Source: Gammaproteobacteria bacterium (lineage in GTDB: Bacteria > Pseudomonadota > Gammaproteobacteria > Pseudomonadales > JADFDG01). Taken from it: DNA of 64,000 nt. Position numbers and translations under genes: made by a program. The notes beneath the pieces were generated by a model. That model did not search any database. It was not told the origin of the DNA and saw only the letters and a list, made by a program, of their open reading frames with translations. Positions within the stretch are counted from its first letter, which is position 1. Every line of letters starts with the position of its first letter. Shown here piece by piece: positions 1-64,000 of this stretch. The stretch lies in NCBI GenBank assembly GCA_018262975.1, contig JADFDG010000005.1, forward strand, positions 1-64,000, in the 5' to 3' direction.

Positions 1-61
1 TTTAGTCCGCTCGACGGCGATCAATCGGGCTGAACGACCAACCCCTCACCTACCCACAACG

Positions 62-98
62 AACCCGGCCAGGCTCCCGCCTCGCCGGGTTTTCTTTT
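62..98 (+). terminator. Rho-independent terminator of an upstream gene
   Basis: An 8-bp arm (62-69) pairs with 84-91. An inner 4-bp extension (71-74 with 79-82) closes a TCCC loop, with a single C/C mismatch between the two stems. A T-rich run (90-98, broken by one C) follows. It sits just before the YqaJ gene, so it should end a transcript entering from the left of the window. Confidence 0.65.
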
Positions 99-112
99 GC
101 CTGGAGAAACCC

Positions 113-1030
113 ATGAACCACGCAATTGCAGCACCCCAGCGCGCCCTGCGCCTGGCGTCCACGAAAGGCATGTCCCGCGACGAGTGGCTGATCATGCGCA
201 AGCAAGGTATCGGCAGTAGCGATGCCGCCACAGCCGTTGGCCTGAACCCGTACCAGTCGCCGCTCGAGCTCTGGATGATCAAGACAGGCCGGGAAGAGAA
301 CCTGCCGAAGATCGACCCAAACGACGAGAGCCATCCCACCTACTGGGGCAACATCCTCGAACCCATCGTAGCGGCCCACTACACCAAGCACACCGGCCTG
401 AAGGTCAGGAAGACCAACGCGATCCTGCAGCACCCGGACGAGGACAAGGGCTGGATGCTCGCCAACATCGATTACTCGATTGTCGGCAGCAAGGACGTGC
501 AGATCCTGGAGTGCAAGACGGCCGGCGAATTCGGCTCGCGCCTGTGGCGGGACGGACCGCCGGAGTACGTGCAGGTGCAGGTGCAGCACCAGCTGGCCGT
601 CACTGGCAGGCATGCGGCAGATGTTTGCGTGCTTTTGCACGGCCAGAAGATCGAGATCCACCGGATCGAGCGCGACGAGGAAGTCATCGTCCGCCTGATC
701 GAACTGGAACGGCGCTTCTGGGATTACGTCATGACCGATACCCCGCCGCCGGCAGACGGCTCGGACTCGGCCGGAAAGGCCCTGCAGGCGCTCTACCCGT
801 TCGACGGTGGCGAGACACTGGACCTCAGCGAGGAGCCTGCCTTCATCGAAGCGTTCGCCGACCTGGTTTCGGTACGCGCAGAGATCGAAGCCCGCAAGGA
901 ACTGGAAGCGCAGCTCAAGCAGCGCATCCAGGAACGGATGGGCGAGGCCAGCTATGCCCGTTTCGCCACCGGCGAGGTCAGTTGGAAGCGCAACAAGGCC
1001 GGCAGTCGCCGGTTCGTCATCAACCCCTGA
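113..1030 (+). CDS. YqaJ-type viral recombinase / lambda-type exonuclease
   Basis: This 305-aa protein belongs to the YqaJ-like PD-(D/E)XK exonucleases, which process DNA ends for phage- or ICE-borne homologous recombination in the cytoplasm. Visible motifs are GIGSSDAA (32-39), a W-G-x-x-L-E-P block (78-84), the probable metal ligands D120 and E133-x-K135 (ILECK), and a Y-x-Q-x3-QHQ block (152-160), in the order expected for the nuclease core. The ATG has a good upstream site (TGGAGA, 102-107). The next gene lies 60 bp downstream on the same strand and is probably cotranscribed. The gene type points to the backbone of an integrative element rather than to chromosomal repair. No partner annealing protein is visible in the window. 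Confidence 0.85.
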   Translation: MNHAIAAPQRALRLASTKGMSRDEWLIMRKQGIGSSDAATAVGLNPYQSPLELWMIKTGREENLPKIDPNDESHPTYWGNILEPIVAAHYTKHTGLKVRKTNAILQHPDEDKGWMLANIDYSIVGSKDVQILECKTAGEFGSRLWRDGPPEYVQVQVQHQLAVTGRHAADVCVLLHGQKIEIHRIERDEEVIVRLIELERRFWDYVMTDTPPPADGSDSAGKALQALYPFDGGETLDLSEEPAFIEAFADLVSVRAEIEARKELEAQLKQRIQERMGEASYARFATGEVSWKRNKAGSRRFVINP

Positions 1031-1090
1031 ACCCTCAACGCGCGGCGCCGGCCATGCCGGCCTGCGCATACCTAATTTGGGAGAACCACC

Positions 1091-1975
1091 ATGATCAAGG
1101 GACTCGCTATTACCCCGCCCGTACTCGGGCGGATCAGCATTGGGCGTGTCGTCGAGAAGAACGGCAAGCGACTGCCCGAGAAAGACGACCAGTTCACCAT
1201 CACCACCCAAGTCCAGGTTGCTGGTGCTTGGGTGCCACACCCTTACGACGAGGAACTGCGGAAGAACGCGCCGAACGGGAAACTGCGTAGCATTCCCGTG
1301 CGGATGCTGTTCAACGATCCGGACCTGAACCTGCGGGCCGAGTATTCGATGTTCGATCGGCAGACGGGGCGGCCAGTCTGCGTCGGTAATGGGGAGACCT
1401 GCCGTCGCGTAACGTCCGCCGGCGTCCAGACACTTCCCTGCCCGTCCCCTGACGCCTGCGAACTGGCCAAGGGCGGGATGTGTAAGCCTTATGGCCGGCT
1501 GAACGTCAGGATCGGGGATGACGATGAACTGGGGACGTTCATCTTCCGCACGACGGGCTTCAACTCGATCCGCACGCTGGCCGCGCGACTGAGTTATTAC
1601 AAGGCGGTGTCGGGGAACCTGCTTTCGTGCCTGCCGCTGGAGCTTCGCCTACGGGGAAAGAGCACCACGCAGAGCCATCGTGGGGCGATCTACTACGTCG
1701 ACCTGGGCGTGCGGGAAGGGATGACGCTGGAGGATGCCATCACCGAGGCAAAGGCCGCCGCAGCCAGGCGCTTGGAAGCGGGATTGGACCAACCGGCACT
1801 AGACGCCGCCGGGCAGGCGGGCTTCGGAAACGCCTCCTTCGAGTTCAGCGAGGACGAAGGGCCGGAGATTCTGGAGGAGTTCTACCCCACAGCAGAGCCG
1901 GAATCCGCACCAACTCAAGCAGGCATTACTGCCGTTCCCAGTGCCGGCCTTCGACGGCGCCTTGGACAGCAGTAG
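1091..1975 (+). CDS. Phage/ICE Gp3-like, recombination-factor-like protein
   Basis: This 294-aa protein resembles a family found beside YqaJ exonucleases in integrative elements, variously annotated as 'hydrolase or metal-binding protein' or Gp3-like recombination directionality factor. That assignment rests on my recognition of the N-terminal half (GLAITPPVLGRISIGR at 4-19) and is moderate only. A cysteine cluster at C97, C104, C117, C123 and C131 could bind a metal. The C-terminal 80 residues are acidic and low in complexity. A GGGAGAA site precedes the ATG, and a strong terminator follows the stop by about 70 bp. Together with the exonuclease gene it marks element backbone. If it is a directionality factor it would help excision with the integrase at 37.9-39.2 kb. 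Confidence 0.6.
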   Translation: MIKGLAITPPVLGRISIGRVVEKNGKRLPEKDDQFTITTQVQVAGAWVPHPYDEELRKNAPNGKLRSIPVRMLFNDPDLNLRAEYSMFDRQTGRPVCVGNGETCRRVTSAGVQTLPCPSPDACELAKGGMCKPYGRLNVRIGDDDELGTFIFRTTGFNSIRTLAARLSYYKAVSGNLLSCLPLELRLRGKSTTQSHRGAIYYVDLGVREGMTLEDAITEAKAAAARRLEAGLDQPALDAAGQAGFGNASFEFSEDEGPEILEEFYPTAEPESAPTQAGITAVPSAGLRRRLGQQ

Positions 1976-2045
1976 TACGCATCCCCGGCAGAGAGTAACG
2001 CTTGATCAACGCCCCTTGCTCGGAAACCACCCAGCTCATGGACGT

Positions 2046-2081
2046 GAGGATCAGCCTGCGCTTGGCTGATCCTCTTTTTTT
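2046..2081 (+). terminator. Strong Rho-independent terminator
   Basis: A perfect 11-bp inverted repeat (2046-2056 with 2064-2074) closes a 7-nt loop and is followed by seven T residues (2075-2081). It ends the two-gene recombination transcript and separates it from the oppositely oriented catabolic genes. Confidence 0.9.
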
Positions 2082-2093
2082 GCCACCTTTCAA

Positions 2094-2306
2094 CTAAATC
2101 AGCACCGCAATCGTAACGCACACAACGCGAACACGATTCTTCACGGCATACTCGTCCACGTGATAATCGCCAGCGTTATCTGCGGTATCCCGCTTTTCAA
2201 TTCGGCCACTCACACCGAACGATGTTTCTCCGCGAAGCACGCATTCTTCTGCGTTATTTACCCCTTCGCCGTCTTGGATCTCGTACCATTCTCGGCAACA
2301 AATCAC
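2094..2306 (-). pseudogene. Possible truncated ORF remnant (70 codons)
   Basis: An open minus-strand frame of 70 codons begins at a GTG overlapping the stop of the thioesterase gene and ends 13 bp short of the terminator. The translation looks protein-like (mixed charged residues, no low complexity), but I recognise no family and see no ribosome binding site of its own. It may be the 3' end of a backbone gene cut off when the catabolic block was inserted, or chance. The rest of 1976-2302 holds only the terminator. Confidence 0.25.
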
Positions 2307-2710
2307 ACTATCCGGTAGATCATCGATCCTGTCGCCACGTCCTTCCCATCCGCGTCAACGATATTGACGTCGCAAAAGATGAGTTCCTTACCACGCCGAC
2401 GCACAACGCCCGTAGCCAATATGTCCCTGCCAATCGCCGCCGACAGGTAATTGATTGTCAGGCTCACCGTCGAGGCCTTCACTCCACGTGCTGCATCGTG
2501 CCCTGACCACGCCGCCAGGGCACCCGTCAAATCGAGCAGGCTGCTCATGACACCGCCATGAAGCGCCTCACCTCCCCCGACGAGCTCTCGACGGAACGGC
2601 ACCTTTACAACAACCCGGTCCGGAACAAGTTCAACGATCTCGATACCCAGCAATTTCTGGAACGGGACACTGGGGTACGCCGACACGAGCGCATCTACAA
2701 AACCTTTCAC
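2303..2710 (-). CDS. PaaI-type hotdog thioesterase
   Basis: A cytoplasmic acyl-CoA thioesterase of the PaaI/YbgC-like hotdog superfamily, about 135 aa, the usual size. The family signature is clear: ALHGGVMSSLLDLTG, with the HGG turn and the Asp of the central helix that normally activates water. I chose the GTG at 2710, which overlaps the TGA of the upstream monooxygenase gene (GTGA) and has GGGGAGG four bases before it. A second GTG at 2746 has no such site. It is the last gene of a minus-strand run (metal-dependent hydrolase, SDR, Baeyer-Villiger enzyme, thioesterase) and would release CoA from intermediates of the same pathway. The acyl substrate is unknown. Confidence 0.8.
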   Translation of the reverse strand: MKGFVDALVSAYPSVPFQKLLGIEIVELVPDRVVVKVPFRRELVGGGEALHGGVMSSLLDLTGALAAWSGHDAARGVKASTVSLTINYLSAAIGRDILATGVVRRRGKELIFCDVNIVDADGKDVATGSMIYRIV

Positions 2711-4287
2711 GCTACCTCCCCGGCAACTGTCGCTCGCGACTTGCACTTCTCAAAAATGTAATTCGACATCGGCAAATGCTTGGCACGCCACAGCATTTCA
2801 ACAGACGTCGACGGTCTCAGCATGGGCGCATCGCCGTGCTTGTCAAAATAATAGCTGTTGGATCCGCCACAGTTGTGATTCATGAAAACCGTATTCTTCT
2901 GGCGATCAAGGATGTCTGCGAAGTATGCATCATGCACGCTCTTTCGGATTTCAACAGACGTGGCGCCGCGCCGCCTTGCCTCGGCGATGCAGCGGGTCAA
3001 GTGAATTGCGTTTCCCTCGACCATTTTGAAGTATGAGGTGCCAATCAGCGCGTAGGGTCCGAGCATGATGTAGAAGTTCGGGAAGCCATGTACGGTCAGC
3101 CCTTCATAGGCCTGGAACCGGCTTTCGTCCCAGTACTCGCCGATTTCGCGCCCACCGCGGCCATGCACCGGGTATGACGGAAGGTTGCCCTTTTCAAAGG
3201 TTTTGTATCCCGTCGCAAGAATCAGGACATCGATGTCTCGCTGAACACCGTCAGCCGTAACGATGCCATTTTCCGTCACACGCTCAATCGGCGTCGTCAC
3301 GAGGCCCACGTGCTTCTTTCCGAATGTGCTGAAGTATTCGTTGGAAAATGTAGGTCTCTTGCAGAGGAAGCCATAACGCGGGGTCAGCTTTTCCCAGAGA
3401 TCCTCACGTCCGGGCAACTGATCCTTCATGTTGCTGATGGCTGCCTTCTCACAAAGCCTGACGATCCAAGGGAACTGACGGTAGTAGATCGCACCGATGA
3501 CCATCAGCGCCTCACTGCCGATATCTGTTCCGACGCGCATGGTGCGCTGAGCCAGCGGAGACCATCTGAACAAACTTTGAGTCCATGCCGGCACCTGCCT
3601 ATCCGGCTTCTTCAAGACCCAGATCGGCGTACGCTGATAAACATCCAGTCGCGCCACCTTGCGGGCGAGCTCCGGAACCAGTTGCACAGCCGTCGCCCCC
3701 GTCCCGATGACCGCGACGCGCTTGCCCGACAGGTCAATCCCCTCGTCCCACTCGGCTGTATGAATGATCTTGCCCTGGAAGCGATCGAGCCCGTCGATAT
3801 CGGGTCGCTTTGCGTTAATGAGGCCGCCCGTGGCTGAAACCAGATGCCTGGCCGTGACGGACGTACCGTCGTTCAGCTCAATCGTCCAGACGTGCGAAAT
3901 GTCATCGAACGTGGCATTTGTCACCGCGACATTGAAACGGGCCTTTTCGTATATCCGATATTTCGCCGCCACCCGCTCCACGTAATTTTGCAGTTCGCAC
4001 CCCGGCGCAAAAAATCGCGACCAGTTGGGATTCTGCTCGAACGAATAGGAGTAGGTGAACGATGTGATGTCAACCGCGATGCCCGGATAGCGGTTATGGC
4101 GCCACGTCCCGCCTACCCCACTGCTTCTCTCGAGAATCAGGAAATCCTCGATGCCTTCCCCCTGGAGCTGAATTGCAGCACCGATCCCCGAAATGCCAGC
4201 CCCGATTATCACGACTTCATGATCCGGCCTGACTACGTGGTGTTTCGCGTTCGACTTCCCCAAAGACCTGTCAACAGCGATGTTCAT
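2707..4287 (-). CDS. Flavin-containing Baeyer-Villiger-type monooxygenase 1
   Basis: This 526-aa class B flavoprotein monooxygenase is expected to insert oxygen next to a ketone using FAD and NADPH, giving an ester or lactone. The FAD-binding GAGISG lies at 29-34, the second nucleotide motif GTGATA at 195-200, and between them the Baeyer-Villiger fingerprint F-x-G-x3-HT-x2-W at F170-W180 is complete. The length is normal for single-chain enzymes of the family. Its stop overlaps the start of the thioesterase gene, and the SDR gene ends 27 bp upstream of its start, so the three are probably one transcript. A paralogue lies at 11808. N-hydroxylating relatives exist, but the fingerprint and the neighbouring dehydrogenase and esterases favour ketone oxidation. 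Confidence 0.85.
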   Translation of the reverse strand: MNIAVDRSLGKSNAKHHVVRPDHEVVIIGAGISGIGAAIQLQGEGIEDFLILERSSGVGGTWRHNRYPGIAVDITSFTYSYSFEQNPNWSRFFAPGCELQNYVERVAAKYRIYEKARFNVAVTNATFDDISHVWTIELNDGTSVTARHLVSATGGLINAKRPDIDGLDRFQGKIIHTAEWDEGIDLSGKRVAVIGTGATAVQLVPELARKVARLDVYQRTPIWVLKKPDRQVPAWTQSLFRWSPLAQRTMRVGTDIGSEALMVIGAIYYRQFPWIVRLCEKAAISNMKDQLPGREDLWEKLTPRYGFLCKRPTFSNEYFSTFGKKHVGLVTTPIERVTENGIVTADGVQRDIDVLILATGYKTFEKGNLPSYPVHGRGGREIGEYWDESRFQAYEGLTVHGFPNFYIMLGPYALIGTSYFKMVEGNAIHLTRCIAEARRRGATSVEIRKSVHDAYFADILDRQKNTVFMNHNCGGSNSYYFDKHGDAPMLRPSTSVEMLWRAKHLPMSNYIFEKCKSRATVAGEVA

Positions 4288-4314
4288 GCGCCTTTCCCCC
4301 AGGATTTTCCGACG

Positions 4315-5142
4315 TCAACCGGCGATCAGGCGATACGTTTCGCCCAGCGTCTTCGCATACAGCCGCGGCGTCACTCGCTTGAACAACCATGCAATACGGC
4401 CATCAATCTGCGGCAACATGTACAGTTGCCCCTTGTCGAGTGCATCCAACGTCTTCCTGGCCACGGTATCACTGTCCGTGAGCGCAAACCGCGTCATCGC
4501 CTTGCTGGCAAACTCCTTGCGGTTATCAGGCAACTTGCCGTCTCGCACGATGTTCGTTGGTACAACCGTCGGGCAGAGTGCGGTCACCTTCACACCGGTC
4601 CCCGCAAGTTCTGCGTAGAGCGTTTCCGTGAGCGACAGCACACCCGCCTTGGTGACGTTGTAGGTTGTCATTTCCGGCGCAGCAGCAAATCCCGCCGCAG
4701 ATGCGACGTTGATTACCCCGCCGTAACCCAGCGCCTTGAGCCTCGGCACAAAGTAGTGACAGCCATGGATCACGCCCCACAGGTTCACATGCAGGCAGGC
4801 CTTCCAGTCCTCCAGCGAAACCTCGCCAATGGGACCGCCGATGCCTATTCCTGCATTGTTTACAACCAGGCTGACGGGCCTACCGAGCAATTCGGGGGAC
4901 CGCTCACTCAACTCGCGGACCTGCTCGGCCTCACCCACGTCGCATGCGACTGCATGGGCTTTTCCGCCGGCGCGCCTGATGATCGCAACCGTTTCCTCTG
5001 CCCGATCCATCCGTATGTCGGAGCAGATGACGGACCCGCCACGCCGGGCGATTTCCACGGCGAAGCTTCTTCCTATCCCGCTGCCAGCGCCGGTTACCAC
5101 CGCGGCGGACGAACGTGACACCAATGCCTTTCCGGATTTCAT
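4315..5142 (-). CDS. Short-chain dehydrogenase/reductase
   Basis: A classical SDR of 275 aa. TGAGSGIG (17-24) binds NAD(P), NNAG is at 95-98, and the catalytic residues are S148, Y161 and K165 in the usual S...YxxxK arrangement. The C-terminal part (residues 210-275) is longer than minimal and may bind membrane or lipid, as in several SDRs acting on fatty or terpenoid alcohols. The ATG at 5142 is preferred because AGGAAAGGA lies just upstream; the frame stays open for 68 more codons but that stretch looks non-coding. Its position directly ahead of a Baeyer-Villiger gene suggests it oxidises a secondary alcohol to the ketone used by that enzyme. This role is inferred from context. Confidence 0.85.
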   Translation of the reverse strand: MKSGKALVSRSSAAVVTGAGSGIGRSFAVEIARRGGSVICSDIRMDRAEETVAIIRRAGGKAHAVACDVGEAEQVRELSERSPELLGRPVSLVVNNAGIGIGGPIGEVSLEDWKACLHVNLWGVIHGCHYFVPRLKALGYGGVINVASAAGFAAAPEMTTYNVTKAGVLSLTETLYAELAGTGVKVTALCPTVVPTNIVRDGKLPDNRKEFASKAMTRFALTDSDTVARKTLDALDKGQLYMLPQIDGRIAWLFKRVTPRLYAKTLGETYRLIAG

Positions 5143-5167
5143 GTTTTGTCCTTTCCTGGGGGATGCT

Positions 5168-6133
5168 TCAGACGGGTGCCGACACTTCGGCGCGGCTGCC
5201 AGAACGCGATTTCTTTGCCGAATATTTGGCACCATGACTGTTCTTGGAGGCTGCGTGCTTGCGCAGTGCCTCAAACGCCTTTGCCGTATCACCGGTACGA
5301 TCGTATTCGCGCTTCCACACGCGAATGATCTCGCGGTTGTCGTCATCCCAGGGATGAAACGTCGGCGAATAGTAAGGAAGATAGGTCTTCAGCACGCCCG
5401 TGAGGATGCCAGGCGAAACGAACAGCGTTTTCGACATCCGCGCGGCGGAACGCCAGTTTGTCAGCTGGCCATCCGCATACAGCAGGTAGAAGTGATTCCC
5501 CAGCATCAGAGGAATGCCGAGGACTGTTGCTGCCGCCATGCCGCCCGTCCTCAGCAGATACCCCCTCAACCCGCCGCCGCTGGAATCGACGAACACATCG
5601 AAGCTGACGCTCTTGTGCTCGGTCTCCTCCACGAAATGCCAGTAGAGCATTGCCTTCAGCTCCGGAGAGGTTTCTTCGAATACTTCAGGATGCTCCAGCA
5701 GTACCGATGCAATCGTCGCCGTCATGTGCTCGAAGGCCGCTGCGATGGAGCTCTGCATGTCATCGCTGAGCCTTTTCTGCATCTGGACCCTGATCTTCTT
5801 GAAAATGCCCTCCACCTTGTCGATGGGGACACCATGCTTCGTCGCGATTGCGTTCATGACGTCGTGTTCGCGGGCGTGGATGCGCTCCTGGCGGATGAAC
5901 TCGATGGCCGCCTTTTTGACCCCCGGATCGTCGAGCTTGTCGAGTTGACGGCGGGCGGAATTCATTACCCAGCGCTCACCGTCCGGTACGGCCGCCAGGA
6001 TTCCGTTCATCCAGTGGGTGGTCCACGGATCACCGTTGAACCAGTGCCGCGCCACCGTCTGCTCCGTCATTTCGAAGTGGATGTCCCGGGTCACGACCTC
6101 GTCGTAACCGATCTTCCGATTGGCCAGTGCCAT
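5168..6133 (-). CDS. PF10118-type 'metal-dependent hydrolase' protein 1
   Basis: This 321-aa protein belongs to the family called predicted metal-dependent hydrolase (PF10118). No enzyme activity is evident from the sequence. Conserved blocks shared with the paralogue at 8198 are PDGE, RQExxH-x3-H, AFEHxTA and ExxEHK, and a C-terminal FHPWD. The Glu/ExxH pattern and spacing resemble the ligand set of a four-helix-bundle di-iron protein, so an oxygenase, desaturase or reductase role is possible. The ATG at 6133 is used since the frame upstream runs across an operator palindrome. The tail is rich in Lys, Ser and Arg. It heads the minus-strand run with the SDR, Baeyer-Villiger and thioesterase genes. 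Confidence 0.75.
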   Translation of the reverse strand: MALANRKIGYDEVVTRDIHFEMTEQTVARHWFNGDPWTTHWMNGILAAVPDGERWVMNSARRQLDKLDDPGVKKAAIEFIRQERIHAREHDVMNAIATKHGVPIDKVEGIFKKIRVQMQKRLSDDMQSSIAAAFEHMTATIASVLLEHPEVFEETSPELKAMLYWHFVEETEHKSVSFDVFVDSSGGGLRGYLLRTGGMAAATVLGIPLMLGNHFYLLYADGQLTNWRSAARMSKTLFVSPGILTGVLKTYLPYYSPTFHPWDDDNREIIRVWKREYDRTGDTAKAFEALRKHAASKNSHGAKYSAKKSRSGSRAEVSAPV

Positions 6134-6159
6134 GCTGATTCCCCCGTCATTTTCGTCGA

Positions 6160-6189
6160 CCAATGGTTGGTCGCCCGACCAACCATTGG
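6160..6189. promoter_or_regulatory. Perfect TetR-type operator palindrome
   Basis: A perfect 14-bp inverted repeat with a 2-bp spacer lies between two divergent genes (starts at 6133 on minus and 6318 on plus). Its core TTGGTCGCCCGACCAA (6167-6182) has the same 7-2-7 geometry as the sites at 7069 and 29964, suggesting one regulator controls all three. Confidence 0.8.
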
Positions 6190-6317
6190 CCACAGATAGC
6201 ACGGATTTTGACCGATATCAAGCATGCAATCACCGCGCGATGCTAGATCAGCAGCGCCTTACAATGCCGCGTCGCGCCATGCATGATGGGCCCGGCCAGC
6301 CACTCCAAGGATCCCGA

Positions 6318-6986
6318 ATGCGCCCTGCCAATAGCCGGATTTCACACGCCTTCTTGCGCAATGTCGCTGCGGCCTTGTGGGCCATGCTTGCAGCCTTGAC
6401 GATGCTGTCAGCTGGTCCGGCCCATGCCGATGAGCCGTGGGTTCTTGTAGCCAAGGCCCGCAGTCCCTCCGAGGTGTCCCTCTGGACACGCTTCGTTTCC
6501 GGGCAGCAAATGAAGCAGTTTCGGGGCGAGACCTACACCACGGCATCCGGGTCGCAGGCGCTGGCGGCAATCCTCGAGACGACCACCCTTTCGCAGTGGT
6601 TGTGGCGTTGCGAGCAGGCCCGGATAGTTCGTCAGATATCGGAAGATGAATATGTTCTTTACCTGAAGTTCAACGCGTTCTGGCCGCTGGACGACCGCGA
6701 CGCAGTGCTCCGGGTAATGATCCAGCGGGGTGCGCAGGAAGGATTGACGACCCTCACTGGCACCGCGCTGCCAGAAGAGATTCCCGCCGTCGACGGCGTG
6801 GTGCGCGTGCCTGCTATCGCTGCGTCCTTTTCCATCTCACCAGAGAAACAGGGAACACGTATCGGCATGACCGGCCATTTCGACCCTGGTGGCGTCATCC
6901 CCGTCTGGGCAGCCAACCTCGTAGTAACTGTCTTTCCGAAGTACTCACTGTCCCGCTTCCGGAGCCAGCTGGAAGAATCCCGCTAA
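6318..6986 (+). CDS. Secreted START/SRPBCC-like lipid-binding protein
   Basis: A protein of 222 aa with a clear signal peptide: basic start (MRPANSRISHAFLRN), a hydrophobic stretch and an AHA cleavage site near residue 35. The mature part (WVLVAKARSPSEVSLWTRFVSG, then YLKFNAFWPLDDRDAVLR and FSISPEKQGTRIGMTGHFDPGG) resembles periplasmic START-like domains that cradle a lipid or other hydrophobic ligand. That family call is from recognition of the pattern, not from catalytic residues. The start at 6318 is chosen for the signal peptide; the open frame extends upstream through the operator. It is divergent from the minus-strand catabolic run and followed at once by a hairpin. A role in moving a hydrophobic substrate through the envelope is an inference. 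Confidence 0.65.
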   Translation: MRPANSRISHAFLRNVAAALWAMLAALTMLSAGPAHADEPWVLVAKARSPSEVSLWTRFVSGQQMKQFRGETYTTASGSQALAAILETTTLSQWLWRCEQARIVRQISEDEYVLYLKFNAFWPLDDRDAVLRVMIQRGAQEGLTTLTGTALPEEIPAVDGVVRVPAIAASFSISPEKQGTRIGMTGHFDPGGVIPVWAANLVVTVFPKYSLSRFRSQLEESR

Positions 6987-7011
6987 CCCTGCCTGACAAC
7001 GTCAGGCAGGG
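6987..7011 (+). terminator. Hairpin directly after the START-like gene
   Basis: A perfect 11-bp inverted repeat (6987-6997 with 7001-7011) with a 3-nt AAC loop begins right after the TAA stop. There is no T-run, so it may act as a weak terminator or as an mRNA-stabilising 3' end. Confidence 0.5.
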
Positions 7012-7061
7012 AGTATCCGCCAAGCCCCGAAATGCACCCGGAACTATTGCATGTCGGCCCA

Positions 7062-7090
7062 TTGACATTTGGTCGGTCGGCCAACTAAAT
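7062..7090 (+). promoter_or_regulatory. Promoter with operator filling the -35/-10 spacer
   Basis: TTGACA at 7062-7067 and CTAAAT at 7085-7090 are 17 bp apart. The operator TTGGTCG-GT-CGGCCAA (7069-7084) fills that spacer. A repressor bound here would block RNA polymerase directly. It precedes the alpha/beta hydrolase gene at 7145 and the genes behind it. Confidence 0.6.
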
Positions 7091-7144
7091 TTAGTCCCAA
7101 GACAGGCTTTGACTGTCGATTGGTCAGGCGACTCGGGATAGAAC

Positions 7145-8161
7145 ATGAACACTTCCGCACCCCACTCAATGGCCCCGGATACCGGATTTGCGGCCATGGG
7201 CAATGCCTACAGGGCCAATGCCAGGGTCGATGTCGGGAGCCCGGACTTTGTGGCGCGACTGGATGCATGGCGACCGGGCAACTCGCTGGTATGGCGAGGC
7301 ATTCGTGGCGCACTGCCACAGGCGGTTGGGCTCACGCGCGAAAAGTGCATGGTCGAAGATCACCGGATATGTTTCGTTCGTGGCGGCAGGAAACGGGACG
7401 CTCCGGTACTTCTCCTGCATGGATTCGGTGCCAGCAAGGAAAACTGGCTACATATGCAGCCCTTGATTGGAAAGGGCTTCAGCATGATCGCGCCGGACCT
7501 GCCCGGATTTGGCGAAAGCGATTTTCACCCTGGCCAGTCTTACGATTTTTTGTCTCAAGCAAGGCGCGTCGCAGCGTTTATTGAAGCATCGTCCAGCGGC
7601 CCCGTGCACCTCGTCGGGAACTCCATGGGCGGTGCGATCGCCGCCTATGTCGCAGCAGCGAGACCTGACCTGGTGAGGTCTCTGGTCCTGATGAACGCAG
7701 CAGGCATACCCGGTCGAGAGCAAAGTACGTTTGAGCGAACCGTCATGACCGGCAACAACACGCTCGTTCCGAGGACGTTGGCGCATACGCGACGGCTTGC
7801 AGCGCTCGTCGTGGCGCGAGGGGAAGTGATGTCCTGGGCCATCGCCCCTGTCCTGCACGCCGAAATGCGGCACCGGTACCACGTCAACCATAGGATCTTC
7901 TCCGACATCCTTGACGTGCAGGAAGACCCGAGGATCGTATTTTCAAGGATTTCTGCGCCAACACTCGTCCTGTGGGGCGACTCGGACAGGGTGCTGAGCG
8001 CGTCGTCAGCCCACGAAATGGCATCCATTATTCCCGGCGCCGAATATCGCATTTTGCGTGGTGTCGGGCATCTTCCCATGGTGGAGGCGCCACTCCGGAC
8101 GACAAGAGCGATGACACGCCTGTGGCGGCATGCCGACTCAATTCGCGGCGAACAAAACTGA
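7145..8161 (+). CDS. Alpha/beta hydrolase (esterase-like) 1
   Basis: A 338-aa alpha/beta hydrolase. The oxyanion segment HGFGASKENW (92-101), nucleophile elbow GNSMGG with S160, acid in WGDSD (D279/D281) and base H309 in GVGHLP are all in place. An unusual N-terminal extension of about 85 residues precedes the fold, without a signal peptide. It opens a plus-strand operon under a probable repressor-controlled promoter, followed 36 bp later by the second PF10118-type gene and then a TetR gene. In this setting it is a good candidate to hydrolyse the ester or lactone made by the Baeyer-Villiger enzymes. Haloalkane dehalogenase or C-C bond hydrolase activity cannot be excluded. Confidence 0.8.
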   Translation: MNTSAPHSMAPDTGFAAMGNAYRANARVDVGSPDFVARLDAWRPGNSLVWRGIRGALPQAVGLTREKCMVEDHRICFVRGGRKRDAPVLLLHGFGASKENWLHMQPLIGKGFSMIAPDLPGFGESDFHPGQSYDFLSQARRVAAFIEASSSGPVHLVGNSMGGAIAAYVAAARPDLVRSLVLMNAAGIPGREQSTFERTVMTGNNTLVPRTLAHTRRLAALVVARGEVMSWAIAPVLHAEMRHRYHVNHRIFSDILDVQEDPRIVFSRISAPTLVLWGDSDRVLSASSAHEMASIIPGAEYRILRGVGHLPMVEAPLRTTRAMTRLWRHADSIRGEQN

Positions 8162-8197
8162 AACCTGCCAAGAACGATGTACTGACGGAGATATCAC

Positions 8198-9076
8198 ATG
8201 ACTGCACGACTCGACCACATCATTGTCAGGAAAACGGCATTCGACGTTTCAGACGTACCGGTATGGTGGAACGACGGGGACCCTGTCATTACCCGTTTCT
8301 TCGATGCGCTGTCCGTGCACTTTCCGGATGGTGAAAGATTTTTCATCCAGTCTGTTCGTAACTTCCAGGACAAGGTGACCGACGAGAAGCTCAAGGCCGA
8401 CGTCAAGGCCTTCTTCCGGCAGGAAGCACAACACGGCATCGTGCACGACACCTACAACGCTGTGATGGCGGCCCAGGGTGTCAATGTGGAGCGCATCCTG
8501 GCTGACATGCGGTTCGTGCTGAAATTTGCCCAGAAGTATTTGCCGCACAAGTACCAGTTGGCATTGACGGCCGCTTTCGAGCACATCACGGCAACCCTCG
8601 GCGAAGGCTTCATGGCCGGAAATGCGGACATGTTCCGAAACTCCCACCCGTCGATGCGAGCCATGTTCCTCTGGCACGGCGTCGAGGAAGTGGAACACAA
8701 GGCCGTGGCATACGACGTCTACGAGAAAGCCGCCGGCGGCGGTTACTTCACCCGGACATCGGCTCTCATCGTGGGAACCGCGCTGGTGCACGTCGTCGTC
8801 GGGCGAGTGCTCTGGCACATGCTGAAAGTCGACAAGGTGACCGGTCGCCCCCTGCTGATCGCGAAGGGGCTCTACCGGCTCTATGGTCCCAACGGAATGC
8901 TGACCAGCCTGCTGGTTCCCTACCTGGCCTGGTTCAGGCCTGGCTTCCACCCCTGGGATACCGGTATTCCGGAAAAAGTCAGCGCCTGGCTCCAGGCCTA
9001 TGACGAGACCGGGGATCCCATGGCCGCTTCCCGCAAGGTATTCCCGGAAACAGCGGACAGGCAGGCTGCAGCATGA
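8198..9076 (+). CDS. PF10118-type 'metal-dependent hydrolase' protein 2
   Basis: This 292-aa paralogue of the protein at 5168-6133 shares its core blocks. Candidate metal ligands are E46 (FPDGE), E76-x2-H79 with H83 (RQEAQHGIVH), E128-H129 (AFEHITA) and E164-x2-H167 (EEVEHK). The spacing of about 30, 49 and 36 residues between them would suit two helix pairs of a ferritin-like di-iron centre. No hydrolase nucleophile is evident, so the family name may mislead. The ATG at 8198 follows GACGGAGAT. The stop overlaps a possible ATG of the TetR frame. Having two copies, each leading or near the head of an operon with the same operator, argues for a central but unknown step in the pathway. Confidence 0.75.
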   Translation: MTARLDHIIVRKTAFDVSDVPVWWNDGDPVITRFFDALSVHFPDGERFFIQSVRNFQDKVTDEKLKADVKAFFRQEAQHGIVHDTYNAVMAAQGVNVERILADMRFVLKFAQKYLPHKYQLALTAAFEHITATLGEGFMAGNADMFRNSHPSMRAMFLWHGVEEVEHKAVAYDVYEKAAGGGYFTRTSALIVGTALVHVVVGRVLWHMLKVDKVTGRPLLIAKGLYRLYGPNGMLTSLLVPYLAWFRPGFHPWDTGIPEKVSAWLQAYDETGDPMAASRKVFPETADRQAAA

Positions 9077-9128
9077 GTACGCCGTCAGGCGTTCGGGTTG
9101 TCAGCCCTCGGGGTGGTCGGCACCATGG

Positions 9129-9142
9129 TGGACAGTCGTCCA
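9129..9142. promoter_or_regulatory. Small inverted repeat before the TetR gene
   Basis: TGGACAGTCGTCCA is a 5-4-5 inverted repeat. It sits 20 bp before the preferred start of the TetR gene and resembles the wider operator family (TTGGACG on the other strand), so autoregulation is possible. The match is weak. Confidence 0.3.
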
Positions 9143-9162
9143 ACCATCAGGAGCGGGATCAC

Positions 9163-9768
9163 ATGTCCCAGGAGTACTCAAGTTCGCTTGATGCGGAACG
9201 CGCGCGCGTACTGCAGATATCCGCGAAGTTGTTCAGGGAAAAGGGCTTCGACAAGACCTCGGTACGCCAGATCGCCGAGGCATGCGAGATACTGCCGGGC
9301 AGCCTGCACTACAGGTACAAGTCCAAGGATGAAATCCTTGTCGACATGATGCGGGTCGCCATCGACCGGACCATACGTCGAACAATCGCGGCTTCGGCCT
9401 CAATGGCCGACCCGGTGCTCCGGATCCGGGCAGCCCTGAAAGCACACATGGAGGTGCTGCTATCGGGTGACGACATGGTGTACGTGCTCCTGTTCGAGTG
9501 GCGAGCTCTCTCGGGAGAAGCTCGCAAGGAAATCATGCGCGAGCGTGATCGCTACGAGAGGCACTGGGATGCCATGCTCGATGCCCTGCAAATACAGGGA
9601 ATGATCCGCAAGGACATCAACACAAAGACACTGAGGTTGATTGGCCTTGGAGCAATCAACTGGATGGCGACCTGGTACAGACCGGACGGTGGCCAGTCCC
9701 TGGATGAAATCTGCGACACGCTCTGGTCCATCATCTCGCGGGGAATTCTTGAGCATGTCGGTCGCTGA
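9163..9768 (+). CDS. TetR/AcrR family transcriptional regulator 1
   Basis: A 201-aa TetR-family repressor. The N-terminal helix-turn-helix is typical: RVLQISAKLFREKGFDKTSV, then RQIAEACEILPGSLHYRYKSKDEIL. The C-terminal ligand domain is not assignable to a known effector. I chose the ATG at 9163 (AGGAG 11 bp upstream) because it puts the first helix where the family normally has it. The frame also opens at 9073, overlapping the previous stop, which would add 30 low-complexity residues. It lies inside the operon it probably controls. With the regulator at 30107 it is one of two candidates for binding the TTGGNCG-NN-CGNCCAA sites. Confidence 0.85.
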   Translation: MSQEYSSSLDAERARVLQISAKLFREKGFDKTSVRQIAEACEILPGSLHYRYKSKDEILVDMMRVAIDRTIRRTIAASASMADPVLRIRAALKAHMEVLLSGDDMVYVLLFEWRALSGEARKEIMRERDRYERHWDAMLDALQIQGMIRKDINTKTLRLIGLGAINWMATWYRPDGGQSLDEICDTLWSIISRGILEHVGR

Positions 9769-10759
9769 CGGCGCGCTGCATGAAAGAAGCGCGGCAACAA
9801 TGCCGATCCCACATCGGGTCGGCGTTCATTGCGGCAGCTCGGCGATCAGGGACATGATCGAATTCCACGGAACGACTCTGTCGGAGGCGTTCTGCTTCGG
9901 TCTCGGGTCCGGACTCGGAATCACCTACCTCGAGTTACCCGGCACGCCTATCCCGTTCATGGTGCATGTACGTTCGCTAGGCTTCGAGGAGAGAGTGTTC
10001 GAGTGCTTTGAGCCGAGGCAATCATGGCAACAGTTCGAATCACGTGACGCCGCTGACGAAGCACTGGCAAGACGACTGGATTGTGGCAAGCCAGCACTGT
10101 TGCTGACGGATATCTTTCATCTGCCCTATTACGGCAGCAAGACACATTTCCCGGGGCATGCCATCGTCGCCTGGAAGCGAGACACAGCACGAAACGAGGT
10201 GTTCGTCACCGATACCGAACGAGAGGAATTGCTGCGGGTACCAACAGAAAACCTGAGCAAGGCACGCTTCTCTGTACTCGCCCCATTCCTTCACCCTGGA
10301 AACATGTATTCGCCGGACGGCATGACGCCACGCGGAAATCTGGTGGATGACGCCATCAGCGCCATTCGTACGAATGCGCAGATGCTCGACACGGATCATG
10401 GCGCAGCAGGCCTTGGCGCCCTTTCGCTTTGGCGAGAAAAGCTGACCGACTGGGCGGCGCATCCGGAGTGGCGCTGGATTTGCCGGTTCGCCTACCAGGT
10501 GATCGAGAAGCGAGGCACGGGCGGCGGCGGATTTCGCGGCATGTACTCGAGATTCCTCGAAGAGGTTGCCGCCCGACACCCGTTCGCGGGTGTCCTCGTC
10601 AAGCCCATGCAGGAATGCGCGCAGGAGTGGACTGCGTTGTCACGTTCATTGAAGGCGGCTTCCGAGGCAGACGCACTTCCGCTTGCCGACATCAGGGAGC
10701 GCCTCCTCTCGGTCGAGGTTACCGAGAGACGCTACGTTGAGCTGGCCACGAAATTGTGA
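9755..10759 (+). CDS. BtrH-like protein (BtrH N-terminal domain plus C-terminal domain)
   Basis: About 334 aa from an ATG that overlaps the end of the TetR gene; an ATG at 9800 is the alternative start. The N-terminal part (HCGSSAIRDMIEFHG then LSEAFCFGLGSGLGITYL) is the signature of the BtrH N-terminal domain, a papain-like fold. BtrH itself transfers an acyl group from a carrier protein in butirosin synthesis. The Cys and His of that motif are present. The C-terminal part with GLGALSLWREKLTDWA matches the domain that usually follows it (DUF4872-type). No carrier protein or aminoglycoside gene is nearby, so the acyl acceptor is unknown. A role in moving or hydrolysing acyl groups of the pathway is a guess from context. 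Confidence 0.65.
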   Translation: MSVADGALHERSAATMPIPHRVGVHCGSSAIRDMIEFHGTTLSEAFCFGLGSGLGITYLELPGTPIPFMVHVRSLGFEERVFECFEPRQSWQQFESRDAADEALARRLDCGKPALLLTDIFHLPYYGSKTHFPGHAIVAWKRDTARNEVFVTDTEREELLRVPTENLSKARFSVLAPFLHPGNMYSPDGMTPRGNLVDDAISAIRTNAQMLDTDHGAAGLGALSLWREKLTDWAAHPEWRWICRFAYQVIEKRGTGGGGFRGMYSRFLEEVAARHPFAGVLVKPMQECAQEWTALSRSLKAASEADALPLADIRERLLSVEVTERRYVELATKL

Positions 10760-11250
10760 ACTACGATGACACACGGGGTATTGGGTCGATGATTCCGGAT
10801 AACCTTGCCAAGGCGAATGCTTTTTTCAGCAGCGCGCACCCCTTGTTCAGCCACATGGGGATATCTGTAGTTTCTGCCAGGAACGGTACGGCGGAGATGA
10901 TGATGCCCTTCAATGGCGAGCTCACGGACGAGGATGGCGCGATGCACACAGGCGCCATCGTCACGCTGCTGGATACGACCTGCGGGCTGGCGGTTTTCTC
11001 GGCGCTCGACAGCATGCAGCCGATAGCCACCATCGATCTGCGCATCGACGTGGTCAGGCCGGTGCCCGCGGGCCAGGGCGTGCGGGCCGTCGTCGTCTGC
11101 GAAGCCATCCGCGACTGCGTCGCCTACATCTCGGGCAAAGCCTACAGCGAGGCCGGACAAGAACCACTGGTGATTGCCTGCGGAAGCTTCGCCACGAACA
11201 CCATGGGCCCCGCATTCGACACGGCCAACATGCAGAGGGCATCGTCATGA
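10756..11250 (+). CDS. PaaI-type hotdog thioesterase 2
   Basis: A hotdog thioesterase of 164 aa if started at the GTG at 10756, which overlaps the preceding stop (GTGA). An ATG at 10789 would give 153 aa. The core motif AMHTGAIVTLLDTTCGLAVFS corresponds to the HGG...D block of PaaI enzymes, with Thr in place of the first Gly and the catalytic Asp retained. It overlaps the following thioesterase gene by an ATGA, so the two are translationally coupled and may form a heteromeric or sequentially acting pair. The likely job is hydrolysis of a pathway acyl-CoA to recycle CoA. Substrate unknown. Confidence 0.75.
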   Translation: MNYDDTRGIGSMIPDNLAKANAFFSSAHPLFSHMGISVVSARNGTAEMMMPFNGELTDEDGAMHTGAIVTLLDTTCGLAVFSALDSMQPIATIDLRIDVVRPVPAGQGVRAVVVCEAIRDCVAYISGKAYSEAGQEPLVIACGSFATNTMGPAFDTANMQRASS

Positions 11251-11702
11251 ACCCATCACCGTCCATTGACTGCAATCGCGGTAGCTCAGCCCCTCCGGGC
11301 CAGAGCCTGCTTGCCCAGGTTCCCTATGCGCGTTACCTCGGCATTGAAGAGGTCTGCCACAACGGCAAGCCGGCATTCCAGATGACTTTCCAGAATATCC
11401 ATCTGGGCAACCCCCTGCTCCGCACGTTTCACGGCGGCGTGCTGGCGAGTTTTGCGGAAGTCGTCGCGACGGTGTACATGGCAAGGGAACAGGGGCTGGA
11501 CAGGTTGCCGCGCTGCGCGAGCATGACCTTCGATTACCTGCGCCCCGCCTTCGCCGGGGCACTGCAGGCGGTGCCGACACTCGTACGTGGTGGCAAGCGG
11601 ATCAGTACAGTGTCGGTGCAGGTATTCCTGGCCGGGAAACTGGTGTGCGCGGGACGATTCATTTTTGCCAACAGCCGCGTACAGGCATCCACCACACCCT
11701 GA
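11247..11702 (+). CDS. PaaI-type hotdog thioesterase 3
   Basis: This 151-aa hotdog protein has FHGGVLASFAEVVATVYM as its active-site block. It keeps the HGG turn but has Glu (AEV) where relatives usually have Asp; Glu is also used in some hotdog subfamilies. The ATG overlaps the stop of the preceding thioesterase gene (ATGA). The C-terminal part (TFDYLRPA, STVSVQVFLAGKLVCAGRF) is typical of acyl-CoA-binding hotdog sheets. It is the last gene of the run that starts at 7145; the next promoter and gene follow after about 100 bp. Confidence 0.75.
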   Translation: MNPSPSIDCNRGSSAPPGQSLLAQVPYARYLGIEEVCHNGKPAFQMTFQNIHLGNPLLRTFHGGVLASFAEVVATVYMAREQGLDRLPRCASMTFDYLRPAFAGALQAVPTLVRGGKRISTVSVQVFLAGKLVCAGRFIFANSRVQASTTP

Positions 11703-11731
11703 CGGGTATCCATTTTTTTTGGCATCGGGTC

Positions 11732-11751
11732 TTGGTTGGTCGTCCAACCGA
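11732..11751. promoter_or_regulatory. Degenerate operator before the second Baeyer-Villiger gene
   Basis: GGTTGGTCGTCCAACC (11734-11749) is a near-perfect palindrome (one mismatch per half) sharing GGTTGGTCG with the 6160 operator. It lacks about four bases at the centre, so it has different geometry. It lies 57 bp ahead of the gene at 11808. Confidence 0.45.
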
Positions 11752-11807
11752 ACGCCCTGATCAGAAGGCGTCGTCCGGAAACGGGATTGAACAGCAGGTA
11801 TCAAGAC

Positions 11808-13319
11808 ATGAAAAAGTCCAACCAGAGCCCTACGCCATCTCACCGACCGGACCATCGGGTAGTGATCATTGGTGCCGGCTTTTCCGGTATCAACATGGGT
11901 ATACGGCTCAAGCAGCAAGGCATCACGGATTTCGTGATCCTGGAACGAGCAGGCGACATCGGCGGGACCTGGCGTGACAACATCTACCCGGGATGCGCAT
12001 GCGACGTACCGTCGATTGTCTATTCCTACTCGTTCGCCCAGCACGCGGACTGGAGCCGGAGTTTCGCGGGCAGCGCGGAAATCCAGGACTACATCCGCCG
12101 CTGTGTCCGTCGCTATGACCTCGCGCCATGGATCCGCCTCAATGCCGGCGTATCACGCGCATCCTTTAACGAGGGGCAAGGCAGCTGGACGCTGGAGCTC
12201 GACAACGGCGAGCGAATTTCTGCCCGGGCAGTCGTGTCGGCAGTCGGCGGGCTGGTCAATCCGTCGATGCCGGAAATTGCAGGACTCGACAATTTCCGTG
12301 GTGAAGTCTTCCACACGGCGCGCTGGCGCAGTGATGTCAACCTGACCGGCAAGCGTGTCGCGGTCATCGGCACCGGCGCCAGCGCGATACAGGTCATCCC
12401 GTCGATCCAACCACAGGTTGAACGCCTCGATGTCTATCAGCGCACCCCACCCTGGGTGCTTCCGAAGCCGGATTTCGAGATTGCCGAACGGACGAAACGG
12501 CTGTTTGCCAACCTGCCGACGGCACAGCGGCTCCTGAGGAACACCATATTCTCGGCGAGCGAGGCCATTTTTGGTCCGCTGGTCATCCTTGACACGAAGG
12601 CATCCTCGGTTCTGGAGCACGTGGCGCGACGCAATCTGGTATCGAACGTACCGGATCCCGCACTGCGCGAAAAGCTGACACCGAAATACCGGATCGGCTG
12701 CAAGCGCGTACTGCTGTCCAGCGACTATTACCCGGCCATGACCCGGGAGAACGTCAGGCTCGTAACCGAACCGATTGCGCGCGTGACACCCACCGGCATC
12801 AAGACCGGGGACGGCAAGACCGAGAAAGTTGACGTCATTGTGCTGGCCACAGGGTTCCGCGTGGACATTGGCAGCGCGCCCTTTGAAATCGTCGGCCGCA
12901 ACGGGAAGTCCCTGAGCGATGCGTGGTCGAATCCCGGCAGCAAGGCCTACCTTGGCATGAGCGTCGCCGGCTTCCCGAACTGGTTCTTCATGCTTGGCCC
13001 GAATACAGGACCGGGGCACACCTCGGTACTGGTCTATACCGAAGCGCAGGCGAACTACATCGCACAGGCAATAGGCAACCTGTTCGATCGACGACTGCGC
13101 TATCTGGATGTGCGCCGCGATGCCCAGGACGCGTGGCACCGGATGATCCAGGGGCGCATGAAGTACACCTCGTGGACCTCCGGGTGCTCGAGCTGGTACC
13201 TCGACAAGAACGGCGAGAACCACGCGCTATTTCCGGGCCTGGCATCGGAGTACGTCTGGCGTGCCCGCCAGTTCAGGCCGGAGCACTACGACGCCACCGT
13301 CTATTCGGCCAGCGCCTGA
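11808..13319 (+). CDS. Flavin-containing Baeyer-Villiger-type monooxygenase 2
   Basis: A class B flavin monooxygenase of 503 aa, paralogous to the one at 2707-4287. It has GAGFSG (22-27) for FAD, GTGASA (188-193) for NADPH, and the Baeyer-Villiger fingerprint F163-x-G165-x3-H169-T170-x2-W173. The start at 11808 is chosen because the frame upstream runs through the operator-like palindrome. It leads a plus-strand series of CoA ligase, two acyl-CoA dehydrogenases, GMC oxidoreductase, a third acyl-CoA dehydrogenase and a transglutaminase-like gene. Two different Baeyer-Villiger enzymes in one block suggest either two ketone intermediates or substrates of different size. Confidence 0.85.
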   Translation: MKKSNQSPTPSHRPDHRVVIIGAGFSGINMGIRLKQQGITDFVILERAGDIGGTWRDNIYPGCACDVPSIVYSYSFAQHADWSRSFAGSAEIQDYIRRCVRRYDLAPWIRLNAGVSRASFNEGQGSWTLELDNGERISARAVVSAVGGLVNPSMPEIAGLDNFRGEVFHTARWRSDVNLTGKRVAVIGTGASAIQVIPSIQPQVERLDVYQRTPPWVLPKPDFEIAERTKRLFANLPTAQRLLRNTIFSASEAIFGPLVILDTKASSVLEHVARRNLVSNVPDPALREKLTPKYRIGCKRVLLSSDYYPAMTRENVRLVTEPIARVTPTGIKTGDGKTEKVDVIVLATGFRVDIGSAPFEIVGRNGKSLSDAWSNPGSKAYLGMSVAGFPNWFFMLGPNTGPGHTSVLVYTEAQANYIAQAIGNLFDRRLRYLDVRRDAQDAWHRMIQGRMKYTSWTSGCSSWYLDKNGENHALFPGLASEYVWRARQFRPEHYDATVYSASA

Positions 13320-13372
13320 TTTGGCATGAACGCAGGGTTTGCCTCTCTGGATAAAGCAAAGGAGTTCTGAGG

Positions 13373-14923
13373 ATGTCGTTGACGCAGGGGCTGCACAGGG
13401 CAATGCAGACGGCGGGAAGCAGGATTGCTACCCGGTTCCAGGGCAGGGACAGGACATGGGCAGACGTCGGGCAACGAGTCGCTCGCCTGGCGGGAGGATT
13501 GCGCGCGCTTGGCGTCGGGCGAGGCGATCGTGTGGCCATTCTTTCACTGAACAGCGATCGCTACGTGGAATATTTTTATGCGGTCGCCTGGGCTGGTGCG
13601 GCGTGCAATCCGGTCAACATCCGTCTTGCACCGGCAGAGATCGCCTACACGCTCAACGACTCGAAATGCGAGGTCCTGTTCATCGACGAGACGTTCGCCG
13701 CGTTGGTCCCCGAGTTGCGCTCGCTGGCACCGAGCGTCTCACACTACGTTTACATGGGCAACGCGGAAGCGCCGCCGGCGATGATCGACTACGAGGACTT
13801 GATTGCCCGGTCAGAGCCGGTTGACGACGCAGAAGCCGAAAGCGGTGAACTGGCCGGCCTTTTCTATACCGGCGGGACCACCGGGAAATCCAAGGGCGTG
13901 ATGCTGACCCACGGCAACCTCGTCCATAACGCCATGAATGTCATCACGGCCATGGGCTACGACCGGGATGCCGTTTACCTGCACGCTGGCCCCATGTTCC
14001 ATTTGGCCGACATGGCGAGCACATTTGCCGTGACCATGGTCGCTGCCACGCATTGCGCAATACCCCGCTTTGATGTCGAGCAGGTCCTGCAGGTCATGCA
14101 GGGCGCACGTGTGACGCACACACTGCTCGTACCAACCATGGTCAACCTGCTGGTCAGCTCGGGGCGTCTTCCGGACTATGACCTGAAGTCGCTGCGGCGA
14201 ATGCTCTACGGCGCATCACCCATGCCGGAGGCGCTCCTGCGCAAGGCCATGGATGCGCTGCCTGCCGTCGGATTTACGCAGGGCTACGGGCAGACCGAGG
14301 CGTCGCCGCTGATCACCTTCCTGTCGGCAGAAGACCATCGTGCCGGCGGCGGCTTGCTCAGAAGCGCCGGCATGCCGGCCTATGGCGTGGACGTTCGCAT
14401 TCTCGATGAGCGCGACCGACAGGTACCGCGCGGCACGGTCGGCGAAATCTGCGCGCGTGGTGCGAACGTAATGCTGGGCTACTGGGGCCTCGAAAGGCAG
14501 ACAGCGGAAACCCTGCGCAACGGCTGGTTGCATACCGGCGACATGGGCTACATGGACGAGGACGGCTACGTATATATCGTGGACCGCGCCAAGGACATGG
14601 TGATTACCGGCGGAGAGAATGTCTTCTCCGTCGAGGTGGAAGGCGCCATTTATCAGCACCCCGCCGTGCAGGAATGCGCCGTGATCGGTATCCCGGATGA
14701 GCGCTGGGGCGAGGCGGTGCATGCCATCGTCGTACCGCGATCCGGCATGACGGTCAGTGGTGACGAAATCATCGCCCACTGCCGGTCGCTTATTGCCGCC
14801 TACAAGGTTCCGCGCAGTATTTCGCTCCACAGCGAATCACTGCCGCTGAGCGGCGCCGGAAAGATTCTCAAGACGGAACTGCGCAAGCCCTACTGGAAAG
14901 ACATGACGAGAAATGTTGGATGA
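13373..14923 (+). CDS. Class I adenylate-forming acyl-CoA ligase 1
   Basis: A 516-aa ANL-superfamily enzyme that activates a carboxylic acid with ATP and joins it to CoA. The P-loop-like motif YTGGTTGKSKG is at 165-175, the GYGQTE motif is present in the middle, and the C-terminal catalytic lysine is K497 in SGAGKILK. The length is standard for medium- or long-chain acyl-CoA synthetases. An AAAGGAG site lies 15 bp before the ATG. It follows a Baeyer-Villiger gene and precedes two acyl-CoA dehydrogenases, so it likely activates the acid released from the ester. Chain length cannot be told from sequence. Confidence 0.85.
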   Translation: MSLTQGLHRAMQTAGSRIATRFQGRDRTWADVGQRVARLAGGLRALGVGRGDRVAILSLNSDRYVEYFYAVAWAGAACNPVNIRLAPAEIAYTLNDSKCEVLFIDETFAALVPELRSLAPSVSHYVYMGNAEAPPAMIDYEDLIARSEPVDDAEAESGELAGLFYTGGTTGKSKGVMLTHGNLVHNAMNVITAMGYDRDAVYLHAGPMFHLADMASTFAVTMVAATHCAIPRFDVEQVLQVMQGARVTHTLLVPTMVNLLVSSGRLPDYDLKSLRRMLYGASPMPEALLRKAMDALPAVGFTQGYGQTEASPLITFLSAEDHRAGGGLLRSAGMPAYGVDVRILDERDRQVPRGTVGEICARGANVMLGYWGLERQTAETLRNGWLHTGDMGYMDEDGYVYIVDRAKDMVITGGENVFSVEVEGAIYQHPAVQECAVIGIPDERWGEAVHAIVVPRSGMTVSGDEIIAHCRSLIAAYKVPRSISLHSESLPLSGAGKILKTELRKPYWKDMTRNVG

Positions 14924-14985
14924 GCGGCAGCCGGTTACTTGTCCTCCTGGCAAACACACATCCCTGATCACCTGAAGAACACACC

Positions 14986-16158
14986 ATGAATCTTGAGTTC
15001 ACCGTAGAAGAATTGGCCTTCCAGAGGGAAGTGCGAGAGTGGTTCACCGAAAACGTGCCGGCATCGCTCAAGGCACGTTCTGACAATGGCCAGATGCCGG
15101 ACAAGGACGAACAGCACGGGTGGGAACAGACCCTGGGCAAAAAGGGTTGGCTGGCGGTCGGCTGGCCGGCACAGCACGGCGGACCGGGGTGGACCGCGAC
15201 ACAACGATACATCTTTGACCTTGAGCGGGCCCGCGCGGGTGCGCCGCCGGCATCGCCCTTCGGCGTATCCATGGTAGGTCCCGTGCTCTACACGTTCGGC
15301 TCGGCGGATCAGAAGAAGCGCCACTTGACGGGGATCGTGAGCGGAGACGTCCACTGGTGCCAGGGCTATTCCGAACCCAACTCGGGCTCGGATCTCGCGT
15401 CCCTGAAGACCGCTGCGGTACGTGATGGCGACCATTACGTCGTCAACGGTCAGAAAATCTGGACGACGCAGGCGCACTGGGCGGACTGGTGCTTTTGCCT
15501 GGTGCGCACCGATCCGGTCGTCAAGCAGCAACAGGGCATTTCCTTCCTGCTGATCGACATGAGTACGCCCGGCATCGAGATCCGGCCCATTCATTCAATC
15601 GACGGCCACCACCACCTCAACGAGGTGTACTTCACCGATGTGCGGGTACCGGTGGAGAACCTGGTCGGCAGCGAGGGTATGGGGTGGACCATCGCCAAGT
15701 TCCTGCTGACCCATGAGCGGACCACCATCGCCGGCGTCGCCGACTCGAAGCGAGAAATCGAGCGACTCAAGCAGATGCTGAAGGACACAAAGCAAGGCAG
15801 TGGCTGCCGCTGGGATGACGCCTTTGCCCGTCGCAGGGTCGCTGAACTGGAAATTGACCTGGCGGCACTCGAGTACACCAACTTCAGAACGGTTGCCGCC
15901 ACCGAAGAGGGCAAGGGCCTGGGGGCGGAGTCCTCCGGACTGAAGATCAAGGGCACCGAACTGCAACAAGCCATCACGCAGGCCATGGTCGAACTCGGGG
16001 GGCACCTCTCCCTCACCTGGGACAACGACGAGCCGGTCGGGAATTTCGCCTTCAACCGCACGCGCGAGCGATACAACTTCCTGCGCGCGGCAACGATCTA
16101 CGGCGGCACCAACGAAATTCAGAAGAACGTCATCGCCAAGATGCTGCTTGGACTTTGA
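14986..16158 (+). CDS. Acyl-CoA dehydrogenase, large-subunit type
   Basis: This 390-aa flavoprotein introduces an alpha-beta double bond into an acyl-CoA and passes electrons to ETF. YSEPNSGSDLASL and the VNGQKIWTT segment line the FAD and substrate sites, and ATIYGGTNEIQ lies near the C-terminus. Sequence and neighbourhood resemble the large partner of two-gene acyl-CoA dehydrogenases, such as pimeloyl-CoA (PimC) and steroid side-chain (ChsE-type) enzymes. The smaller partner-like gene starts 28 bp after its stop. The heteromeric arrangement is inferred from gene order and is not proven. Confidence 0.85.
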   Translation: MNLEFTVEELAFQREVREWFTENVPASLKARSDNGQMPDKDEQHGWEQTLGKKGWLAVGWPAQHGGPGWTATQRYIFDLERARAGAPPASPFGVSMVGPVLYTFGSADQKKRHLTGIVSGDVHWCQGYSEPNSGSDLASLKTAAVRDGDHYVVNGQKIWTTQAHWADWCFCLVRTDPVVKQQQGISFLLIDMSTPGIEIRPIHSIDGHHHLNEVYFTDVRVPVENLVGSEGMGWTIAKFLLTHERTTIAGVADSKREIERLKQMLKDTKQGSGCRWDDAFARRRVAELEIDLAALEYTNFRTVAATEEGKGLGAESSGLKIKGTELQQAITQAMVELGGHLSLTWDNDEPVGNFAFNRTRERYNFLRAATIYGGTNEIQKNVIAKMLLGL

Positions 16159-16186
16159 TGACCTGGAATAGAAAAAGGATTAAACG

Positions 16187-17320
16187 ATGGATTTTCGCTT
16201 ATCGGATGACCAGCGCCTACTGGATGATTCTGCATCGAAGTATCTGGCTGGACAGTACAGTTTTGATCTCTACCGCAAGCAGCTCTCTGACGGTATCGCT
16301 TTTGACTCTTCACGCTGGTCCGCGATGGCAGAGCTGGGATGGATGGCCCTTCCCTTCCCGGAATCTGTCGGCGGCTTCGGTGGTTCGCTGGTGGACATCC
16401 AGTTGATTGCCAGACGTCTCGGCGAGCGACTGTGCACCGACCCATGGCTGACGTGCGCCATCCTGCCGGGAAAGCTGCTCGAGTTTGTTGGCACGGACAG
16501 CGCAAAACGGCTGCTCGCAGACATTGCCGCCGGCACCGCGCGTGGGGCTATGGCAGCCCTCGAAACCAATGGCCATTACGACCCGGGCCTTATCGCTACG
16601 CGCGTGACGGAGAGCGGTGATGGCATAAGACTCCATGGAATCAAATCAGTCGTCTTTGGCGCCGAGTACGCCCACGTTCTGCTGGTAACGGCCCGCGCGC
16701 AGAATGGCGAGGCGATGCTGGTCGCGGTGCCATCCACGGCGGATGGCCTCACCCTGAATAACTATCGTGTTGTCGACGGATCACGCGCATCGGAAGTCGT
16801 GTTATCCGGTGTCAGGCTGCCGGCGAGTGCCGTACTTGCGCGTGGACGGGTGGTCATTGATGCAGTCAAGCGCGCCATGGATGTTGCCAACGCCGCGATA
16901 TGCGCGGACCTCCTGGGCGCCGCATCGGCCATGCTGAAAAGGACCCAGGAATACGCCAGGACACGAAAGCAGTTCGGCGTGACGATCGGCAGCTTCCAGG
17001 TGATCCAGCACTACCTGGTCGACATGTTCATCGAGACCCAGCAATCCGAGTCCCTGGTCTGGATGGCAGGAATCCTTGGCGATACGCCTGACTGTGCCGA
17101 TCGCGAGCAGGCCATCTCCACCGCAAAGGCATACATCTCGCGCTCGGCAGTACTCGTGGCCCAGAAGTCGGTACAGATCCATGGCGGGATCGGCGTCACC
17201 GAGGAGCTGGACATCGGGCACTACTTCCGACGCGTGACGCACCATGCGCAACTCTTCGGAGATCGCGACCATCATGTCCAGAGGTACATGGCGTGCCAGC
17301 AGCGCGACGGCAAATGTTGA
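16187..17320 (+). CDS. Acyl-CoA dehydrogenase, small-subunit type
   Basis: A 377-aa acyl-CoA dehydrogenase fold protein. The N-terminal DFRLSDDQRLLDDSASKYL and the C-terminal KSVQIHGGIGVTEELDIGHYFRR are characteristic; the central FAD-binding region is more divergent than in the gene upstream. This matches the smaller partner of heteromeric enzymes, where only one subunit type carries the full active site. It starts 28 bp behind its probable partner and is followed 42 bp later by the GMC oxidoreductase gene. An independent homomeric enzyme remains possible. Confidence 0.8.
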   Translation: MDFRLSDDQRLLDDSASKYLAGQYSFDLYRKQLSDGIAFDSSRWSAMAELGWMALPFPESVGGFGGSLVDIQLIARRLGERLCTDPWLTCAILPGKLLEFVGTDSAKRLLADIAAGTARGAMAALETNGHYDPGLIATRVTESGDGIRLHGIKSVVFGAEYAHVLLVTARAQNGEAMLVAVPSTADGLTLNNYRVVDGSRASEVVLSGVRLPASAVLARGRVVIDAVKRAMDVANAAICADLLGAASAMLKRTQEYARTRKQFGVTIGSFQVIQHYLVDMFIETQQSESLVWMAGILGDTPDCADREQAISTAKAYISRSAVLVAQKSVQIHGGIGVTEELDIGHYFRRVTHHAQLFGDRDHHVQRYMACQQRDGKC

Positions 17321-17362
17321 TCCACGAAACCCTACACGAACGCTTCATTTCGGGAATATTCC

Positions 17363-18973
17363 ATGCAGAACACATTTGACTACATCGTGGTAGGTGCGGG
17401 CTCTGCCGGGTGCGTCCTGGCCAACAGGCTGAGCGCAGGCGGAAAATATTCCGTATGCCTCGTGGAAGCTGGCCCACGCGATCGCAGCCCCTTCATTCAT
17501 ATCCCGTTCGGAATCATCGGACTCATCCGTGAGGGGCGACACAATTGGGGCTATTACACCGAGCCGGAACCACACCTCAAGAATCGTCGCCTCTACTGGC
17601 CGCGCGGAAAGACCTGGGGAGGCAGTAGCTCCATCAACGCGATGGTCTATATCAGGGGTAACCCGGCGGACTACGATGACTGGGCAGCCAACGGGTGCGA
17701 AGGATGGTCATGGAATGATCTCCTCCCTGTATTCCGCAGTCTTGAGAACAACGAAACGTGGCGTGACTCCCTGCTGCACGGCAACGCTGGCGAGCTGAAT
17801 GTTGCCGAGGTTCGGGAAATCAACCCCCTTTCGAAAACTTTCATTGAAGCCGGACGCGAGGTTGGCTACCACGTCAACGAGGATTTCAACGGCGTAAGGC
17901 AGGATGGCGTCGGGTATTACCAGGTCACGCAAAAGAACGGCCTGCGGTTCAGCAGCGCGAAAGCGTTCCTCTATCCCGCCTTGTCGAGAAGCAATCTCAC
18001 GGTTGAAAGTGATGCAGTCGTAACACGTGTCGTGGTGGAGGATGGGGTCGCACGCGGCGTGGAAATCCGCCAAGACGACCAGACACGCACGATCGGCTGC
18101 AGGAAAGAGGTCATCCTTTGCGGCGGAGCGATCAACTCGCCCCAGATACTGCTGCTTTCCGGAATCGGCCCGGCCACCGAGCTCGACGCGCTTGGCATAC
18201 CAGTTGTCCAGGATTCACCGGGCGTCGGTAAGAACCTGCAGGATCACCTCGACATAACAGTGATGATCAACGAGTCGTCAAAAAAGTCGATAGGCCTGTC
18301 GCTGGCAGCGCTCCCGAAGTCCGTCATCGACGTATTCAAATTCATTTTCAAGCGCAAGGGCATGCTGGCTTCAAATGCCGCCGAGGCCGGCGCATTCCTC
18401 CACCTCCCGGACGATGCGCAAGGAAGGCCCGGAATCCAGCTGCATTTCATCCCGTCTTTCCTGCGCGACCACGGCAGGGACCTGTCCCCGGGTCACGGGT
18501 GCACGATCCATGCATGCCAGCTCAGACCCAGGAGCCGCGGGGAGATCACGTTGCGAGACAAGGATCCGCTGTCTCACCCATGCATCCATGCGAACTATCT
18601 TTCCGACCTGAAAGACGCAGAAGACATGATCAAGGCGACGCGCATCGCAAGAGAATTGTTTTCCACGAAGGCCTTCTCGCCCGTGAACGCCGGCGAGGAC
18701 CTTCCCGGCGCCGGCGTTCAGTCTGATGCCGAAATCCTCGAGGACATCAGAAAGCGCGCGGAGACGATCTACCACCCCGCGGGCACTTGCCGCATGGGCG
18801 CAGACGAGGAAAGCGTCGTGGACCCAAAACTCAGGGTTCGTGGCGTAAAGGGCCTTCGCGTCGCCGACGCTTCGATCATGCCGACGCTGATCGGTGGCAA
18901 CACGAATGCGCCCTGCATGGTTATTGGAGAGAAATGCGCGCGCCTGGTCCTTGCTGAGGCCGGAATGGCCTGA
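17363..18973 (+). CDS. GMC-family FAD-dependent alcohol oxidoreductase
   Basis: A glucose-methanol-choline oxidoreductase of 536 aa. The FAD-binding VVGAGSAG lies at 9-16, the second GMC signature region (GGAINSPQILLLSGIGP) is complete, and the catalytic His is about H471 in HPAGTCRMG with a second polar residue in GGNTNAP (about 513-515). The closest functional relatives by motif are choline dehydrogenase-like and alkanol dehydrogenase (AlkJ-like) enzymes, which feed electrons to the respiratory chain. In this block it could oxidise a primary alcohol, parallel to the SDR acting on a secondary alcohol. That division of labour is inferred. Confidence 0.85.
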   Translation: MQNTFDYIVVGAGSAGCVLANRLSAGGKYSVCLVEAGPRDRSPFIHIPFGIIGLIREGRHNWGYYTEPEPHLKNRRLYWPRGKTWGGSSSINAMVYIRGNPADYDDWAANGCEGWSWNDLLPVFRSLENNETWRDSLLHGNAGELNVAEVREINPLSKTFIEAGREVGYHVNEDFNGVRQDGVGYYQVTQKNGLRFSSAKAFLYPALSRSNLTVESDAVVTRVVVEDGVARGVEIRQDDQTRTIGCRKEVILCGGAINSPQILLLSGIGPATELDALGIPVVQDSPGVGKNLQDHLDITVMINESSKKSIGLSLAALPKSVIDVFKFIFKRKGMLASNAAEAGAFLHLPDDAQGRPGIQLHFIPSFLRDHGRDLSPGHGCTIHACQLRPRSRGEITLRDKDPLSHPCIHANYLSDLKDAEDMIKATRIARELFSTKAFSPVNAGEDLPGAGVQSDAEILEDIRKRAETIYHPAGTCRMGADEESVVDPKLRVRGVKGLRVADASIMPTLIGGNTNAPCMVIGEKCARLVLAEAGMA

Positions 18974-19027
18974 CGTGGTCCATCCAAGATCGCCCGCCAC
19001 AGGTTTAATCGTAGCAATGCAGACTCA

Positions 19028-19039
19028 GGTCACGTGACC
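19028..19039. promoter_or_regulatory. 12-bp perfect palindrome upstream of an acyl-CoA dehydrogenase gene
   Basis: GGTCACGTGACC is a perfect palindrome in the 98-bp gap between the GMC and acyl-CoA dehydrogenase genes. It differs from the TTGG operators. It may bind another regulator, or be chance. Confidence 0.3.
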
Positions 19040-19071
19040 ATGACGGACACAACTCAAGGAGGACGACGTTC

Positions 19072-20256
19072 ATGCCAGCCAGCACACAGGAAAGCGCCAA
19101 CAGCGATCCGCTGAACGCACGCATCGCAACGGTTCACGAGGCAACACGTGCGATCTCCAGGCAGTTTCCTCGTTCCTACATCCTGGACTGCATAAAGGCC
19201 GACCGTTTTCCCGAGGAAATGTGGCGCGCCATGGGAAAGCAGGGCCTGCTGGGATTGTCGGTTCCCGAGGAACACGGCGGCTCAGGTGGTGGCGTGGTCG
19301 AGATCGTGGCACTTGGCGAGGCACTTGCGTTGGGGGGGGTGCCGACGCTGTTCCTGGTGGTCACAGGACTTAGCAGAGTACCGATCATTCGCCACGGCAC
19401 GGCTCAACAAATCGCAAGGTTCGTCACCCCAACCTGCGACGGTTCGGTGAAGATATGTTTCGCGATCACCGAGCCGGATGCCGGAACCAACAGTTTCAAT
19501 ATGAGTACTTTCGCTCGCCCTGAGGGTGACGGGTGGATTCTCAACGGACAGAAGGTTTTCATCTCAGGAGCCCGTGACGCCGACTACATGCTGGTGATTG
19601 CGCGTACCAGAAAGGTATCCGAGGTAAGGCACCGTACGGATGGCATGTCGTTGTTTGTGGTGGACATGAAGTCCCCCGGCATACGGCTGGATCTCCTGAA
19701 CATCCAGGTGGAGACCGCCGAGCGCCAGTACCAGGTATTTTTTGATGACGTACGCCTGCCCGCCGACTCTCTCATCGGCGAGGCTGACAAAGGCGCAAGG
19801 CTCATGTTCGAAGGCCTGAATTCAGAGCGCCTGCTCGCGGCTTCGGCAGCAATCGGCCTGGCCGACTTTGTCTTGAAAAAGGCGGTGTCTTACGCCCTGG
19901 ATCGCAAGCCATTCGGGAAACCGATCGGCAGCTACCAGGCACTACAGCACAGGCTTGCGCTGGCAAAGGCTGAACTGGAGGCCGCGCGGCTCATGACGTA
20001 CAGCGCAGCGGAGCGCTTCGATGCCGGAGAGGATGCGGGAGCCCACGCGAACATGGCCAAATTGCTGGCATCTCGCGCCGCGGCGGCCGCGATGGACGCA
20101 GCCATACAGACACACGGCGGATATGCCTTTGATCGTGACTACGACATCATTACGTTGTGGCCGATGATCCGCCTGATGGAAATTGCACCGATCAACAACG
20201 AAATGCTGCTCAACTACATCGGCGAACACGTTCTTGGGTTGCCGAAGTCTTACTGA
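19072..20256 (+). CDS. Acyl-CoA dehydrogenase 3
   Basis: A 394-aa acyl-CoA dehydrogenase. FAITEPDAGTNSFNMST and GWILNGQKVFIS form the flavin and substrate region. DRKPFGKPIGSYQALQH and the C-terminal QTHGGYAFDRDYDI are family signatures. The ATG has a very good AAGGAGG site nine bases upstream, so it may be the best-translated dehydrogenase of the block. A run of eight G residues (19332-19339) lies in the coding sequence. The downstream gene starts at the stop (TGATG), indicating coupling. The single-chain form contrasts with the paired dehydrogenases upstream and suggests a different acyl-CoA substrate. Confidence 0.85.
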   Translation: MPASTQESANSDPLNARIATVHEATRAISRQFPRSYILDCIKADRFPEEMWRAMGKQGLLGLSVPEEHGGSGGGVVEIVALGEALALGGVPTLFLVVTGLSRVPIIRHGTAQQIARFVTPTCDGSVKICFAITEPDAGTNSFNMSTFARPEGDGWILNGQKVFISGARDADYMLVIARTRKVSEVRHRTDGMSLFVVDMKSPGIRLDLLNIQVETAERQYQVFFDDVRLPADSLIGEADKGARLMFEGLNSERLLAASAAIGLADFVLKKAVSYALDRKPFGKPIGSYQALQHRLALAKAELEAARLMTYSAAERFDAGEDAGAHANMAKLLASRAAAAAMDAAIQTHGGYAFDRDYDIITLWPMIRLMEIAPINNEMLLNYIGEHVLGLPKSY

Positions 20257-20933
20257 TGGAATGCAGCTCTGGAATGTGGGGTGGTTTGAACATGATTGCG
20301 ACGTCTCCCGAATACCTGCAGGCAACCCGATTCCTTGATTTCGACAACGATGCCCTGCGGGTCTATGTTGAGCTCGTCTGCAGCGGCGCTTCGAATGATC
20401 GTGAGCGCGCCGTGGCGCTTTTCTACGCAGTACGCGATGACATTCGTTACGACCCCTACTCCTGTAACCTGACCGCGGACAGCTTGCGGGCCAGCCACGT
20501 ACTTGCGTCAGGTCGTGGGTATTGCGTCGGAAAGGCCGTGCTTCTGGCTGCAGCGGGCCGTGCCGCAGGCATACCGACCCGGTTGGGGTTTGCCGATGTA
20601 CGCAACCATTTCACCAGCCCACAGTTGGCTGAACTGATGGGTACGGACGTCTTCTACTACCACGGTTACGCCGATTTCTACCTGGGCGGGAAATGGGTCA
20701 AGCTGACCCCGGCCTTTAATCGGGAACTGTGCGATAAAATGCAGTCTCCGGCGCTTGAATTCGATGGCGAGAATGATGCCATTTTCCAGGAAATAGAGGA
20801 CGACTCCCAAGGCAGGTTGCGCATGGAGTACCTCCGCTATCACGAGCCAGTGAGCGACCTCGATCCTGAAGTCATTTTTGCCGAATACCGCAAGCGATAC
20901 CCAAGGATGATGTCCGCCTTGGGGTCGGCATGA
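20256..20933 (+). CDS. Transglutaminase-like cysteine protease-fold protein
   Basis: About 225 aa from the ATG that overlaps the previous stop (TGATG); an ATG at 20292 with GGGGTGG upstream is an alternative start. The domain is a bacterial transglutaminase-like fold: RAVALFYAVRDDIRYDPY leads in, GRGYCVGKAVLLAAAGRAAGIPTRLGFADVRNHF carries the nucleophilic Cys and probable His, and a conserved Asp-type position follows in YADFYLGGKWVKLTPAFN. Small proteins of this kind act as proteases or amidases, or modify unknown substrates. No signal peptide is present, so it is cytoplasmic. Its link to fatty or hydrocarbon metabolism is only by position. Confidence 0.7.
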   Translation: MECSSGMWGGLNMIATSPEYLQATRFLDFDNDALRVYVELVCSGASNDRERAVALFYAVRDDIRYDPYSCNLTADSLRASHVLASGRGYCVGKAVLLAAAGRAAGIPTRLGFADVRNHFTSPQLAELMGTDVFYYHGYADFYLGGKWVKLTPAFNRELCDKMQSPALEFDGENDAIFQEIEDDSQGRLRMEYLRYHEPVSDLDPEVIFAEYRKRYPRMMSALGSA

Positions 20934-20955
20934 CGGGAGGTTTGGCGCATATAAA

Positions 20956-20976
20956 GGCGCGCCTGAAGTGCGCGCC
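20956..20976. terminator. Hairpin between convergent genes
   Basis: A 7-bp GC-rich inverted repeat (20956-20962 with 20970-20976) with a 7-nt loop sits in the 48-bp gap between the convergent transglutaminase-like and hydrolase genes. AT-rich flanks but no long T-run make it a moderate terminator candidate for either strand. Confidence 0.4.
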
Positions 20977-20981
20977 ATAAA

Positions 20982-21839
20982 TCACAGGCCTTCAAGGAAC
21001 TCAATCAGCGCCTCGTTGAAGATATCGTTGCGGTCCCCGGCCACCATGTGTCCGGCTCCACCGACCGAGCGGACGATGGCACGAGGGATCCTTGTTCTAA
21101 ACTCGTCAATCACCTCGTCGTCGACCACGTCGCTCACGCCGCCCCTCAGCAGCATGACAGGCTGGGTCAGTTGTTCCGCTGCGCGATAGAGTGGCTCCGC
21201 CTGCTCCTCACGCTGCCTTACGCCGCGGAATTGCTTCAGCAACGCCGGATCCCAGTGCCAGTACCAGCGCCCATCCTCGCGGAGACGCAGGTTTTTTTTC
21301 AGGCCGGAGGCATCCGCACGCTGACTTCGCTGGGGCTGATAGGCCGCGACCGCGGACGCAGCGTCTTCCAAAGATGCAAAGCCCGACGTGTGTGCCGACA
21401 TGAAGTCCAGGATCCGCTGAACGCCACCAGCGTTGGTCCGCGGCGCTATGTCCACGAGCACCAGCGCTCGCGACACTTCACCGGCCATTTCCTCCGCGCC
21501 GTCGCCTGCGCTGGCGTTCGCCAGCAGCGAGGCCATCCCTCCCAGCGAGGCACCAACAATGACGGGCGGGGTCGATTGGTCCAGCGCGAGGGCTCGCACA
21601 TCGGCTGCGAAGTCGGACGTTTCATAGCGAGCCGCTCTACCGCTGTCCCCATGCCCGCGCAAGTCCGCGGCAATGGCCCGCCATCCTCGGGCACCCAAAG
21701 CCTCGACCGTCTTTCCCCACGCGTGGCGTGTCTGACCTCCTCCGTGAAAAAACAGTACCGGAGCACCGTTCTCGGGACCTGCGACAGTCAACGCAATCCT
21801 GATGCCATCGGGCGCTAAAAAGTATGTATCAATTGACAT
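20982..21839 (-). CDS. Alpha/beta hydrolase (esterase-like) 2
   Basis: A 285-aa alpha/beta hydrolase with HGGGQTRHAW (32-41), nucleophile S98 in GASLGG, an acid in RGGVSDVV and base H264 in GGAGHMV. The ATG at 21839 is preferred; the upstream TTG at 21857 overlaps the preceding ligase gene. It is the second gene of a minus-strand pair with an acyl-CoA ligase, so ester cleavage followed by acid activation is a natural reading. It differs clearly from the hydrolase at 7145, as it lacks that protein's long N-terminal extension. Confidence 0.8.
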   Translation of the reverse strand: MSIDTYFLAPDGIRIALTVAGPENGAPVLFFHGGGQTRHAWGKTVEALGARGWRAIAADLRGHGDSGRAARYETSDFAADVRALALDQSTPPVIVGASLGGMASLLANASAGDGAEEMAGEVSRALVLVDIAPRTNAGGVQRILDFMSAHTSGFASLEDAASAVAAYQPQRSQRADASGLKKNLRLREDGRWYWHWDPALLKQFRGVRQREEQAEPLYRAAEQLTQPVMLLRGGVSDVVDDEVIDEFRTRIPRAIVRSVGGAGHMVAGDRNDIFNEALIEFLEGL

Positions 21840-21849
21840 GGTTCGTTGC

Positions 21850-23628
21850 CTAACCAATTCGCTCTACGCCTTGCCACAATTCCGCTTCCAGTTCCTTCTT
21901 GGGCAACTTGCCCGCGAGGTTTCGCGGCAATCCCCTGAAAAGGACCTTTCGCGGCAACTTGAACCCATACAGCCCAGCCAGGCGACAGTGCTCCAGAACC
22001 TGTTCCTGCGTGACAGACGCACCCTCCACACACTGGACGACAGCCACCGGGATTTCGCCAAGATCCGGATCCGGCGCGCGCACGACCGCGACATCGAGTA
22101 CGGAGGGGTGCCTCTTGATGACATCCTCGATTTCGTTCGGAAATATGTTCACGCCGCCGGAAATGATCATCTCCTTTTCGCGCGACGTGAGGTAAAGGAA
22201 TTCGTCCTCATCGAGGTATCCGATCAATCCGTCGTCATACCAGGCCTTGCCTTCGATGACGCGATAGCAGTCGTCGGTCTTCTTCTGCTCGCCAACGTAC
22301 TGCAGGCCCATGGTCAGGGCGGACCGCAGCATCACCTTGCCTTCCTTGCCCGCAGGTACCCAGGCATTGGTTTCCGGATCCAGGATCCGGCATTGGGCTG
22401 CCCGCACTTTGCCAACGCTCCGATAGCGCTCTGGTTTCGCAGCGTAGTCTTCCGGCAACAACATGGTGATCAACCCGGTCTCCGATGCACCGTAGTACTC
22501 GTGGAAAACGTCACCGGGAGCACCACAGGAACGGAAAAGCGCATTGATCTCCTTCTTGACATGCGGCGGGCAAGGAGCGGCCGCACAGATGAGCGTCCGC
22601 ATCGAGGACAGGTCATATCTGCTTCGCTCGCCTTCCGGCAGTGCCAGAACACGCTCCAGCATGGTGGGCGCCACGAACGTCCAGTTGATGCGCTCCTCCT
22701 GTATCGCCTGCAGGAATCCCTCCGGTGCGAACTTGCCCATGGGGACAACGGTACCGCCGAACAGAAATGGCAATACCGCAACCTGGACGCCAGCGTGATA
22801 CAAGGGACCTGGAACCAGCGAACGGGCGTTCCTCGTGATGCGGTCATGCAGTGCGCCCAGACCGTACCAGCCAAGTGCGGACAACTGGCCCAGAGACATC
22901 CGCACGGCTTCCTCCCGGCTTGCGCCACGGCGCGCCTTGTCGCTGTCACCGAACATGGCCTCCTGATCGATGTTGATGAACTTCGGCGTGCCCGTCGTGC
23001 CACCGCTGTACGCCTTTGCCGACATGTGGAATCGCCCAGGCCAAAGACGCGGCGTCGCCTGCCAGATCAGGTGCTCGTAAGACAACGTACCCGGAACTTC
23101 CGCATCCTTGCCTACAACAACAATGCTCTCGAGCAGAGGCAGCTGGTTGCGTATCGACAGTAACTGCTCGACGAAAGCCATGTCCGTCATCACCATGCGT
23201 GCACCCGATCGGTTGATGCACGCCGCGAGTTCGGCAGGCTTGAGATGCCAGTTGAGCATGGGCATCAGAATGCCGGAGAGATTGCAGGCCTGGTTGATCT
23301 CGAACCAGTGACGGCTGTTGTAGAGCAGCACTGCACAGGCATCTCCTTCCCGCAGGCCTGCCAGGTGCATCGCGTCGGTGAGCCTCAGCACACGATCCTT
23401 GAACGCACCGAACGTCATCCTGAAATCGCCGTCTACGATGGCTTCCCGGTGCTCCAGCGAATCCCAGAGGGCGAGAAAGTATTCACGACCCAGCCCATGG
23501 CCAGACCGCCTGTTTCGCCACCAGGCCCTTGCGAGCGCGGATGCCATCCGCGTAGCGCCAACCTGTCCGACCACTGCGGACAGCGCCTTCCGTGCCTCAT
23601 CCGAGGTCAACACGCCAATTCTCGACAT
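21850..23628 (-). CDS. Class I adenylate-forming acyl-CoA ligase 2
   Basis: A 592-aa AMP-binding enzyme with YSGGTTGTPKF at 207-217, YYGASETG in the middle and the catalytic-lysine region NLAGKLPKKEL at the C-terminus. It is longer than ligase 1 because of an N-terminal stretch of about 50 residues. An 11-bp gap separates its stop from the hydrolase start, so they form one transcript. Family members activate fatty, bile or aromatic acids. The pocket cannot be read with confidence here. The ATG follows a GCGGAG site. Confidence 0.85.
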   Translation of the reverse strand: MSRIGVLTSDEARKALSAVVGQVGATRMASALARAWWRNRRSGHGLGREYFLALWDSLEHREAIVDGDFRMTFGAFKDRVLRLTDAMHLAGLREGDACAVLLYNSRHWFEINQACNLSGILMPMLNWHLKPAELAACINRSGARMVMTDMAFVEQLLSIRNQLPLLESIVVVGKDAEVPGTLSYEHLIWQATPRLWPGRFHMSAKAYSGGTTGTPKFINIDQEAMFGDSDKARRGASREEAVRMSLGQLSALGWYGLGALHDRITRNARSLVPGPLYHAGVQVAVLPFLFGGTVVPMGKFAPEGFLQAIQEERINWTFVAPTMLERVLALPEGERSRYDLSSMRTLICAAAPCPPHVKKEINALFRSCGAPGDVFHEYYGASETGLITMLLPEDYAAKPERYRSVGKVRAAQCRILDPETNAWVPAGKEGKVMLRSALTMGLQYVGEQKKTDDCYRVIEGKAWYDDGLIGYLDEDEFLYLTSREKEMIISGGVNIFPNEIEDVIKRHPSVLDVAVVRAPDPDLGEIPVAVVQCVEGASVTQEQVLEHCRLAGLYGFKLPRKVLFRGLPRNLAGKLPKKELEAELWQGVERIG

Positions 23629-23664
23629 GACTCCGCTCCGCTTAGGCTGATCGACGCCAGAAGG

Positions 23665-24132
23665 TCAACGCACCTTTACCGACCGACAGCGCACGCTTGA
23701 GGCAATGGTGCGGTGATCAGCGCCTGCCCAGGAAACACACAGCTGATATGTTCCGGACTTCATCGGCATATCGAACACGTAGACATACTTTCGGCCACCC
23801 AGCGACGACAATTGCTCCCGGGTCGGCATGACGGAGTAGTCGCCGATATCGATGTGCAGATGCGTGCCGGTCTTACCGGATGACATGGTATTCGTCGCAA
23901 GGTCTGCGTCGGTCTCGATGGCTACGGCCATCCGCGAATCCAGCACATCGTTGTCGGCGGGAAACGTGATCGACAGTGATGGGACCTTTACCGCAGACGC
24001 GGAGGCCGGTGCCGGTACGGCATGTTTATGCGCGTGATTGGCATGGTCATCTGCCGAATATGCCAACGGCGCCATGACGAGCGCCGGCAGAATAACAACC
24101 GCTCCGAACATACATTTGACTGTGTATTTCAT
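23665..24132 (-). CDS. Secreted His-rich protein at the end of the copper monooxygenase operon
   Basis: This 155-aa protein has a signal peptide (MKYTVKCMFGAVVILPALVMAPLAYSA) followed by a His-rich stretch, DDHANHAHKHA (28-38). The rest (THLHIDIGDYSV, YVYVFDMPMKSGTYQLCVSWAGADH) suggests a small beta-sandwich with a further HLH pair. I do not recognise a characterised family with confidence. Its place, 26 bp after the copD-like gene and on the same strand, together with the histidines, suggests a periplasmic copper buffer or carrier for the monooxygenase. The next gene downstream starts a separate function. Confidence 0.6.
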   Translation of the reverse strand: MKYTVKCMFGAVVILPALVMAPLAYSADDHANHAHKHAVPAPASASAVKVPSLSITFPADNDVLDSRMAVAIETDADLATNTMSSGKTGTHLHIDIGDYSVMPTREQLSSLGGRKYVYVFDMPMKSGTYQLCVSWAGADHRTIASSVRCRSVKVR

Positions 24133-24158
24133 GAAACCTCCTGTGATTTATATGCCTG

Positions 24159-26108
24159 CTAATGGATATGATCATCCGGTTCTGGCGGGACCATCGTGTC
24201 GCCTGCAAGACGCTCAACAGCCAACACAACGTGCTCTGGATCAATTTCAGTACTCATGTCGGCACGCCAAACCAAACGCGCACGTAAATAGCCATATCGA
24301 TCGACGACAAAGATTGCCCTTTCGACTGGCGGAACGAGGTCGGCCTTCTCGCCCTGAAAGTCGATGGTTCTCGACAACAACGCGTAAGATGCCTCTACAG
24401 CTACCGGGTCCTGCGGGACATGGAAACCACGCGGTAGCGCATTGAATTTCGCTTTCGAAACCAAAACAAACGGCATCGAACCTCCGGACTGGTCCATCGC
24501 ACTGACCATCGCGGCCACATCATCTGTGGTGCCGGCCAGCATGATCACCACCGGCGATATACCACGCCATCGCTTGAGGCTTCCGGCATCCTTCACATTG
24601 AAATCCGGCGCGGCAAGCCACGCATCGTTGCGTATAACCTCACCCGATATCACGCGGGCCTGGAAGCCCTGGGAAAACGCCCGCAAAAAGTTCACGAGAT
24701 CCCAGCGGTCCTGCGGAGAGAGCAGGCCGGAAAATCCGGGCATCCCCGACTGGGGAATACCGTGCGAGAGCCACCAGTACATGTCCCCGGCCGTGTGCAG
24801 CGCCGTGTGCGGCGCCGACAGGTCTGCCGGCGGTCGCTTCGGAACAAGCTTCGCCAGCGCCCCGTCCCCGCGCCCTCCGGTACCGTGACACGATTGGCAA
24901 TGCTGTTCGTATAGCGCGGCTCCACTGGCGATGGATTCCGCCATGTAGGCGATATCACTGCGGCGAAACGAATCGGGAAATGCCGGTACCGACGCAGACC
25001 ACCCCGCTACCGCCCCGAACAACAACACGGATGTCCCCCACGCGGCGACAACCGTTCGACGCCTGCTGAGCACCTTCGCGAGAGTCCAGCCGATGATGGC
25101 CAGACCCAGCATGAACAGGGAAGAAACCGCCAGGTGACGCAATGCCTTGTCGTCCCATATCGCATCCAGCGATACCCGGAACGGCAACCACCACTGGGCA
25201 GCATCGTGGGATGCCGGCGTCGACAGGGAGATCGCAGAGGCAGCGAAGATGACCGCCAGCACGAGCGTGAACTCGACACCTACCGTGAGGATGGCCCGGC
25301 GGCGTTGTCCCTCCAAGACCAGGTGTCCTGCATTCATTGCCCGCCGCACCCTGTTTGCAGTCCACATGACGGCCGCGACAACTAGAACCTTGATGAGCAG
25401 CCACTGTCCCCAGGAAGTACCGAGCAGGTCACCCTGCGTATCGATAAACCGGTACGACAACAGAAGCCCCGTAACGATCACCACAGCCACGCTTGCCATC
25501 GCAAGGATCGAAAAGCTTCTCATCGTTACCGTGAAACGAGATGCCGCGAACGACTCCTCCCGCAGCGTTATTGCAAAAACAAGCCACGGAACAAGCCCGC
25601 CGATCCAGAGACTCAAGGCAATAAGATGAAGCCCATGTGCAATCTGGAGTGTTGATTGCTCGCCGCTGTAGTGCCCAGTGAGCACTCCCAGCAGAATGAC
25701 CATCCCGGCCATCAGCGCCACCCCTGCGTTTGCCGGCTCGCCTTTGCTACCAAATTTTCTCCACGAAGCAACCAACCACCCGATTATCAATAACGCCAGA
25801 AAAACCCTAACCATCCATACCTGGCCAGGCAGAGAGAACAGCACGAATTCAATCATTGCACTCGTGTAGTCCGACGATGCGATGGATGTATCGGCGATTT
25901 GCCCATACTGAATCCGCATCAGCAGAAACTGGGTAATGACAAAGACACACGCCATCGTCAGGGATATTTCCCGCAGACGCTGCGTCGCAGCCAACACCTT
26001 TTCCCTGGGCTCATCACATTGATTGATCGCAATGAAAACCGGTGTAGCGAAGATCACCGCGACGGATACCGTCGACGCCATGCGCGCGGCAATCTGCAGA
26101 ACTTCCAT
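24159..26108 (-). CDS. copD: CopD-type membrane protein fused to cytochrome c and a thioredoxin-like tail
   Basis: A three-part fusion of 649 aa. Residues 1-370 form about eight to ten transmembrane helices with the CopD pattern, including GHYSGE (145-150) and IAHGLHLIALSLWIGGL (156-172). Residues 390-480 are a class I cytochrome c domain with CQSCH at 404-408 and the axial Met in SGMPGF (M456). Residues about 485-649 resemble a thioredoxin or peroxiredoxin fold but contain no cysteine, so they cannot be redox-active in the usual way. CopD normally imports copper across the inner membrane with CopC. The start overlaps the copC stop (TGATG). A heme-bearing version could couple copper import to reduction of Cu(II), which is an inference. 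Confidence 0.8.
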   Translation of the reverse strand: MEVLQIAARMASTVSVAVIFATPVFIAINQCDEPREKVLAATQRLREISLTMACVFVITQFLLMRIQYGQIADTSIASSDYTSAMIEFVLFSLPGQVWMVRVFLALLIIGWLVASWRKFGSKGEPANAGVALMAGMVILLGVLTGHYSGEQSTLQIAHGLHLIALSLWIGGLVPWLVFAITLREESFAASRFTVTMRSFSILAMASVAVVIVTGLLLSYRFIDTQGDLLGTSWGQWLLIKVLVVAAVMWTANRVRRAMNAGHLVLEGQRRRAILTVGVEFTLVLAVIFAASAISLSTPASHDAAQWWLPFRVSLDAIWDDKALRHLAVSSLFMLGLAIIGWTLAKVLSRRRTVVAAWGTSVLLFGAVAGWSASVPAFPDSFRRSDIAYMAESIASGAALYEQHCQSCHGTGGRGDGALAKLVPKRPPADLSAPHTALHTAGDMYWWLSHGIPQSGMPGFSGLLSPQDRWDLVNFLRAFSQGFQARVISGEVIRNDAWLAAPDFNVKDAGSLKRWRGISPVVIMLAGTTDDVAAMVSAMDQSGGSMPFVLVSKAKFNALPRGFHVPQDPVAVEASYALLSRTIDFQGEKADLVPPVERAIFVVDRYGYLRARLVWRADMSTEIDPEHVVLAVERLAGDTMVPPEPDDHIH

Positions 26109-26485
26109 CAGCGCTCGCCGACTGGATCAGCAACCGTGAATTCATAACCCCATTTGACGACGTGTCCATCCACCGAAAGCACGCGGTACCTGACCGTGTA
26201 TCGTCCCGGCTCCAGCGGCGGCAATGTCACCCGCAACGCTTTCGGTTCACCGTCGACACCACCCGGCTTGCCTACCCCGTCCACAGGTTCCCCGCCTGCG
26301 CGCTCCAGCGACACCGCAGACCACCTCGCCTCAACCCGCTCATTGAACCAGAGCGTCAACGTCACCGGCCTGCCGTCAGCGATTACCGTTGACCGCGGAC
26401 CTGGCTCCGCACGCACCATGGCGGAATGTGCATTGACGGCACCGGACGCCGCCATCAACGCCACGGCGAGCAGCACGCGCATCAT
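26108..26485 (-). CDS. copC: CopC periplasmic copper-binding protein
   Basis: A 125-aa CopC. A signal peptide ends at NA-HS, giving a mature N-terminal His (H20) that would be the first Cu(II) ligand. The other expected ligands, Asp and His two residues apart, are D106 and H108 in VDGHVVKWGYEFTV. The length and beta-sandwich pattern are normal. No Met-rich Cu(I) site is visible, so it looks like a Cu(II)-only form. It overlaps both neighbours by four to five bases (ATGA, TGATG), indicating tight coupling with the accessory protein upstream and the copD fusion downstream. It should hand copper to CopD or to the monooxygenase in the periplasm. Confidence 0.9.
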   Translation of the reverse strand: MMRVLLAVALMAASGAVNAHSAMVRAEPGPRSTVIADGRPVTLTLWFNERVEARWSAVSLERAGGEPVDGVGKPGGVDGEPKALRVTLPPLEPGRYTVRYRVLSVDGHVVKWGYEFTVADPVGER

Positions 26486-27063
26486 GAAGCACTGCCCTTC
26501 GTCGCGAGCCGGTACAGGCCAACGGAGACGCCAACCGCCAGCAACATGGCAACGCCGTAGGACCAGTATGTTTTCCTGCCCACCGAGAACGGGAACACCG
26601 ATGTCCTGACCTGTCCCTCGGCGTCCCTCGCGGTAACGATTCCGATGAACATCCCCGCCTCGTCGAAGCGGTGCCTGGCGCTCAGTGTTCCATGCGGGTA
26701 TTTCTTCGGCTCCAGGTGGTACACCGATGCCTTCTCGATGGCTTCAGGCCCGCCCAGGTCCTCCCATGTCGCAGTGACGCCGATCTTGTTCACATCCCGC
26801 ACGATTCTGAAATCGACGTCCATGCCTCGCAGCTCGTCGGACATGAAGTCCATCACCATGATGACATTGCCGGTGTCCGGGATATCCTCACAGAACTCCT
26901 GCGTCGAGCGCGACTCCGGAATGTATCCGGTGAAGTGTGACCTCATGTCCCCGAGCTTCATGATGCAGACATCTTCCTCTACCGACACGCCGCCGTGCCC
27001 CTGCACGTTTCCAGCAAGGGCCGACAGCAGCGCAGCACACACGAGAACTCGCGTCATATGCAT
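26482..27063 (-). CDS. Uncharacterised copper-monooxygenase accessory protein
   Basis: About 193 aa, starting at an ATG that overlaps the pmoB stop (TGATG). A GTG three bases upstream is possible. A signal peptide ends near GNVQG-HGG, leaving His23 at or near the mature N-terminus. Two conserved-looking cysteines, C33 (DVCIMKLG) and C58 (EFCEDIP), could form a disulfide or a metal site with nearby Met. A single C-terminal transmembrane helix (TYWSYGVAMLLAVGVSVGLYRLA) anchors it facing the periplasm. Genes of this size and layout often lie between monooxygenase subunits and copCD, but I cannot equate it with PmoD, whose CxxxM-type site is not evident. A copper delivery or assembly role is inferred. 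Confidence 0.6.
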   Translation of the reverse strand: MHMTRVLVCAALLSALAGNVQGHGGVSVEEDVCIMKLGDMRSHFTGYIPESRSTQEFCEDIPDTGNVIMVMDFMSDELRGMDVDFRIVRDVNKIGVTATWEDLGGPEAIEKASVYHLEPKKYPHGTLSARHRFDEAGMFIGIVTARDAEGQVRTSVFPFSVGRKTYWSYGVAMLLAVGVSVGLYRLATKGSAS

Positions 27064-28289
27064 CACATGAACACCGGAAGCATGGAACCACCGACTTCCA
27101 CATAATCGCGCGCACCATCATCGGCGTAAAAATAGAGCATCGCGCCAAAGCGGGAATCAGGATCGTAAATAAGGCTGGTCAGTCGGTAGGTTTCCCACAG
27201 CGCGTCCTCTGCGAATACCTTGATCCTGGCCGACTCACCCGCCTTGATCGGACCGCCCTCGACACGCAACCCACCCGACGCGACGAGATCATGCGAATCA
27301 GCCGGTTTGATATCGATCACCGAAGGATCAACGAATCGAACATTGGCGACGGTCAAATTTCCAAGCTTTACGTCCTTGCCTGAACGATTGTTGACATCAA
27401 GGGTCAGCTCGAAACTCCTGCCGGGAATCCGGTAGCGCGCGTCCGCAACCGTTACATCGACTTCACGGTCTGCGCTGACATCAATCTCGGGAAGATGCAC
27501 GATGCCGGTCTGCAGCGGCGTGGTGATGGGATACTCGTCTTGCGCCCAGAAGTATCCGAAGCCGATCAACGACAGCGTCACGGCGAGCAGGGTTGCCGCC
27601 ACCTTCTTGTCCGTAGGCGTGATGATGTCGTCCGCCTTGTCTCCCAACTCGGCGACACGGCGGTAGCGCGGAATGATGATCGGGCATTTCGTCAGCCAGT
27701 AGATGAACCATACGAGCCCCACGGCAAACCAGAGCAAGCTCCAGAATGCAATGTTTCCCATGCCGTAGGTTTCCAGATCGATGGTCTCACCGGTCATTGT
27801 CTTGACCGTGTTCTGGAAGTCAGCCTGGCTTCCACCCACCTCCACCCAGAACCCCGGCCCTATCACCGGCCCCGTGTCCTTGACGCTGAGCACCGGATGC
27901 ACGTGATAGCGTCCGGGCGTCCTTGCCTTGAGCGTGATGCTGTATTGATAGGTCTGCCCCTTGTAGAACCGCGTCGACCTGATCATCGGCATGCCGTTGA
28001 CCCGGGAATCCACCCTGACAAACGTCGGCCCGGGTACCCCGATGTTTAGGAACGCCGTTCCATCCGGTCCGGCCATGTGCTCCGGCCAGTTTACGGATGG
28101 AACAAACGAACCCGACACCACAACCGTGTCGTTCACGTTGAGCTTTGTCGTCGAGACGGCCGTATCGAACCAGTGTACCGTCCTCATTCGCAAACCGGCC
28201 TGCTGCGCGCGCTCTCCGTGGGCGAACGCCAGATCAGGAATGGCAGCCGCCTGGATCAAGAGAATGAAGGCAACGAGATACTTCTTCAT
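27063..28289 (-). CDS. pmoB: Copper membrane monooxygenase subunit B
   Basis: The 408-aa periplasmic cupredoxin-type subunit of a CuMMO (particulate methane/ammonia/hydrocarbon monooxygenase family). A signal peptide ends at AFA-H24, so H24 is the mature N-terminal ligand. With H129 and H131 (YHVHP) it completes the CuB site. H39 in RTVHWFD corresponds to the bis-His position of methanotroph PmoB. Two transmembrane helices follow (about 185-205 and 235-255), then the second cupredoxin domain. It starts 10 bp after the pmoA stop. Subunit order C-A-B is that of methanotrophs, nitrifiers and alkane-using bacteria, so the sequence does not fix the substrate. Confidence 0.9.
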   Translation of the reverse strand: MKKYLVAFILLIQAAAIPDLAFAHGERAQQAGLRMRTVHWFDTAVSTTKLNVNDTVVVSGSFVPSVNWPEHMAGPDGTAFLNIGVPGPTFVRVDSRVNGMPMIRSTRFYKGQTYQYSITLKARTPGRYHVHPVLSVKDTGPVIGPGFWVEVGGSQADFQNTVKTMTGETIDLETYGMGNIAFWSLLWFAVGLVWFIYWLTKCPIIIPRYRRVAELGDKADDIITPTDKKVAATLLAVTLSLIGFGYFWAQDEYPITTPLQTGIVHLPEIDVSADREVDVTVADARYRIPGRSFELTLDVNNRSGKDVKLGNLTVANVRFVDPSVIDIKPADSHDLVASGGLRVEGGPIKAGESARIKVFAEDALWETYRLTSLIYDPDSRFGAMLYFYADDGARDYVEVGGSMLPVFM

Positions 28290-28299
28290 GTTCTGCGCC

Positions 28300-29076
28300 T
28301 CAGAAGATCCGCTTGATCCAGACCGCGCGTGACGCCAACGCGCCCACCCAGGTCCAGAAGTAGTACATCAGGATCGCGAGGAATCCCGCGAACACGGCGG
28401 TAAGCGGCGTAACCGCCTCACCGAAGGTGCGCAAGGTGGACTGCTCGATTATTCGCACATATTCCGGAATCGCGGTACGGACGTATTCGTAGCCCATGAG
28501 GTCCGCCACGGTAACCAAGGTTCCGTTGTATTCGACCGGGACACGAAACGGCGCCATCAACGGCCAATTGATCGGGTAAATCAGCACGGCGAAAAAGAAC
28601 GCTCCGAACAGTCCCGTGACAAAGAAACTCCTTGTCAGCATCAGCGTGCAGTCCAGTATCAGCCCCAACCCTATGAATGTTGACGGCGACACCATGTTGA
28701 GCGGGAATCCGGCAAATATTTCGAAGTTCATGACCCGGCTCACCCACGCGGCAAGCGCGAAACTGAGCAGCGCCACCGACGCTGCCAGCGGCAATCGCAG
28801 TTTCGTCCAGAGCAGGTAACCGAAGACCGCGGGCAATACCAATAATGACAGCGGCGTCACCAGTGGCCACCAACGGCGATCGCGCCAGTCTACCCAGTAG
28901 TCCCAGTCGCCCACCGTGAGCGCAAAGTGGAAGCTGAAAATTCCAGCAAACAGCAACACGATCAGCGGTATCGCCATCAGGTCGATGTTCTTGTAGACCT
29001 GCCACTGCTGCTCTCGCGTCGTGACGGCTGATCTCGCCTTGGGGCGAGCCTCAGCAGCTTCGTTGGTATCCGTCAT
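28300..29076 (-). CDS. pmoA: Copper membrane monooxygenase subunit A
   Basis: A 258-aa integral membrane subunit with about seven transmembrane helices. Family hallmarks are GDWDYWVDWRDRRWWP near residue 57 and PVEYNGTLVTVADLMGYEYVRTAIPEY-type sequence in the second half, close to the PmoA/AmoA consensus. The N-terminal 30 residues are hydrophilic. AGAGG lies ahead of the ATG and 69 bp separate it from pmoC. Several aromatic and hydrophobic positions differ from what I recall of methanotroph PmoA, which fits hydrocarbon-type enzymes (ethane to butane or ethylene). Only a tree can decide. Confidence 0.9.
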   Translation of the reverse strand: MTDTNEAAEARPKARSAVTTREQQWQVYKNIDLMAIPLIVLLFAGIFSFHFALTVGDWDYWVDWRDRRWWPLVTPLSLLVLPAVFGYLLWTKLRLPLAASVALLSFALAAWVSRVMNFEIFAGFPLNMVSPSTFIGLGLILDCTLMLTRSFFVTGLFGAFFFAVLIYPINWPLMAPFRVPVEYNGTLVTVADLMGYEYVRTAIPEYVRIIEQSTLRTFGEAVTPLTAVFAGFLAILMYYFWTWVGALASRAVWIKRIF

Positions 29077-29145
29077 GATGCCTCTTCAATCATCGTTGTT
29101 TGTTTCGAGTTACGCCGGGCCATTGCGACCCGGCGCGTCATGCCG

Positions 29146-29913
29146 TCAGGCCTCTGCGACGTCAGTGTCGCCTTCCAGCTTCGACAGCGATATGAGCCGC
29201 GTGATGATCTGGATGAGGAATCCACCCGCAGCGAATGCAGACCAACCGAGCAACACGAATCCCCAATGGACAGGCGCGGCAAACAGCTCTTCCGCATAGA
29301 AGAATGTGTGGCCCCACTCGTTGAATCCGAGGTTTGGCATGATCATGATTGGACCGGCGACCAGAAGCGCCATCGGCATCGATACGCGCTCATGGAATTG
29401 TGGCAGCCGCGTATGCGCATAAACGAAGGCAGCCGAACCGATGATGATGAAAGCCGGAATACCGAAGTAGAAGAGTGCAATATGCGTTGGCGTGAAGTCC
29501 GTATCCCGCACCGTAACCTGGTGCCATGCGGCATCCGCCTCGGTATAGAGTGAAGCCGCGAGATAGGCGATCACCGCGAAGACGACCACAAATCCAAGCA
29601 GTACGTAGTGCCGGCGCAATTCCTCCTGTGGCGTGATGGACATGACGTTGCGGTCACGGGTCATCCACAGGTAGCCAATCACCGCGCAAAAAACCACGGC
29701 TTCGATCGCGAGCTGCGCATACAGCAAATTCATCCAGTAGATCTGGAATTCCGGTTCGAAGTAGTCGAGGCCCACCGTGAACGACGTCACGTGCTGGTAG
29801 TAGCGGTAGGCACCGAACAGTGCCAGGAGCGCGACCAGGAACGCCCCGATTCGCCCCCAGGGAACGGCCGGGGGCAACTCTGCGTTGGCCGTGACTGCAT
29901 TTGCGTTCTTCAT
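29146..29913 (-). CDS. pmoC: Copper membrane monooxygenase subunit C
   Basis: A 255-aa membrane subunit carrying the likely oxygen-activating copper site. D127-x3-H131-x12-H144 (DAAWHQVTVRDTDFTPTH) matches the CuC ligands Asp156, His160 and His173 of methanotroph PmoC. N198-x3-H202 (NEWGH) and H216 match the CuD ligands Asn227, His231 and His245. All six are intact. The ATG at 29913 is chosen for its GAGGAGG site; an upstream ATG lacks one. It is the first gene of the operon, divergent from a TetR gene, with an operator in the shared 193-bp region. Confidence 0.9.
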   Translation of the reverse strand: MKNANAVTANAELPPAVPWGRIGAFLVALLALFGAYRYYQHVTSFTVGLDYFEPEFQIYWMNLLYAQLAIEAVVFCAVIGYLWMTRDRNVMSITPQEELRRHYVLLGFVVVFAVIAYLAASLYTEADAAWHQVTVRDTDFTPTHIALFYFGIPAFIIIGSAAFVYAHTRLPQFHERVSMPMALLVAGPIMIMPNLGFNEWGHTFFYAEELFAAPVHWGFVLLGWSAFAAGGFLIQIITRLISLSKLEGDTDVAEA

Positions 29914-29963
29914 CTGCGCCTCCTCGGGCTTCCCCTGATGACCTGCCATTGAATATCAGTTGG

Positions 29964-29979
29964 TTGGGCGTCCGCCCAA
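29964..29979. promoter_or_regulatory. Operator upstream of pmoC
   Basis: TTGGGCG-TC-CGCCCAA is a perfect 7-2-7 inverted repeat with the geometry of the sites at 6167 and 7069. On the minus strand it is preceded, one base away, by TTGTCA (29986-29981), the same layout as TTGACA at 7062. It lies between pmoC and the divergent TetR gene at 30107, which is the obvious candidate to bind it. Confidence 0.75.
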
Positions 29980-30013
29980 ATGACAACTTAATGTGCGTTC
30001 AGTAGGTGCATGA

Positions 30014-30019
30014 TGTCAA
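30014..30019 (-). promoter_or_regulatory. Possible -35 element of the pmoC promoter
   Basis: TTGACA on the minus strand at 30019-30014 is a perfect -35 hexamer. No good -10 follows at 17 bp (GCACAT), so the alternative TTGTCA at 29986, abutting the operator, may be the one used. Both place the operator where a bound repressor would block transcription. Confidence 0.35.
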
Positions 30020-30106
30020 GCGCCCCAATCGGGTACGTTAGTTCCAGTTGCGGGTATACCGATCGTTCGTTTAGTGTGACCTGATCCTCGAAGCTGGAGA
30101 CTCCTC

Positions 30107-30721
30107 GTGAAATCCGCCACAACGCAATCACCGCTGGCTGGTCGCCAACGCATTCTCGAGGCCTGTACCCCTCTCTTTGCGGAAAGCGGTTTTCACGGCG
30201 TGTCCATGAGGGATGTTGCCGGGGCCGTGGGTATGACCCCGGCAGCCCTCTACTACCATTTCCCGGACAAGGACGCCCTCTACCTGGCCGTGATCGACCG
30301 TCTGTACCAGGACCGCGTGCCTGGGTTGCTGGCGCAGGTGGTTGTGGATGGGTCGCCATGGGAGCGCCTCGAAAGACTCGTCAACGGTATCGTTCAACTG
30401 AACCTGACCGACCCGAACCTGCTGCGCCTCTCGCAATGGATCCTGCTGGACAGGGACCCGGAACGTACCCGCCGGCTCGGCGAGCGCATCGTCGGTCCGT
30501 TCCTGGATGCGGTGAGTTCACTGGTTTCCGGTATCAACGACGACATAGACCCGCGCTGGGCCGCGCTTTCCGTATTCAGCCTGGTGATGCTGCCCTTTCA
30601 CGCCGCCGGGGTAACCGCCGATCTTCCCGGTTTCCGTCAACCCACGCGCGAGCCGGCCGCGCTGACAGCGCATGTGATGCAGATGCTTCGCATGGGCATT
30701 GGCAGTCGCGAGGTACGGTAA
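30107..30721 (+). CDS. TetR/AcrR family transcriptional regulator 2
   Basis: A 204-aa TetR-family protein starting at GTG with GGAG nine bases upstream. The helix-turn-helix is textbook (FHGVSMRDVAGAVGMTPAALYYHFPDKDALY). The C-terminal domain with PERTRRLGERIVGPFLDAVSSLV resembles regulators of efflux pumps and of fatty or aromatic compound use. It is divergent from pmoC and directly upstream of an RND efflux pair whose first gene overlaps its stop (TAATG). It could therefore control both the copper monooxygenase and export of its substrate or toxic products. Confidence 0.85.
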   Translation: MKSATTQSPLAGRQRILEACTPLFAESGFHGVSMRDVAGAVGMTPAALYYHFPDKDALYLAVIDRLYQDRVPGLLAQVVVDGSPWERLERLVNGIVQLNLTDPNLLRLSQWILLDRDPERTRRLGERIVGPFLDAVSSLVSGINDDIDPRWAALSVFSLVMLPFHAAGVTADLPGFRQPTREPAALTAHVMQMLRMGIGSREVR

Positions 30722-31800
30722 TGCGACGCGTCATTGCCCTTTCAATTTGCCTCGCCGCGATCCTCATCACCGCCTGCAACGAGCCCCAGCCGATTGAAAC
30801 GGCGCCGCGACAATGGCCGCTGCACGTTTTCGTTACGGAAAACGGCGTATTACGCAACTACGCTGCCATAGGCTCGGTGGTTTCCGACTCACGCATCGAG
30901 GTGTCTTCAAGACTCTCGGGCTACTTGCGCGAATTACGGGTTCGCGAGGGCGACCACGTTACCTCCGGGCAGTCTATTGCACGTATTGATGCCCCTGATG
31001 TCGATGCCGCGATTCGTCAAGCCGAGGCGGGGCGGATTGCTGCGCAGGCGGCCTTCGACGACGCAAACGTGGATCTCGAGCGATTCCGCCAATTGCAGAC
31101 CAAGGGCTTTATCTCCGACAGCGATCTGCGCAAGGCGCAACTGAAGGTTGATGCCGCACGCGAGTCACTCAACCAGGCAACCGCAGCACTCGACAACGCA
31201 CAGGAGCAACGGCGCTATGCCCACATTGCGAGCCCTGTCAGCGGGTCGGTGGTGGCGGTACTTCGCAAGCCCGGTGACCTTGTGGTGCCCGGCGCGCCCA
31301 TCCTGCTGGTGGAAGGTGGTCGCGATCTCCTGTTTGAAACCACCGTCAACGAACGCCAGGTTGCGGCACTCAAGGCAGGCCAGCCCGTCAATGTGTCACT
31401 CGACGGTATGGACCGCCCCCTGAAGGGCAGCATCGCCCGCATCGTGCAGTCCGCGGATCCTGTCACGCGCACCTATCCGGTGAAAATTGCGCTCAAGGAC
31501 ACGCGCGGCGTACTGCCAGGAATGTTCGGGCGCGCGGAACTTCCGCTCGGCCGCGAAGACGGCATGGTCCTGCCACGTGCGGCCATCGCCGAACGTGGGG
31601 GGCTCAAGGGCACCTTTGTGGTCGATGCACAACAGTCCATTCGATTCCGCTGGCTGCGCCTTGGCCGTGAGTGGCCGGACCGTGTGGAGGTACTGGCAGG
31701 CATTTCGCCAGGGGAACCGGTTGCACTTTCCGTGCCCGCCGAAGCTCACGAGGGCGACCTGGTAGAGGTGTTGGCAGAAACGACCGGGGACCGTCAGTAG
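30721..31800 (+). CDS. RND efflux periplasmic adaptor lipoprotein
   Basis: A 360-aa HlyD/AcrA-type membrane fusion protein. The lipobox LITAC places the lipid anchor at C19. The lipoyl halves flank a coiled-coil hairpin (RIAAQAAFDDANVDLERF to LNQATAALDNAQEQRRY) and are followed by beta-barrel and membrane-proximal domains. The ATG overlaps the TetR stop (TAATG), and the transporter gene begins on the adaptor's own stop. It bridges the inner-membrane RND pump to an outer-membrane channel, which is not encoded nearby. Confidence 0.85.
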   Translation: MRRVIALSICLAAILITACNEPQPIETAPRQWPLHVFVTENGVLRNYAAIGSVVSDSRIEVSSRLSGYLRELRVREGDHVTSGQSIARIDAPDVDAAIRQAEAGRIAAQAAFDDANVDLERFRQLQTKGFISDSDLRKAQLKVDAARESLNQATAALDNAQEQRRYAHIASPVSGSVVAVLRKPGDLVVPGAPILLVEGGRDLLFETTVNERQVAALKAGQPVNVSLDGMDRPLKGSIARIVQSADPVTRTYPVKIALKDTRGVLPGMFGRAELPLGREDGMVLPRAAIAERGGLKGTFVVDAQQSIRFRWLRLGREWPDRVEVLAGISPGEPVALSVPAEAHEGDLVEVLAETTGDRQ

Positions 31801-34800
31801 TGAAACCCTCAACCGGCCGCAAGACCTTTGCGGAAAAATTCAGCGTTGCCGCTTGGCTGGCCGACAGTTTTGTCACGTCGCGACTGACATCCGCCTTCAT
31901 GCTCACCTGCGCGCTCATCGGCTGCTGGGCAATTCTGGAAACGCCGCGGCAGGACAACCCGCGCATCGTGGTGCCGGCCGCCAGCGTGCGTGTCGAGATG
32001 CCAGGTGCAACCCCGGCGGAGCTGGAGGCGCTGGTCATCCGCCCCCTGGAAGCGGAGATCGCGCGCCTGCCGGCCGTCGACGATGTGGATTCGATCGCTG
32101 TCAGTTCGGTCGCGCAGATTTTCGTGACCTTTGAAACGACCGAGCGTCAGGAGGACGTGCTGACACGCCTGTACGATCGCATCGGCGCGCGCGGCGACCT
32201 GCTGCCTCCGGAGGCAGGGCCGATACTCATCCGGGGCGTGAGCGTGGACGACGTGCCCATTGTCACGCTGACACTCGCAAGTTCCCGCTACGACGACCAT
32301 GCGCTGAAGCGGGTTGCCGACCGGGTCGCGGAAGGACTGCGCACCGTGCCCGGTGCGTCGGGTGTCGAAGTGCATGGAGGTGCGGACCGCGAGTTGCGCA
32401 TCGAACTTGACCCGGACCGCATGCAGGCCTTTGGCATCACGCTCGACCAATTGCGGGCCATGCTTGCCTCGGGGAACGTGGCCGCGCCGGTCGGCACCGT
32501 GGTCCGCGACGGTACGCAGCGCGCTCTCTTCGTCGATGGATTCATCCGGAGCGCCGAGGACGTACGTCGCACCGTAGTGGGCCATTACCGCGGAAAGCCC
32601 ATCGCACTGGGGGATGTCGCACAGGTCGTCGACGGCCCGACGGAGGAGCGCACCCGCCTGTCGCGACTGGCATTCGGGCCTGCCGATCCGCGTTTCGGCA
32701 CCACGCCGGATGCCGAACGCCCGGCCGTCACGGTTGCCGTGGCTAAGGCGGCAGAAGCCAACGCCGTGTTCGTCGCCGAGGACATCCTGACGCGTGTCGA
32801 GGGGATGCAGAAGAACTTGATTCCGCCGGGAATCGATGTCGTCGTCACCCGCAATGACGGCGCGTTCGCCAATGACACGGTCAACGGATTGATCGAGCAC
32901 CTGCTGGTTGCCATTGCCGCCGTCTTCCTGGTCGTCACGATATTCCTCGGCTTGCGCCAGGCGATGATCGTCGGGTTGGGTATTCCGCTGGTACTGGCCC
33001 TGACGCTGGGGATGGTCTACATCGCCGGCTACAGCATCAACCGCGTGACACTTTTCGGGCTGATCCTGTCGCTCGGCCTGCTGGTGGATGACGCCATCGT
33101 GGTGATTGAAAACGTCCATCGGCACTACAACATGCCCGGTGTCAGGGACCGACGCGCAGCCACGGTACTCGCCACCCGGGAAATCGGTAACCCAACCAAT
33201 CTCGCCACACTCGCGGTGATGGTGGTGTTTCTGTCGCTGATTTCCGTCACCGGGATGTCTGGCCAGTTTTTCTATCCCATCGCCTACACCGTTCCGGTGG
33301 CGATGGCCTCTTCCCTCATCGTTGCTTACACCGTTGTTCCATGGGCAGCACTGCGCTGGTTACCACGCGATGCATCGCATGACGAGCACGAACACGGGGA
33401 GCGCGGGTTGTATGGATGGCTCTCCACCCGCTACCGGCGCCATGTAGGCCCCCTCATCGACAACCAGAAGCAACGGCGCCGTGCCGTGTTTGCTGTTGTG
33501 GTGCTGGTGTTCATCGCGCTACTCCAGCCGGCCTGGCAATTTGTTCGACCCGCTGGCGTCAATTCACCGATGGCCTGGTTTGGCCTCGAGATGGGCATGA
33601 TGCCCGGCGACAACAAGAACACGTTCAACATCGTGATTACGTTGCCGGAATCGGCAGCTATCGAGGAAACTGACCGTGTCGCCCGGGACGTCGGCGCGGC
33701 GCTGCGTTCCGTCCCGGAAATCCGCGACTACCAGGTGTGGATGGGCGGTTCCGGCATCATCGATTTCAACGGCATGCTGCGCGGCACAGGCGACAAGACC
33801 GGTGACAACTATGCCGAGATCCGCGTCAACCTCGTCGACAAGCACGACCGCGCGACCAAATCGCACGACGTCGTCCGCCCATTGCGGCCTATCCTGCAGG
33901 CCATCGTCGCGCGGTCGCCCGGCGCCACGGTCCAGCTGGTCGAGGATCCACCCGGTCCGCCGGTGCGGGCTAACATACACGCCGAAATCTACGGCCATGA
34001 CCCTGCCCGCATGCGGGTGGCCAGCGAAGCCGTGCACAAGGTGTTCGCGGGGACCCGCAACATCGTCGAGGTGACGGACACAGAGCCGGCCGATGTCGAG
34101 CGTTTCCGCTTTGTGGTTGACCGCGAGAAGGCAGCTCTGTCCGGCGTTACCGCCGCGGATGTGGCCACGGCACTGAGAAGACTGGTGGAAGGAGAATCTC
34201 TCGGCCGGGCGCGCATGGACGACGAACTGAACCCGGTGCCCATCCGACTGGTCATCCCTCGCCGCTACCAGATCGATCCCTCCCTGCTTGACCGCGCCTG
34301 GGTCAGCAACGCCCAAGGGGCACGCGTGCCCCTATCAGCCGTCGTGCGCACGGAACGCGACATCATCGAGCGCCCCATCCAGCGCAGAAACGGTGAGCGG
34401 GTTACCTATGTCGCGGCCGAGCCGGGTGAGTCGCCTCCCATTTATGCCGTGCTCGACATCAATCAGAAGCTGCAGGGCATGGCGCTGCCCGACGGTACGA
34501 CGCTGACCACCGGCAACCTCGGCCTGATTACAGAAGTGCCGGACACCACACAGGGAATCCAGGTGTTCTGGGGCGGTCAACAGCGCCAGATGCTCGACAC
34601 CTACCGCGACATGTTCCGCGCGCTGGGTATCGCGATCGTTCTGCTCTACCTCATCCTCGTGGCTTACTACCAGTCGTTCAGCCTGCCTGTGGTCGCACTG
34701 GCGGCCATTCCGCTGGGACTGATTGGAGTGTTCCCGGGCCACTGGATCCTCGGACAACAGTTCACGGCACCCTCAATCGTCGGCGTGATTGCGCTTGCCG

Positions 34801-35111
34801 GCGTTGTCGTGCGCAACGGACTGTTGATCATCGACTTCGTGCTTGAGTACCGACTGCAGGGCAAAGGGCTTCGGGAGGCAGTGATCGAGGCAGGCGCGAT
34901 CCGCTTGCGTCCGATCATGCTGACCGCCCTGGCCGTGATACTGGGCAGCGCGATCATGCTCGCCGACCCCATGTTCATCGGCCTGGCGATTTCCCTGATC
35001 TTCGGAACGCTGGCTTCGACGGTGCTGTCGCTGTTGTTCCTGCCGGTGTTGCTGTATTTCGTGATGGGGTGGCGGGAGCGGCGGGATGGCAGGGGAAGGC
35101 AAGCTGATTGA
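31800..35111 (+). CDS. RND-family efflux transporter
   Basis: An inner-membrane proton-driven pump of 1103 aa (AcrB/HAE-like), starting at a GTG that overlaps the adaptor stop (TAGTG). Expected features are present: first helix at about 25-45, two large periplasmic loops, and the central helix bundle with GLRQAMIVGLGIPLVLALTLGMV and GLILSLGLLVDDAIVVIENVHRH carrying the acidic residues of the proton relay. A second bundle ends in VVVRNGLLIIDFVLEY. It is somewhat longer than typical AcrB homologues. The context suggests export of hydrocarbon, solvent or alcohol products, but the specificity is unknown. The 220 bp after the stop contain only a short unassigned open frame. Confidence 0.9.
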   Translation: MKPSTGRKTFAEKFSVAAWLADSFVTSRLTSAFMLTCALIGCWAILETPRQDNPRIVVPAASVRVEMPGATPAELEALVIRPLEAEIARLPAVDDVDSIAVSSVAQIFVTFETTERQEDVLTRLYDRIGARGDLLPPEAGPILIRGVSVDDVPIVTLTLASSRYDDHALKRVADRVAEGLRTVPGASGVEVHGGADRELRIELDPDRMQAFGITLDQLRAMLASGNVAAPVGTVVRDGTQRALFVDGFIRSAEDVRRTVVGHYRGKPIALGDVAQVVDGPTEERTRLSRLAFGPADPRFGTTPDAERPAVTVAVAKAAEANAVFVAEDILTRVEGMQKNLIPPGIDVVVTRNDGAFANDTVNGLIEHLLVAIAAVFLVVTIFLGLRQAMIVGLGIPLVLALTLGMVYIAGYSINRVTLFGLILSLGLLVDDAIVVIENVHRHYNMPGVRDRRAATVLATREIGNPTNLATLAVMVVFLSLISVTGMSGQFFYPIAYTVPVAMASSLIVAYTVVPWAALRWLPRDASHDEHEHGERGLYGWLSTRYRRHVGPLIDNQKQRRRAVFAVVVLVFIALLQPAWQFVRPAGVNSPMAWFGLEMGMMPGDNKNTFNIVITLPESAAIEETDRVARDVGAALRSVPEIRDYQVWMGGSGIIDFNGMLRGTGDKTGDNYAEIRVNLVDKHDRATKSHDVVRPLRPILQAIVARSPGATVQLVEDPPGPPVRANIHAEIYGHDPARMRVASEAVHKVFAGTRNIVEVTDTEPADVERFRFVVDREKAALSGVTAADVATALRRLVEGESLGRARMDDELNPVPIRLVIPRRYQIDPSLLDRAWVSNAQGARVPLSAVVRTERDIIERPIQRRNGERVTYVAAEPGESPPIYAVLDINQKLQGMALPDGTTLTTGNLGLITEVPDTTQGIQVFWGGQQRQMLDTYRDMFRALGIAIVLLYLILVAYYQSFSLPVVALAAIPLGLIGVFPGHWILGQQFTAPSIVGVIALAGVVVRNGLLIIDFVLEYRLQGKGLREAVIEAGAIRLRPIMLTALAVILGSAIMLADPMFIGLAISLIFGTLASTVLSLLFLPVLLYFVMGWRERRDGRGRQAD

Positions 35112-35175
35112 TAACCATCGCCAGTAAACAATGACCTTCCCGCCTGGCCGATGCAGATATCCCAGAAGACGTGGA

Positions 35176-35295
35176 CGTGACCCTGACGATCGTTCGCAAC
35201 CTCGAATCTCTCGTGGCATCACCAGCCATTGCTGAACGAATCGCCGGCCTCTCCATTGCCCTGCGAATGGCATTGATCGAGGACCTGGGACTTTA
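35176..35295 (+). other. Short open frame of unknown nature
   Basis: From a GTG at 35176 a 39-codon frame reads to a TAG (VTLTIVRNLESLVASPA... ending EDLGL). It looks protein-like but has no family I recognise and no clear ribosome binding site. It may be a remnant of a transposon or element gene. Nothing else is seen between 35112 and 35330. Confidence 0.2.
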
Positions 35296-35330
35296 GGTGC
35301 CCTAGACGCCTACCCCTGAGCGAAAGACCA

Positions 35331-35450
35331 CTACCACGAAGGCTGTGCCGCTGGCCGGCCACGCTTCAGGGCTACGTCCAGCGGCCGCCCGGTTCCGAAG
35401 ATCCTCAGGTCATGTGGATTGATCCGCAGGTGCTGCCCGTCGTCCCTGGC
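35331..35450 (-). pseudogene. C-terminal fragment of a Gp2-like protein
   Basis: The last 39 codons of a minus-strand frame (RDDGQHLRINPHDLRIFG then TGRPLDVALKRGRPAA) closely match the C-terminus of the Gp2-like protein at 36499-37578 (DDDQHLRMRPRGARTF then STGRAPDLADKRGRPPA). Everything upstream of that homology is unrelated. It is a leftover of a second copy, cut by the IS-derived segment next to it. Confidence 0.5.
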
Positions 35451-35559
35451 GATGCACTGCTGGACTTCAATACAGGTGAGGCATGGCCTCGATAAATCAT
35501 CCCGATCCCGAGACGAGAGTAGCGCTCCTTGTGGGCATTGCAGTAATCGAAGGTTCCTG

Positions 35560-35785
35560 CGCCGCCAACTCGCCGCAGCGCACCAGCGGGGACGGCTCAA
35601 GCAGTACTTCAACCGCGCCGTGCTCGGGCCCAAGCTGCTGGTCGTCGATGAGATTGGCTACCTGCCGTTCGGTCGCGATGAAGCCAACCTGTTCTTCAGC
35701 GTCATCGCCAAGCGCCATGAGCGCGGCAGCATGGTCCTCACCAGCAACCTGCCGTTCACCCAGTGGGCCACCGCCTTCGCTGACT
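35560..35785 (+). pseudogene. istB: IstB ATPase fragment of an IS21-family element
   Basis: About 75 codons encode the Walker-B part of an IS21-family IstB helper ATPase: PKLLVVDEIGYLPFGRDEANLFFSVIAKRHERGSM-type sequence ending LTSNLPFTQWATAFAD. The N-terminal part with Walker A and the C-terminus are missing, and no IstA transposase is found. The fragment marks past IS insertion and deletion within the island. Confidence 0.75.
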
Positions 35786-35849
35786 TCAACGGTTCATGCC
35801 GTTCGCTAGAGAGTACCTTGAAAAGCAAACTCGAACCTCAAGGCAGCCG

Positions 35850-36239
35850 CTAACCACGCGCTGCCGTAACGGGGAAGCAACTGCCGATACTCTCGAGCCA
35901 ATTCTTCGCTGAAGCCCGATCTTTGAATGCGTAGCACTTGCGACCAGTCAAACGCAGCTTCCTGAAGCTACCCCATATCGCTTCCCGACTGGAAAGCGGC
36001 GCATGTTCCCCACGATCAGATCGGGTTCCGTCGATGTTGATCACGTTGTTCACCGACTTCTCCATCTGCGCTTTTGGAGGCATGACCCTCATATGTGCAG
36101 GGGTCCTGTCGTAGTTGAAACAATTGCTCAAAAGGATCGCGCCCTCAGGGAGGGACAACAGCATCTTTTTGGTCAACGTACCCTCGTAGATGCAACCAGG
36201 CGGCGGCGGAACACCGCCATACTTGTCGTTCGTTTTCAT
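35850..36239 (-). CDS. Hypothetical island protein
   Basis: About 129 aa from an ATG at 36239 with GAGAGAG upstream; the frame is open for 58 more codons but those look less coding. The protein starts MKTNDKYGGVPPPPG and carries two Cys (GCIY, NCFNY), a basic C-terminal half (SFRKLRLTGRKCYAF) and a predicted short helix near the end. I recognise no domain. It follows the Gp2-like gene on the same strand and may belong to the same replication or phage-satellite module. Confidence 0.45.
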   Translation of the reverse strand: MKTNDKYGGVPPPPGCIYEGTLTKKMLLSLPEGAILLSNCFNYDRTPAHMRVMPPKAQMEKSVNNVINIDGTRSDRGEHAPLSSREAIWGSFRKLRLTGRKCYAFKDRASAKNWLESIGSCFPVTAARG

Positions 36240-36498
36240 TTTCTCTCTCACTGGAAATCGCATGGTTTCTCGAAGTTCCATCCACTGGAAATCAGGAACT
36301 CGACCACTACGGTCATCGCTTTCCCGCAGGCCGTCAACGCCAATTTCCGGCAGGTTAACAACCGAATCGCAGACCTGATACATCATGAGAACCGGTGAGA
36401 ATTGGCGAGACAAAAGGGATGAACACCTAGTTACACTTTTTGACCATGTGGAATGAAAAACACAGCGCTCTAAACACCTTCCGAAACGCCGTTTTCAT

Positions 36499-37578
36499 CT
36501 ACGCAGGTGGTCTCCCACGCTTATCCGCCAAGTCTGGAGCACGCCCCGTCGAGAATGTGCGGGCGCCGCGCGGCCTCATGCGTAAGTGCTGATCGTCATC
36601 CTTGACCAGATACAACAAGCAATACACCACATCCTCCCAACCATCCGAGTCACCGCGCTGGAATAGGCCCGTGCCCTGATAGACGCGGTATTCCGCCTTC
36701 TTCGCATTGCAACTGAAGTAAGTGCCCATACCAGACGTTATGTTTTCCACCCAGAACTGGCCGATCTGATGCGACTTGTAAACGTCATCTCGAACCTCCC
36801 AGCCCAGAAAGAAGACAACGACATGGAGGTGATACCCTTTTCCATCAGTCCCCTGCTCAATGGACCATGCGTACCCGACCTTGTGCTCGAAAATTGGATG
36901 ACGATTCGCCATGGCCTTCAGCAAGGCATCAAGGTGCGCGTAAACGTGATCTATCGTGATGAATCCTTGGCACTCGTCCCTATATCCGAAATCTAGGCGC
37001 ACTACGCTCAAACGGCAGTAGTACTCACGCAATGCCCATGCATAACGAGTAATCGACTGTTCCTTGAGTGACGACTGGTAGCGCCTGTCATCAGCCATCC
37101 GACTGAAAATCGTTCGAGAAAATCCATTTCGAATGTAGGAAACAACGCGATTCATCGCTTCGCAATGCTGCGCCGTCGGCGATTCAAGACCAATAACCAT
37201 CGGCCCTGGAAAATACCCGCTGATAAACCCGGCATATCTGCACGCTTCAATGAATATCTGGATGTGCTCGGAGTAGTCGTGGTAGCCATCCACGACGGAC
37301 AGATATTCGCGAAAGAACCGAAGGTGACTTGCCAGCGAATATGGGTGTATCGACTGTTTTCGCTTTGAGACTTGCTCGATCAGAAAGGCAGGCAACCCGG
37401 TTGCCACGCACTCATTAACAAAATCTTCAATCCCCAACAGGATGCTGGCTTGACCAGGCTGGCCGTTCGGGTACAACCCGATGCGCTCGCAAACCGCGCG
37501 ATATGAGCGTCTGCCGTTGTTGTTGTCACTGAACCAATCCTGAATCGATTGATCATCTCGGTATGCATCGTCTTCCAT
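36499..37578 (-). CDS. Inovirus Gp2-like (YagK/YfjJ-type) protein
   Basis: A 359-aa protein of the inovirus-type Gp2 family (YagK/YfjJ C-terminal domain), which occurs in filamentous phages, satellites and genomic islands and is thought to act in replication. Recognisable blocks are VVRLDFGYRDECQG, VGYAWSIEQGTDGKGYHLHVVVFFLG with a His-x-His pair, QIGQFWVENIT, and a basic tail ending KRGRPPA. The coding region is markedly less GC-rich than the right-hand chromosome, a sign of foreign origin. No coat or assembly genes are nearby, so it is not an intact prophage. Confidence 0.7.
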   Translation of the reverse strand: MEDDAYRDDQSIQDWFSDNNNGRRSYRAVCERIGLYPNGQPGQASILLGIEDFVNECVATGLPAFLIEQVSKRKQSIHPYSLASHLRFFREYLSVVDGYHDYSEHIQIFIEACRYAGFISGYFPGPMVIGLESPTAQHCEAMNRVVSYIRNGFSRTIFSRMADDRRYQSSLKEQSITRYAWALREYYCRLSVVRLDFGYRDECQGFITIDHVYAHLDALLKAMANRHPIFEHKVGYAWSIEQGTDGKGYHLHVVVFFLGWEVRDDVYKSHQIGQFWVENITSGMGTYFSCNAKKAEYRVYQGTGLFQRGDSDGWEDVVYCLLYLVKDDDQHLRMRPRGARTFSTGRAPDLADKRGRPPA

Positions 37579-37647
37579 TTCATCGGCCTCTGATGGAGGG
37601 ATTCTCCATAGAGATATCGATGAACGTGAAAATTAACTCCTTACACA

Positions 37648-37675
37648 AAAAGCCACGCTTTGGGGCGTGGCTTTT
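37648..37675 (-). terminator. Bidirectional terminator downstream of the integrase
   Basis: An 11-bp perfect inverted repeat (37648-37658 with 37665-37675) around a 6-nt loop. On the minus strand it ends in five T residues, well placed to terminate the integrase transcript. The surrounding 37579-37877 is AT-rich and shows no gene. Confidence 0.75.
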
Positions 37676-37877
37676 CTTAGATAGTTTTCCCCCGCAGATT
37701 TACCACCAAATCTAATAATAATAGGTAAGCAGAAATGCACAGCCTTCTCTCAAGCATAAAAATCCTGAAGAGAACAGGAAATCCGGCTGAAAACGGCCGT
37801 AATTAGCGAATCTTAATTAACTGAGAATTCTCATTTTGACGACACGTGATGCGCATGCTTCTTGCGTGCGATTTTCA

Positions 37878-39224
37878 CTACGTCCGCTTGCGAGACTTTA
37901 TCGAAGTGATGCTTGCTTTCTGCGAGCCAATTGCCAATCGGTACAAACGCTCCAGTGCCCCGAGTTTTTCGCCCGCGTAGTCGTGCACGTTGTAGTGACG
38001 ATCCTGCACGCCGGACAATCCGTGCGACTGCAGATGAGCCCTAGTCTCCTTGGGAACGCCCAACGCTGCCAAGCGGGTTTCCACGGTGCGGCGTATGTCT
38101 CCCGGCGTAAACAATTGGGCAGACTCCCCCGCCTGGATCATGGCTGCAGCCACCTTCTGCACCAGCCCGCCAAGCGCGTCATATCCCGCCCCAGTCTCAC
38201 CGCTGGTGACGGTAAAGAGATAAGGCCCGATACGGGGCTTGGCCATGGCCTCGAGACACGCAACGGCATCCGGCAGCAGAGGCACCAAATGGCGCCTGGG
38301 CTTGTCTCTCCTGCCCTTGGGGTCGGAAAGAATGATGGCATCCCCATCAAGATCCCGAACGGTCAGCCGCGAGAGCTGCGCCACGCGCTGCCCGCCAGTT
38401 AGCAGGTGAAACCTGAGCAATGCGCCGTCTGGATCAGGCATGGCGGAAATCCGACGCCAATATGCGCGCAGCTCATCCACGGACAATGCCCGCTCACGCA
38501 CGCCGCTCGCACCATCGATGGTAGGCATGTCTCGCAGGGGATTTGCACGAACATTGAAGCGCCTCAACGGGATCGCCCCGCCAGCCTTTCGAGATTTCAT
38601 GGCAGCGGAGAAGGCCGCCCGAAGGTAGGAGCGGAGCTTTGCCGCCTCGCGCAACTTGCCCGCTTCCGTAAGCCGGTCCAACGCCGGTGACACAGCATCT
38701 TCATCAGCATCATCGACGGGCAAGTCCCACAGCTTGGGAAAGGCATCCCGGATATGCCGATGCAGGGCCTTCTCGACACTGCCTGCGGAGGTCTTGCCCC
38801 CAGAACGCAGCAAACCGACATATGCCCCTAGCAAGCCTCCAAGGCTCAGCTCGGCGCGGCGACGCTTGGCCTCCGCCTCCACGGCGTCCCGTTCTTTGGC
38901 TGCCAGCAGATCTCGATCAGCACGATCCTTCGCTTCCTGGATGGCACCCCGAAGGTCTCGCTCGCCGGCCATGTAGCGTTCCCGCAACCGGGTTGCCTTG
39001 ATCCTGGCTTGCTCGAGCGTGAGCAGAAATTGACCGTCACCTCGTTCCGACCACTCACCAATTTTGAGCAGATCGCGCGAGCCATCCGGAAGCGTGTACC
39101 GGAAGTAAAAACACACTGCGCCACCAGCAAGCCGACGCGCAGTAAAACGACCACCGCCACGCGTGGAGTCATCCGAAATCCACTCGCCAAATTTGAGCGC
39201 TTCGAGTTGCTTGACGCGAATCAT
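37878..39224 (-). CDS. int: Tyrosine recombinase / integrase (P4-like)
   Basis: An integrase of about 448 aa. The N-terminal arm-binding part (FTARRLAGGAVCFYFRYTLPDGSRDLLKIGEW) resembles the DUF4102-type domain of P4-like integrases. The catalytic domain has Arg in TGGQRVAQLSRL, a basic beta-hairpin DPKGRRDKPRRHLVPL, Arg in GDIRRTVETRL, and His/Tyr in LQSHGLSGVQDRHYNVHDY. The usual HxxR His is replaced (PGDIRR), which occurs in some members. The ATG at 39224 is chosen because the protein then begins at the conserved arm domain. It lies 180 bp from the tRNA fragment at 39404, the expected position next to an attachment site. Confidence 0.9.
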   Translation of the reverse strand: MIRVKQLEALKFGEWISDDSTRGGGRFTARRLAGGAVCFYFRYTLPDGSRDLLKIGEWSERGDGQFLLTLEQARIKATRLRERYMAGERDLRGAIQEAKDRADRDLLAAKERDAVEAEAKRRRAELSLGGLLGAYVGLLRSGGKTSAGSVEKALHRHIRDAFPKLWDLPVDDADEDAVSPALDRLTEAGKLREAAKLRSYLRAAFSAAMKSRKAGGAIPLRRFNVRANPLRDMPTIDGASGVRERALSVDELRAYWRRISAMPDPDGALLRFHLLTGGQRVAQLSRLTVRDLDGDAIILSDPKGRRDKPRRHLVPLLPDAVACLEAMAKPRIGPYLFTVTSGETGAGYDALGGLVQKVAAAMIQAGESAQLFTPGDIRRTVETRLAALGVPKETRAHLQSHGLSGVQDRHYNVHDYAGEKLGALERLYRLAIGSQKASITSIKSRKRT

Positions 39225-39403
39225 GACTCCCGCCCCTGCCCACCCAATCAAGGGACGGCGCGTGCCGCCCGTGTGCCGTTGGTGTGCCGTTTGAGGTAAG
39301 ATTCTACGCTACTTGGCGAGCACCGATAAGAAGACTATCAGTGCAAAATCCTTGTATTTCAATGCGATAGAGAATCAGCGAGAACTCACAAGAACATGCC
39401 CGT

Positions 39404-39453
39404 GGGGACTCATAATCCCTTGGTCCTCGGTTCAAGTCCGAGCGGGCCCACCA
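39404..39453 (+). other. 3' tRNA fragment (CAU anticodon), probable attachment site
   Basis: Fifty bases form the anticodon arm (GGGGA/TCCCT around CTCATAA), the variable loop, the T arm (CTCGG TTCAAGT CCGAG) and a 3' end GGGCCCACCA. No D arm or 5' acceptor strand precedes it, so it is not a working tRNA. The pattern CATAATCNCTTGGTC is closer to tRNA-Ile2 (CAU read as lysidine) than to elongator tRNA-Met. Its place next to the integrase and at the compositional boundary identifies it as the right-hand attachment site. Confidence 0.8.
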
Positions 39454-39468
39454 TTTCCGCCCTTTCCT

Positions 39469-39492
39469 GTAGCGAGGGGGCCATGACCCCGA
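39469..39492. repeat. Palindromic repeat, single degenerate arm
   Basis: First copy of the repeat family right of the island boundary, with one base differing in the core (GGGGGCCATGACCCC). It starts 15 bp after the tRNA fragment, marking return to the chromosome. Confidence 0.6.
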
Positions 39493-39618
39493 CCCCGCAC
39501 CCCCTCCGCCAGGCCCGCCGTGGACCGTGAGCCGAACAGGCGCCCATAATCGGCTCACCAAATGAGCCCATTGGTGCCCATATTCGCCTCACCCTGCCCG
39601 GAGCGGCCCGAAAAGTTG

Positions 39619-40050
39619 ATGCCTCACTTTAAAATCATCGTGGCAACCCTGCTCGCCACCACCCTGGCCGGCTGCTTCTACCCCGTGCACAAGACCCTGC
39701 AGCCGGCAGCCACCGCGCGCGTATTCGATTCCACGCAGCAACCGGCCAGCAACGCCACCGTCACGCTGGTTTCCAGCAGCGTGCTGCCGGTGCCGTTCGA
39801 GATCCTGCGCACCAGCGTGCCGGCACTGGGCGGGCAGGCGGAATTCCACGCCATCAAGGACTGGCGGATCGAGGCACTTACCATCGGCGGCATGCAGTTC
39901 TACCAGTGGACCTGGTGCGTGACCGCACCAGGCCACGAGACGCTGGTAAGTGGCCCCTTCCGGCGCGGCAAGTTCGACGACGAACCACGCTTCGTGCTCA
40001 CGCCGGGCACGCCGTCGCCCTGCCCGACCGGCGCGGACACGGACTACTGA
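39619..40050 (+). CDS. Small outer-envelope lipoprotein, unknown function
   Basis: A 143-aa lipoprotein. MPHFKIIVATLLATTLAGC gives a lipobox with the anchoring Cys at residue 19. The rest (ATARVFDSTQQPASNATVTLVSSS) looks like a small beta-sandwich such as a carboxypeptidase-regulatory-like domain, which is only an impression. The ATG at 39619 is chosen for the signal sequence. It is the first chromosomal gene beyond the attachment site and is followed 37 bp later by a secreted esterase on the same strand. Confidence 0.6.
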   Translation: MPHFKIIVATLLATTLAGCFYPVHKTLQPAATARVFDSTQQPASNATVTLVSSSVLPVPFEILRTSVPALGGQAEFHAIKDWRIEALTIGGMQFYQWTWCVTAPGHETLVSGPFRRGKFDDEPRFVLTPGTPSPCPTGADTDY

Positions 40051-40087
40051 GACGCCGCACGAAATACGGCCACGGGAGGCCACGACC

Positions 40088-41032
40088 ATGCGCCTGTTGC
40101 TGCTGATCGCACTCTTCGTCGCCACCGCCAGCGGCCACGCCGGCCTGCTGCGCGACCGCCATCCGGATGCCAACGCGCTCACCGCCGGCACCCACACGCT
40201 GCGCATGACCCACGATGGCCGCACGCGCCAGTACATCGTGCACGTGCCGCCCGGCTACGACGCCGGCAAGCCCGCGCCACTGGTCATCGCCTTCCACGGT
40301 GGCGGCGGCCACGCCGCCTGGATGGCCGACGATCGGCGCTACGGCCTCATCAGCGCCGCCGACCGCGATGGCTACGTGGTGGTATTTCCCAACGGCTACA
40401 GCAAGCTGCGACGCGGCCGCTTCGCCACCTGGAACGCGGGGGGCTGCTGCGGCGACGCGCGCGACCGCGACAGTGACGACGTGGGCTTCACGCGCGCGCT
40501 GGTGGCACGCATGCAGCAGCAACTGAACATCGACCCGCAACGCATCTACGCCGTCGGCATGTCCAACGGCGGCATGATGGCGCATCGCCTGGCCTGCGAT
40601 GCCGCCGACCTGTTCAGCGGCGTGGCCTCCGTGGCCGGCACCGACGCCACGCTCACCTGCAACCCGTCGCGCGCGATATCCGTGCTGCACATCCATGCAC
40701 AGGACGATACCCACGTGCTGTTCAAGGGCGGCGCCGGCAAGGACGCCTTCCGCGACAGCGCGAAGGTCATGAATTTCGTGTCCGTGCCGGAAACCATGGC
40801 GCGCTGGACGCGGCGCAACCAGTGCGAGGAAAATCCGCAGCGCACCCTGCAAACGGACGGCGCCTGGTGCGACACCTGGAGCCACTGCGCCAACGGTTCC
40901 CGCGTACAACTGTGCGTCACCGCCGATGGCGGCCACAGCTGGCCGGGTGCCGCGCGGGTCCGCGCCGGCAAGCAACCTGCGTCGCAATCACTCGATGCCA
41001 ACGCAACTTTCTGGCAATTCTTTTCCCGCTAG
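40088..41032 (+). CDS. Secreted PHB-depolymerase-type esterase
   Basis: A 314-aa alpha/beta hydrolase of the polyhydroxybutyrate depolymerase / LpqC / feruloyl esterase group, with a signal peptide (MRLLLLIALFVATASGHA). Visible are FHGGGGHAAWM, the nucleophile in GMSNGGMM, an acid in HIHAQDDTHV, and the base in DGGHSWPG. Several cysteines (GGCCGD, NQCEE, WCDTWSHC) probably form disulfides, fitting export. The substrate could be a short polyester or an aromatic ester. A complete palindromic repeat follows the stop. Confidence 0.8.
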   Translation: MRLLLLIALFVATASGHAGLLRDRHPDANALTAGTHTLRMTHDGRTRQYIVHVPPGYDAGKPAPLVIAFHGGGGHAAWMADDRRYGLISAADRDGYVVVFPNGYSKLRRGRFATWNAGGCCGDARDRDSDDVGFTRALVARMQQQLNIDPQRIYAVGMSNGGMMAHRLACDAADLFSGVASVAGTDATLTCNPSRAISVLHIHAQDDTHVLFKGGAGKDAFRDSAKVMNFVSVPETMARWTRRNQCEENPQRTLQTDGAWCDTWSHCANGSRVQLCVTADGGHSWPGAARVRAGKQPASQSLDANATFWQFFSR

Positions 41033-41042
41033 CACTGCTTTC

Positions 41043-41104
41043 GTAGAGAGGGGGCCATGCCCCCGATGCCTTTCACAACGTCGGGGGCATGGCCCCCTCT
41101 CTAC
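41043..41104. repeat. Palindromic repeat, full copy
   Basis: Two inverted arms of about 24 bp, each with the core GGGGGCCATGCCCCC or its complement, around a 14-bp spacer. It follows the esterase stop by about 10 bp. The remaining gap to 41262 holds no gene. Confidence 0.9.
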
Positions 41105-41262
41105 GAATAGCGATCAGGCACCATGCCCCCGTACCACGTATCCCCGCCATTGCCCACCCCCCCCGAACACGTCCCCCTTGTTCACGGTAGGGTCACGCCC
41201 CGACCTGCCACCGATAATCCCCATCGATTCCGTTCAGCCAGAACAACAACGATGGAGCAGCC

Positions 41263-43515
41263 ATGACAACGGTATTCCGCAACCACCGCACAACGCTGGC
41301 CACACTGCTGATAGGGGTAAGCTTCGCCCTCACCGGCTGCAGTGACGACGACAGCAGTGCCGGCGGCAGCACCAGCACCACCATCAGCGGCACTGCCGCC
41401 ACCGGCCTCGCCATGGCTGGCGCCACCATCGAAGTGCGCTGCAACGGCGGCGTGACCCGTACCGGCATCACCACCAACGCCAGCGGCGGCTGGAGCACCA
41501 CCGTGCCCACCGCCAGCCTGCCCTGCGTGATCAGGGCCCAGGACGATTCCAACACCTGGTACTCGTTCACCACGGGCACCGGTAGCAGCATCGTCGCCAA
41601 CGTCACGCCGCTGAGCACGCTGGCACTTGCCGACTTGCTGGGTGCGGATCCCGACACCCTGTTTGCCGCACTCGGCGATGCCAATCTCGCCGGACTGAGC
41701 AGCACCAACATCAACGCTGCCCTGGCGGCACTGAACACCGCGCTCGCCGGCTATGCACTGCCGGCGGACTTCAATGCCATCACCACGCTGCTGGTCGCGG
41801 CCACCGAAGGCCAGGACGGCAACCATTACGACGACCTGCTTGAACAGTTGCTGAATGCGCTGGGCGCCACCTCGTTCGACACCCTGCTGACCGGCGCGGC
41901 CTCCGGCACCTATCCGGTACTGCCAACGCCTGCCTATACGCCCGGCGCCACGTCGATGGAGGATTTCCTTGCCACCTTCGCCGGCGACTACACGCTGCAG
42001 GTGACCACATCGGGCGGTGAAGGCAGTTCGGGAAGCACGGCCGCCGCATTGTTCCCGGAGGGCAGCGCGCGCGTCGTGCACATCCATGCCAATGGCGACG
42101 TGAGCATCGATGCGGTCGGCCGCACCGTCACGTACGCGGCCAGCGACTACAACCGCGATTTCATCGGCACCGGCAGCACGGAAAACCAGTTGCGCTATCG
42201 CACGAACGATGCCAACAACTGGCTTGAGCTGTACATCACCTACGATCCGGCCACCGGCACGCTGCGCGTCCAGCCGTCCGGCTTCGTCAACGACGAAGGC
42301 TATGCCTGGCTCGAAGCGCGCATCTACGTGCCGGCGGACGAACCGGAGACGCCTGTTGAAACCTGCACCAGCGGCGACGACAAGCTGGTCTTCACCAATG
42401 CCCCGGCAGACTTCTGCGGCTTCACGCGCAGCGCCTCGGCCAACAGCATCGACCACTACTTCCAGTTCACTTCGGCCGCCGGCACCCACGGGGTGACGTA
42501 CGTGAAGTTCAACCTGAACAATGACGACTCGGCCGTCGAGAGCATGGTGATCGAGAACGATGACTACGCCTTTGGCTGTGGCGGCGCACTGCCGGCCTGC
42601 AACGGCGTGACCATCACCAGCGGCAGCACCTGGAAGCAGTTCGCCCTTGCCAACACCACGTTCACCGCGATCAGCGGCGCCACCAACCCGATGACGGTCA
42701 GCGGCCTGCTGATCCATCCGGTGGCGTCATCGGGTGGTGGTGATGGTGACGAGGAAACCACGCTGGCACGGAAACTCAGTGCGCCGTTCGCCGGCACCTA
42801 TACGCTCAGCTGCTATTCCAATGGCAGCAGCAGCCCGCTGGTGACGCGCACCGTGGTGGTCAACGCCGATGGCAGCAGCACCCTCGACGGCAACGCAGTG
42901 ATGGCCGAAGGCCACGGCGGCAACATCCGTTACCACCGGGGCTCGAGCGACACCTACGAATACGGCGCCACCTTCGTCGACCCGTCGACCTACCAGGAAA
43001 CCAGCTTCCGCCTGAAATTCATGTCCGATGGTGCACTGGTGACTGATACCAACCGCAGTCACACCGCGTACATCAACGGCCAGGGCGGCACCTGCACGGG
43101 CACCGCTGGCCCCGCCGTCGGCAGCAACCCGATCAGCAAGGCAGGCCTGCCCACCCTGGTCGGTAGCTATGCCCTGACCGACACGCTCACCTGCAGCGGT
43201 GCATCGGCACCCCTGCCCAACGGCTCCACGGAAGTGGCGATCGACAGTGACGGCACGCTGCGCGCTGGCACCTTCAGCCTGTCACCGGCGCAATACACTG
43301 CCGCGGGCTCAGCGTTCACCATCCAGGATGGTCTCACCTTCCCGGGCACCAGCATCCTGACTCCAGCCGTGATCGGTTTCACCGTGGGAGGGGAAGTGCC
43401 CGTTGAAGGCGGCGGCACTCTCACGGGCGGATTCTTCTTCCGCCTCGACGGCACCGGAAACGCAACGCAAGTCAGGCCGGAACTGAATCCCTCCGTCGCC
43501 AACTGCACGCCATAA
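41263..43515 (+). CDS. Large secreted lipoprotein, unknown function
   Basis: A 750-aa lipoprotein with a long signal sequence and lipobox ALTGC (Cys26), followed by an acidic, Ser/Thr/Gly-rich linker (SDDDSSAGGSTSTTIS). Residues 40-110 resemble a bacterial carboxypeptidase-regulatory-like or Ig-like repeat. The remainder is a series of beta-rich segments with paired cysteines. I recognise no catalytic motif. Codon use and GC match the chromosomal side. It may be a surface-exposed adhesin or binding protein, but nothing specific can be claimed. A full repeat copy follows it. Confidence 0.6.
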   Translation: MTTVFRNHRTTLATLLIGVSFALTGCSDDDSSAGGSTSTTISGTAATGLAMAGATIEVRCNGGVTRTGITTNASGGWSTTVPTASLPCVIRAQDDSNTWYSFTTGTGSSIVANVTPLSTLALADLLGADPDTLFAALGDANLAGLSSTNINAALAALNTALAGYALPADFNAITTLLVAATEGQDGNHYDDLLEQLLNALGATSFDTLLTGAASGTYPVLPTPAYTPGATSMEDFLATFAGDYTLQVTTSGGEGSSGSTAAALFPEGSARVVHIHANGDVSIDAVGRTVTYAASDYNRDFIGTGSTENQLRYRTNDANNWLELYITYDPATGTLRVQPSGFVNDEGYAWLEARIYVPADEPETPVETCTSGDDKLVFTNAPADFCGFTRSASANSIDHYFQFTSAAGTHGVTYVKFNLNNDDSAVESMVIENDDYAFGCGGALPACNGVTITSGSTWKQFALANTTFTAISGATNPMTVSGLLIHPVASSGGGDGDEETTLARKLSAPFAGTYTLSCYSNGSSSPLVTRTVVVNADGSSTLDGNAVMAEGHGGNIRYHRGSSDTYEYGATFVDPSTYQETSFRLKFMSDGALVTDTNRSHTAYINGQGGTCTGTAGPAVGSNPISKAGLPTLVGSYALTDTLTCSGASAPLPNGSTEVAIDSDGTLRAGTFSLSPAQYTAAGSAFTIQDGLTFPGTSILTPAVIGFTVGGEVPVEGGGTLTGGFFFRLDGTGNATQVRPELNPSVANCTP

Positions 43516-43535
43516 GCCTGCCGCTCTCGGCCTTC

Positions 43536-43597
43536 GTAGCGAGGGGGCCATGCCCCCGATGCTTTTCACAACATCGGGGGCATGGCCCCCTCTCTAC
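43536..43597. repeat. Palindromic repeat, full copy
   Basis: A complete two-arm copy between convergent genes. The stop codon of the ABC ATPase gene (minus strand, 43600) is two bases from the repeat end. It may act as a bidirectional terminator, since the arms can form a long hairpin. Confidence 0.9.
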
Positions 43598-43599
43598 AT

Positions 43600-44649
43600 T
43601 CAGGCGGCAGGAAACGCCACGATGTGTTCCACGTCCAGGCGAATACCGATGCGCTCGCCGTGCGGGTGGTCGTGGTGGCTGGGCACCAGCGACACCAGTC
43701 GCTCGCCACCATCGAGTTCCAGCGTGTAAAGGAAGTCCGCGCCACGGAACGAGCGGTTCACCACGCGCGCGGTAAGCGGGCTGGCGTCGTCATGGATGAT
43801 GTCGTCGGGACGCAGCAGCACCTGCGCGCGCGCGCCGGGGAAAAACGCCACGTGGCTGTCGCGCTGCGGCAGCCGCCCGAACACCGTCTCCAGCATGCCG
43901 TCAGCCGCCACGGTGGCCGGCAGCATCGTGCCCTGCCCGACGAAGCCCGCCACGAACAGGTCGGCCGGGCGATGGTAGAGGTTGTAGGGCGTGTCCCACT
44001 GCACGAGGGAGCCCTCGCGCATCACGCCAATCTCGTCGGCCATCACGAACGCTTCCTGCTGGTCGTGCGTGACCAGCAGCGCGGTGATGCCCAGCGCGCG
44101 CACCAGGTCGCGCACTTCCACCGCCAGCCGCTCGCGCAGCTCGCGATCGAGACTGGAAAACGGCTCGTCCAGCAACAGCAGCCGCGGCCGCGGCGCCAGC
44201 GCACGCGCCAGTGCCACGCGCTGCTGCTGGCCACCGGACAGTTCGTGCGGGTAGCGACCGCCGAAACCCTCGAGGCCGACGCGCGCCAGCAATTCCTCGA
44301 CGCGTTGCGCGCGCTCGGCGCGCGCCAGCGCACGCAGGCCGAACGCCACGTTGTTCGCCACGGTCAGGTGCGGGAACAGTGCCAGGTCCTGGAACACCAC
44401 GCCCACGCCGCGCGCCTCCGGCGGCACGTACACACCGGCCGCGGCCACGGTGCGGCCCTCCAGGCGCACGCTGCCGCCACGCGGGCGCTCGAAGCCCGCC
44501 ACGCAACGCAGCAGCGTGGTCTTGCCGCAACCGGACGGCCCCAGCAACGCGGCGATGCCGCCTGCGGCCAGTTGGAACGACGCGTCGCGCAGCACGGGCT
44601 GGGCACCGTAGGCGTGTTCGAGCCGGTCTACCTGCAACAAGGGGTTCAT
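43600..44649 (-). CDS. fbpC: Ferric iron ABC transporter ATPase
   Basis: A 349-aa ABC ATPase with Walker A GPSGCGKTT (37-45), Q-loop region VVFQDLALFPH, signature LSGGQQQR (137-144) and Walker B LLLLDEP (157-163). A C-terminal TOBE-like domain of about 110 residues follows. The length fits the Fe(III)/spermidine/sulfate importer class. The permease gene starts 62 bp away on the opposite strand and the iron-binding protein gene lies beyond it, so the three subunits are on separate transcripts. It energises ferric iron uptake across the inner membrane. Confidence 0.85.
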   Translation of the reverse strand: MNPLLQVDRLEHAYGAQPVLRDASFQLAAGGIAALLGPSGCGKTTLLRCVAGFERPRGGSVRLEGRTVAAAGVYVPPEARGVGVVFQDLALFPHLTVANNVAFGLRALARAERAQRVEELLARVGLEGFGGRYPHELSGGQQQRVALARALAPRPRLLLLDEPFSSLDRELRERLAVEVRDLVRALGITALLVTHDQQEAFVMADEIGVMREGSLVQWDTPYNLYHRPADLFVAGFVGQGTMLPATVAADGMLETVFGRLPQRDSHVAFFPGARAQVLLRPDDIIHDDASPLTARVVNRSFRGADFLYTLELDGGERLVSLVPSHHDHPHGERIGIRLDVEHIVAFPAA

Positions 44650-44676
44650 GGGCGAATGTCCTCCTCACCGGGTGCG

Positions 44677-44682
44677 TATAAT
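44677..44682 (+). promoter_or_regulatory. Perfect -10 hexamer before fbpB
   Basis: TATAAT stands 29 bp before the permease ATG in an otherwise GC-rich 62-bp divergent region. No good -35 is present at 17 bp, so the promoter may rely on an activator or on another sigma contact. Confidence 0.35.
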
Positions 44683-44711
44683 GCCGGCGTTCCCGTCTTT
44701 CCGGCAGCCCG

Positions 44712-46337
44712 ATGAACGACTCCGTCGCCACCCGCTCCCGCCTGCTCCCGGGCGCCGCACTGCTGATTGCCGTGCTGGTGGCGCTGCCCCTGCTGGCAGT
44801 GGTCGGCCGCATCGCCGATCCGTCGGCCGCTGACAGCTGGGCGCACCTGCTGTCCACGGTACTGCCCGACTACGTGCGCAACACGCTGCTGCTGTGCGCC
44901 GGCGTCGCCTTCGGCACGTTCATGCTCGGCACCTTTGCCGCCTGGCTGGTGGCGGCCCATCGCTTCCCCGGTCGCGACCTGTTCGCCTGGGCGCTGGTGC
45001 TGCCGCTGGCCATGCCGGCCTGGATCGTCGCCTACGTGTACACCGACTGGCTGCAGTTTTCCGGGCCGGTGCAGTCGCTGCTGCGCGAGTTCACCGGCTG
45101 GCAATACGGCGACTACCAGTTCCCCCCCATCCGCAGCCTGGGCGGCGCCATCGTCGTGTTCAGCCTGGTGCTCTACCCCTACGTGTACCTGCTGGCGCGC
45201 GACGCCTTCCTCGATGCCTCCGGCACCTTGCGCGATGCCGCCCGCTCGCTGGGCTCCAGTTATTTCGGCGCGCTGTTCCGCGTGGCCTTGCCGATGGCGC
45301 GTCCGGCCATCGCCGTGGGCCTGGCGCTCGCCATGATGGAAACCGTGGCCGATTTCGGCGCCGTGTCGTATTTCGGCGTGCAGACCTTCACCACCGGCAT
45401 CTACCGCGCCTGGTATTCGCTCGGCGACCCGGTGGCCAGCGCGCAACTGTCGGCGCTGCTGCTGGCCGGCGTCATCGCCCTGCTGGTGCTCGAACGACGT
45501 GCGCGCGGCCGCGCACGCTTCGTCGCCCGCACCGGGCACCGTGATGCCGAACCCGTGGCGCTCGCCGGCTGGCGCGCCTGGCTCGCCACGCTGGCCTGCG
45601 CCCTGCCCGTGATCGGCGGCTTCCTGCTGCCGGCGCTGCTGCTTGGCATGCTGGCGCGCGGACACCTCGACCTGCTGGATGCGACCCGCTACATCACGCT
45701 GTCCGCCAACAGCGCGCTGCTCTCCACGCTGGTGGCCGTGGTGGCGGTGCTGGTGGCCCTGCTGCTCGGTTATGCCGCGCGCGGCGCGCGCCGCAGCGTG
45801 CAGGCCGTCACCGGCGCGGCCGGCTTCGGTTACGCCGTGCCCGGCACCGTGCTGGCGGTGGGCGTGCTCACCCTCGCCAGCGCGTTCGACGACCTGCTGT
45901 TCCGTCTCAACGACAACGAGCTGCCGCCGCTGCTGCTCGGCGGCTCGCTGGCACTGGTGGTCTACGCGCTGGTGGTGCGCTTCCTGGCACTGGCGCAGGG
46001 CAGCATCGATGCCGGCCTGGCACGCATCCAGCCGTCCATGGACGACGCGGCGCGCGCGCTGGGCGAATCGCGTCACGGCGTGCTGCGCCGCGTGCACGCG
46101 CCGATGCTGGCCGGCAGCCTGCTCACCGCGCTGCTGCTGGTGTTCGTGGAAGTGATGAAGGAACTGCCGGCCACGCTGATGCTGCGCCCGTTCGGCTTCG
46201 ACACGCTCGCCACGCAGGCCTGGCTCTACGCCGCCGACGAGCGCCTCGGCGAAGCGGCGTGGCCGTCGTTGCTGATCGTGCTGGTCGGGCTGCTGCCGGT
46301 GCTGGTACTCACCCGCCGCGGCGGCGGCGCAAATTAA
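44712..46337 (+). CDS. fbpB: Ferric iron ABC transporter permease (two-domain)
   Basis: A 541-aa inner-membrane permease made of two fused BPD_transp_1 modules, giving about twelve transmembrane helices. The two EAA-like coupling loops are visible as RDAARSLGSSYFGALFRVALPMARPAI and DDAARALGESRHGVLRRVHAPMLAGSL. This double form is typical of FbpB/SfuB ferric permeases. It converges with the binding-protein gene, overlapping its stop by four bases. Confidence 0.9.
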   Translation: MNDSVATRSRLLPGAALLIAVLVALPLLAVVGRIADPSAADSWAHLLSTVLPDYVRNTLLLCAGVAFGTFMLGTFAAWLVAAHRFPGRDLFAWALVLPLAMPAWIVAYVYTDWLQFSGPVQSLLREFTGWQYGDYQFPPIRSLGGAIVVFSLVLYPYVYLLARDAFLDASGTLRDAARSLGSSYFGALFRVALPMARPAIAVGLALAMMETVADFGAVSYFGVQTFTTGIYRAWYSLGDPVASAQLSALLLAGVIALLVLERRARGRARFVARTGHRDAEPVALAGWRAWLATLACALPVIGGFLLPALLLGMLARGHLDLLDATRYITLSANSALLSTLVAVVAVLVALLLGYAARGARRSVQAVTGAAGFGYAVPGTVLAVGVLTLASAFDDLLFRLNDNELPPLLLGGSLALVVYALVVRFLALAQGSIDAGLARIQPSMDDAARALGESRHGVLRRVHAPMLAGSLLTALLLVFVEVMKELPATLMLRPFGFDTLATQAWLYAADERLGEAAWPSLLIVLVGLLPVLVLTRRGGGAN

Positions 46338-47350
46338 CGATACCCCGCCCGGTCAAACAACATCTGCGCCTTCGCGGTGTTCTTCGCCACCTTGCGCAGG
46401 TCCACCGTGTCGGCCTTGAAATCACCCAGCTGCGTCAGGCCCGGGTTGCTGACCTTCACCGCCGGCACCGCCGGCCACTCGTTGTTGCCGTCGGCGAAGT
46501 AGCGCTGCGCGGAGTCGCTGGACAGGTACTCCAGGAAACGCACGGCATTGGCCTTGTTGCGCGCATGTTTGAGGATGCCGGCGCCGGACACGTTCAGGTG
46601 CGTGCCGAAGGTCGCCTGGTTGGGCCAGACCACGCCCACTTTCGCCATCACCGCCTGGTCTTCCGGCTTCTCCGAGCGCAGCAGGCGCGCGATGTAATAG
46701 CTGTTCGATACCGTCACGCCGCACTCGCCGGCAGCCACCGCCTTGATCTGGTCGGTGTCACCGCCCTGCGGCGGACGCGCGAAGTTGGCCACGAGACCGC
46801 GCGCCCAGGCCTCGGTCTTCGCTTCGCCCAGGTGGGTGATCAGCGCCGCGCCCAGCGACAGGTTGTACGGGTGCGAACCGGCACGCGAACACACCTTGCC
46901 GCGCAGCGCCGGGCCGGCGAGCGACTCGTAGGTGGACACGGTGGCAGGATCGATTTTTTCCTTGTTGTAGACGATGGCGCGCGCACGCGTGGAGAACGCT
47001 ACCCAGTCGCTACCGCGCAGGTGGCGCGGGATGCGCTTTTCCAGCTCGCGCGACAGGATCGGCTGGAACAGGCCCAGTTCGCTGGCGCGCGCCAGCCGCG
47101 CGATATCCACCGTGATCAGCACGTCGGCCTGGCTGCGCGGCCCTTCCTGGCGCAGGCGCTCGACCAGTTCGTCGTCCTTGCCCTCCAGGCGCACGATGCG
47201 GATGCCGGTCTGCTTCTCGAAGTCGGCGTAAAGGCGCTCGTCGGTCTGGTAATGGCGGGCGGTGTACAGGTTCAGCACCTTGTCGGCGGCGGCGGCGCTC
47301 GCCATGGACAGGGTGGCGGTAACGGCAAGGACGAGGGAGGCCAGGCGCAT
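46334..47350 (-). CDS. fbpA: Periplasmic ferric iron-binding protein
   Basis: A 338-aa substrate-binding protein with signal peptide (MRLASLVLAVTATLSMASAAAA) and the family start VLNLYTARHYQTDERLYADFEKQTGI. The paired tyrosines in VSNSYYIARLL are the expected Fe(III) ligands, and the early YTARHYQ block contributes another. It captures Fe(III) in the periplasm for FbpB/FbpC. The upstream region has a Fur-box-like sequence. Confidence 0.9.
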   Translation of the reverse strand: MRLASLVLAVTATLSMASAAAADKVLNLYTARHYQTDERLYADFEKQTGIRIVRLEGKDDELVERLRQEGPRSQADVLITVDIARLARASELGLFQPILSRELEKRIPRHLRGSDWVAFSTRARAIVYNKEKIDPATVSTYESLAGPALRGKVCSRAGSHPYNLSLGAALITHLGEAKTEAWARGLVANFARPPQGGDTDQIKAVAAGECGVTVSNSYYIARLLRSEKPEDQAVMAKVGVVWPNQATFGTHLNVSGAGILKHARNKANAVRFLEYLSSDSAQRYFADGNNEWPAVPAVKVSNPGLTQLGDFKADTVDLRKVAKNTAKAQMLFDRAGYR

Positions 47351-47385
47351 GCGGACGTCTCCGGGAAAGGACTATCCCCCCATAT

Positions 47386-47406
47386 TAATGCGATGGATTC
47401 TCATTC
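47386..47406 (-). promoter_or_regulatory. Fur-box-like operator upstream of fbpA
   Basis: On the minus strand GAATGAGAATCCATCGCATT resembles the Fur consensus (NAATGAGAATC half well matched, second half weaker). It lies about 35-55 bp before the fbpA ATG. Iron-repressed transcription is expected for this gene. Confidence 0.6.
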
Positions 47407-47422
47407 GCAAGGAGCGGCCGGG

Positions 47423-48451
47423 CTAGTACTTGACCGACACGCTCAGGGCCCCGAAGTCGTCGTCCTCTTCCTGCGTAGTGAACTCCCGCGTGCGCAGCAC
47501 ATGGGTGTAACTGACCCGCACGGTGTGCCAGTCGATCACCCCCCCGAACTGCAGGTCGGACACCAGGTCCTCGCGCTCCACGCTGCGGCTGTCCTGCCAG
47601 GTGTTGCCGTCCAGGAACAGGTTGTTGGCCACCGCCCGGGCCTCGACCGCGGCAAACAGGTAGCCACTGATCTGCCGCACCGGCGAGAAGTCGCCCCAGG
47701 CAGGGCCACCGGGCTCGATGCGCGGCGGCCCGTAATCGCGCGGCAGCCGCCGCCCGTAGCGCACGGTGAAGCCCACGGCGGCATGGCTCATGACATTGCC
47801 GGCGGTGATGCCCAGGTGCGGGGTGAGATCCACCTGCGCGCCCAGCAAGGTGGTGCCGGCCGCCTCGCGCCAGCGTCGCTGGTAGGCCAGCAACAACCCC
47901 GGCTCGTTGCGTAACTGGGTGTCCCAGCCGGCCGGCAGGGTGGCATCCACCAGCGAATGCATCCAGCGCTGCACCTCTTCCGCACGGGCGGCCGGCCCCA
48001 CCGTGCCGGCGGTCAGGCTGAACAGGTCCAGCTGGCGGCCGTCGCCCACGCCGATGCCCACCGACGCGTACAACCAGCCGGCGTAGGGACGCGCGTCGGG
48101 TGGCGGATCCACCGCTTCGATGTCGTCAGGCGTGTACATGCTCTGCCCGAAGGCATAGCCGTGGCGCACCTCGCCGGTATCCGGGAACCAGGGCAGCCAG
48201 CGGGCCAGGCGCGGCACCCAGTGGGGGCGCGGCGCCTCCGGTCCGGGTACCCAGACCATGCGCACGCCACTGGTGTAATGGCGGTCCACGTCATAGAACA
48301 GGTCGTTGTCATAGACGAACGTGAAGGTGTCGCCGGAGCCGGAGCCGGCGTCGGCGTCAGCGGAGGAGGCCGCCGCCAGTGAGGGCGCGGCCATGGCCAC
48401 AAGGGCGGCCAGCAGCGCGCCAGCCCGCCAGGTCGGTCCCCCCGCCACCAT
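47423..48451 (-). CDS. lpxR: LpxR-type outer-membrane lipid A 3'-O-deacylase
   Basis: A 342-aa protein with signal peptide ending at AAA-SSA and the LpxR/DUF2219 beginning: FVYDNDLFYDVDRHYTSGVRMVW, which holds the Asn-Asp and Thr of the active site. HGYAFGQSMYTPDD and PDARPYAGWLYASVG supply the conserved Gln/His region and strand signature. It should be a 12-strand barrel whose last residues (SVSVKY) end on an aromatic, as barrels do. It removes 3'-linked acyl chains from lipid A. The ATG at 48451 has GAGGAGG before it; the longer open frame upstream is not used. Confidence 0.75.
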   Translation of the reverse strand: MVAGGPTWRAGALLAALVAMAAPSLAAASSADADAGSGSGDTFTFVYDNDLFYDVDRHYTSGVRMVWVPGPEAPRPHWVPRLARWLPWFPDTGEVRHGYAFGQSMYTPDDIEAVDPPPDARPYAGWLYASVGIGVGDGRQLDLFSLTAGTVGPAARAEEVQRWMHSLVDATLPAGWDTQLRNEPGLLLAYQRRWREAAGTTLLGAQVDLTPHLGITAGNVMSHAAVGFTVRYGRRLPRDYGPPRIEPGGPAWGDFSPVRQISGYLFAAVEARAVANNLFLDGNTWQDSRSVEREDLVSDLQFGGVIDWHTVRVSYTHVLRTREFTTQEEDDDFGALSVSVKY

Positions 48452-48647
48452 CACGGCCTCCTCGCCTCCTCGCCCCTGGCGCCCGCCCCCGGGGCGCCGG
48501 CGGCAAACCTGACCTTTGCTGAGCTCAGCATATCCCGTCCGGCGCTCAGCAATAACCGAAGCCCTTGATTGCAGGCGGGTCCCGGATGATGAACGATTGC
48601 ATAATAGGACGGTCCGATAACACGTGACCCCGGAACAGAAGCCCGCC

Positions 48648-49316
48648 ATGAACAGCCTTGCCGACATCCAGCCGAACCGCGCCCTCCTGCTGGCGCTGTG
48701 CCTGCTCATGCCGCTGGCAGCCCAGGCCGGCGGCCAGAACAAGCTGTTCGACGCCAAGGATGCCGTGCGCAACTCGTTCTGGAAGGAGTTGTACTTTGCC
48801 GGCGGCGAGGCCCTGTGGTGCAAGACGAAATTCGTCGATGCCGGCGCCCGCGTCACCGCCGATTCCATCTACCAGGTGCCGTGGATCAAGGACGCCGTCG
48901 GCTGCACCACGCGCGAGCAATGCGAATCGAACAAGGAATTCCAGCGCATCACCGCCGACCTGCACAACATGTACCCGGCCGAGAAGCGCGTGCAGCTCGA
49001 CCGCCGCAACATCCTGTTCGACAAGGTTTCCAACTCGGACCCGCTGCCGGAGAAGACCTGCGTCTACCGCATGTTCGGCGGCCAGATGGAACCCAACAAC
49101 GAGATCAAGGGCGAAGTCGCGCGCGCCATCCTCTACATCCACGCCGAGTACGACCTGAAGGTGCCCGGCCCGATCAACATGTTCATCGACTGGAACAACA
49201 TCGATCCGCCGAGCGCGCACGAAAAGACGCGCAACGACCTGATCGAGAAGATCCAGGGCAACCGCAACAAGTTCATCGACAACCCGAAGCTGGCCGAGAA
49301 GTACCGCGCCCGCTGA
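48648..49316 (+). CDS. endA: Periplasmic or secreted endonuclease I
   Basis: A 222-aa protein of the endonuclease I family, which cuts DNA non-specifically outside the cytoplasm. A signal peptide (ALLLALCLLMPLAAQA) is followed by the family blocks ITADLHNMYPAEKRVQLDRRN and GEVARAILYIHAEYDL. Four or more cysteines suit a disulfide-bonded exported enzyme. The ATG at 48648 is preferred over a GTG 24 bp earlier. A strong terminator follows 45 bp after the stop. Confidence 0.75.
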   Translation: MNSLADIQPNRALLLALCLLMPLAAQAGGQNKLFDAKDAVRNSFWKELYFAGGEALWCKTKFVDAGARVTADSIYQVPWIKDAVGCTTREQCESNKEFQRITADLHNMYPAEKRVQLDRRNILFDKVSNSDPLPEKTCVYRMFGGQMEPNNEIKGEVARAILYIHAEYDLKVPGPINMFIDWNNIDPPSAHEKTRNDLIEKIQGNRNKFIDNPKLAEKYRAR

Positions 49317-49322
49317 TTCCAT

Positions 49323-49343
49323 GCAGAGAGGGGGCCATCCCCC
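49323..49343. repeat. Palindromic repeat, single arm
   Basis: One arm, shortened by two bases in the core (GGGGGCCATCCCCC), lies just after the endA stop and before its terminator. Confidence 0.7.
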
Positions 49344-49360
49344 AACCATCCCGCGCCAAC

Positions 49361-49389
49361 AAAAAGGCCGCGCATTGCGCGGCCTTTTT
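49361..49389. terminator. Perfect bidirectional terminator
   Basis: A 13-bp perfect inverted repeat (49361-49373 with 49377-49389) with an ATT loop, five A on one side and five T on the other. It serves both convergent genes, endA and the acyl-CoA dehydrogenase ending at 49406. Confidence 0.95.
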
Positions 49390-49405
49390 GCATCCGGACG
49401 CCCGC

Positions 49406-51202
<1,797 letters not shown>

Positions 51203-51225
51203 GATCTCTCCCCTCTCTACGGGCT

Positions 51226-51253
51226 AAAAAAACGGGGGCTCGTGGCCCCCGTT
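51226..51253 (-). terminator. Rho-independent terminator of the first fadE-like gene
   Basis: On the minus strand, AACGGGGGC and GCCCCCGTT pair around a 5-nt loop and are followed by a T-run. It lies 50 bp after the stop at 51303, so the two paralogous genes are at least partly separate transcripts. Confidence 0.8.
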
Positions 51254-51261
51254 GCGGAACG

Positions 51262-51285
51262 TCGGGGGCATGGCCCCCTCGCTAC
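51262..51285. repeat. Palindromic repeat, single arm
   Basis: One full arm between the two fadE-like genes. A second partial arm (51211-51220) sits next to the downstream start codon and contributes its ribosome binding site. Confidence 0.75.
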
Positions 51286-51302
51286 CAAAAGGGAGCGTGC
51301 AA

Positions 51303-53096
51303 TCAGAACGCGAACTGCTCGACCTTCATGTCCATCAGGCACTCCAGGCCACCCTCGATCGCCAGCTTGTGGCTCGCGGTGCGCGGCAGGATGCGCTTGA
51401 AGTAGAAGCGCGCGGTCTTGACCTTGGCGTCGTAGAAATCGGCCTCGTTGCCGGCGGCCAGCTTCTCCTGCGCCACTTTCGCCATGCGCGCCCAGAAGTA
51501 GGCCATGGTGACGTAGCCGGAGTACATCAGGTAGTCCACGGCGGCGGCACCGGCATTTTCCGGGTTCTGCATGGCCTTCATGCCGATGGCCATGGTCATG
51601 TCGCCCCACTCCTTGTTGAGGGCGACCAGCGGCTCGACGAATTCCTTCATCGCGGCATCGTTGGCGTTTTCCTGGCAGAACTTGTGCACCATCTTCGTGA
51701 AGGTGCGCAGCGCGGCGCCCTGGGTCTGCAGCACCTTGCGGCCGAGCAGGTCCAGCGCCTGGATGCCGGTGGTGCCTTCGTACAGGGTGGAGATACGCGC
51801 GTCGCGTACGTTCTGCTCCATGCCCCACTCGCGGATGAAGCCGTGGCCGCCGTAGACCTGCACGCCGTGGTTGGCGCTTTCGAGGCCGGCCTCGGTCAGG
51901 AAGGCCTTGGCGATCGGGGTGAGGAAGCCCAGCAGCTCGTCGGCCGCCTTGCGCTCTTCTTCCGTCTTCGCGCGCTTCACCGCGTCACCGGTCATCGCGG
52001 TGAAGTACAGCAGCGCGCGGCCACCCTCGGCGAACGCCTTGGTGGTCAGCAGCATGCGGCGCACGTCCGGGTGCACGATGATCGGGTCGGCCGGGCCGTT
52101 CGGGTTCTTCGGGCCGGACAGCGAACGCATCGCCAGGCGGTCCTTGGCGTAGGTCAGTGCGCCCTGGAAAGCGGCCTCGGCGTGGCACACGCCCTGCACC
52201 GCGGTACCGATGCGCGCGAAGTTCATGAACGTGAACATCGCGTTCAGGCCGCGGTTCGGCGGGCCGATCAGGTAGCCGGTGGCGCCGTCGAAGTTCATCA
52301 CGCAGGTCGCGGACGCCTTGATGCCCATCTTGTGCTCGATGGAACCGCACTTCACCGGGTTGCGCGCGCCCAGCGAGCCGTCGGCGTTCACGATGAACTT
52401 CGGCACGATGAACAGCGAGATGCCCTTGGTGCCGGCCGGGGCGTCCGGCAGGCGCGCCAGCACGATGTGGATGATGTTGTCGGTGAGGTCGTGCTCGCCG
52501 CCGGAGATGAAGATCTTGGTGCCGTACAGCTTGTAGCTGCCGTCGGCCTGCGGTTCGGCGCGAGTCTTGAGGATGCCGAGGTCGGAGCCGCAGTGCGGCT
52601 CGGTCAGGCACATGGTGCCGGCCCAGTCACCGCTGATCAGCTTCGGCAGGTAGGTGTCCTTCTGCTGCTGCGTGCCGTGCTCCTCGATGGTGGCGAGCGC
52701 ACCGTGCGCGAGGCCCGGGTACATGCCCCACGACCAGTTGGCGGTGCCCGTCATTTCGCTGATGGCGATCGACGCGGAACCCGGCATGTCCTGGCCACCG
52801 TACGCCGCCGGGCCGCCCATGGCCGGCAGGCCCATCTCGACATACTTCCGGTACGCTTCCTTGAAGCCCTTCGGCGTGGTCACGACGCCGTCGTTGAAGG
52901 TGCAACCTTCCTCGTCGCCGCTGCGGTTGATCGGGGAGAGTTCGTTCTCCGCGAATTTCGCGGCCTGCTCGAGCAGCGCATCCACCAGTTCGCCGTTCAC
53001 TTCCTCGATGCCGAGGTTCTGGTAGTGGGCATCAAGACCGAGGACTTCGTGGAACACGAAGCGCATGTCACGCACGGGGGCTTTGTACTGGGCCAT
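51303..53096 (-). CDS. FadE-type acyl-CoA dehydrogenase with C-terminal domain, copy 1
   Basis: A 597-aa paralogue of the downstream gene, collinear over the full length. [34 protein letters not shown] and [37 protein letters not shown] are the FAD and active-site blocks. It passes electrons to ETF in fatty acid oxidation. Upstream are a candidate promoter and two operator-like sequences matching the PsrA pattern, so induction by fatty acids is likely. Confidence 0.9.
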
Positions 53097-53178
53097 GGGA
53101 TCTCTCCACTGCTGGGGATGGTCGCGCGCGGGGTGGCGGGTGGCCGGGTCCGGCGCGGGATCGTGGTTAAAAAACGCT

Positions 53179-53192
53179 CAAACGGGCGTTTG
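53179..53192. promoter_or_regulatory. PsrA-like operator, perfect
   Basis: CAAACGGGCGTTTG is a perfect inverted repeat fitting the known PsrA consensus CAAAC-N4-GTTTG for fatty-acid-responsive repression. It lies 83 bp upstream of the fadE-like start and just downstream of the candidate -10 at 53208-53203. Confidence 0.65.
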
Positions 53193-53202
53193 TCGCGGAC
53201 CG

Positions 53203-53231
53203 ATACTAACCAGCGAAAAAATGACCGTTAA
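53203..53231 (-). promoter_or_regulatory. Candidate promoter of the first fadE-like gene
   Basis: TTAACG (53231-53226) and TAGTAT (53208-53203) on the minus strand match four of six bases each and are 17 bp apart. Operator-like repeats flank the pair on both sides. Confidence 0.45.
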
Positions 53232-53253
53232 GTTCTGCGTGTGACCATCGGGT

Positions 53254-53267
53254 CAAACGCTCGTTGG
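53254..53267. promoter_or_regulatory. Second PsrA-like operator
   Basis: CAAACGCTCGTTGG differs from the CAAAC-N4-GTTTG pattern in one half. It lies upstream of the candidate -35, so two repressor sites may bracket the promoter. Confidence 0.45.
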
Positions 53268-53393
53268 CTGATCCGGGCCCCTGTTTTCGCCGCCCTGATC
53301 CATTGCAAATCAAATGGTTATTACGTACTTGCCGAAGCACCCCGGCCACCGCCGCCGCCATTTCACCTTACACTTGTAGCGAATGCGCTCTTC

Positions 53394-53470
53394 GTGGAGA
53401 GGGGGCCATGCCCCCGACCCCCATCGCTTCGGCGATAATGTCCGGATCGGGGGCATGGCTCCCTCTCTAC
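53394..53470. repeat. Palindromic repeat, full copy
   Basis: Two inverted arms with a longer, partly self-complementary spacer (29 bp). It ends 17 bp before the Trm112-like start. The 390-bp gap 53097-53487 otherwise holds only the fadE regulatory region. Confidence 0.85.
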
Positions 53471-53487
53471 ACACGGGAAAGCGCCCC

Positions 53488-53685
53488 ATGCTGGACAAGA
53501 AACTGCTCGATCTGCTGGTTTGCCCGGTCAGCCGCGGCCCGCTGGTCTACGACCAGGCCAGCAACGAACTGCGCTGCCTCGCCAGCGGCCTGGCCTACCC
53601 CGTACGCGACGGCCTGGCGGTCATGCTGGAGGACCAGGCCCGCCCCCTGAGCCCCGCCGAGCTGGAAGCGCTCCGCCAACGCTGA
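53488..53685 (+). CDS. Trm112-like small zinc-ribbon protein
   Basis: A 65-aa protein of the Trm112/YcaR family: MLDKKLLDLLVCPVSRGPLVYD then LRCLASGLAYPVRDGLAVML. The family fold is a zinc ribbon, but only one Cys (VCPVS) plus a second in LRCLA remain of the usual four, so zinc may not be bound. In related bacteria it neighbours lipid A or CMP-KDO genes; here it stands alone. The function in bacteria is not established. Confidence 0.8.
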   Translation: MLDKKLLDLLVCPVSRGPLVYDQASNELRCLASGLAYPVRDGLAVMLEDQARPLSPAELEALRQR

Positions 53686-53801
53686 TCGGCCCGCGGTCAC
53701 TACCTGTTTACTTTCTGTCCGCCCCCGTATATATAACCGCCGCTTTCGGGTCGGCAGTTGCCGGCCCTCCCCAGCCGGAACCGCCCACGGAGGCAGACAT
53801 C

Positions 53802-53987
53802 GTGGCCCAGTTCGAAGAAGAGGAAGCACCGGCGGCCGAGGAGTCCGAGGAAGCCGTGCCGGATACGCGCTTCAGCGCGACCACCAACAAGGACGCCGTT
53901 GCGCGCCGCCGCCGCATCGAGGAAGTCATCGAGAGCAAGCGAGTGAAGAACTACTCTTCCGAGTACGACGACTTCGACCTCGACTGA
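53802..53987 (+). CDS. Small acidic protein (about 61 aa)
   Basis: A short gene starting at GTG 53802, with GGAGG exactly eight bases upstream. The product is very acidic at first (AQFEEEEAPAAEESEEAV), then has a basic helix (DAVARRRRIEEVIESKRVKN) and an acidic end (EYDDFDLD). This layout resembles small gammaproteobacterial proteins annotated as PA3496-like, a tentative link. No Cys, no signal peptide. The frame is open far upstream, but no start or coding signal supports a longer protein. Confidence 0.6.
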   Translation: MAQFEEEEAPAAEESEEAVPDTRFSATTNKDAVARRRRIEEVIESKRVKNYSSEYDDFDLD

Positions 53988-54004
53988 TTCCACTTGCCCC
54001 CCCT

Positions 54005-54067
54005 GTAGAGAGGGGGCCATGCCCCCGACGCTTTTCTGAAAGCCCGGGGGCATGGCCCCCTCTCTAC
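54005..54067. repeat. Palindromic repeat, full copy
   Basis: Two arms with a 15-bp spacer lying between the small acidic protein gene and the PTPS-family gene. Confidence 0.9.
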
Positions 54068-54089
54068 ATTGAAGAGCGTGACCAACACC

Positions 54090-54932
54090 ATGCCCGCCCT
54101 GTTCGTCGACGCGCTGACCGTCATCGATTTCACCTACCTGCACCCCACCCGCTGGCTGGTGGGCGAGAGCTGGATCGTGGACATCGAACTGCACGGCGCC
54201 CTCGACGAGCAGGGCATGGTGTTCGACTTCGGCGACGTGAAAAAGGCGCTCAAGCGCGAGATCGACCGCCTGGCCGACCACCGATTGCTGCTGCCGGACG
54301 CGATGCCGGGCCTGGACGTGGTGACGCTGCCCGACGGCAACCTGCGCATCACGCGCGCGCACGGCGACGAGCACCTGCTCATCGAATGCCCGCCGGAAGC
54401 GGTGTTGCGGCTGGCGGTGGCGGAAATCGACCGCGCCGGCGTGGCCGCCTTCCTGGTGGCCACGTTGCGTGACACCGTACCCGCCAACGTCGAGCGCATC
54501 GTCGTGCGCCTGCGCGAAGAATCGATCGACGGCGCCTTCTATCACTACAGCCACGGGCTGAAGAAGCACAACGGCGCCTGCCAGCGCATCGCCCACGGCC
54601 ACCGCTCGCGTATCGAGATCGAGGAAGACGGCGCGCGCAACGGCGTGCTGGAGAAGCGCTGGGCCGCGCAGTTCCGCGACATCTACATCGGCAGCAGCGA
54701 AGACCTGCTGTACACCTCCGCCAGCGCGCACCTGCGCTTCGGCTACGTGTCACGCGAAGGCCGCTACCTGCTCGAACTGCACCGCCGGCACGTGTACCTG
54801 ATCGACACCGACTCCACCGTCGAGCACATCGCCCAGCACATCGCCGACGCGCTGCACCTGGCGCACCCGGCGCGCAAATACCGCGTGAAGGCCTACGAAG
54901 GCGTCGCCAAGGGCGCCATCGGCCTGGCCTGA
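54090..54932 (+). CDS. 6-pyruvoyl-tetrahydropterin synthase family protein, long form
   Basis: A 280-aa protein of the PTPS / 6-carboxytetrahydropterin synthase family, about twice the single-domain length. The first half has SWIVDIELHGALDEQGMVFDFGDVKKALKREIDRLADHRLLLP, a clear PTPS block. The second has NGACQRIAHGHRSRIEIEEDG, with the HGHR metal-binding pair. The metal and catalytic residues thus seem split over two degenerate halves. It may act in queuosine or pterin chemistry, but no queC/queE neighbours are here. The ATG at 54090 is preferred over a TTG 21 bp earlier. Confidence 0.7.
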   Translation: MPALFVDALTVIDFTYLHPTRWLVGESWIVDIELHGALDEQGMVFDFGDVKKALKREIDRLADHRLLLPDAMPGLDVVTLPDGNLRITRAHGDEHLLIECPPEAVLRLAVAEIDRAGVAAFLVATLRDTVPANVERIVVRLREESIDGAFYHYSHGLKKHNGACQRIAHGHRSRIEIEEDGARNGVLEKRWAAQFRDIYIGSSEDLLYTSASAHLRFGYVSREGRYLLELHRRHVYLIDTDSTVEHIAQHIADALHLAHPARKYRVKAYEGVAKGAIGLA

Positions 54933-54936
54933 CCCT

Positions 54937-54952
54937 GTAGAGAGGGGGCCAT
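54937..54952. repeat. Palindromic repeat, partial arm
   Basis: A 16-bp arm fragment between the convergent PTPS-like and M23 genes. Its last base is part of the M23 gene's TGA stop on the minus strand. Confidence 0.65.
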
Positions 54953-55824
54953 CAGCGCGGCGGCACGAGCTTCTGCGCGTCGATCCGCTCGCCGAACCAG
55001 TTCATGCGCCAGTCCAGGTGCGGCCCCGACGAACGACCGGTGGCCCCGGACTTCGCCACCACCTCGCCCTGCTGCACGCGCTGGCCTTCCGTCACCAGCA
55101 CCTTCGACAGGTGCATCAGCGTGGAGGAAACCCCGTGGCCGTGGTCGATGATCACCGTGCCGCCGGAATAGAACATGTCCGGGTGCGCCAGCGTGACGAT
55201 GCCGGCGGCCGGCGCCTTCACCGGTGTACCGGTGGGAATGCCCACGTCCACGCCGTAATGCGGGCGCTTGGGCACGCCGTTGTAGTAGCGCTGTGAACCG
55301 TACACGCCGGTGATCGGGCCGTCCGCCGGCCAGATGAACGACTGCAGGAAATCCGTCCGCTCGTCGTCGCGCGCCCGCGCCGCGGCAATCTGCGCGCTCT
55401 CGACCTCGATGCGCGCCAGGTCCTTCGCCGACGGGTTCATGATGCGTTCGCTGATGCCGGTCACGCGCTGGATGTTGTACTCGCGTGGCTTCACCGCCAG
55501 CGTGGACGTGAGCGTGTTGCCGTCGGCGGCCGCCACCTGCAGCGCGACTTCGGCCGGCGCATCGCGATCCAGGCCGAACACGAAGGTGCCGTCGGCGGCC
55601 ACGCGCAGCGCACGTTCGCCCAGCGTCACGCGACTGCCCGGCGCGGTGCGCCCCACCACCATCGCGCCCTGCTCGATGCTGCCCTGCAGCATCAGCACCA
55701 GCGGCATGGCCACCGGTTGCTCGCGCACCACCGCGGCGGGCGGCTCGGGAACGGTTACCGGCGTGCTGCACCCGGCCAGCGCCAGGGCGGCGACCAACGC
55801 CGCGACGTAATGGATCGGGCGCAT
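54952..55824 (-). CDS. M23-family peptidase lipoprotein (LytM-like)
   Basis: A 290-aa lipoprotein (lipobox ALAGC) with a C-terminal LytM domain. HYGVDVGIPTGTPVKA gives the first His and Asp ligands, TVIIDHGHGVSSTLMHLSK the middle region, and GPHLDW the last His, so the zinc site looks intact and it should cleave peptidoglycan cross-links or activate amidases. About 130 residues of a beta-rich region precede it. Its start codon lies within a half copy of the palindromic repeat, and GGAGGGGG in the repeat serves as its ribosome binding site. Only 10 bp separate it from the HD-GYP gene upstream. Confidence 0.85.
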   Translation of the reverse strand: MRPIHYVAALVAALALAGCSTPVTVPEPPAAVVREQPVAMPLVLMLQGSIEQGAMVVGRTAPGSRVTLGERALRVAADGTFVFGLDRDAPAEVALQVAAADGNTLTSTLAVKPREYNIQRVTGISERIMNPSAKDLARIEVESAQIAAARARDDERTDFLQSFIWPADGPITGVYGSQRYYNGVPKRPHYGVDVGIPTGTPVKAPAAGIVTLAHPDMFYSGGTVIIDHGHGVSSTLMHLSKVLVTEGQRVQQGEVVAKSGATGRSSGPHLDWRMNWFGERIDAQKLVPPR

Positions 55825-55838
55825 GGCCCCCTCCCTAC
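55815..55838. repeat. Palindromic repeat arm forming a gene junction
   Basis: One arm (core altered to GGGCGCATGGCCCCC) overlaps the TAG stop of the HD-GYP gene (55837-55835), supplies GGAGGGGG and contains the ATG of the M23 gene (55824-55822), all on the minus strand. Confidence 0.75.
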
Positions 55839-58027
55839 AGGTAGGCTGCGACATCGGTGACATCCAGTTGCTCGGGCTTGAGGGGAGCCGCCTGCGCGTA
55901 CTGTTCCCACACGCGCGCCTCGACGAACAAGCGGTACAGGTCCGGGTCGATGTGCCGGTCATCGCGCATGCGCTTCATGATCGACAGCGCCTGCGAGATT
56001 TTCATCGGCGCCTTGTACGGACGCTCGCTGGCGGTGAGCGCCTCGAAGATATCGGCGATGGCCATCATGCGCGCCGGCAGCGACATCTCCTCGCGCTTGA
56101 GGCCCTTCGGGAAACCGGTGCCGTCCATCTTCTCGTGGTGGCCGCCGGCGTATTCCGGCACGCGGCGCAGTTTCTTCGGGAACGGCAGCCCCTCGAGCAT
56201 GTCGATGGTGACCTTCATGTGGTCGTTGATCTTCTGCCGCTCCTCGCCGGTGAGCGTGCCGCGCTCGATGCAGAGGTTGTAGACCTCTTCCTCGGTGAGC
56301 ATGGGCTGCGGATCGCCGTTGGCGTCGTGCCAGGTGCGGCCCGCGATCAGGCGCACGCGGTCCTTGGACTCCTGCGACATGAACTCGCCGCCCTTGTTGC
56401 TGCGCGCGATGAACTCGCGGTCATCGGCCAGCGCCTCCAGCATGGAGGCCAGCTCGGCGCGGATCTGCCCGGCCTTGTCCGGCGCATCCACCATGCGCCG
56501 GCAGTATTCGTATTCCAGCTCGGCGCGCGCCACCGCAAAACGGGTGTTCACCGCGTCGATGCCGTCGCGCAGGCCATGCAGCTTGGTGGACTTGTCCAGC
56601 ACCGAGTCGGGCGTAGCCAGCTTGCCGCAGTCGTGCAACCACGACGCCACCCGCAACTCGTACCAGCCTTCCTCGTCCAGGTCGAAGGTGCGGAAGGTCT
56701 GCTCGTCGGCGCAGGCCGCGCGCGCGATCAGCTCGGTCAGCAGCGGCACGCGCTGGCAGTGCGCGGAGGTGTGCGGGCTCTTGGCGTCGATCGCCCGCGC
56801 GATGGTCTTGATGAACGCATCGAGCAGGTTCTTCAGGTCCTGCACCAGGATCTGGTTGTTCAGGGCGATGGCCGCGTAGGACGCCAGCGCGCTGATCACC
56901 GGCACCACGCGGTCGCCGAAGGGAATGACCCGGTTGGAATCCACTTCGCGCGCATTGATCAGCTGCAGCACGCCGATCACTTCCTGGGCGTGGTTGAGCA
57001 GCGGGATGGTCAGCATGGACTGCGAGCGGTAGCCGTTGAGCTCGTCGAACTTCAGCGTGCCGGAGAAGTCGAACTCGTCGGTGTCGCAGTGCACGTCCTC
57101 GATGTTGATCATCTTGCGCGTGTGCGCCACGTACACTGCCACCAGGCGGTGGTTCTCATGGCCGTGCTCGTCGAACATCGGCAGCGGCGGCAGGCTGACC
57201 GGCGCGCCGCCGATGCCGCCCTGCTTGAAGCCCAGCTTGTCGTTGCGCAGCAGCGCGAAGCGCAACACCGGCTTCGCCAGGTCCGACTCGTCCAGCAGGT
57301 ACAGCGTGCCGCCCTCGGCACGCGCCAGCCGCTGCGCCTCGTCGAGGATGCGCTCGAGCAGCACGCTGGTGTTGGTCTGCGCCGACAGCGCCACCAGCAA
57401 CTGGCGCTGCTCCTCGGACAGGCGCTGCTGGTCGATGGCCAGCGCGGCGAAGCGCGCCAGGAAAGTGGCGATATTCTCGGCATCGCCGGAAAACGGCACG
57501 ATCTTGCCGGCGTCGTCGCGGGCATTGATCAGCTGCAGCACGCCCACCGTTTCGCCGGCACCGTTCACCAGCGGCACCGCCAGCAGCGACACGCTGCGCA
57601 CCTTGTGCTTGGTGTCGAAGTCGCGGGTGCCGGTGAAGTCGAAGCGCGAGGCCGCGTACACGTCCGGCACGTTCACCACCTTGCGGATCAGCGCGGCGTG
57701 GCAGGCCACGTGGCGGTGGTTCTCCTCGTTCTTCGCGTCGATCAGCGGCAGGGGGGCGAACGGCATCTGCGCCGGCCCGTCGTGGCCCAGGCGGATGCCC
57801 AGCGGCTCGTTGCGGATGATGGCGAAGCGCAGCAGGCGCGGCCGCTCGCGGCGGTCGCCCACCCGCGAGTCGGTCAGGTACAGGGTGCCGCCCTCGGAGC
57901 GGGTCAGGCGCATGGCCTCCGCCACGATGGTGTCGCACAGGCGGTGGATGTCCCGCTCGGCGAACAGGCGCAGGGCCACGTCGAGCAGCTGGCGATGCAG
58001 TTCGAGGTCGTTGGCGGGGTGGGTCAT
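55835..58027 (-). CDS. GAF-GAF-HD-GYP cyclic-di-GMP phosphodiesterase
   Basis: A 730-aa signalling protein. Two GAF domains at about 20-200 and 220-395 each end in GVLQLINAR. The HD-GYP domain has HD at H465-D466 (WLHDCGKLATPD) and HHEKMDGTGFP at 630-640, with GFP instead of GYP. The HD and HHE motifs are about 165 residues apart, some 100 more than usual, so an insertion lies between them. No transmembrane segment is seen, so it senses a cytoplasmic ligand. Its TAG stop lies in a repeat arm shared with the M23 gene start. Confidence 0.9.
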   Translation of the reverse strand: MTHPANDLELHRQLLDVALRLFAERDIHRLCDTIVAEAMRLTRSEGGTLYLTDSRVGDRRERPRLLRFAIIRNEPLGIRLGHDGPAQMPFAPLPLIDAKNEENHRHVACHAALIRKVVNVPDVYAASRFDFTGTRDFDTKHKVRSVSLLAVPLVNGAGETVGVLQLINARDDAGKIVPFSGDAENIATFLARFAALAIDQQRLSEEQRQLLVALSAQTNTSVLLERILDEAQRLARAEGGTLYLLDESDLAKPVLRFALLRNDKLGFKQGGIGGAPVSLPPLPMFDEHGHENHRLVAVYVAHTRKMINIEDVHCDTDEFDFSGTLKFDELNGYRSQSMLTIPLLNHAQEVIGVLQLINAREVDSNRVIPFGDRVVPVISALASYAAIALNNQILVQDLKNLLDAFIKTIARAIDAKSPHTSAHCQRVPLLTELIARAACADEQTFRTFDLDEEGWYELRVASWLHDCGKLATPDSVLDKSTKLHGLRDGIDAVNTRFAVARAELEYEYCRRMVDAPDKAGQIRAELASMLEALADDREFIARSNKGGEFMSQESKDRVRLIAGRTWHDANGDPQPMLTEEEVYNLCIERGTLTGEERQKINDHMKVTIDMLEGLPFPKKLRRVPEYAGGHHEKMDGTGFPKGLKREEMSLPARMMAIADIFEALTASERPYKAPMKISQALSIMKRMRDDRHIDPDLYRLFVEARVWEQYAQAAPLKPEQLDVTDVAAYL

Positions 58028-58147
58028 GGTCCGGTCCCTGGCCTGGTTGTGCGGGCAATGGCGGCTATCGTCGCCAATCATACAGAGTCCGGCATGGGCG
58101 ACGGATGACAGCGTGTAGAATGTCCGCCTTTTCCCGGGGGAGCCGCC

Positions 58148-58585
58148 ATGTTCAAGCAACTCGAGACCGCCCCGGCCGGCACCATCGTGGTGCTCTCCGA
58201 GGTGCTGGCCGCGCTGCGCTTCAACGCCGACGGCCTGCTGCCGGCCATCGCCCAGCAGCACGACACCGGCGAGGTGCTGATGCTGGCCTGGATGAACCGC
58301 GAGGCACTGGCCGAAACGCTGGCCACCGGCCGCGTCTGCTACTGGTCGCGCTCGCGCAAGGGCCTGTGGCGCAAGGGCGAGACCTCCGGCCAGGTGCAGA
58401 AGCTGGTGTCCATGGCCATCGACTGCGACGGCGACACCCTGCTGCTCAAGGTCGACCAGCAGGGGCCGGCCTGCCACACCGGCCGGCGCGACTGCTTCTA
58501 CAACCGCGTCGACGGCGACCACGTGACGGTGGCCTGCGACCCGCTGGTATCCCCCGAAACGCTCTACGGCAAAGACAAGAAGTGA
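58148..58585 (+). CDS. hisI: Phosphoribosyl-AMP cyclohydrolase
   Basis: A 145-aa HisI enzyme, third step of histidine synthesis in the cytoplasm. [34 protein letters not shown], the Mg-binding DCDGD and the zinc-binding [15 protein letters not shown] are complete. It is a stand-alone HisI without the HisE domain and lies outside a his operon, next to cysS (7 bp gap). The ATG follows GGGGGAG. Confidence 0.95.
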
Positions 58586-58592
58586 TCCCGCG

Positions 58593-59984
<1,392 letters not shown>

Positions 59985-59988
59985 CACC

Positions 59989-60267
59989 GTGAAGGCGGCA
60001 CTGCAGAAGGCCTGGCGCGCGCTGTCGCGCCTGCTGGCGTGGCCGCTGATCCTGCTGGTGAAGGCCTACCGGCTGTTCCTCAGCCCGTTCGTGGGCCAGC
60101 ACTGCCGCTTCACCCCCACCTGCTCGCAGTACGCCATCGAGGCACTGCAGGTGCACGGCGTGGTGAAGGGCAGCTACCTCACCGTGCACCGGCTCGGCCG
60201 CTGCCACCCCTGGTGCGAAGGCGGCTACGACCCCGTCCCGCCCCCCGACCAACCCCGCTCTTCGTAG
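59989..60267 (+). CDS. yidD: YidD membrane protein insertion efficiency factor
   Basis: A 92-aa protein starting at [35 protein letters not shown] and [15 protein letters not shown] are the YidD signature with its conserved cysteines. It associates with the inner membrane and aids YidC-dependent insertion. Usually it sits in the rnpA-yidC region; here it follows cysS. The final residues PRSS and the TAG stop come from the inserted palindromic repeat, so the natural C-terminus may have been replaced. Confidence 0.92.
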
Positions 60268-60335
60268 CGAGGGGGCCATGCCCCCGACGCTTTTTCTCCC
60301 GTCTTCCGTGATCGGGGGCATGGCCCCCTCTCTAC
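60264..60335. repeat. Palindromic repeat, full copy
   Basis: Two arms with a spacer of about 24 bp. The left arm supplies the yidD stop. The right arm ends 10 bp before the Zur box. Confidence 0.9.
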
Positions 60336-60345
60336 ATGAAGCGCG

Positions 60346-60360
60346 TGTTATACTATAACA
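60346..60360. promoter_or_regulatory. Zur box (zinc-uptake repressor operator)
   Basis: TGTTATACTATAACA is a perfect palindrome with one central base and matches the gammaproteobacterial Zur consensus (GTTATA-N-TATAAC). It is 31 bp before the outer-membrane protein ATG, so zinc repression of the operon is expected. Confidence 0.85.
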
Positions 60361-60390
60361 TTCCAAATCCCACCCCCGACGCACGCCACC

Positions 60391-61677
60391 ATGACCCGCC
60401 ACCTCCTCCCCCTTGCCCTGCTCGCCACCACCCTCCCGGCCTTCGCCGCCGACGCGCCGGCACTGACCAACCCGCAGATCTCCCTGATCCTCGACGGCGT
60501 GGCATACGCCGACGACATCAACGGCACCGGCAACGAACTGCTCGACGATACCGCCGGCATCAGCCACGCCCACGTGCACGATGACGCGCATGACCACGGC
60601 GGCATCGGGGAAGGCTTCAACCTGCGCGGCGCCGAGCTGGTGCTGTCCGCCACCGTGGACCAGCTGTTCGACGCGTACGCCAACCTGGCGTTCGCGCATG
60701 ACAGCGTCGAACTCGAGGAAGCCTGGTTCACCACCCGCGCCCTGCCGGCCGGCTGGCAGGTGAAGGGCGGCAAGTTCTTCTCCGGCTTCGGCTATGCCAA
60801 CGCCAAGCACCCGCACAGCTGGGACTTTGTCAACCAGAACCTCGCGTACTTGTCGCTGCTCGGCGACCACGGCATCAACGACACCGGCGTGCAACTCACC
60901 TGGACGCCCGCCACCGACACCTGGATGCAGGTCGGCGCGGAAATCCTGCAGGGCGACGAGCAGGAGAGACTCGGCGCCGGCATCGATGCCGATGCGCTGC
61001 AGGAAATGCTCGACGAGAACAGCCTGGCGCTGGCCACGCCGTTCGCCGACAACACGCGCCGCGGCCCGCAACTGTTCACGCTGTTCGCGAAGACCGCGCC
61101 GGATCTCGGCACCGCGCACGCACTGCAACTGGGCGTGAGTTACGCCCGCCACACCGGCCAGCAGGAAGCCCACGAGGAAGGCGACCCGGTCGTCACCGAC
61201 ATCCTGTACGCGGAAGGCGATGCATCGATCCTTGGCCTGGAAGTGGTCTACAAGCGCGCCGCCACCGGCCGCAACGGAGTGGGCGCACTGCGTGCCAGCG
61301 CCGAATACCTGCGCCTCGACAAGGACCTCGCCATCGTCAACCACACCGACGCGCTGGAGATCGGTGGCACGCTCACCGGCACCCAGGACGCGCTGTACGT
61401 GCAGGGCGTGTACGGCTTCGCGCCGCGCTGGGAAGCCGGCCTGCGCTACGACGCCACCGGCCTGACCAACGAAACCAGCGAGGGTGGCAACACGGAAACG
61501 GCTGGCGACAGTTCGCGTCTCAGCGCGGTACTGGCCTTCCGCCCCAGCGAGTTCTCGCTGCTGCGCCTGCAACTGTCCAGTGCCGAAATCGCTACCGACG
61601 CCGGTGACGAATCCTTTGGCCAGGTCATGCTGCAGTACAATCTGAGCCTGGGTGCGCACGGCGCACACACTTTCTGA
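60391..61677 (+). CDS. Zinc-regulated outer-membrane beta-barrel protein
   Basis: A 428-aa protein with signal peptide (MTRHLLPLALLATTLPAFA) and alternating amphipathic strands throughout, ending in F. A His/Asp-rich loop, HAHVHDDAHDHGG (about 54-66), is a likely zinc-binding segment. It lacks a TonB box and plug-like region that I can recognise, so it appears to be a porin-type rather than a TonB-dependent channel. A Zur box precedes it and znuA-like and znuB-like genes follow, so it probably lets zinc or a zinc chelate cross the outer membrane. Confidence 0.75.
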   Translation: MTRHLLPLALLATTLPAFAADAPALTNPQISLILDGVAYADDINGTGNELLDDTAGISHAHVHDDAHDHGGIGEGFNLRGAELVLSATVDQLFDAYANLAFAHDSVELEEAWFTTRALPAGWQVKGGKFFSGFGYANAKHPHSWDFVNQNLAYLSLLGDHGINDTGVQLTWTPATDTWMQVGAEILQGDEQERLGAGIDADALQEMLDENSLALATPFADNTRRGPQLFTLFAKTAPDLGTAHALQLGVSYARHTGQQEAHEEGDPVVTDILYAEGDASILGLEVVYKRAATGRNGVGALRASAEYLRLDKDLAIVNHTDALEIGGTLTGTQDALYVQGVYGFAPRWEAGLRYDATGLTNETSEGGNTETAGDSSRLSAVLAFRPSEFSLLRLQLSSAEIATDAGDESFGQVMLQYNLSLGAHGAHTF

Positions 61678-61693
61678 CGCCCCGCGAGGCACC

Positions 61694-62608
61694 ATGCTGC
61701 ACCCACTGCATAAGCGGATCACCTTATTGCTCGCTGTAATGGCAGGCCTGGCCACCGGCGTACCGGCACAGGCCGCACTGCGCGTATTCGCCTGCGAACC
61801 GGAATGGGCCGCGCTCGCAACGGAAATCGGCGGGCGGCACGTGGAAAGCTACGTGGCCACCAGCGCCCACCAGGACCCGCATCACGTCGACGCGCGGCCT
61901 AGCCTGGTGGCCCAGTTGCGCAAGGCGGACCTGGTGGTCTGCAACGGCGCCGGCCTGGAAGCCGGCTGGCTGCCCGTCTTGCTGTCGCGCAGTGCCAACC
62001 CGTCCTTGAAGGGCGAGCGACTGTTCATGGCGGCGGAGGAAGTCCAGCGCCTCGGCGCGCAGGCACAGGTCGATCGCAGCAAGGGCGACGTGCACGCCGA
62101 AGGCAACCCGCACGTGCACCTTGATCCGCGCCGCATGGTGCAGATCGGCAACGCCCTGGCGGCAACACTGGCCGGCATCGACGGCGCGCATGCCAGCGAC
62201 TATCGCGCGAACGCCGCGCGCTTCTCCGCGGACATGAGCGCGGCCATCGCCGGCTGGGAAAAGTCGGCAAGCAGCGTGCGCGGCCAGGCGGTAATCGTCT
62301 ATCACGACGCCTGGCCGTACCTGGTCGAGTGGCTCGGACTCGTACAGGCAGCCACCGTCGAACCCTTGCCCGGCGTACCGCCCGGCGCACAGCATCTCGC
62401 GAAGGTCGCGCAGACCGCGCAAGCGCGCAACGCCCGCGCCGTACTGCACACCACCTACGACGACGTGCGCGCCGTGCGCCAGGTGGCACAGCAGGGCCGC
62501 ACCTGCGCCATCGAACTGCCGTACACCGTCGGTGGCGCCCCCGGCACGGAAACGTTGCGCGCGTTCTACGACACCCTCGTCAACCGCATCGTGAAGGGTT
62601 GCCGGTGA
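61694..62608 (+). CDS. znuA: Periplasmic zinc-binding protein (ZnuA-like)
   Basis: A 304-aa cluster A-I binding protein with a signal peptide ending at AQA-A. The expected metal ligands are a His in HQDPHHVDARPS, a His in EGNPHVHLDP, a His in VIVYHDAWPYL and an acidic residue near the end (TTYDD). The His-rich flexible loop typical of many ZnuA proteins is short here. The ATG at 61694 is chosen because a signal peptide begins there. The permease gene overlaps its stop (GTGA). Confidence 0.85.
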   Translation: MLHPLHKRITLLLAVMAGLATGVPAQAALRVFACEPEWAALATEIGGRHVESYVATSAHQDPHHVDARPSLVAQLRKADLVVCNGAGLEAGWLPVLLSRSANPSLKGERLFMAAEEVQRLGAQAQVDRSKGDVHAEGNPHVHLDPRRMVQIGNALAATLAGIDGAHASDYRANAARFSADMSAAIAGWEKSASSVRGQAVIVYHDAWPYLVEWLGLVQAATVEPLPGVPPGAQHLAKVAQTAQARNARAVLHTTYDDVRAVRQVAQQGRTCAIELPYTVGGAPGTETLRAFYDTLVNRIVKGCR

Positions 62609-63351
62609 TCGCCCTCGAGCTGCTCGCTCCCGCCTTCTGTGCCGGCCTGCTGGTGCTGGCCACGCACGTCCCGCTCGGCCGGCAGGTACTCGCGCGCGGC
62701 ATCATCTTCCTTGATCTGGCCATTGCGCAGGTGGCGGCCACCGGCGCACTGCTGACGCTGCTGGTCCTGCACGACCACGAGGCCTGGCAGGCACAGCTCG
62801 GTGCCGGCGTTGCGGCACTGCTGGGCGCACTGCTGCTGCACGAATGCGACAAGCGCTGGCCGCAAATCCAGGAAGCGATCATCGGCACCACTTTCGTGCT
62901 GTCGGCCACGCTCGCGCTGTTGTTGCTGGCCAGCGACCCGCACGGCGGCGAAGCGCTGCGCGATGCGCTGGCGGGGCAGATCCTGTGGGTGGACTGGGCG
63001 CAGTTGCTGACCGCCGGCGCGTTGAGCGTGCTGGTGCTGTTGCTGCTGCGCCACGGCCGCGGCGCGCTGCTCGGGTTCTACCTGCCGTTCGCGCTGGCGG
63101 TGACGGTATCGGTGCAGATGGTGGGCGTGTACCTGGTGTTCTCCAGCCTGATCCTGCCGGCACTGGCGGTACGCGGCCTGCAAGGACGCGTCGCGCTCGC
63201 GCACGCACTGCTGGTTGGCGCCGCCGGCTACGCGCTGGGCCTGGCCGCTTCCTGGTACGGCGACCTGCCCGCCGGCCCCGCGGCCGTGTGGGGACTGGCC
63301 CTGGCCGCACTCGCCGGTCGCTTCCTGCTGCCCCGCCCCCGCTCTTCGTAG
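62605..63351 (+). CDS. znuB: Zinc ABC transporter permease (ZnuB-like)
   Basis: A 248-aa ABC-3-type permease with about eight transmembrane helices. LGRQVLARGIIFLDLAIAQVAATGALL is the family signature. The GTG start overlaps the znuA stop. The last residues PRSS and the TAG stop are contributed by a palindromic repeat, as in yidD. No ATPase gene (znuC) lies in the operon, so the energising subunit must be elsewhere. Confidence 0.85.
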   Translation: MIALELLAPAFCAGLLVLATHVPLGRQVLARGIIFLDLAIAQVAATGALLTLLVLHDHEAWQAQLGAGVAALLGALLLHECDKRWPQIQEAIIGTTFVLSATLALLLLASDPHGGEALRDALAGQILWVDWAQLLTAGALSVLVLLLLRHGRGALLGFYLPFALAVTVSVQMVGVYLVFSSLILPALAVRGLQGRVALAHALLVGAAGYALGLAASWYGDLPAGPAAVWGLALAALAGRFLLPRPRSS

Positions 63352-63441
63352 CGAGGGGGCCATGCCCCCGACCGCTTTTGCCCTTCCCGCTCTTCGTCGC
63401 GCCCCGACGCCACAATGTCGGGGGCATGGCCCCCTCGCCAC
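63348..63441. repeat. Palindromic repeat, full copy
   Basis: Two arms with a spacer of about 45 bp, the longest of the set. It provides the znuB stop and ends 15 bp before the TonB-like start. Confidence 0.85.
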
Positions 63442-63456
63442 GAGGGCGCGGGCATA

Positions 63457-64000
63457 ATGCAGGCCGTGGACACACCGCTGCCCTTTCCCGCCATCCCGCT
63501 CGCTTCCGACGACTATGTCGCCGGTGACGCGGCACTGCGCCCGCAACGCGGCGCACGACGCGCGCTGTTGCTGTCGCTGCTGCTGCACGCGGCGCTGATC
63601 GGCGTACTGGCCATGCTGCCGAAGCCGCCGGCCCTGTGGGGCGAGGAATCGGTCGTGCGCATTGCCCTGCTGCACGGGCTGCCGGCCGCGGCGACATCGA
63701 TCAGCGAGATCAGTGATGCCACCACGCCCGCCGTGCCGGCCAGCGCGGCCACGCCCGCGCCTGCGCCTGCGGAACAACCGCGGCGCGAACCGGACACGCC
63801 GGCCGTGACGCCGGCAACGCCTGCCGCGCAACCGCCAACCCCGGCCACGCAAGCAGCCGCCAGCGCACCGCTGATCGATCGCCAGGGAGCCGCCGTCATC
63901 GACGCACCGCCGGGCGTGCAAATCGACATGCACATGATCGATTCCATCCGTGACGGCTACCTGCGCGATCTCAATGCCTACCTGCGCCAGCAACCGGTCA
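63457..64000 (+). CDS. tonB: TonB-family energy transducer, cut by the window end
   Basis: An open frame from ATG 63457 to the window end (181 codons so far). A cytoplasmic basic stretch (RPQRGARRALLLS) leads into one transmembrane helix (LLSLLLHAALIGVLAML), then a long Pro/Ala/Thr-rich periplasmic spacer (PAVPASAATPAPAPAEQP and on). A helical start of the C-terminal domain (MIDSIRDGYLRDLNAYLRQQPV) follows. This is the TonB layout. Following the zinc operon, it may energise a metal receptor. The C-terminal domain continues beyond the window. Confidence 0.75.
   Translation, partial: MQAVDTPLPFPAIPLASDDYVAGDAALRPQRGARRALLLSLLLHAALIGVLAMLPKPPALWGEESVVRIALLHGLPAAATSISEISDATTPAVPASAATPAPAPAEQPRREPDTPAVTPATPAAQPPTPATQAAASAPLIDRQGAAVIDAPPGVQIDMHMIDSIRDGYLRDLNAYLRQQPV

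Follow-up and report, generated by a model that had tools for sequence, protein, structure and literature searches.

A copper membrane monooxygenase operon, probably of the hydrocarbon type, on an integrated island at a tRNA-Met gene

What does a membrane-bound copper monooxygenase (CuMMO) oxidize when it is neither a methanotroph's nor a nitrifier's enzyme, and with which genes does it travel? The question is raised by a 64,000-nucleotide stretch of a gammaproteobacterial contig, here called the window, whose source genome is 99.95% complete. An initial annotation had recognized a pmoCAB operon at 23665-29913 and proposed a hydrocarbon, rather than methane or ammonia, as its substrate. From the sequence evidence we consider it fairly probable that the enzyme belongs to the hydrocarbon-type CuMMO branch and arrived with helper and breakdown genes on an integrated island. 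The seven-gene extent of the operon, its conservation in relatives and the island all go beyond what had been annotated.

The operon and its copper sites

The pmoCAB genes were rightly identified and ordered, but they are three of the seven genes that the region holds. A regulator gene diverges from them.

29146..29913, minus: XmoC; CuC D127/H131/H144 and CuD N198/H202/H216, numbered from start 29913
28300..29076, minus: XmoA; Pfam AMO match
27063..28289, minus: XmoB; CuB H24/H129/H131; H39 kept; V63 replaces the second bis-His histidine
26482..27066, minus: XmoD, related to PmoD; motif Cx9HxnC; a membrane helix at the C-terminus was recognized by eye
26108..26485, minus: CopC; PF04234, 64 bits
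24159..26108, minus: fusion of CopD with a c-type cytochrome (haem motif CQSCH, residue 404); also has a C-terminal extension
23665..24132, minus: small periplasmic protein of 155 aa; His-rich N-terminal part; without a Pfam match of its own
30107..30721, plus: TetR-family regulator, divergent from xmoC

ORF analysis gives xmoC, xmoA and xmoB as three uninterrupted minus-strand frames, and their products exceed every Pfam cut-off (AmoC, 281 bits for XmoC; AMO, 266 bits for XmoA; Monooxygenase_B, 428 bits for XmoB), as expected of the CuMMO superfamily. A profile search with PF02461 found no second gene in the genome besides that of XmoA. The longest XmoC frame begins at 29949, 12 codons upstream of 29913; the latter start was chosen because a GGAGG ribosome-binding site precedes it, and the ligand numbers first given for PmoC fit it. 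Alignment to the solved Methylococcus pMMO chains, together with a multiple alignment (fragments and duplicates L020, L025, L028, L093, L094 and L098 set aside), shows that the CuB histidines, the Asp/His/His of CuC and the Asn/His/His of CuD are all kept at the residues originally named. The broader claim that every ligand is intact holds for these three sites and fails for the bis-His site: XmoB H39 aligns with H48 of Mc. Bath and V63 with H72, the two residues that we take to be the ligands of that site, and half of it is missing. This site is not universal; a histidine stands at the H72 position in 9 of 43 other aligned sequences. Mc. Bath numbering of the CuB, CuC and CuD ligands follows the accessible text of PMC12576850.

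The remaining four genes suggest a copper-handling set. XmoD is homologous to PmoD (6cpd, E 3.5e-17), and its motif has Met at neither of the places expected for a CuA site (Cx7MxHxnC or Cx8MHxnC). The fusion of CopD to cytochrome c recurs in all eight members compared, namely the window and seven close relatives (six Nevskiaceae and one Aquabacterium: L002-L005, L007, L014, L015); its predicted structure was set aside at a mean pLDDT of 58.5. DUF4399 is matched weakly, at a best E of 0.0046, by two of six aligned members of the family of the 155-aa protein. Its predicted structure (mean pLDDT 74.9) retrieved generic beta-sandwiches at low TM-scores, with CopC at rank 33, and these fold matches were discarded as a clue to function. 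An inverted repeat was sought in the xmoC-TetR intergenic region and none was found; a promoter and terminator scan gave matches no more numerous than in shuffled sequence.

Placement in the family and the methane or ammonia reading

Could the substrate still be methane or ammonia? The fold, the ligands and the order of the subunits are the same, CuMMOs are promiscuous, and XmoB scores above the NCBIfam AmoB cut-off (512.8 versus 336). Against this, XmoA and XmoC lie below all four AMO/pMMO cut-offs tried, and in the tree the enzyme falls in a supported clade separate from Methylococcus-type pMMO and bacterial AMO. AU tests reject a grouping with the methanotrophs at p 6.6e-56 (rows L083, L084, L086 and L087, of which only L083 is tied to Mc. 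Bath by sequence) and a grouping with the nitrifiers at p 4.2e-6, bacterial AMO being represented by one row; the tree was built without L010, L028, L020, L025, L093, L094 and L098, which are fragments or duplicates. A tree had been proposed as a check on the hydrocarbon hypothesis; this one puts the enzyme outside the methanotroph and nitrifier rows, a placement among which would have spoken against it.

The genome-wide searches point the same way. Hydroxylamine oxidoreductase is absent from the genome in a model search that was positive in control genomes G623 (3) and G438 (1), which bears out the annotated lack of hydroxylamine genes. For the PQQ methanol-type dehydrogenase nothing in the genome exceeds the cut-off (best 30.7 bits versus 480). 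The annotated absence of methanol genes stands to that extent, as a negative without a positive control, because the 14 control genomes all stayed below the cut-off as well. Since the clade is separate, hydroxylamine oxidoreductase is missing and no methanol dehydrogenase exceeds the cut-off, the substrate is likely neither methane nor ammonia; we reject that reading, which we regard as very improbable, on the strength of the tree, the AU tests and the genome searches. This much of the original proposal has support from the tree, the AU tests and the genome searches, and we infer the hydrocarbon part. Within the tree, none of the sequences that share a clade with the window enzyme has, to our knowledge, a tested substrate. 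CuMMOs reportedly described by Rochman et al. in 2020 from alkane-using Betaproteobacteria, and those of Haliea ETY-M and SAR324, presumably belong to the same broad non-methane branch.

The island and its catabolic cargo

Judged by its ends and its composition, the locus on which the xmo cluster sits is an integrated island at a tRNA-Met gene, which is new in this analysis.

1..39403, no strand: part of the island within the window; about 2 kb more forms the end of contig C27
2707..4287, minus: Baeyer-Villiger monooxygenase (BVMO) 2
11736..13319, plus: BVMO 1; start uncertain
13373..14923, plus: acyl-CoA ligase, 67% identical to a Nevskia ligase
14986..16158, plus: acyl-CoA dehydrogenase, scoring highest with the PimC large-subunit model (411 bits; cut-off 624)
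16187..17320, plus: acyl-CoA dehydrogenase, scoring highest with the PimD small-subunit model (274 bits; cut-off 653)
17363..18973, plus: GMC oxidoreductase, alcohol dehydrogenase type
19072..20256, plus: acyl-CoA dehydrogenase, 81-83% identical to xmo-adjacent proteins of Stagnimonas, Polycyclovorans and Nevskia
20982..21857, minus: alpha/beta hydrolase, 47-50% identical to xmo-adjacent proteins of four relatives
21850..23628, minus: AMP-binding acyl-CoA ligase, behind the operon
37878..39251, minus: tyrosine integrase at the island's right end; PHROG 1, E 4.8e-22; Pfam match under cut-off
39404..39453, plus: right attachment site, displaced 3' half of tRNA-Met(CAU)

The integrase gene adjoins the displaced tRNA half. 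At the other end, on contig C27, stands an intact, restored tRNA-Met in which the first 24 bases of that half recur without a change; the two ends thus lie on different contigs. The G+C content is about 0.59 inside versus 0.67 outside, and a palindromic repeat common outside has none of its 64 matches inside. One cargo gene is 83% identical to Nevskia, against 64.5% for RpoB, compared over 389 columns of the 400-aa N-terminal part that is available from the own genome. RpoB was used because no 16S match was found in the assembly; its tree lacks Stagnimonas (31 comparable columns), and RpoB was not found in the genomes of Polycyclovorans (L005) or Porticoccaceae 640 (L011). When plasmids were searched, a BVMO, an acyl-CoA dehydrogenase and the integrase each retrieved only matches below 60% identity. 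The island's left end is on C27; an insertion sequence sits at the contig break, and the join there is unassembled. One might see in the composition shift and the tRNA piece mere old debris: the open join with its insertion sequence would allow this, no excision was observed, and the identity of XmoA to copies from two same-order genomes (67-70%) is no lower than that to Nevskiaceae (65-72%), so that a foreign donor is not evident from the xmo genes alone. The integrase beside the displaced tRNA half, the restored tRNA-Met, the repeat and the Nevskia comparison make debris a highly improbable explanation.

What do the neighbouring genes say about the substrate? The BVMOs and CoA ligases noted around the operon were recovered, two of each. 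Type I Baeyer-Villiger enzymes carry two GxGxxG/A motifs and FxGxxxHxxxW(P/D); both proteins show this pattern, complete in 2707-4287 and with Arg at the last motif position in 11736-13319, and among solved proteins both are most closely related to BVMOs. The scanned window genes include no aldehyde dehydrogenase. Together the BVMOs, the GMC dehydrogenase, the CoA ligases and the PimC/PimD-like dehydrogenases suggest a ketone/lactone route. Several neighbouring catabolic genes are common to the window and four of the seven relatives' xmo loci (matches covering 40% of the query or less were dropped), whereas the two BVMOs and the tRNA-Met island occur in the window only, among the regions compared, save one 32% BVMO in Solimonas; both Panacagrimonas xmo loci lack the catabolic set. 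For this reason the BVMOs may be unrelated cargo.

That leads to a reading which overlaps with ours and which we find quite possible without being probable: terminal hydroxylation of C2-C6 n-alkanes or alkenes, either gases or short chains, with BVMOs and PimCD-like enzymes as separate cargo. The HMO of Mycolicibacterium NBB4 oxidizes C2-C4 gases (available part of PMC8784404), the Haliea CuMMO ethylene, ethane and propane (available part of PMC4036023), and a CoA ligase stands behind hmoCAB in NBB4 as behind the window operon; this reading also accommodates the patchy occurrence of BVMOs. The Hmo proteins of NBB4 and Rhodococcus are, however, distant in the tree, and conserved PimC/PimD-like and thioesterase neighbours would be superfluous for gases. 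Alternatively, the enzyme might oxidize ketones, as PMO3 of Methylacidiphilum does according to the accessible text of PMC8630023, working beside the Baeyer-Villiger enzymes. The BVMO and GMC genes would suit this, but CuMMO and BVMOs would then be rivals for one ketone, and the tree holds no PMO3 sequence; we judge it unlikely.

A proposed route and its relation to known systems

Based on these observations, we return to a hydrocarbon-type CuMMO and propose the following route. XmoCAB would have the customary trimer-of-heterotrimers architecture, with hydroxylation of a non-methane hydrocarbon taking place in XmoC, in its CuC/CuD region. Quinol is the likely electron source in the CuMMO family; XmoD, CopC, CopD-cytochrome c and the small periplasmic protein may supply copper, and perhaps electrons too. 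The alcohol would pass to the GMC enzyme or a short-chain dehydrogenase; if secondary or cyclic, it would become a ketone for the Baeyer-Villiger enzymes, whose ester or lactone the alpha/beta hydrolases could cleave. The acid would be activated by a CoA ligase and oxidized, first by the PimC/PimD-like enzymes. The whole set would have arrived on the integrase-bearing island.

In its most specific form the proposal is tentative and on balance doubtful: a self-contained transferable island on which the CuMMO is followed in the pathway by the BVMOs and dicarboxyl-type acyl-CoA dehydrogenases, its product being an alcohol, secondary or cyclic, whose chain or ring is opened via a lactone or ester. 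If true, CuMMO substrates extend to cyclic or branched hydrocarbons, and a CuMMO can travel with its downstream pathway plus copper and redox helpers of its own, CopD-cytochrome c among them. According to the available part of Khadka et al. (PMC6215863), gain of xmoCAB must follow that of product-detoxifying and electron-extracting genes; since a single island here carries the monooxygenase, the copper genes and plausible genes for the downstream steps, arrival as a package is testable. Moreover, the CopD-cytochrome c fusion is a concrete candidate for how CuMMOs obtain copper and electrons, and pmoA-like genes should be taken with caution as a marker of methane oxidation. We found no paper that combines 'copper membrane monooxygenase' and 'Baeyer-Villiger', and the wider literature search gave nothing bearing on this question beyond the accessible part of PMC11409719.

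How does the locus compare with known systems? The seven relatives carry CuMMO operons of unknown function in the same clade, where the window enzyme has its own branch (XmoA 65-72% identical); the first six genes, in the order xmoCAB-D-copC-copD/cyt c, recur in all seven and the complete seven-gene set in five. Solimonas aquatica is among the CuMMO carriers named in the available part of PMC6215863. The pMMO operon of Methylosinus trichosporium OB3b, with pmoD-copC-copD-pCuAC (PMC6189053), and bacterial AMO operons resemble the window in subunit order, copper ligands, PmoD, CopC and CopD. The window differs from them in its clade and its lack of detectable methanol and hydroxylamine enzymes, and in having a cytochrome c on CopD, an XmoD without the motif Met and half a bis-His site. 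The hydrocarbon monooxygenase genes hmoCAB on plasmids of Mycolicibacterium chubuense NBB4 and Rhodococcus WAY2 are likewise mobile and followed by a CoA ligase gene, but at the XmoA level these enzymes share only 35-37% identity with the window and stand far from it in the tree.

The copper monooxygenase and its operon

The best-supported reading of these sequences is that the enzyme is a non-methane hydrocarbon monooxygenase, its substrate class putative, which has its own copper and redox helpers and would have arrived on a genomic island together with downstream genes. The window opens contig C25 (199,803 bases) and covers 64 kb of it; the genome (3.31 Mb, 29 contigs) is 99.95% complete. 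The main features are as follows.

113-1975, left end: RecE-like phage exonuclease (PHROG 434, E 5.8e-76) and Gp3-like protein (PF18897)
23665-29913, minus strand: copper membrane monooxygenase (CuMMO) operon
30358-35111: RND efflux pump (PF00873) and presumed membrane-fusion protein, adjoining a divergent TetR gene
39469-63441: REP-like palindromes, also found in L062, L063 and L105

CuMMO subunits C, A and B are encoded by three open reading frames on the minus strand; XmoC most likely starts at 29913, the start that the initial annotation had implied. Its claim of intact CuB, CuC and CuD ligands is borne out by alignments to solved chains and by a multiple alignment. Of 43 other sequences, 41 keep XmoB H24, H129 and H131 together, and the remaining two (L021 and L006) have gaps there because only partial XmoB was extracted. 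All six CuC and CuD ligands of XmoC are kept in 34 of 36 others; in L016 (genome G061) the CuD Asn is replaced by Asp with the remaining five kept, and L005, for which no residues were obtained at these positions, falls outside the 34. What had been overlooked is that one half of the bis-His site is missing: XmoB has Val at position 63, as against His72 in the Methylococcus reference (Mc. Bath). His occupies this position in nine of the 43 others, none of them within the window's 30-row clade. The XmoB matches of L006, L018 and L021 are split into two pieces in different frames, possibly through frameshifts or assembly errors. PF02461 detects one gene in this genome and is present in 8 of 293 genomes searched in the window's order and 11 of 369 in its class, this genome counted in both.

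The operon extends beyond the xmoC-A-B genes first named. Following xmoB in the same direction are genes for a PmoD-related protein (194 aa; match to 6cpd, E 3.5e-17), CopC, a CopD fused to a c-type cytochrome (649 aa) and a 155-aa protein. The pmoD/copC/copD order is already known, because pmo operons of this kind are described in PMC6189053; a limited literature search turned up no published operon of this type with the CopD-cytochrome c fusion, which gives little ground for claiming novelty. The arrangement xmoC-A-B-D-copC-copD/cyt c is present in all seven close relatives (Solimonas, Stagnimonas, two Panacagrimonas, Polycyclovorans, Nevskia and Aquabacterium), five of which also have the 155-aa gene (E 1e-6), and the CopD and cytochrome c models both match all eight aligned fusion proteins, the window's among them. 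No copC or copD match was found at four Porticoccaceae loci and NORP74, some of them short, where xmoD is present; the NORP120 locus (L008) gave no match for xmoD, copC or copD. The fusion proteins have in common a C-terminal extension that ends in an invariant H..H (24159-26108, residues ~495-649); a weak AhpC/TSA match in one of the eight (E 0.19) hints that this extension may be thioredoxin-like. The Met of two described CuA motifs is absent from XmoD of the window and its close relatives. Polycyclovorans (L042) and Nevskia (L050) each have another, divergent xmoCAB-xmoD operon some 35 kb away, with XmoA 39-41% identical to the window's and Cx8MHxnC kept in the xmoD products.

Placement of the enzyme and candidate substrates

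In a tree of XmoA+XmoB (43 rows) the window groups with the seven named relatives and with L023 and L024, single copies from two genomes belonging to the same order as the window; this 10-row clade has support 100/97. Both L083, almost identical in sequence to Mc. Bath PmoA, and L085, an AMO judging from PDB matches, lie outside the 30-row clade (100/100, branch 0.54) in which it is nested. Constraining the window with four methanotroph-side rows, of which L084, L086 and L087 are assigned as methanotrophs by the tree, was 226 log units worse (p-AU 6.6e-56); constraining it with the AMO row, a single long branch, was 147 log units worse (p-AU 4.2e-6). Of the tree check proposed in the initial annotation, this covers the comparison with methanotroph-side and AMO rows, and the enzyme lies outside both. 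By NCBIfam cut-offs XmoA and XmoC lie below AmoA and AmoC and XmoB above AmoB; all three subunits lie below the TIGR pMMO/AMO cut-offs.

The absence of hydroxylamine genes, first noted for the window, holds genome-wide: no hydroxylamine oxidoreductase was found, with a model that detected three in genome G623 and one in G438. For methanol the same claim stands in part, as no PQQ methanol/ethanol dehydrogenase exceeds the cut-off in this genome (best 30.7 bits), but the 14 control genomes are equally without one.

Are the neighbouring genes linked to the monooxygenase? Left of the operon lie the Baeyer-Villiger monooxygenases (BVMOs) and CoA ligases previously reported, two of each, the BVMOs 42% identical to one another, with a short-chain dehydrogenase, two PF10118 proteins, two alpha/beta hydrolases, two 4HBT thioesterases, a third acyl-CoA dehydrogenase, a GMC dehydrogenase and a PimC/PimD-like pair scoring below the models' cut-offs. 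In Stagnimonas, Polycyclovorans and Nevskia, counterparts near xmo exist for the third acyl-CoA dehydrogenase (81-83%), the PimCD-like pair (62-63% and 44-45%) and the hydrolase at 20982-21857, the last also in Aquabacterium; the GMC dehydrogenase has them in Stagnimonas and Aquabacterium, and the CoA ligase at 13373-14923 in Nevskia (67%). The Stagnimonas surroundings add an aldehyde dehydrogenase, a thiolase, two MaoC-type hydratases and a short-chain dehydrogenase, which recur in relatives. Against a catabolic link count the BVMOs, unmatched at the relatives' xmo loci except for a 32% match in Solimonas, and both Panacagrimonas loci, whose matches are confined to acyl-CoA dehydrogenases and ligases, all of them distant. 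The RND pump, whose membrane-fusion protein was called by eye and from a 41% match in Solimonas, perhaps exports solvent or product. The cluster also holds a BtrH/DarH-like acyltransferase and a transglutaminase-like protein (9641-10759 and 20157-20933), the latter with counterparts close to xmo in Aquabacterium and, as two copies, in Stagnimonas.

The island, its probable transfer and published parallels

G+C in 4-kb bins is 0.56-0.63 over 1-40 kb of C25 as against 0.65-0.70 from 40 to 104 kb, and tetranucleotide distances measured against the 44-104 kb stretch are 0.26-0.42 within the island and 0.14-0.22 outside. The REP-like palindrome GTAGAGAGGGGGCCATGCCCCCGA...TCGGGGGCATGGCCCCCTCTCTAC has 64 hits in 32 clusters between 39,405 and 104,000, whereas 1-39,404 is free of it, against 19.5 clusters expected there at the outside density. 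Its first copy on C25 directly adjoins a truncated tRNA (anticodon CAU) of which the 3' half is left and the 5' half is missing; ARAGORN calls no tRNA here. Contig C27 carries an intact tRNA-Met that has a 24-base core in common with the C25 half and a different 3' end; with the 5' acceptor strand the displaced half forms six Watson-Crick pairs and one GU, the current half five and two. Left of this tRNA are four palindrome hits; right of it there are none, and G+C falls to 0.56-0.59. A 20-base stretch near the integrase (PHROG 1, E 4.8e-22) is found again just right of the restored tRNA-Met. C27 ends 2 kb beyond, inside an ORF judged by eye to be transposase-like, a probable cause of the gap in the assembly. 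If C25 and C27 are neighbours, the island spans at least 41 kb. The RecE-like exonuclease and Gp3-like protein are mobile-element genes of the island.

Over the N-terminal part that was compared, RpoB identity is 64.5-67% with four Nevskiaceae. Within the window's own order it is 71-77% for five genomes and only 65-67% for two more. One cargo gene is 83% identical to that of Nevskia, where RpoB is 64.5%; therefore at least that gene was transferred horizontally. XmoA, at 65-72% to the seven relatives versus 67-70% to the two same-order copies, does not by itself point to a foreign source.

CuMMO operons are well known to move laterally (PMC6215863), and they also occur on plasmids; pmo genes have been reported on a megaplasmid. 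Phage-like islands are reported in excerpts that do not mention pmo with them, and one small literature search found no published xmo operon on a tRNA-integrated island. Among described systems, Solimonas aquatica is named as carrying a CuMMO of unknown function (PMC6215863), a phmo of an unknown clade was expressed in n-pentane incubations (PMC12510462), Haliea uses ethylene (PMC4036023) and PMO3 oxidises acetone (PMC8630023).
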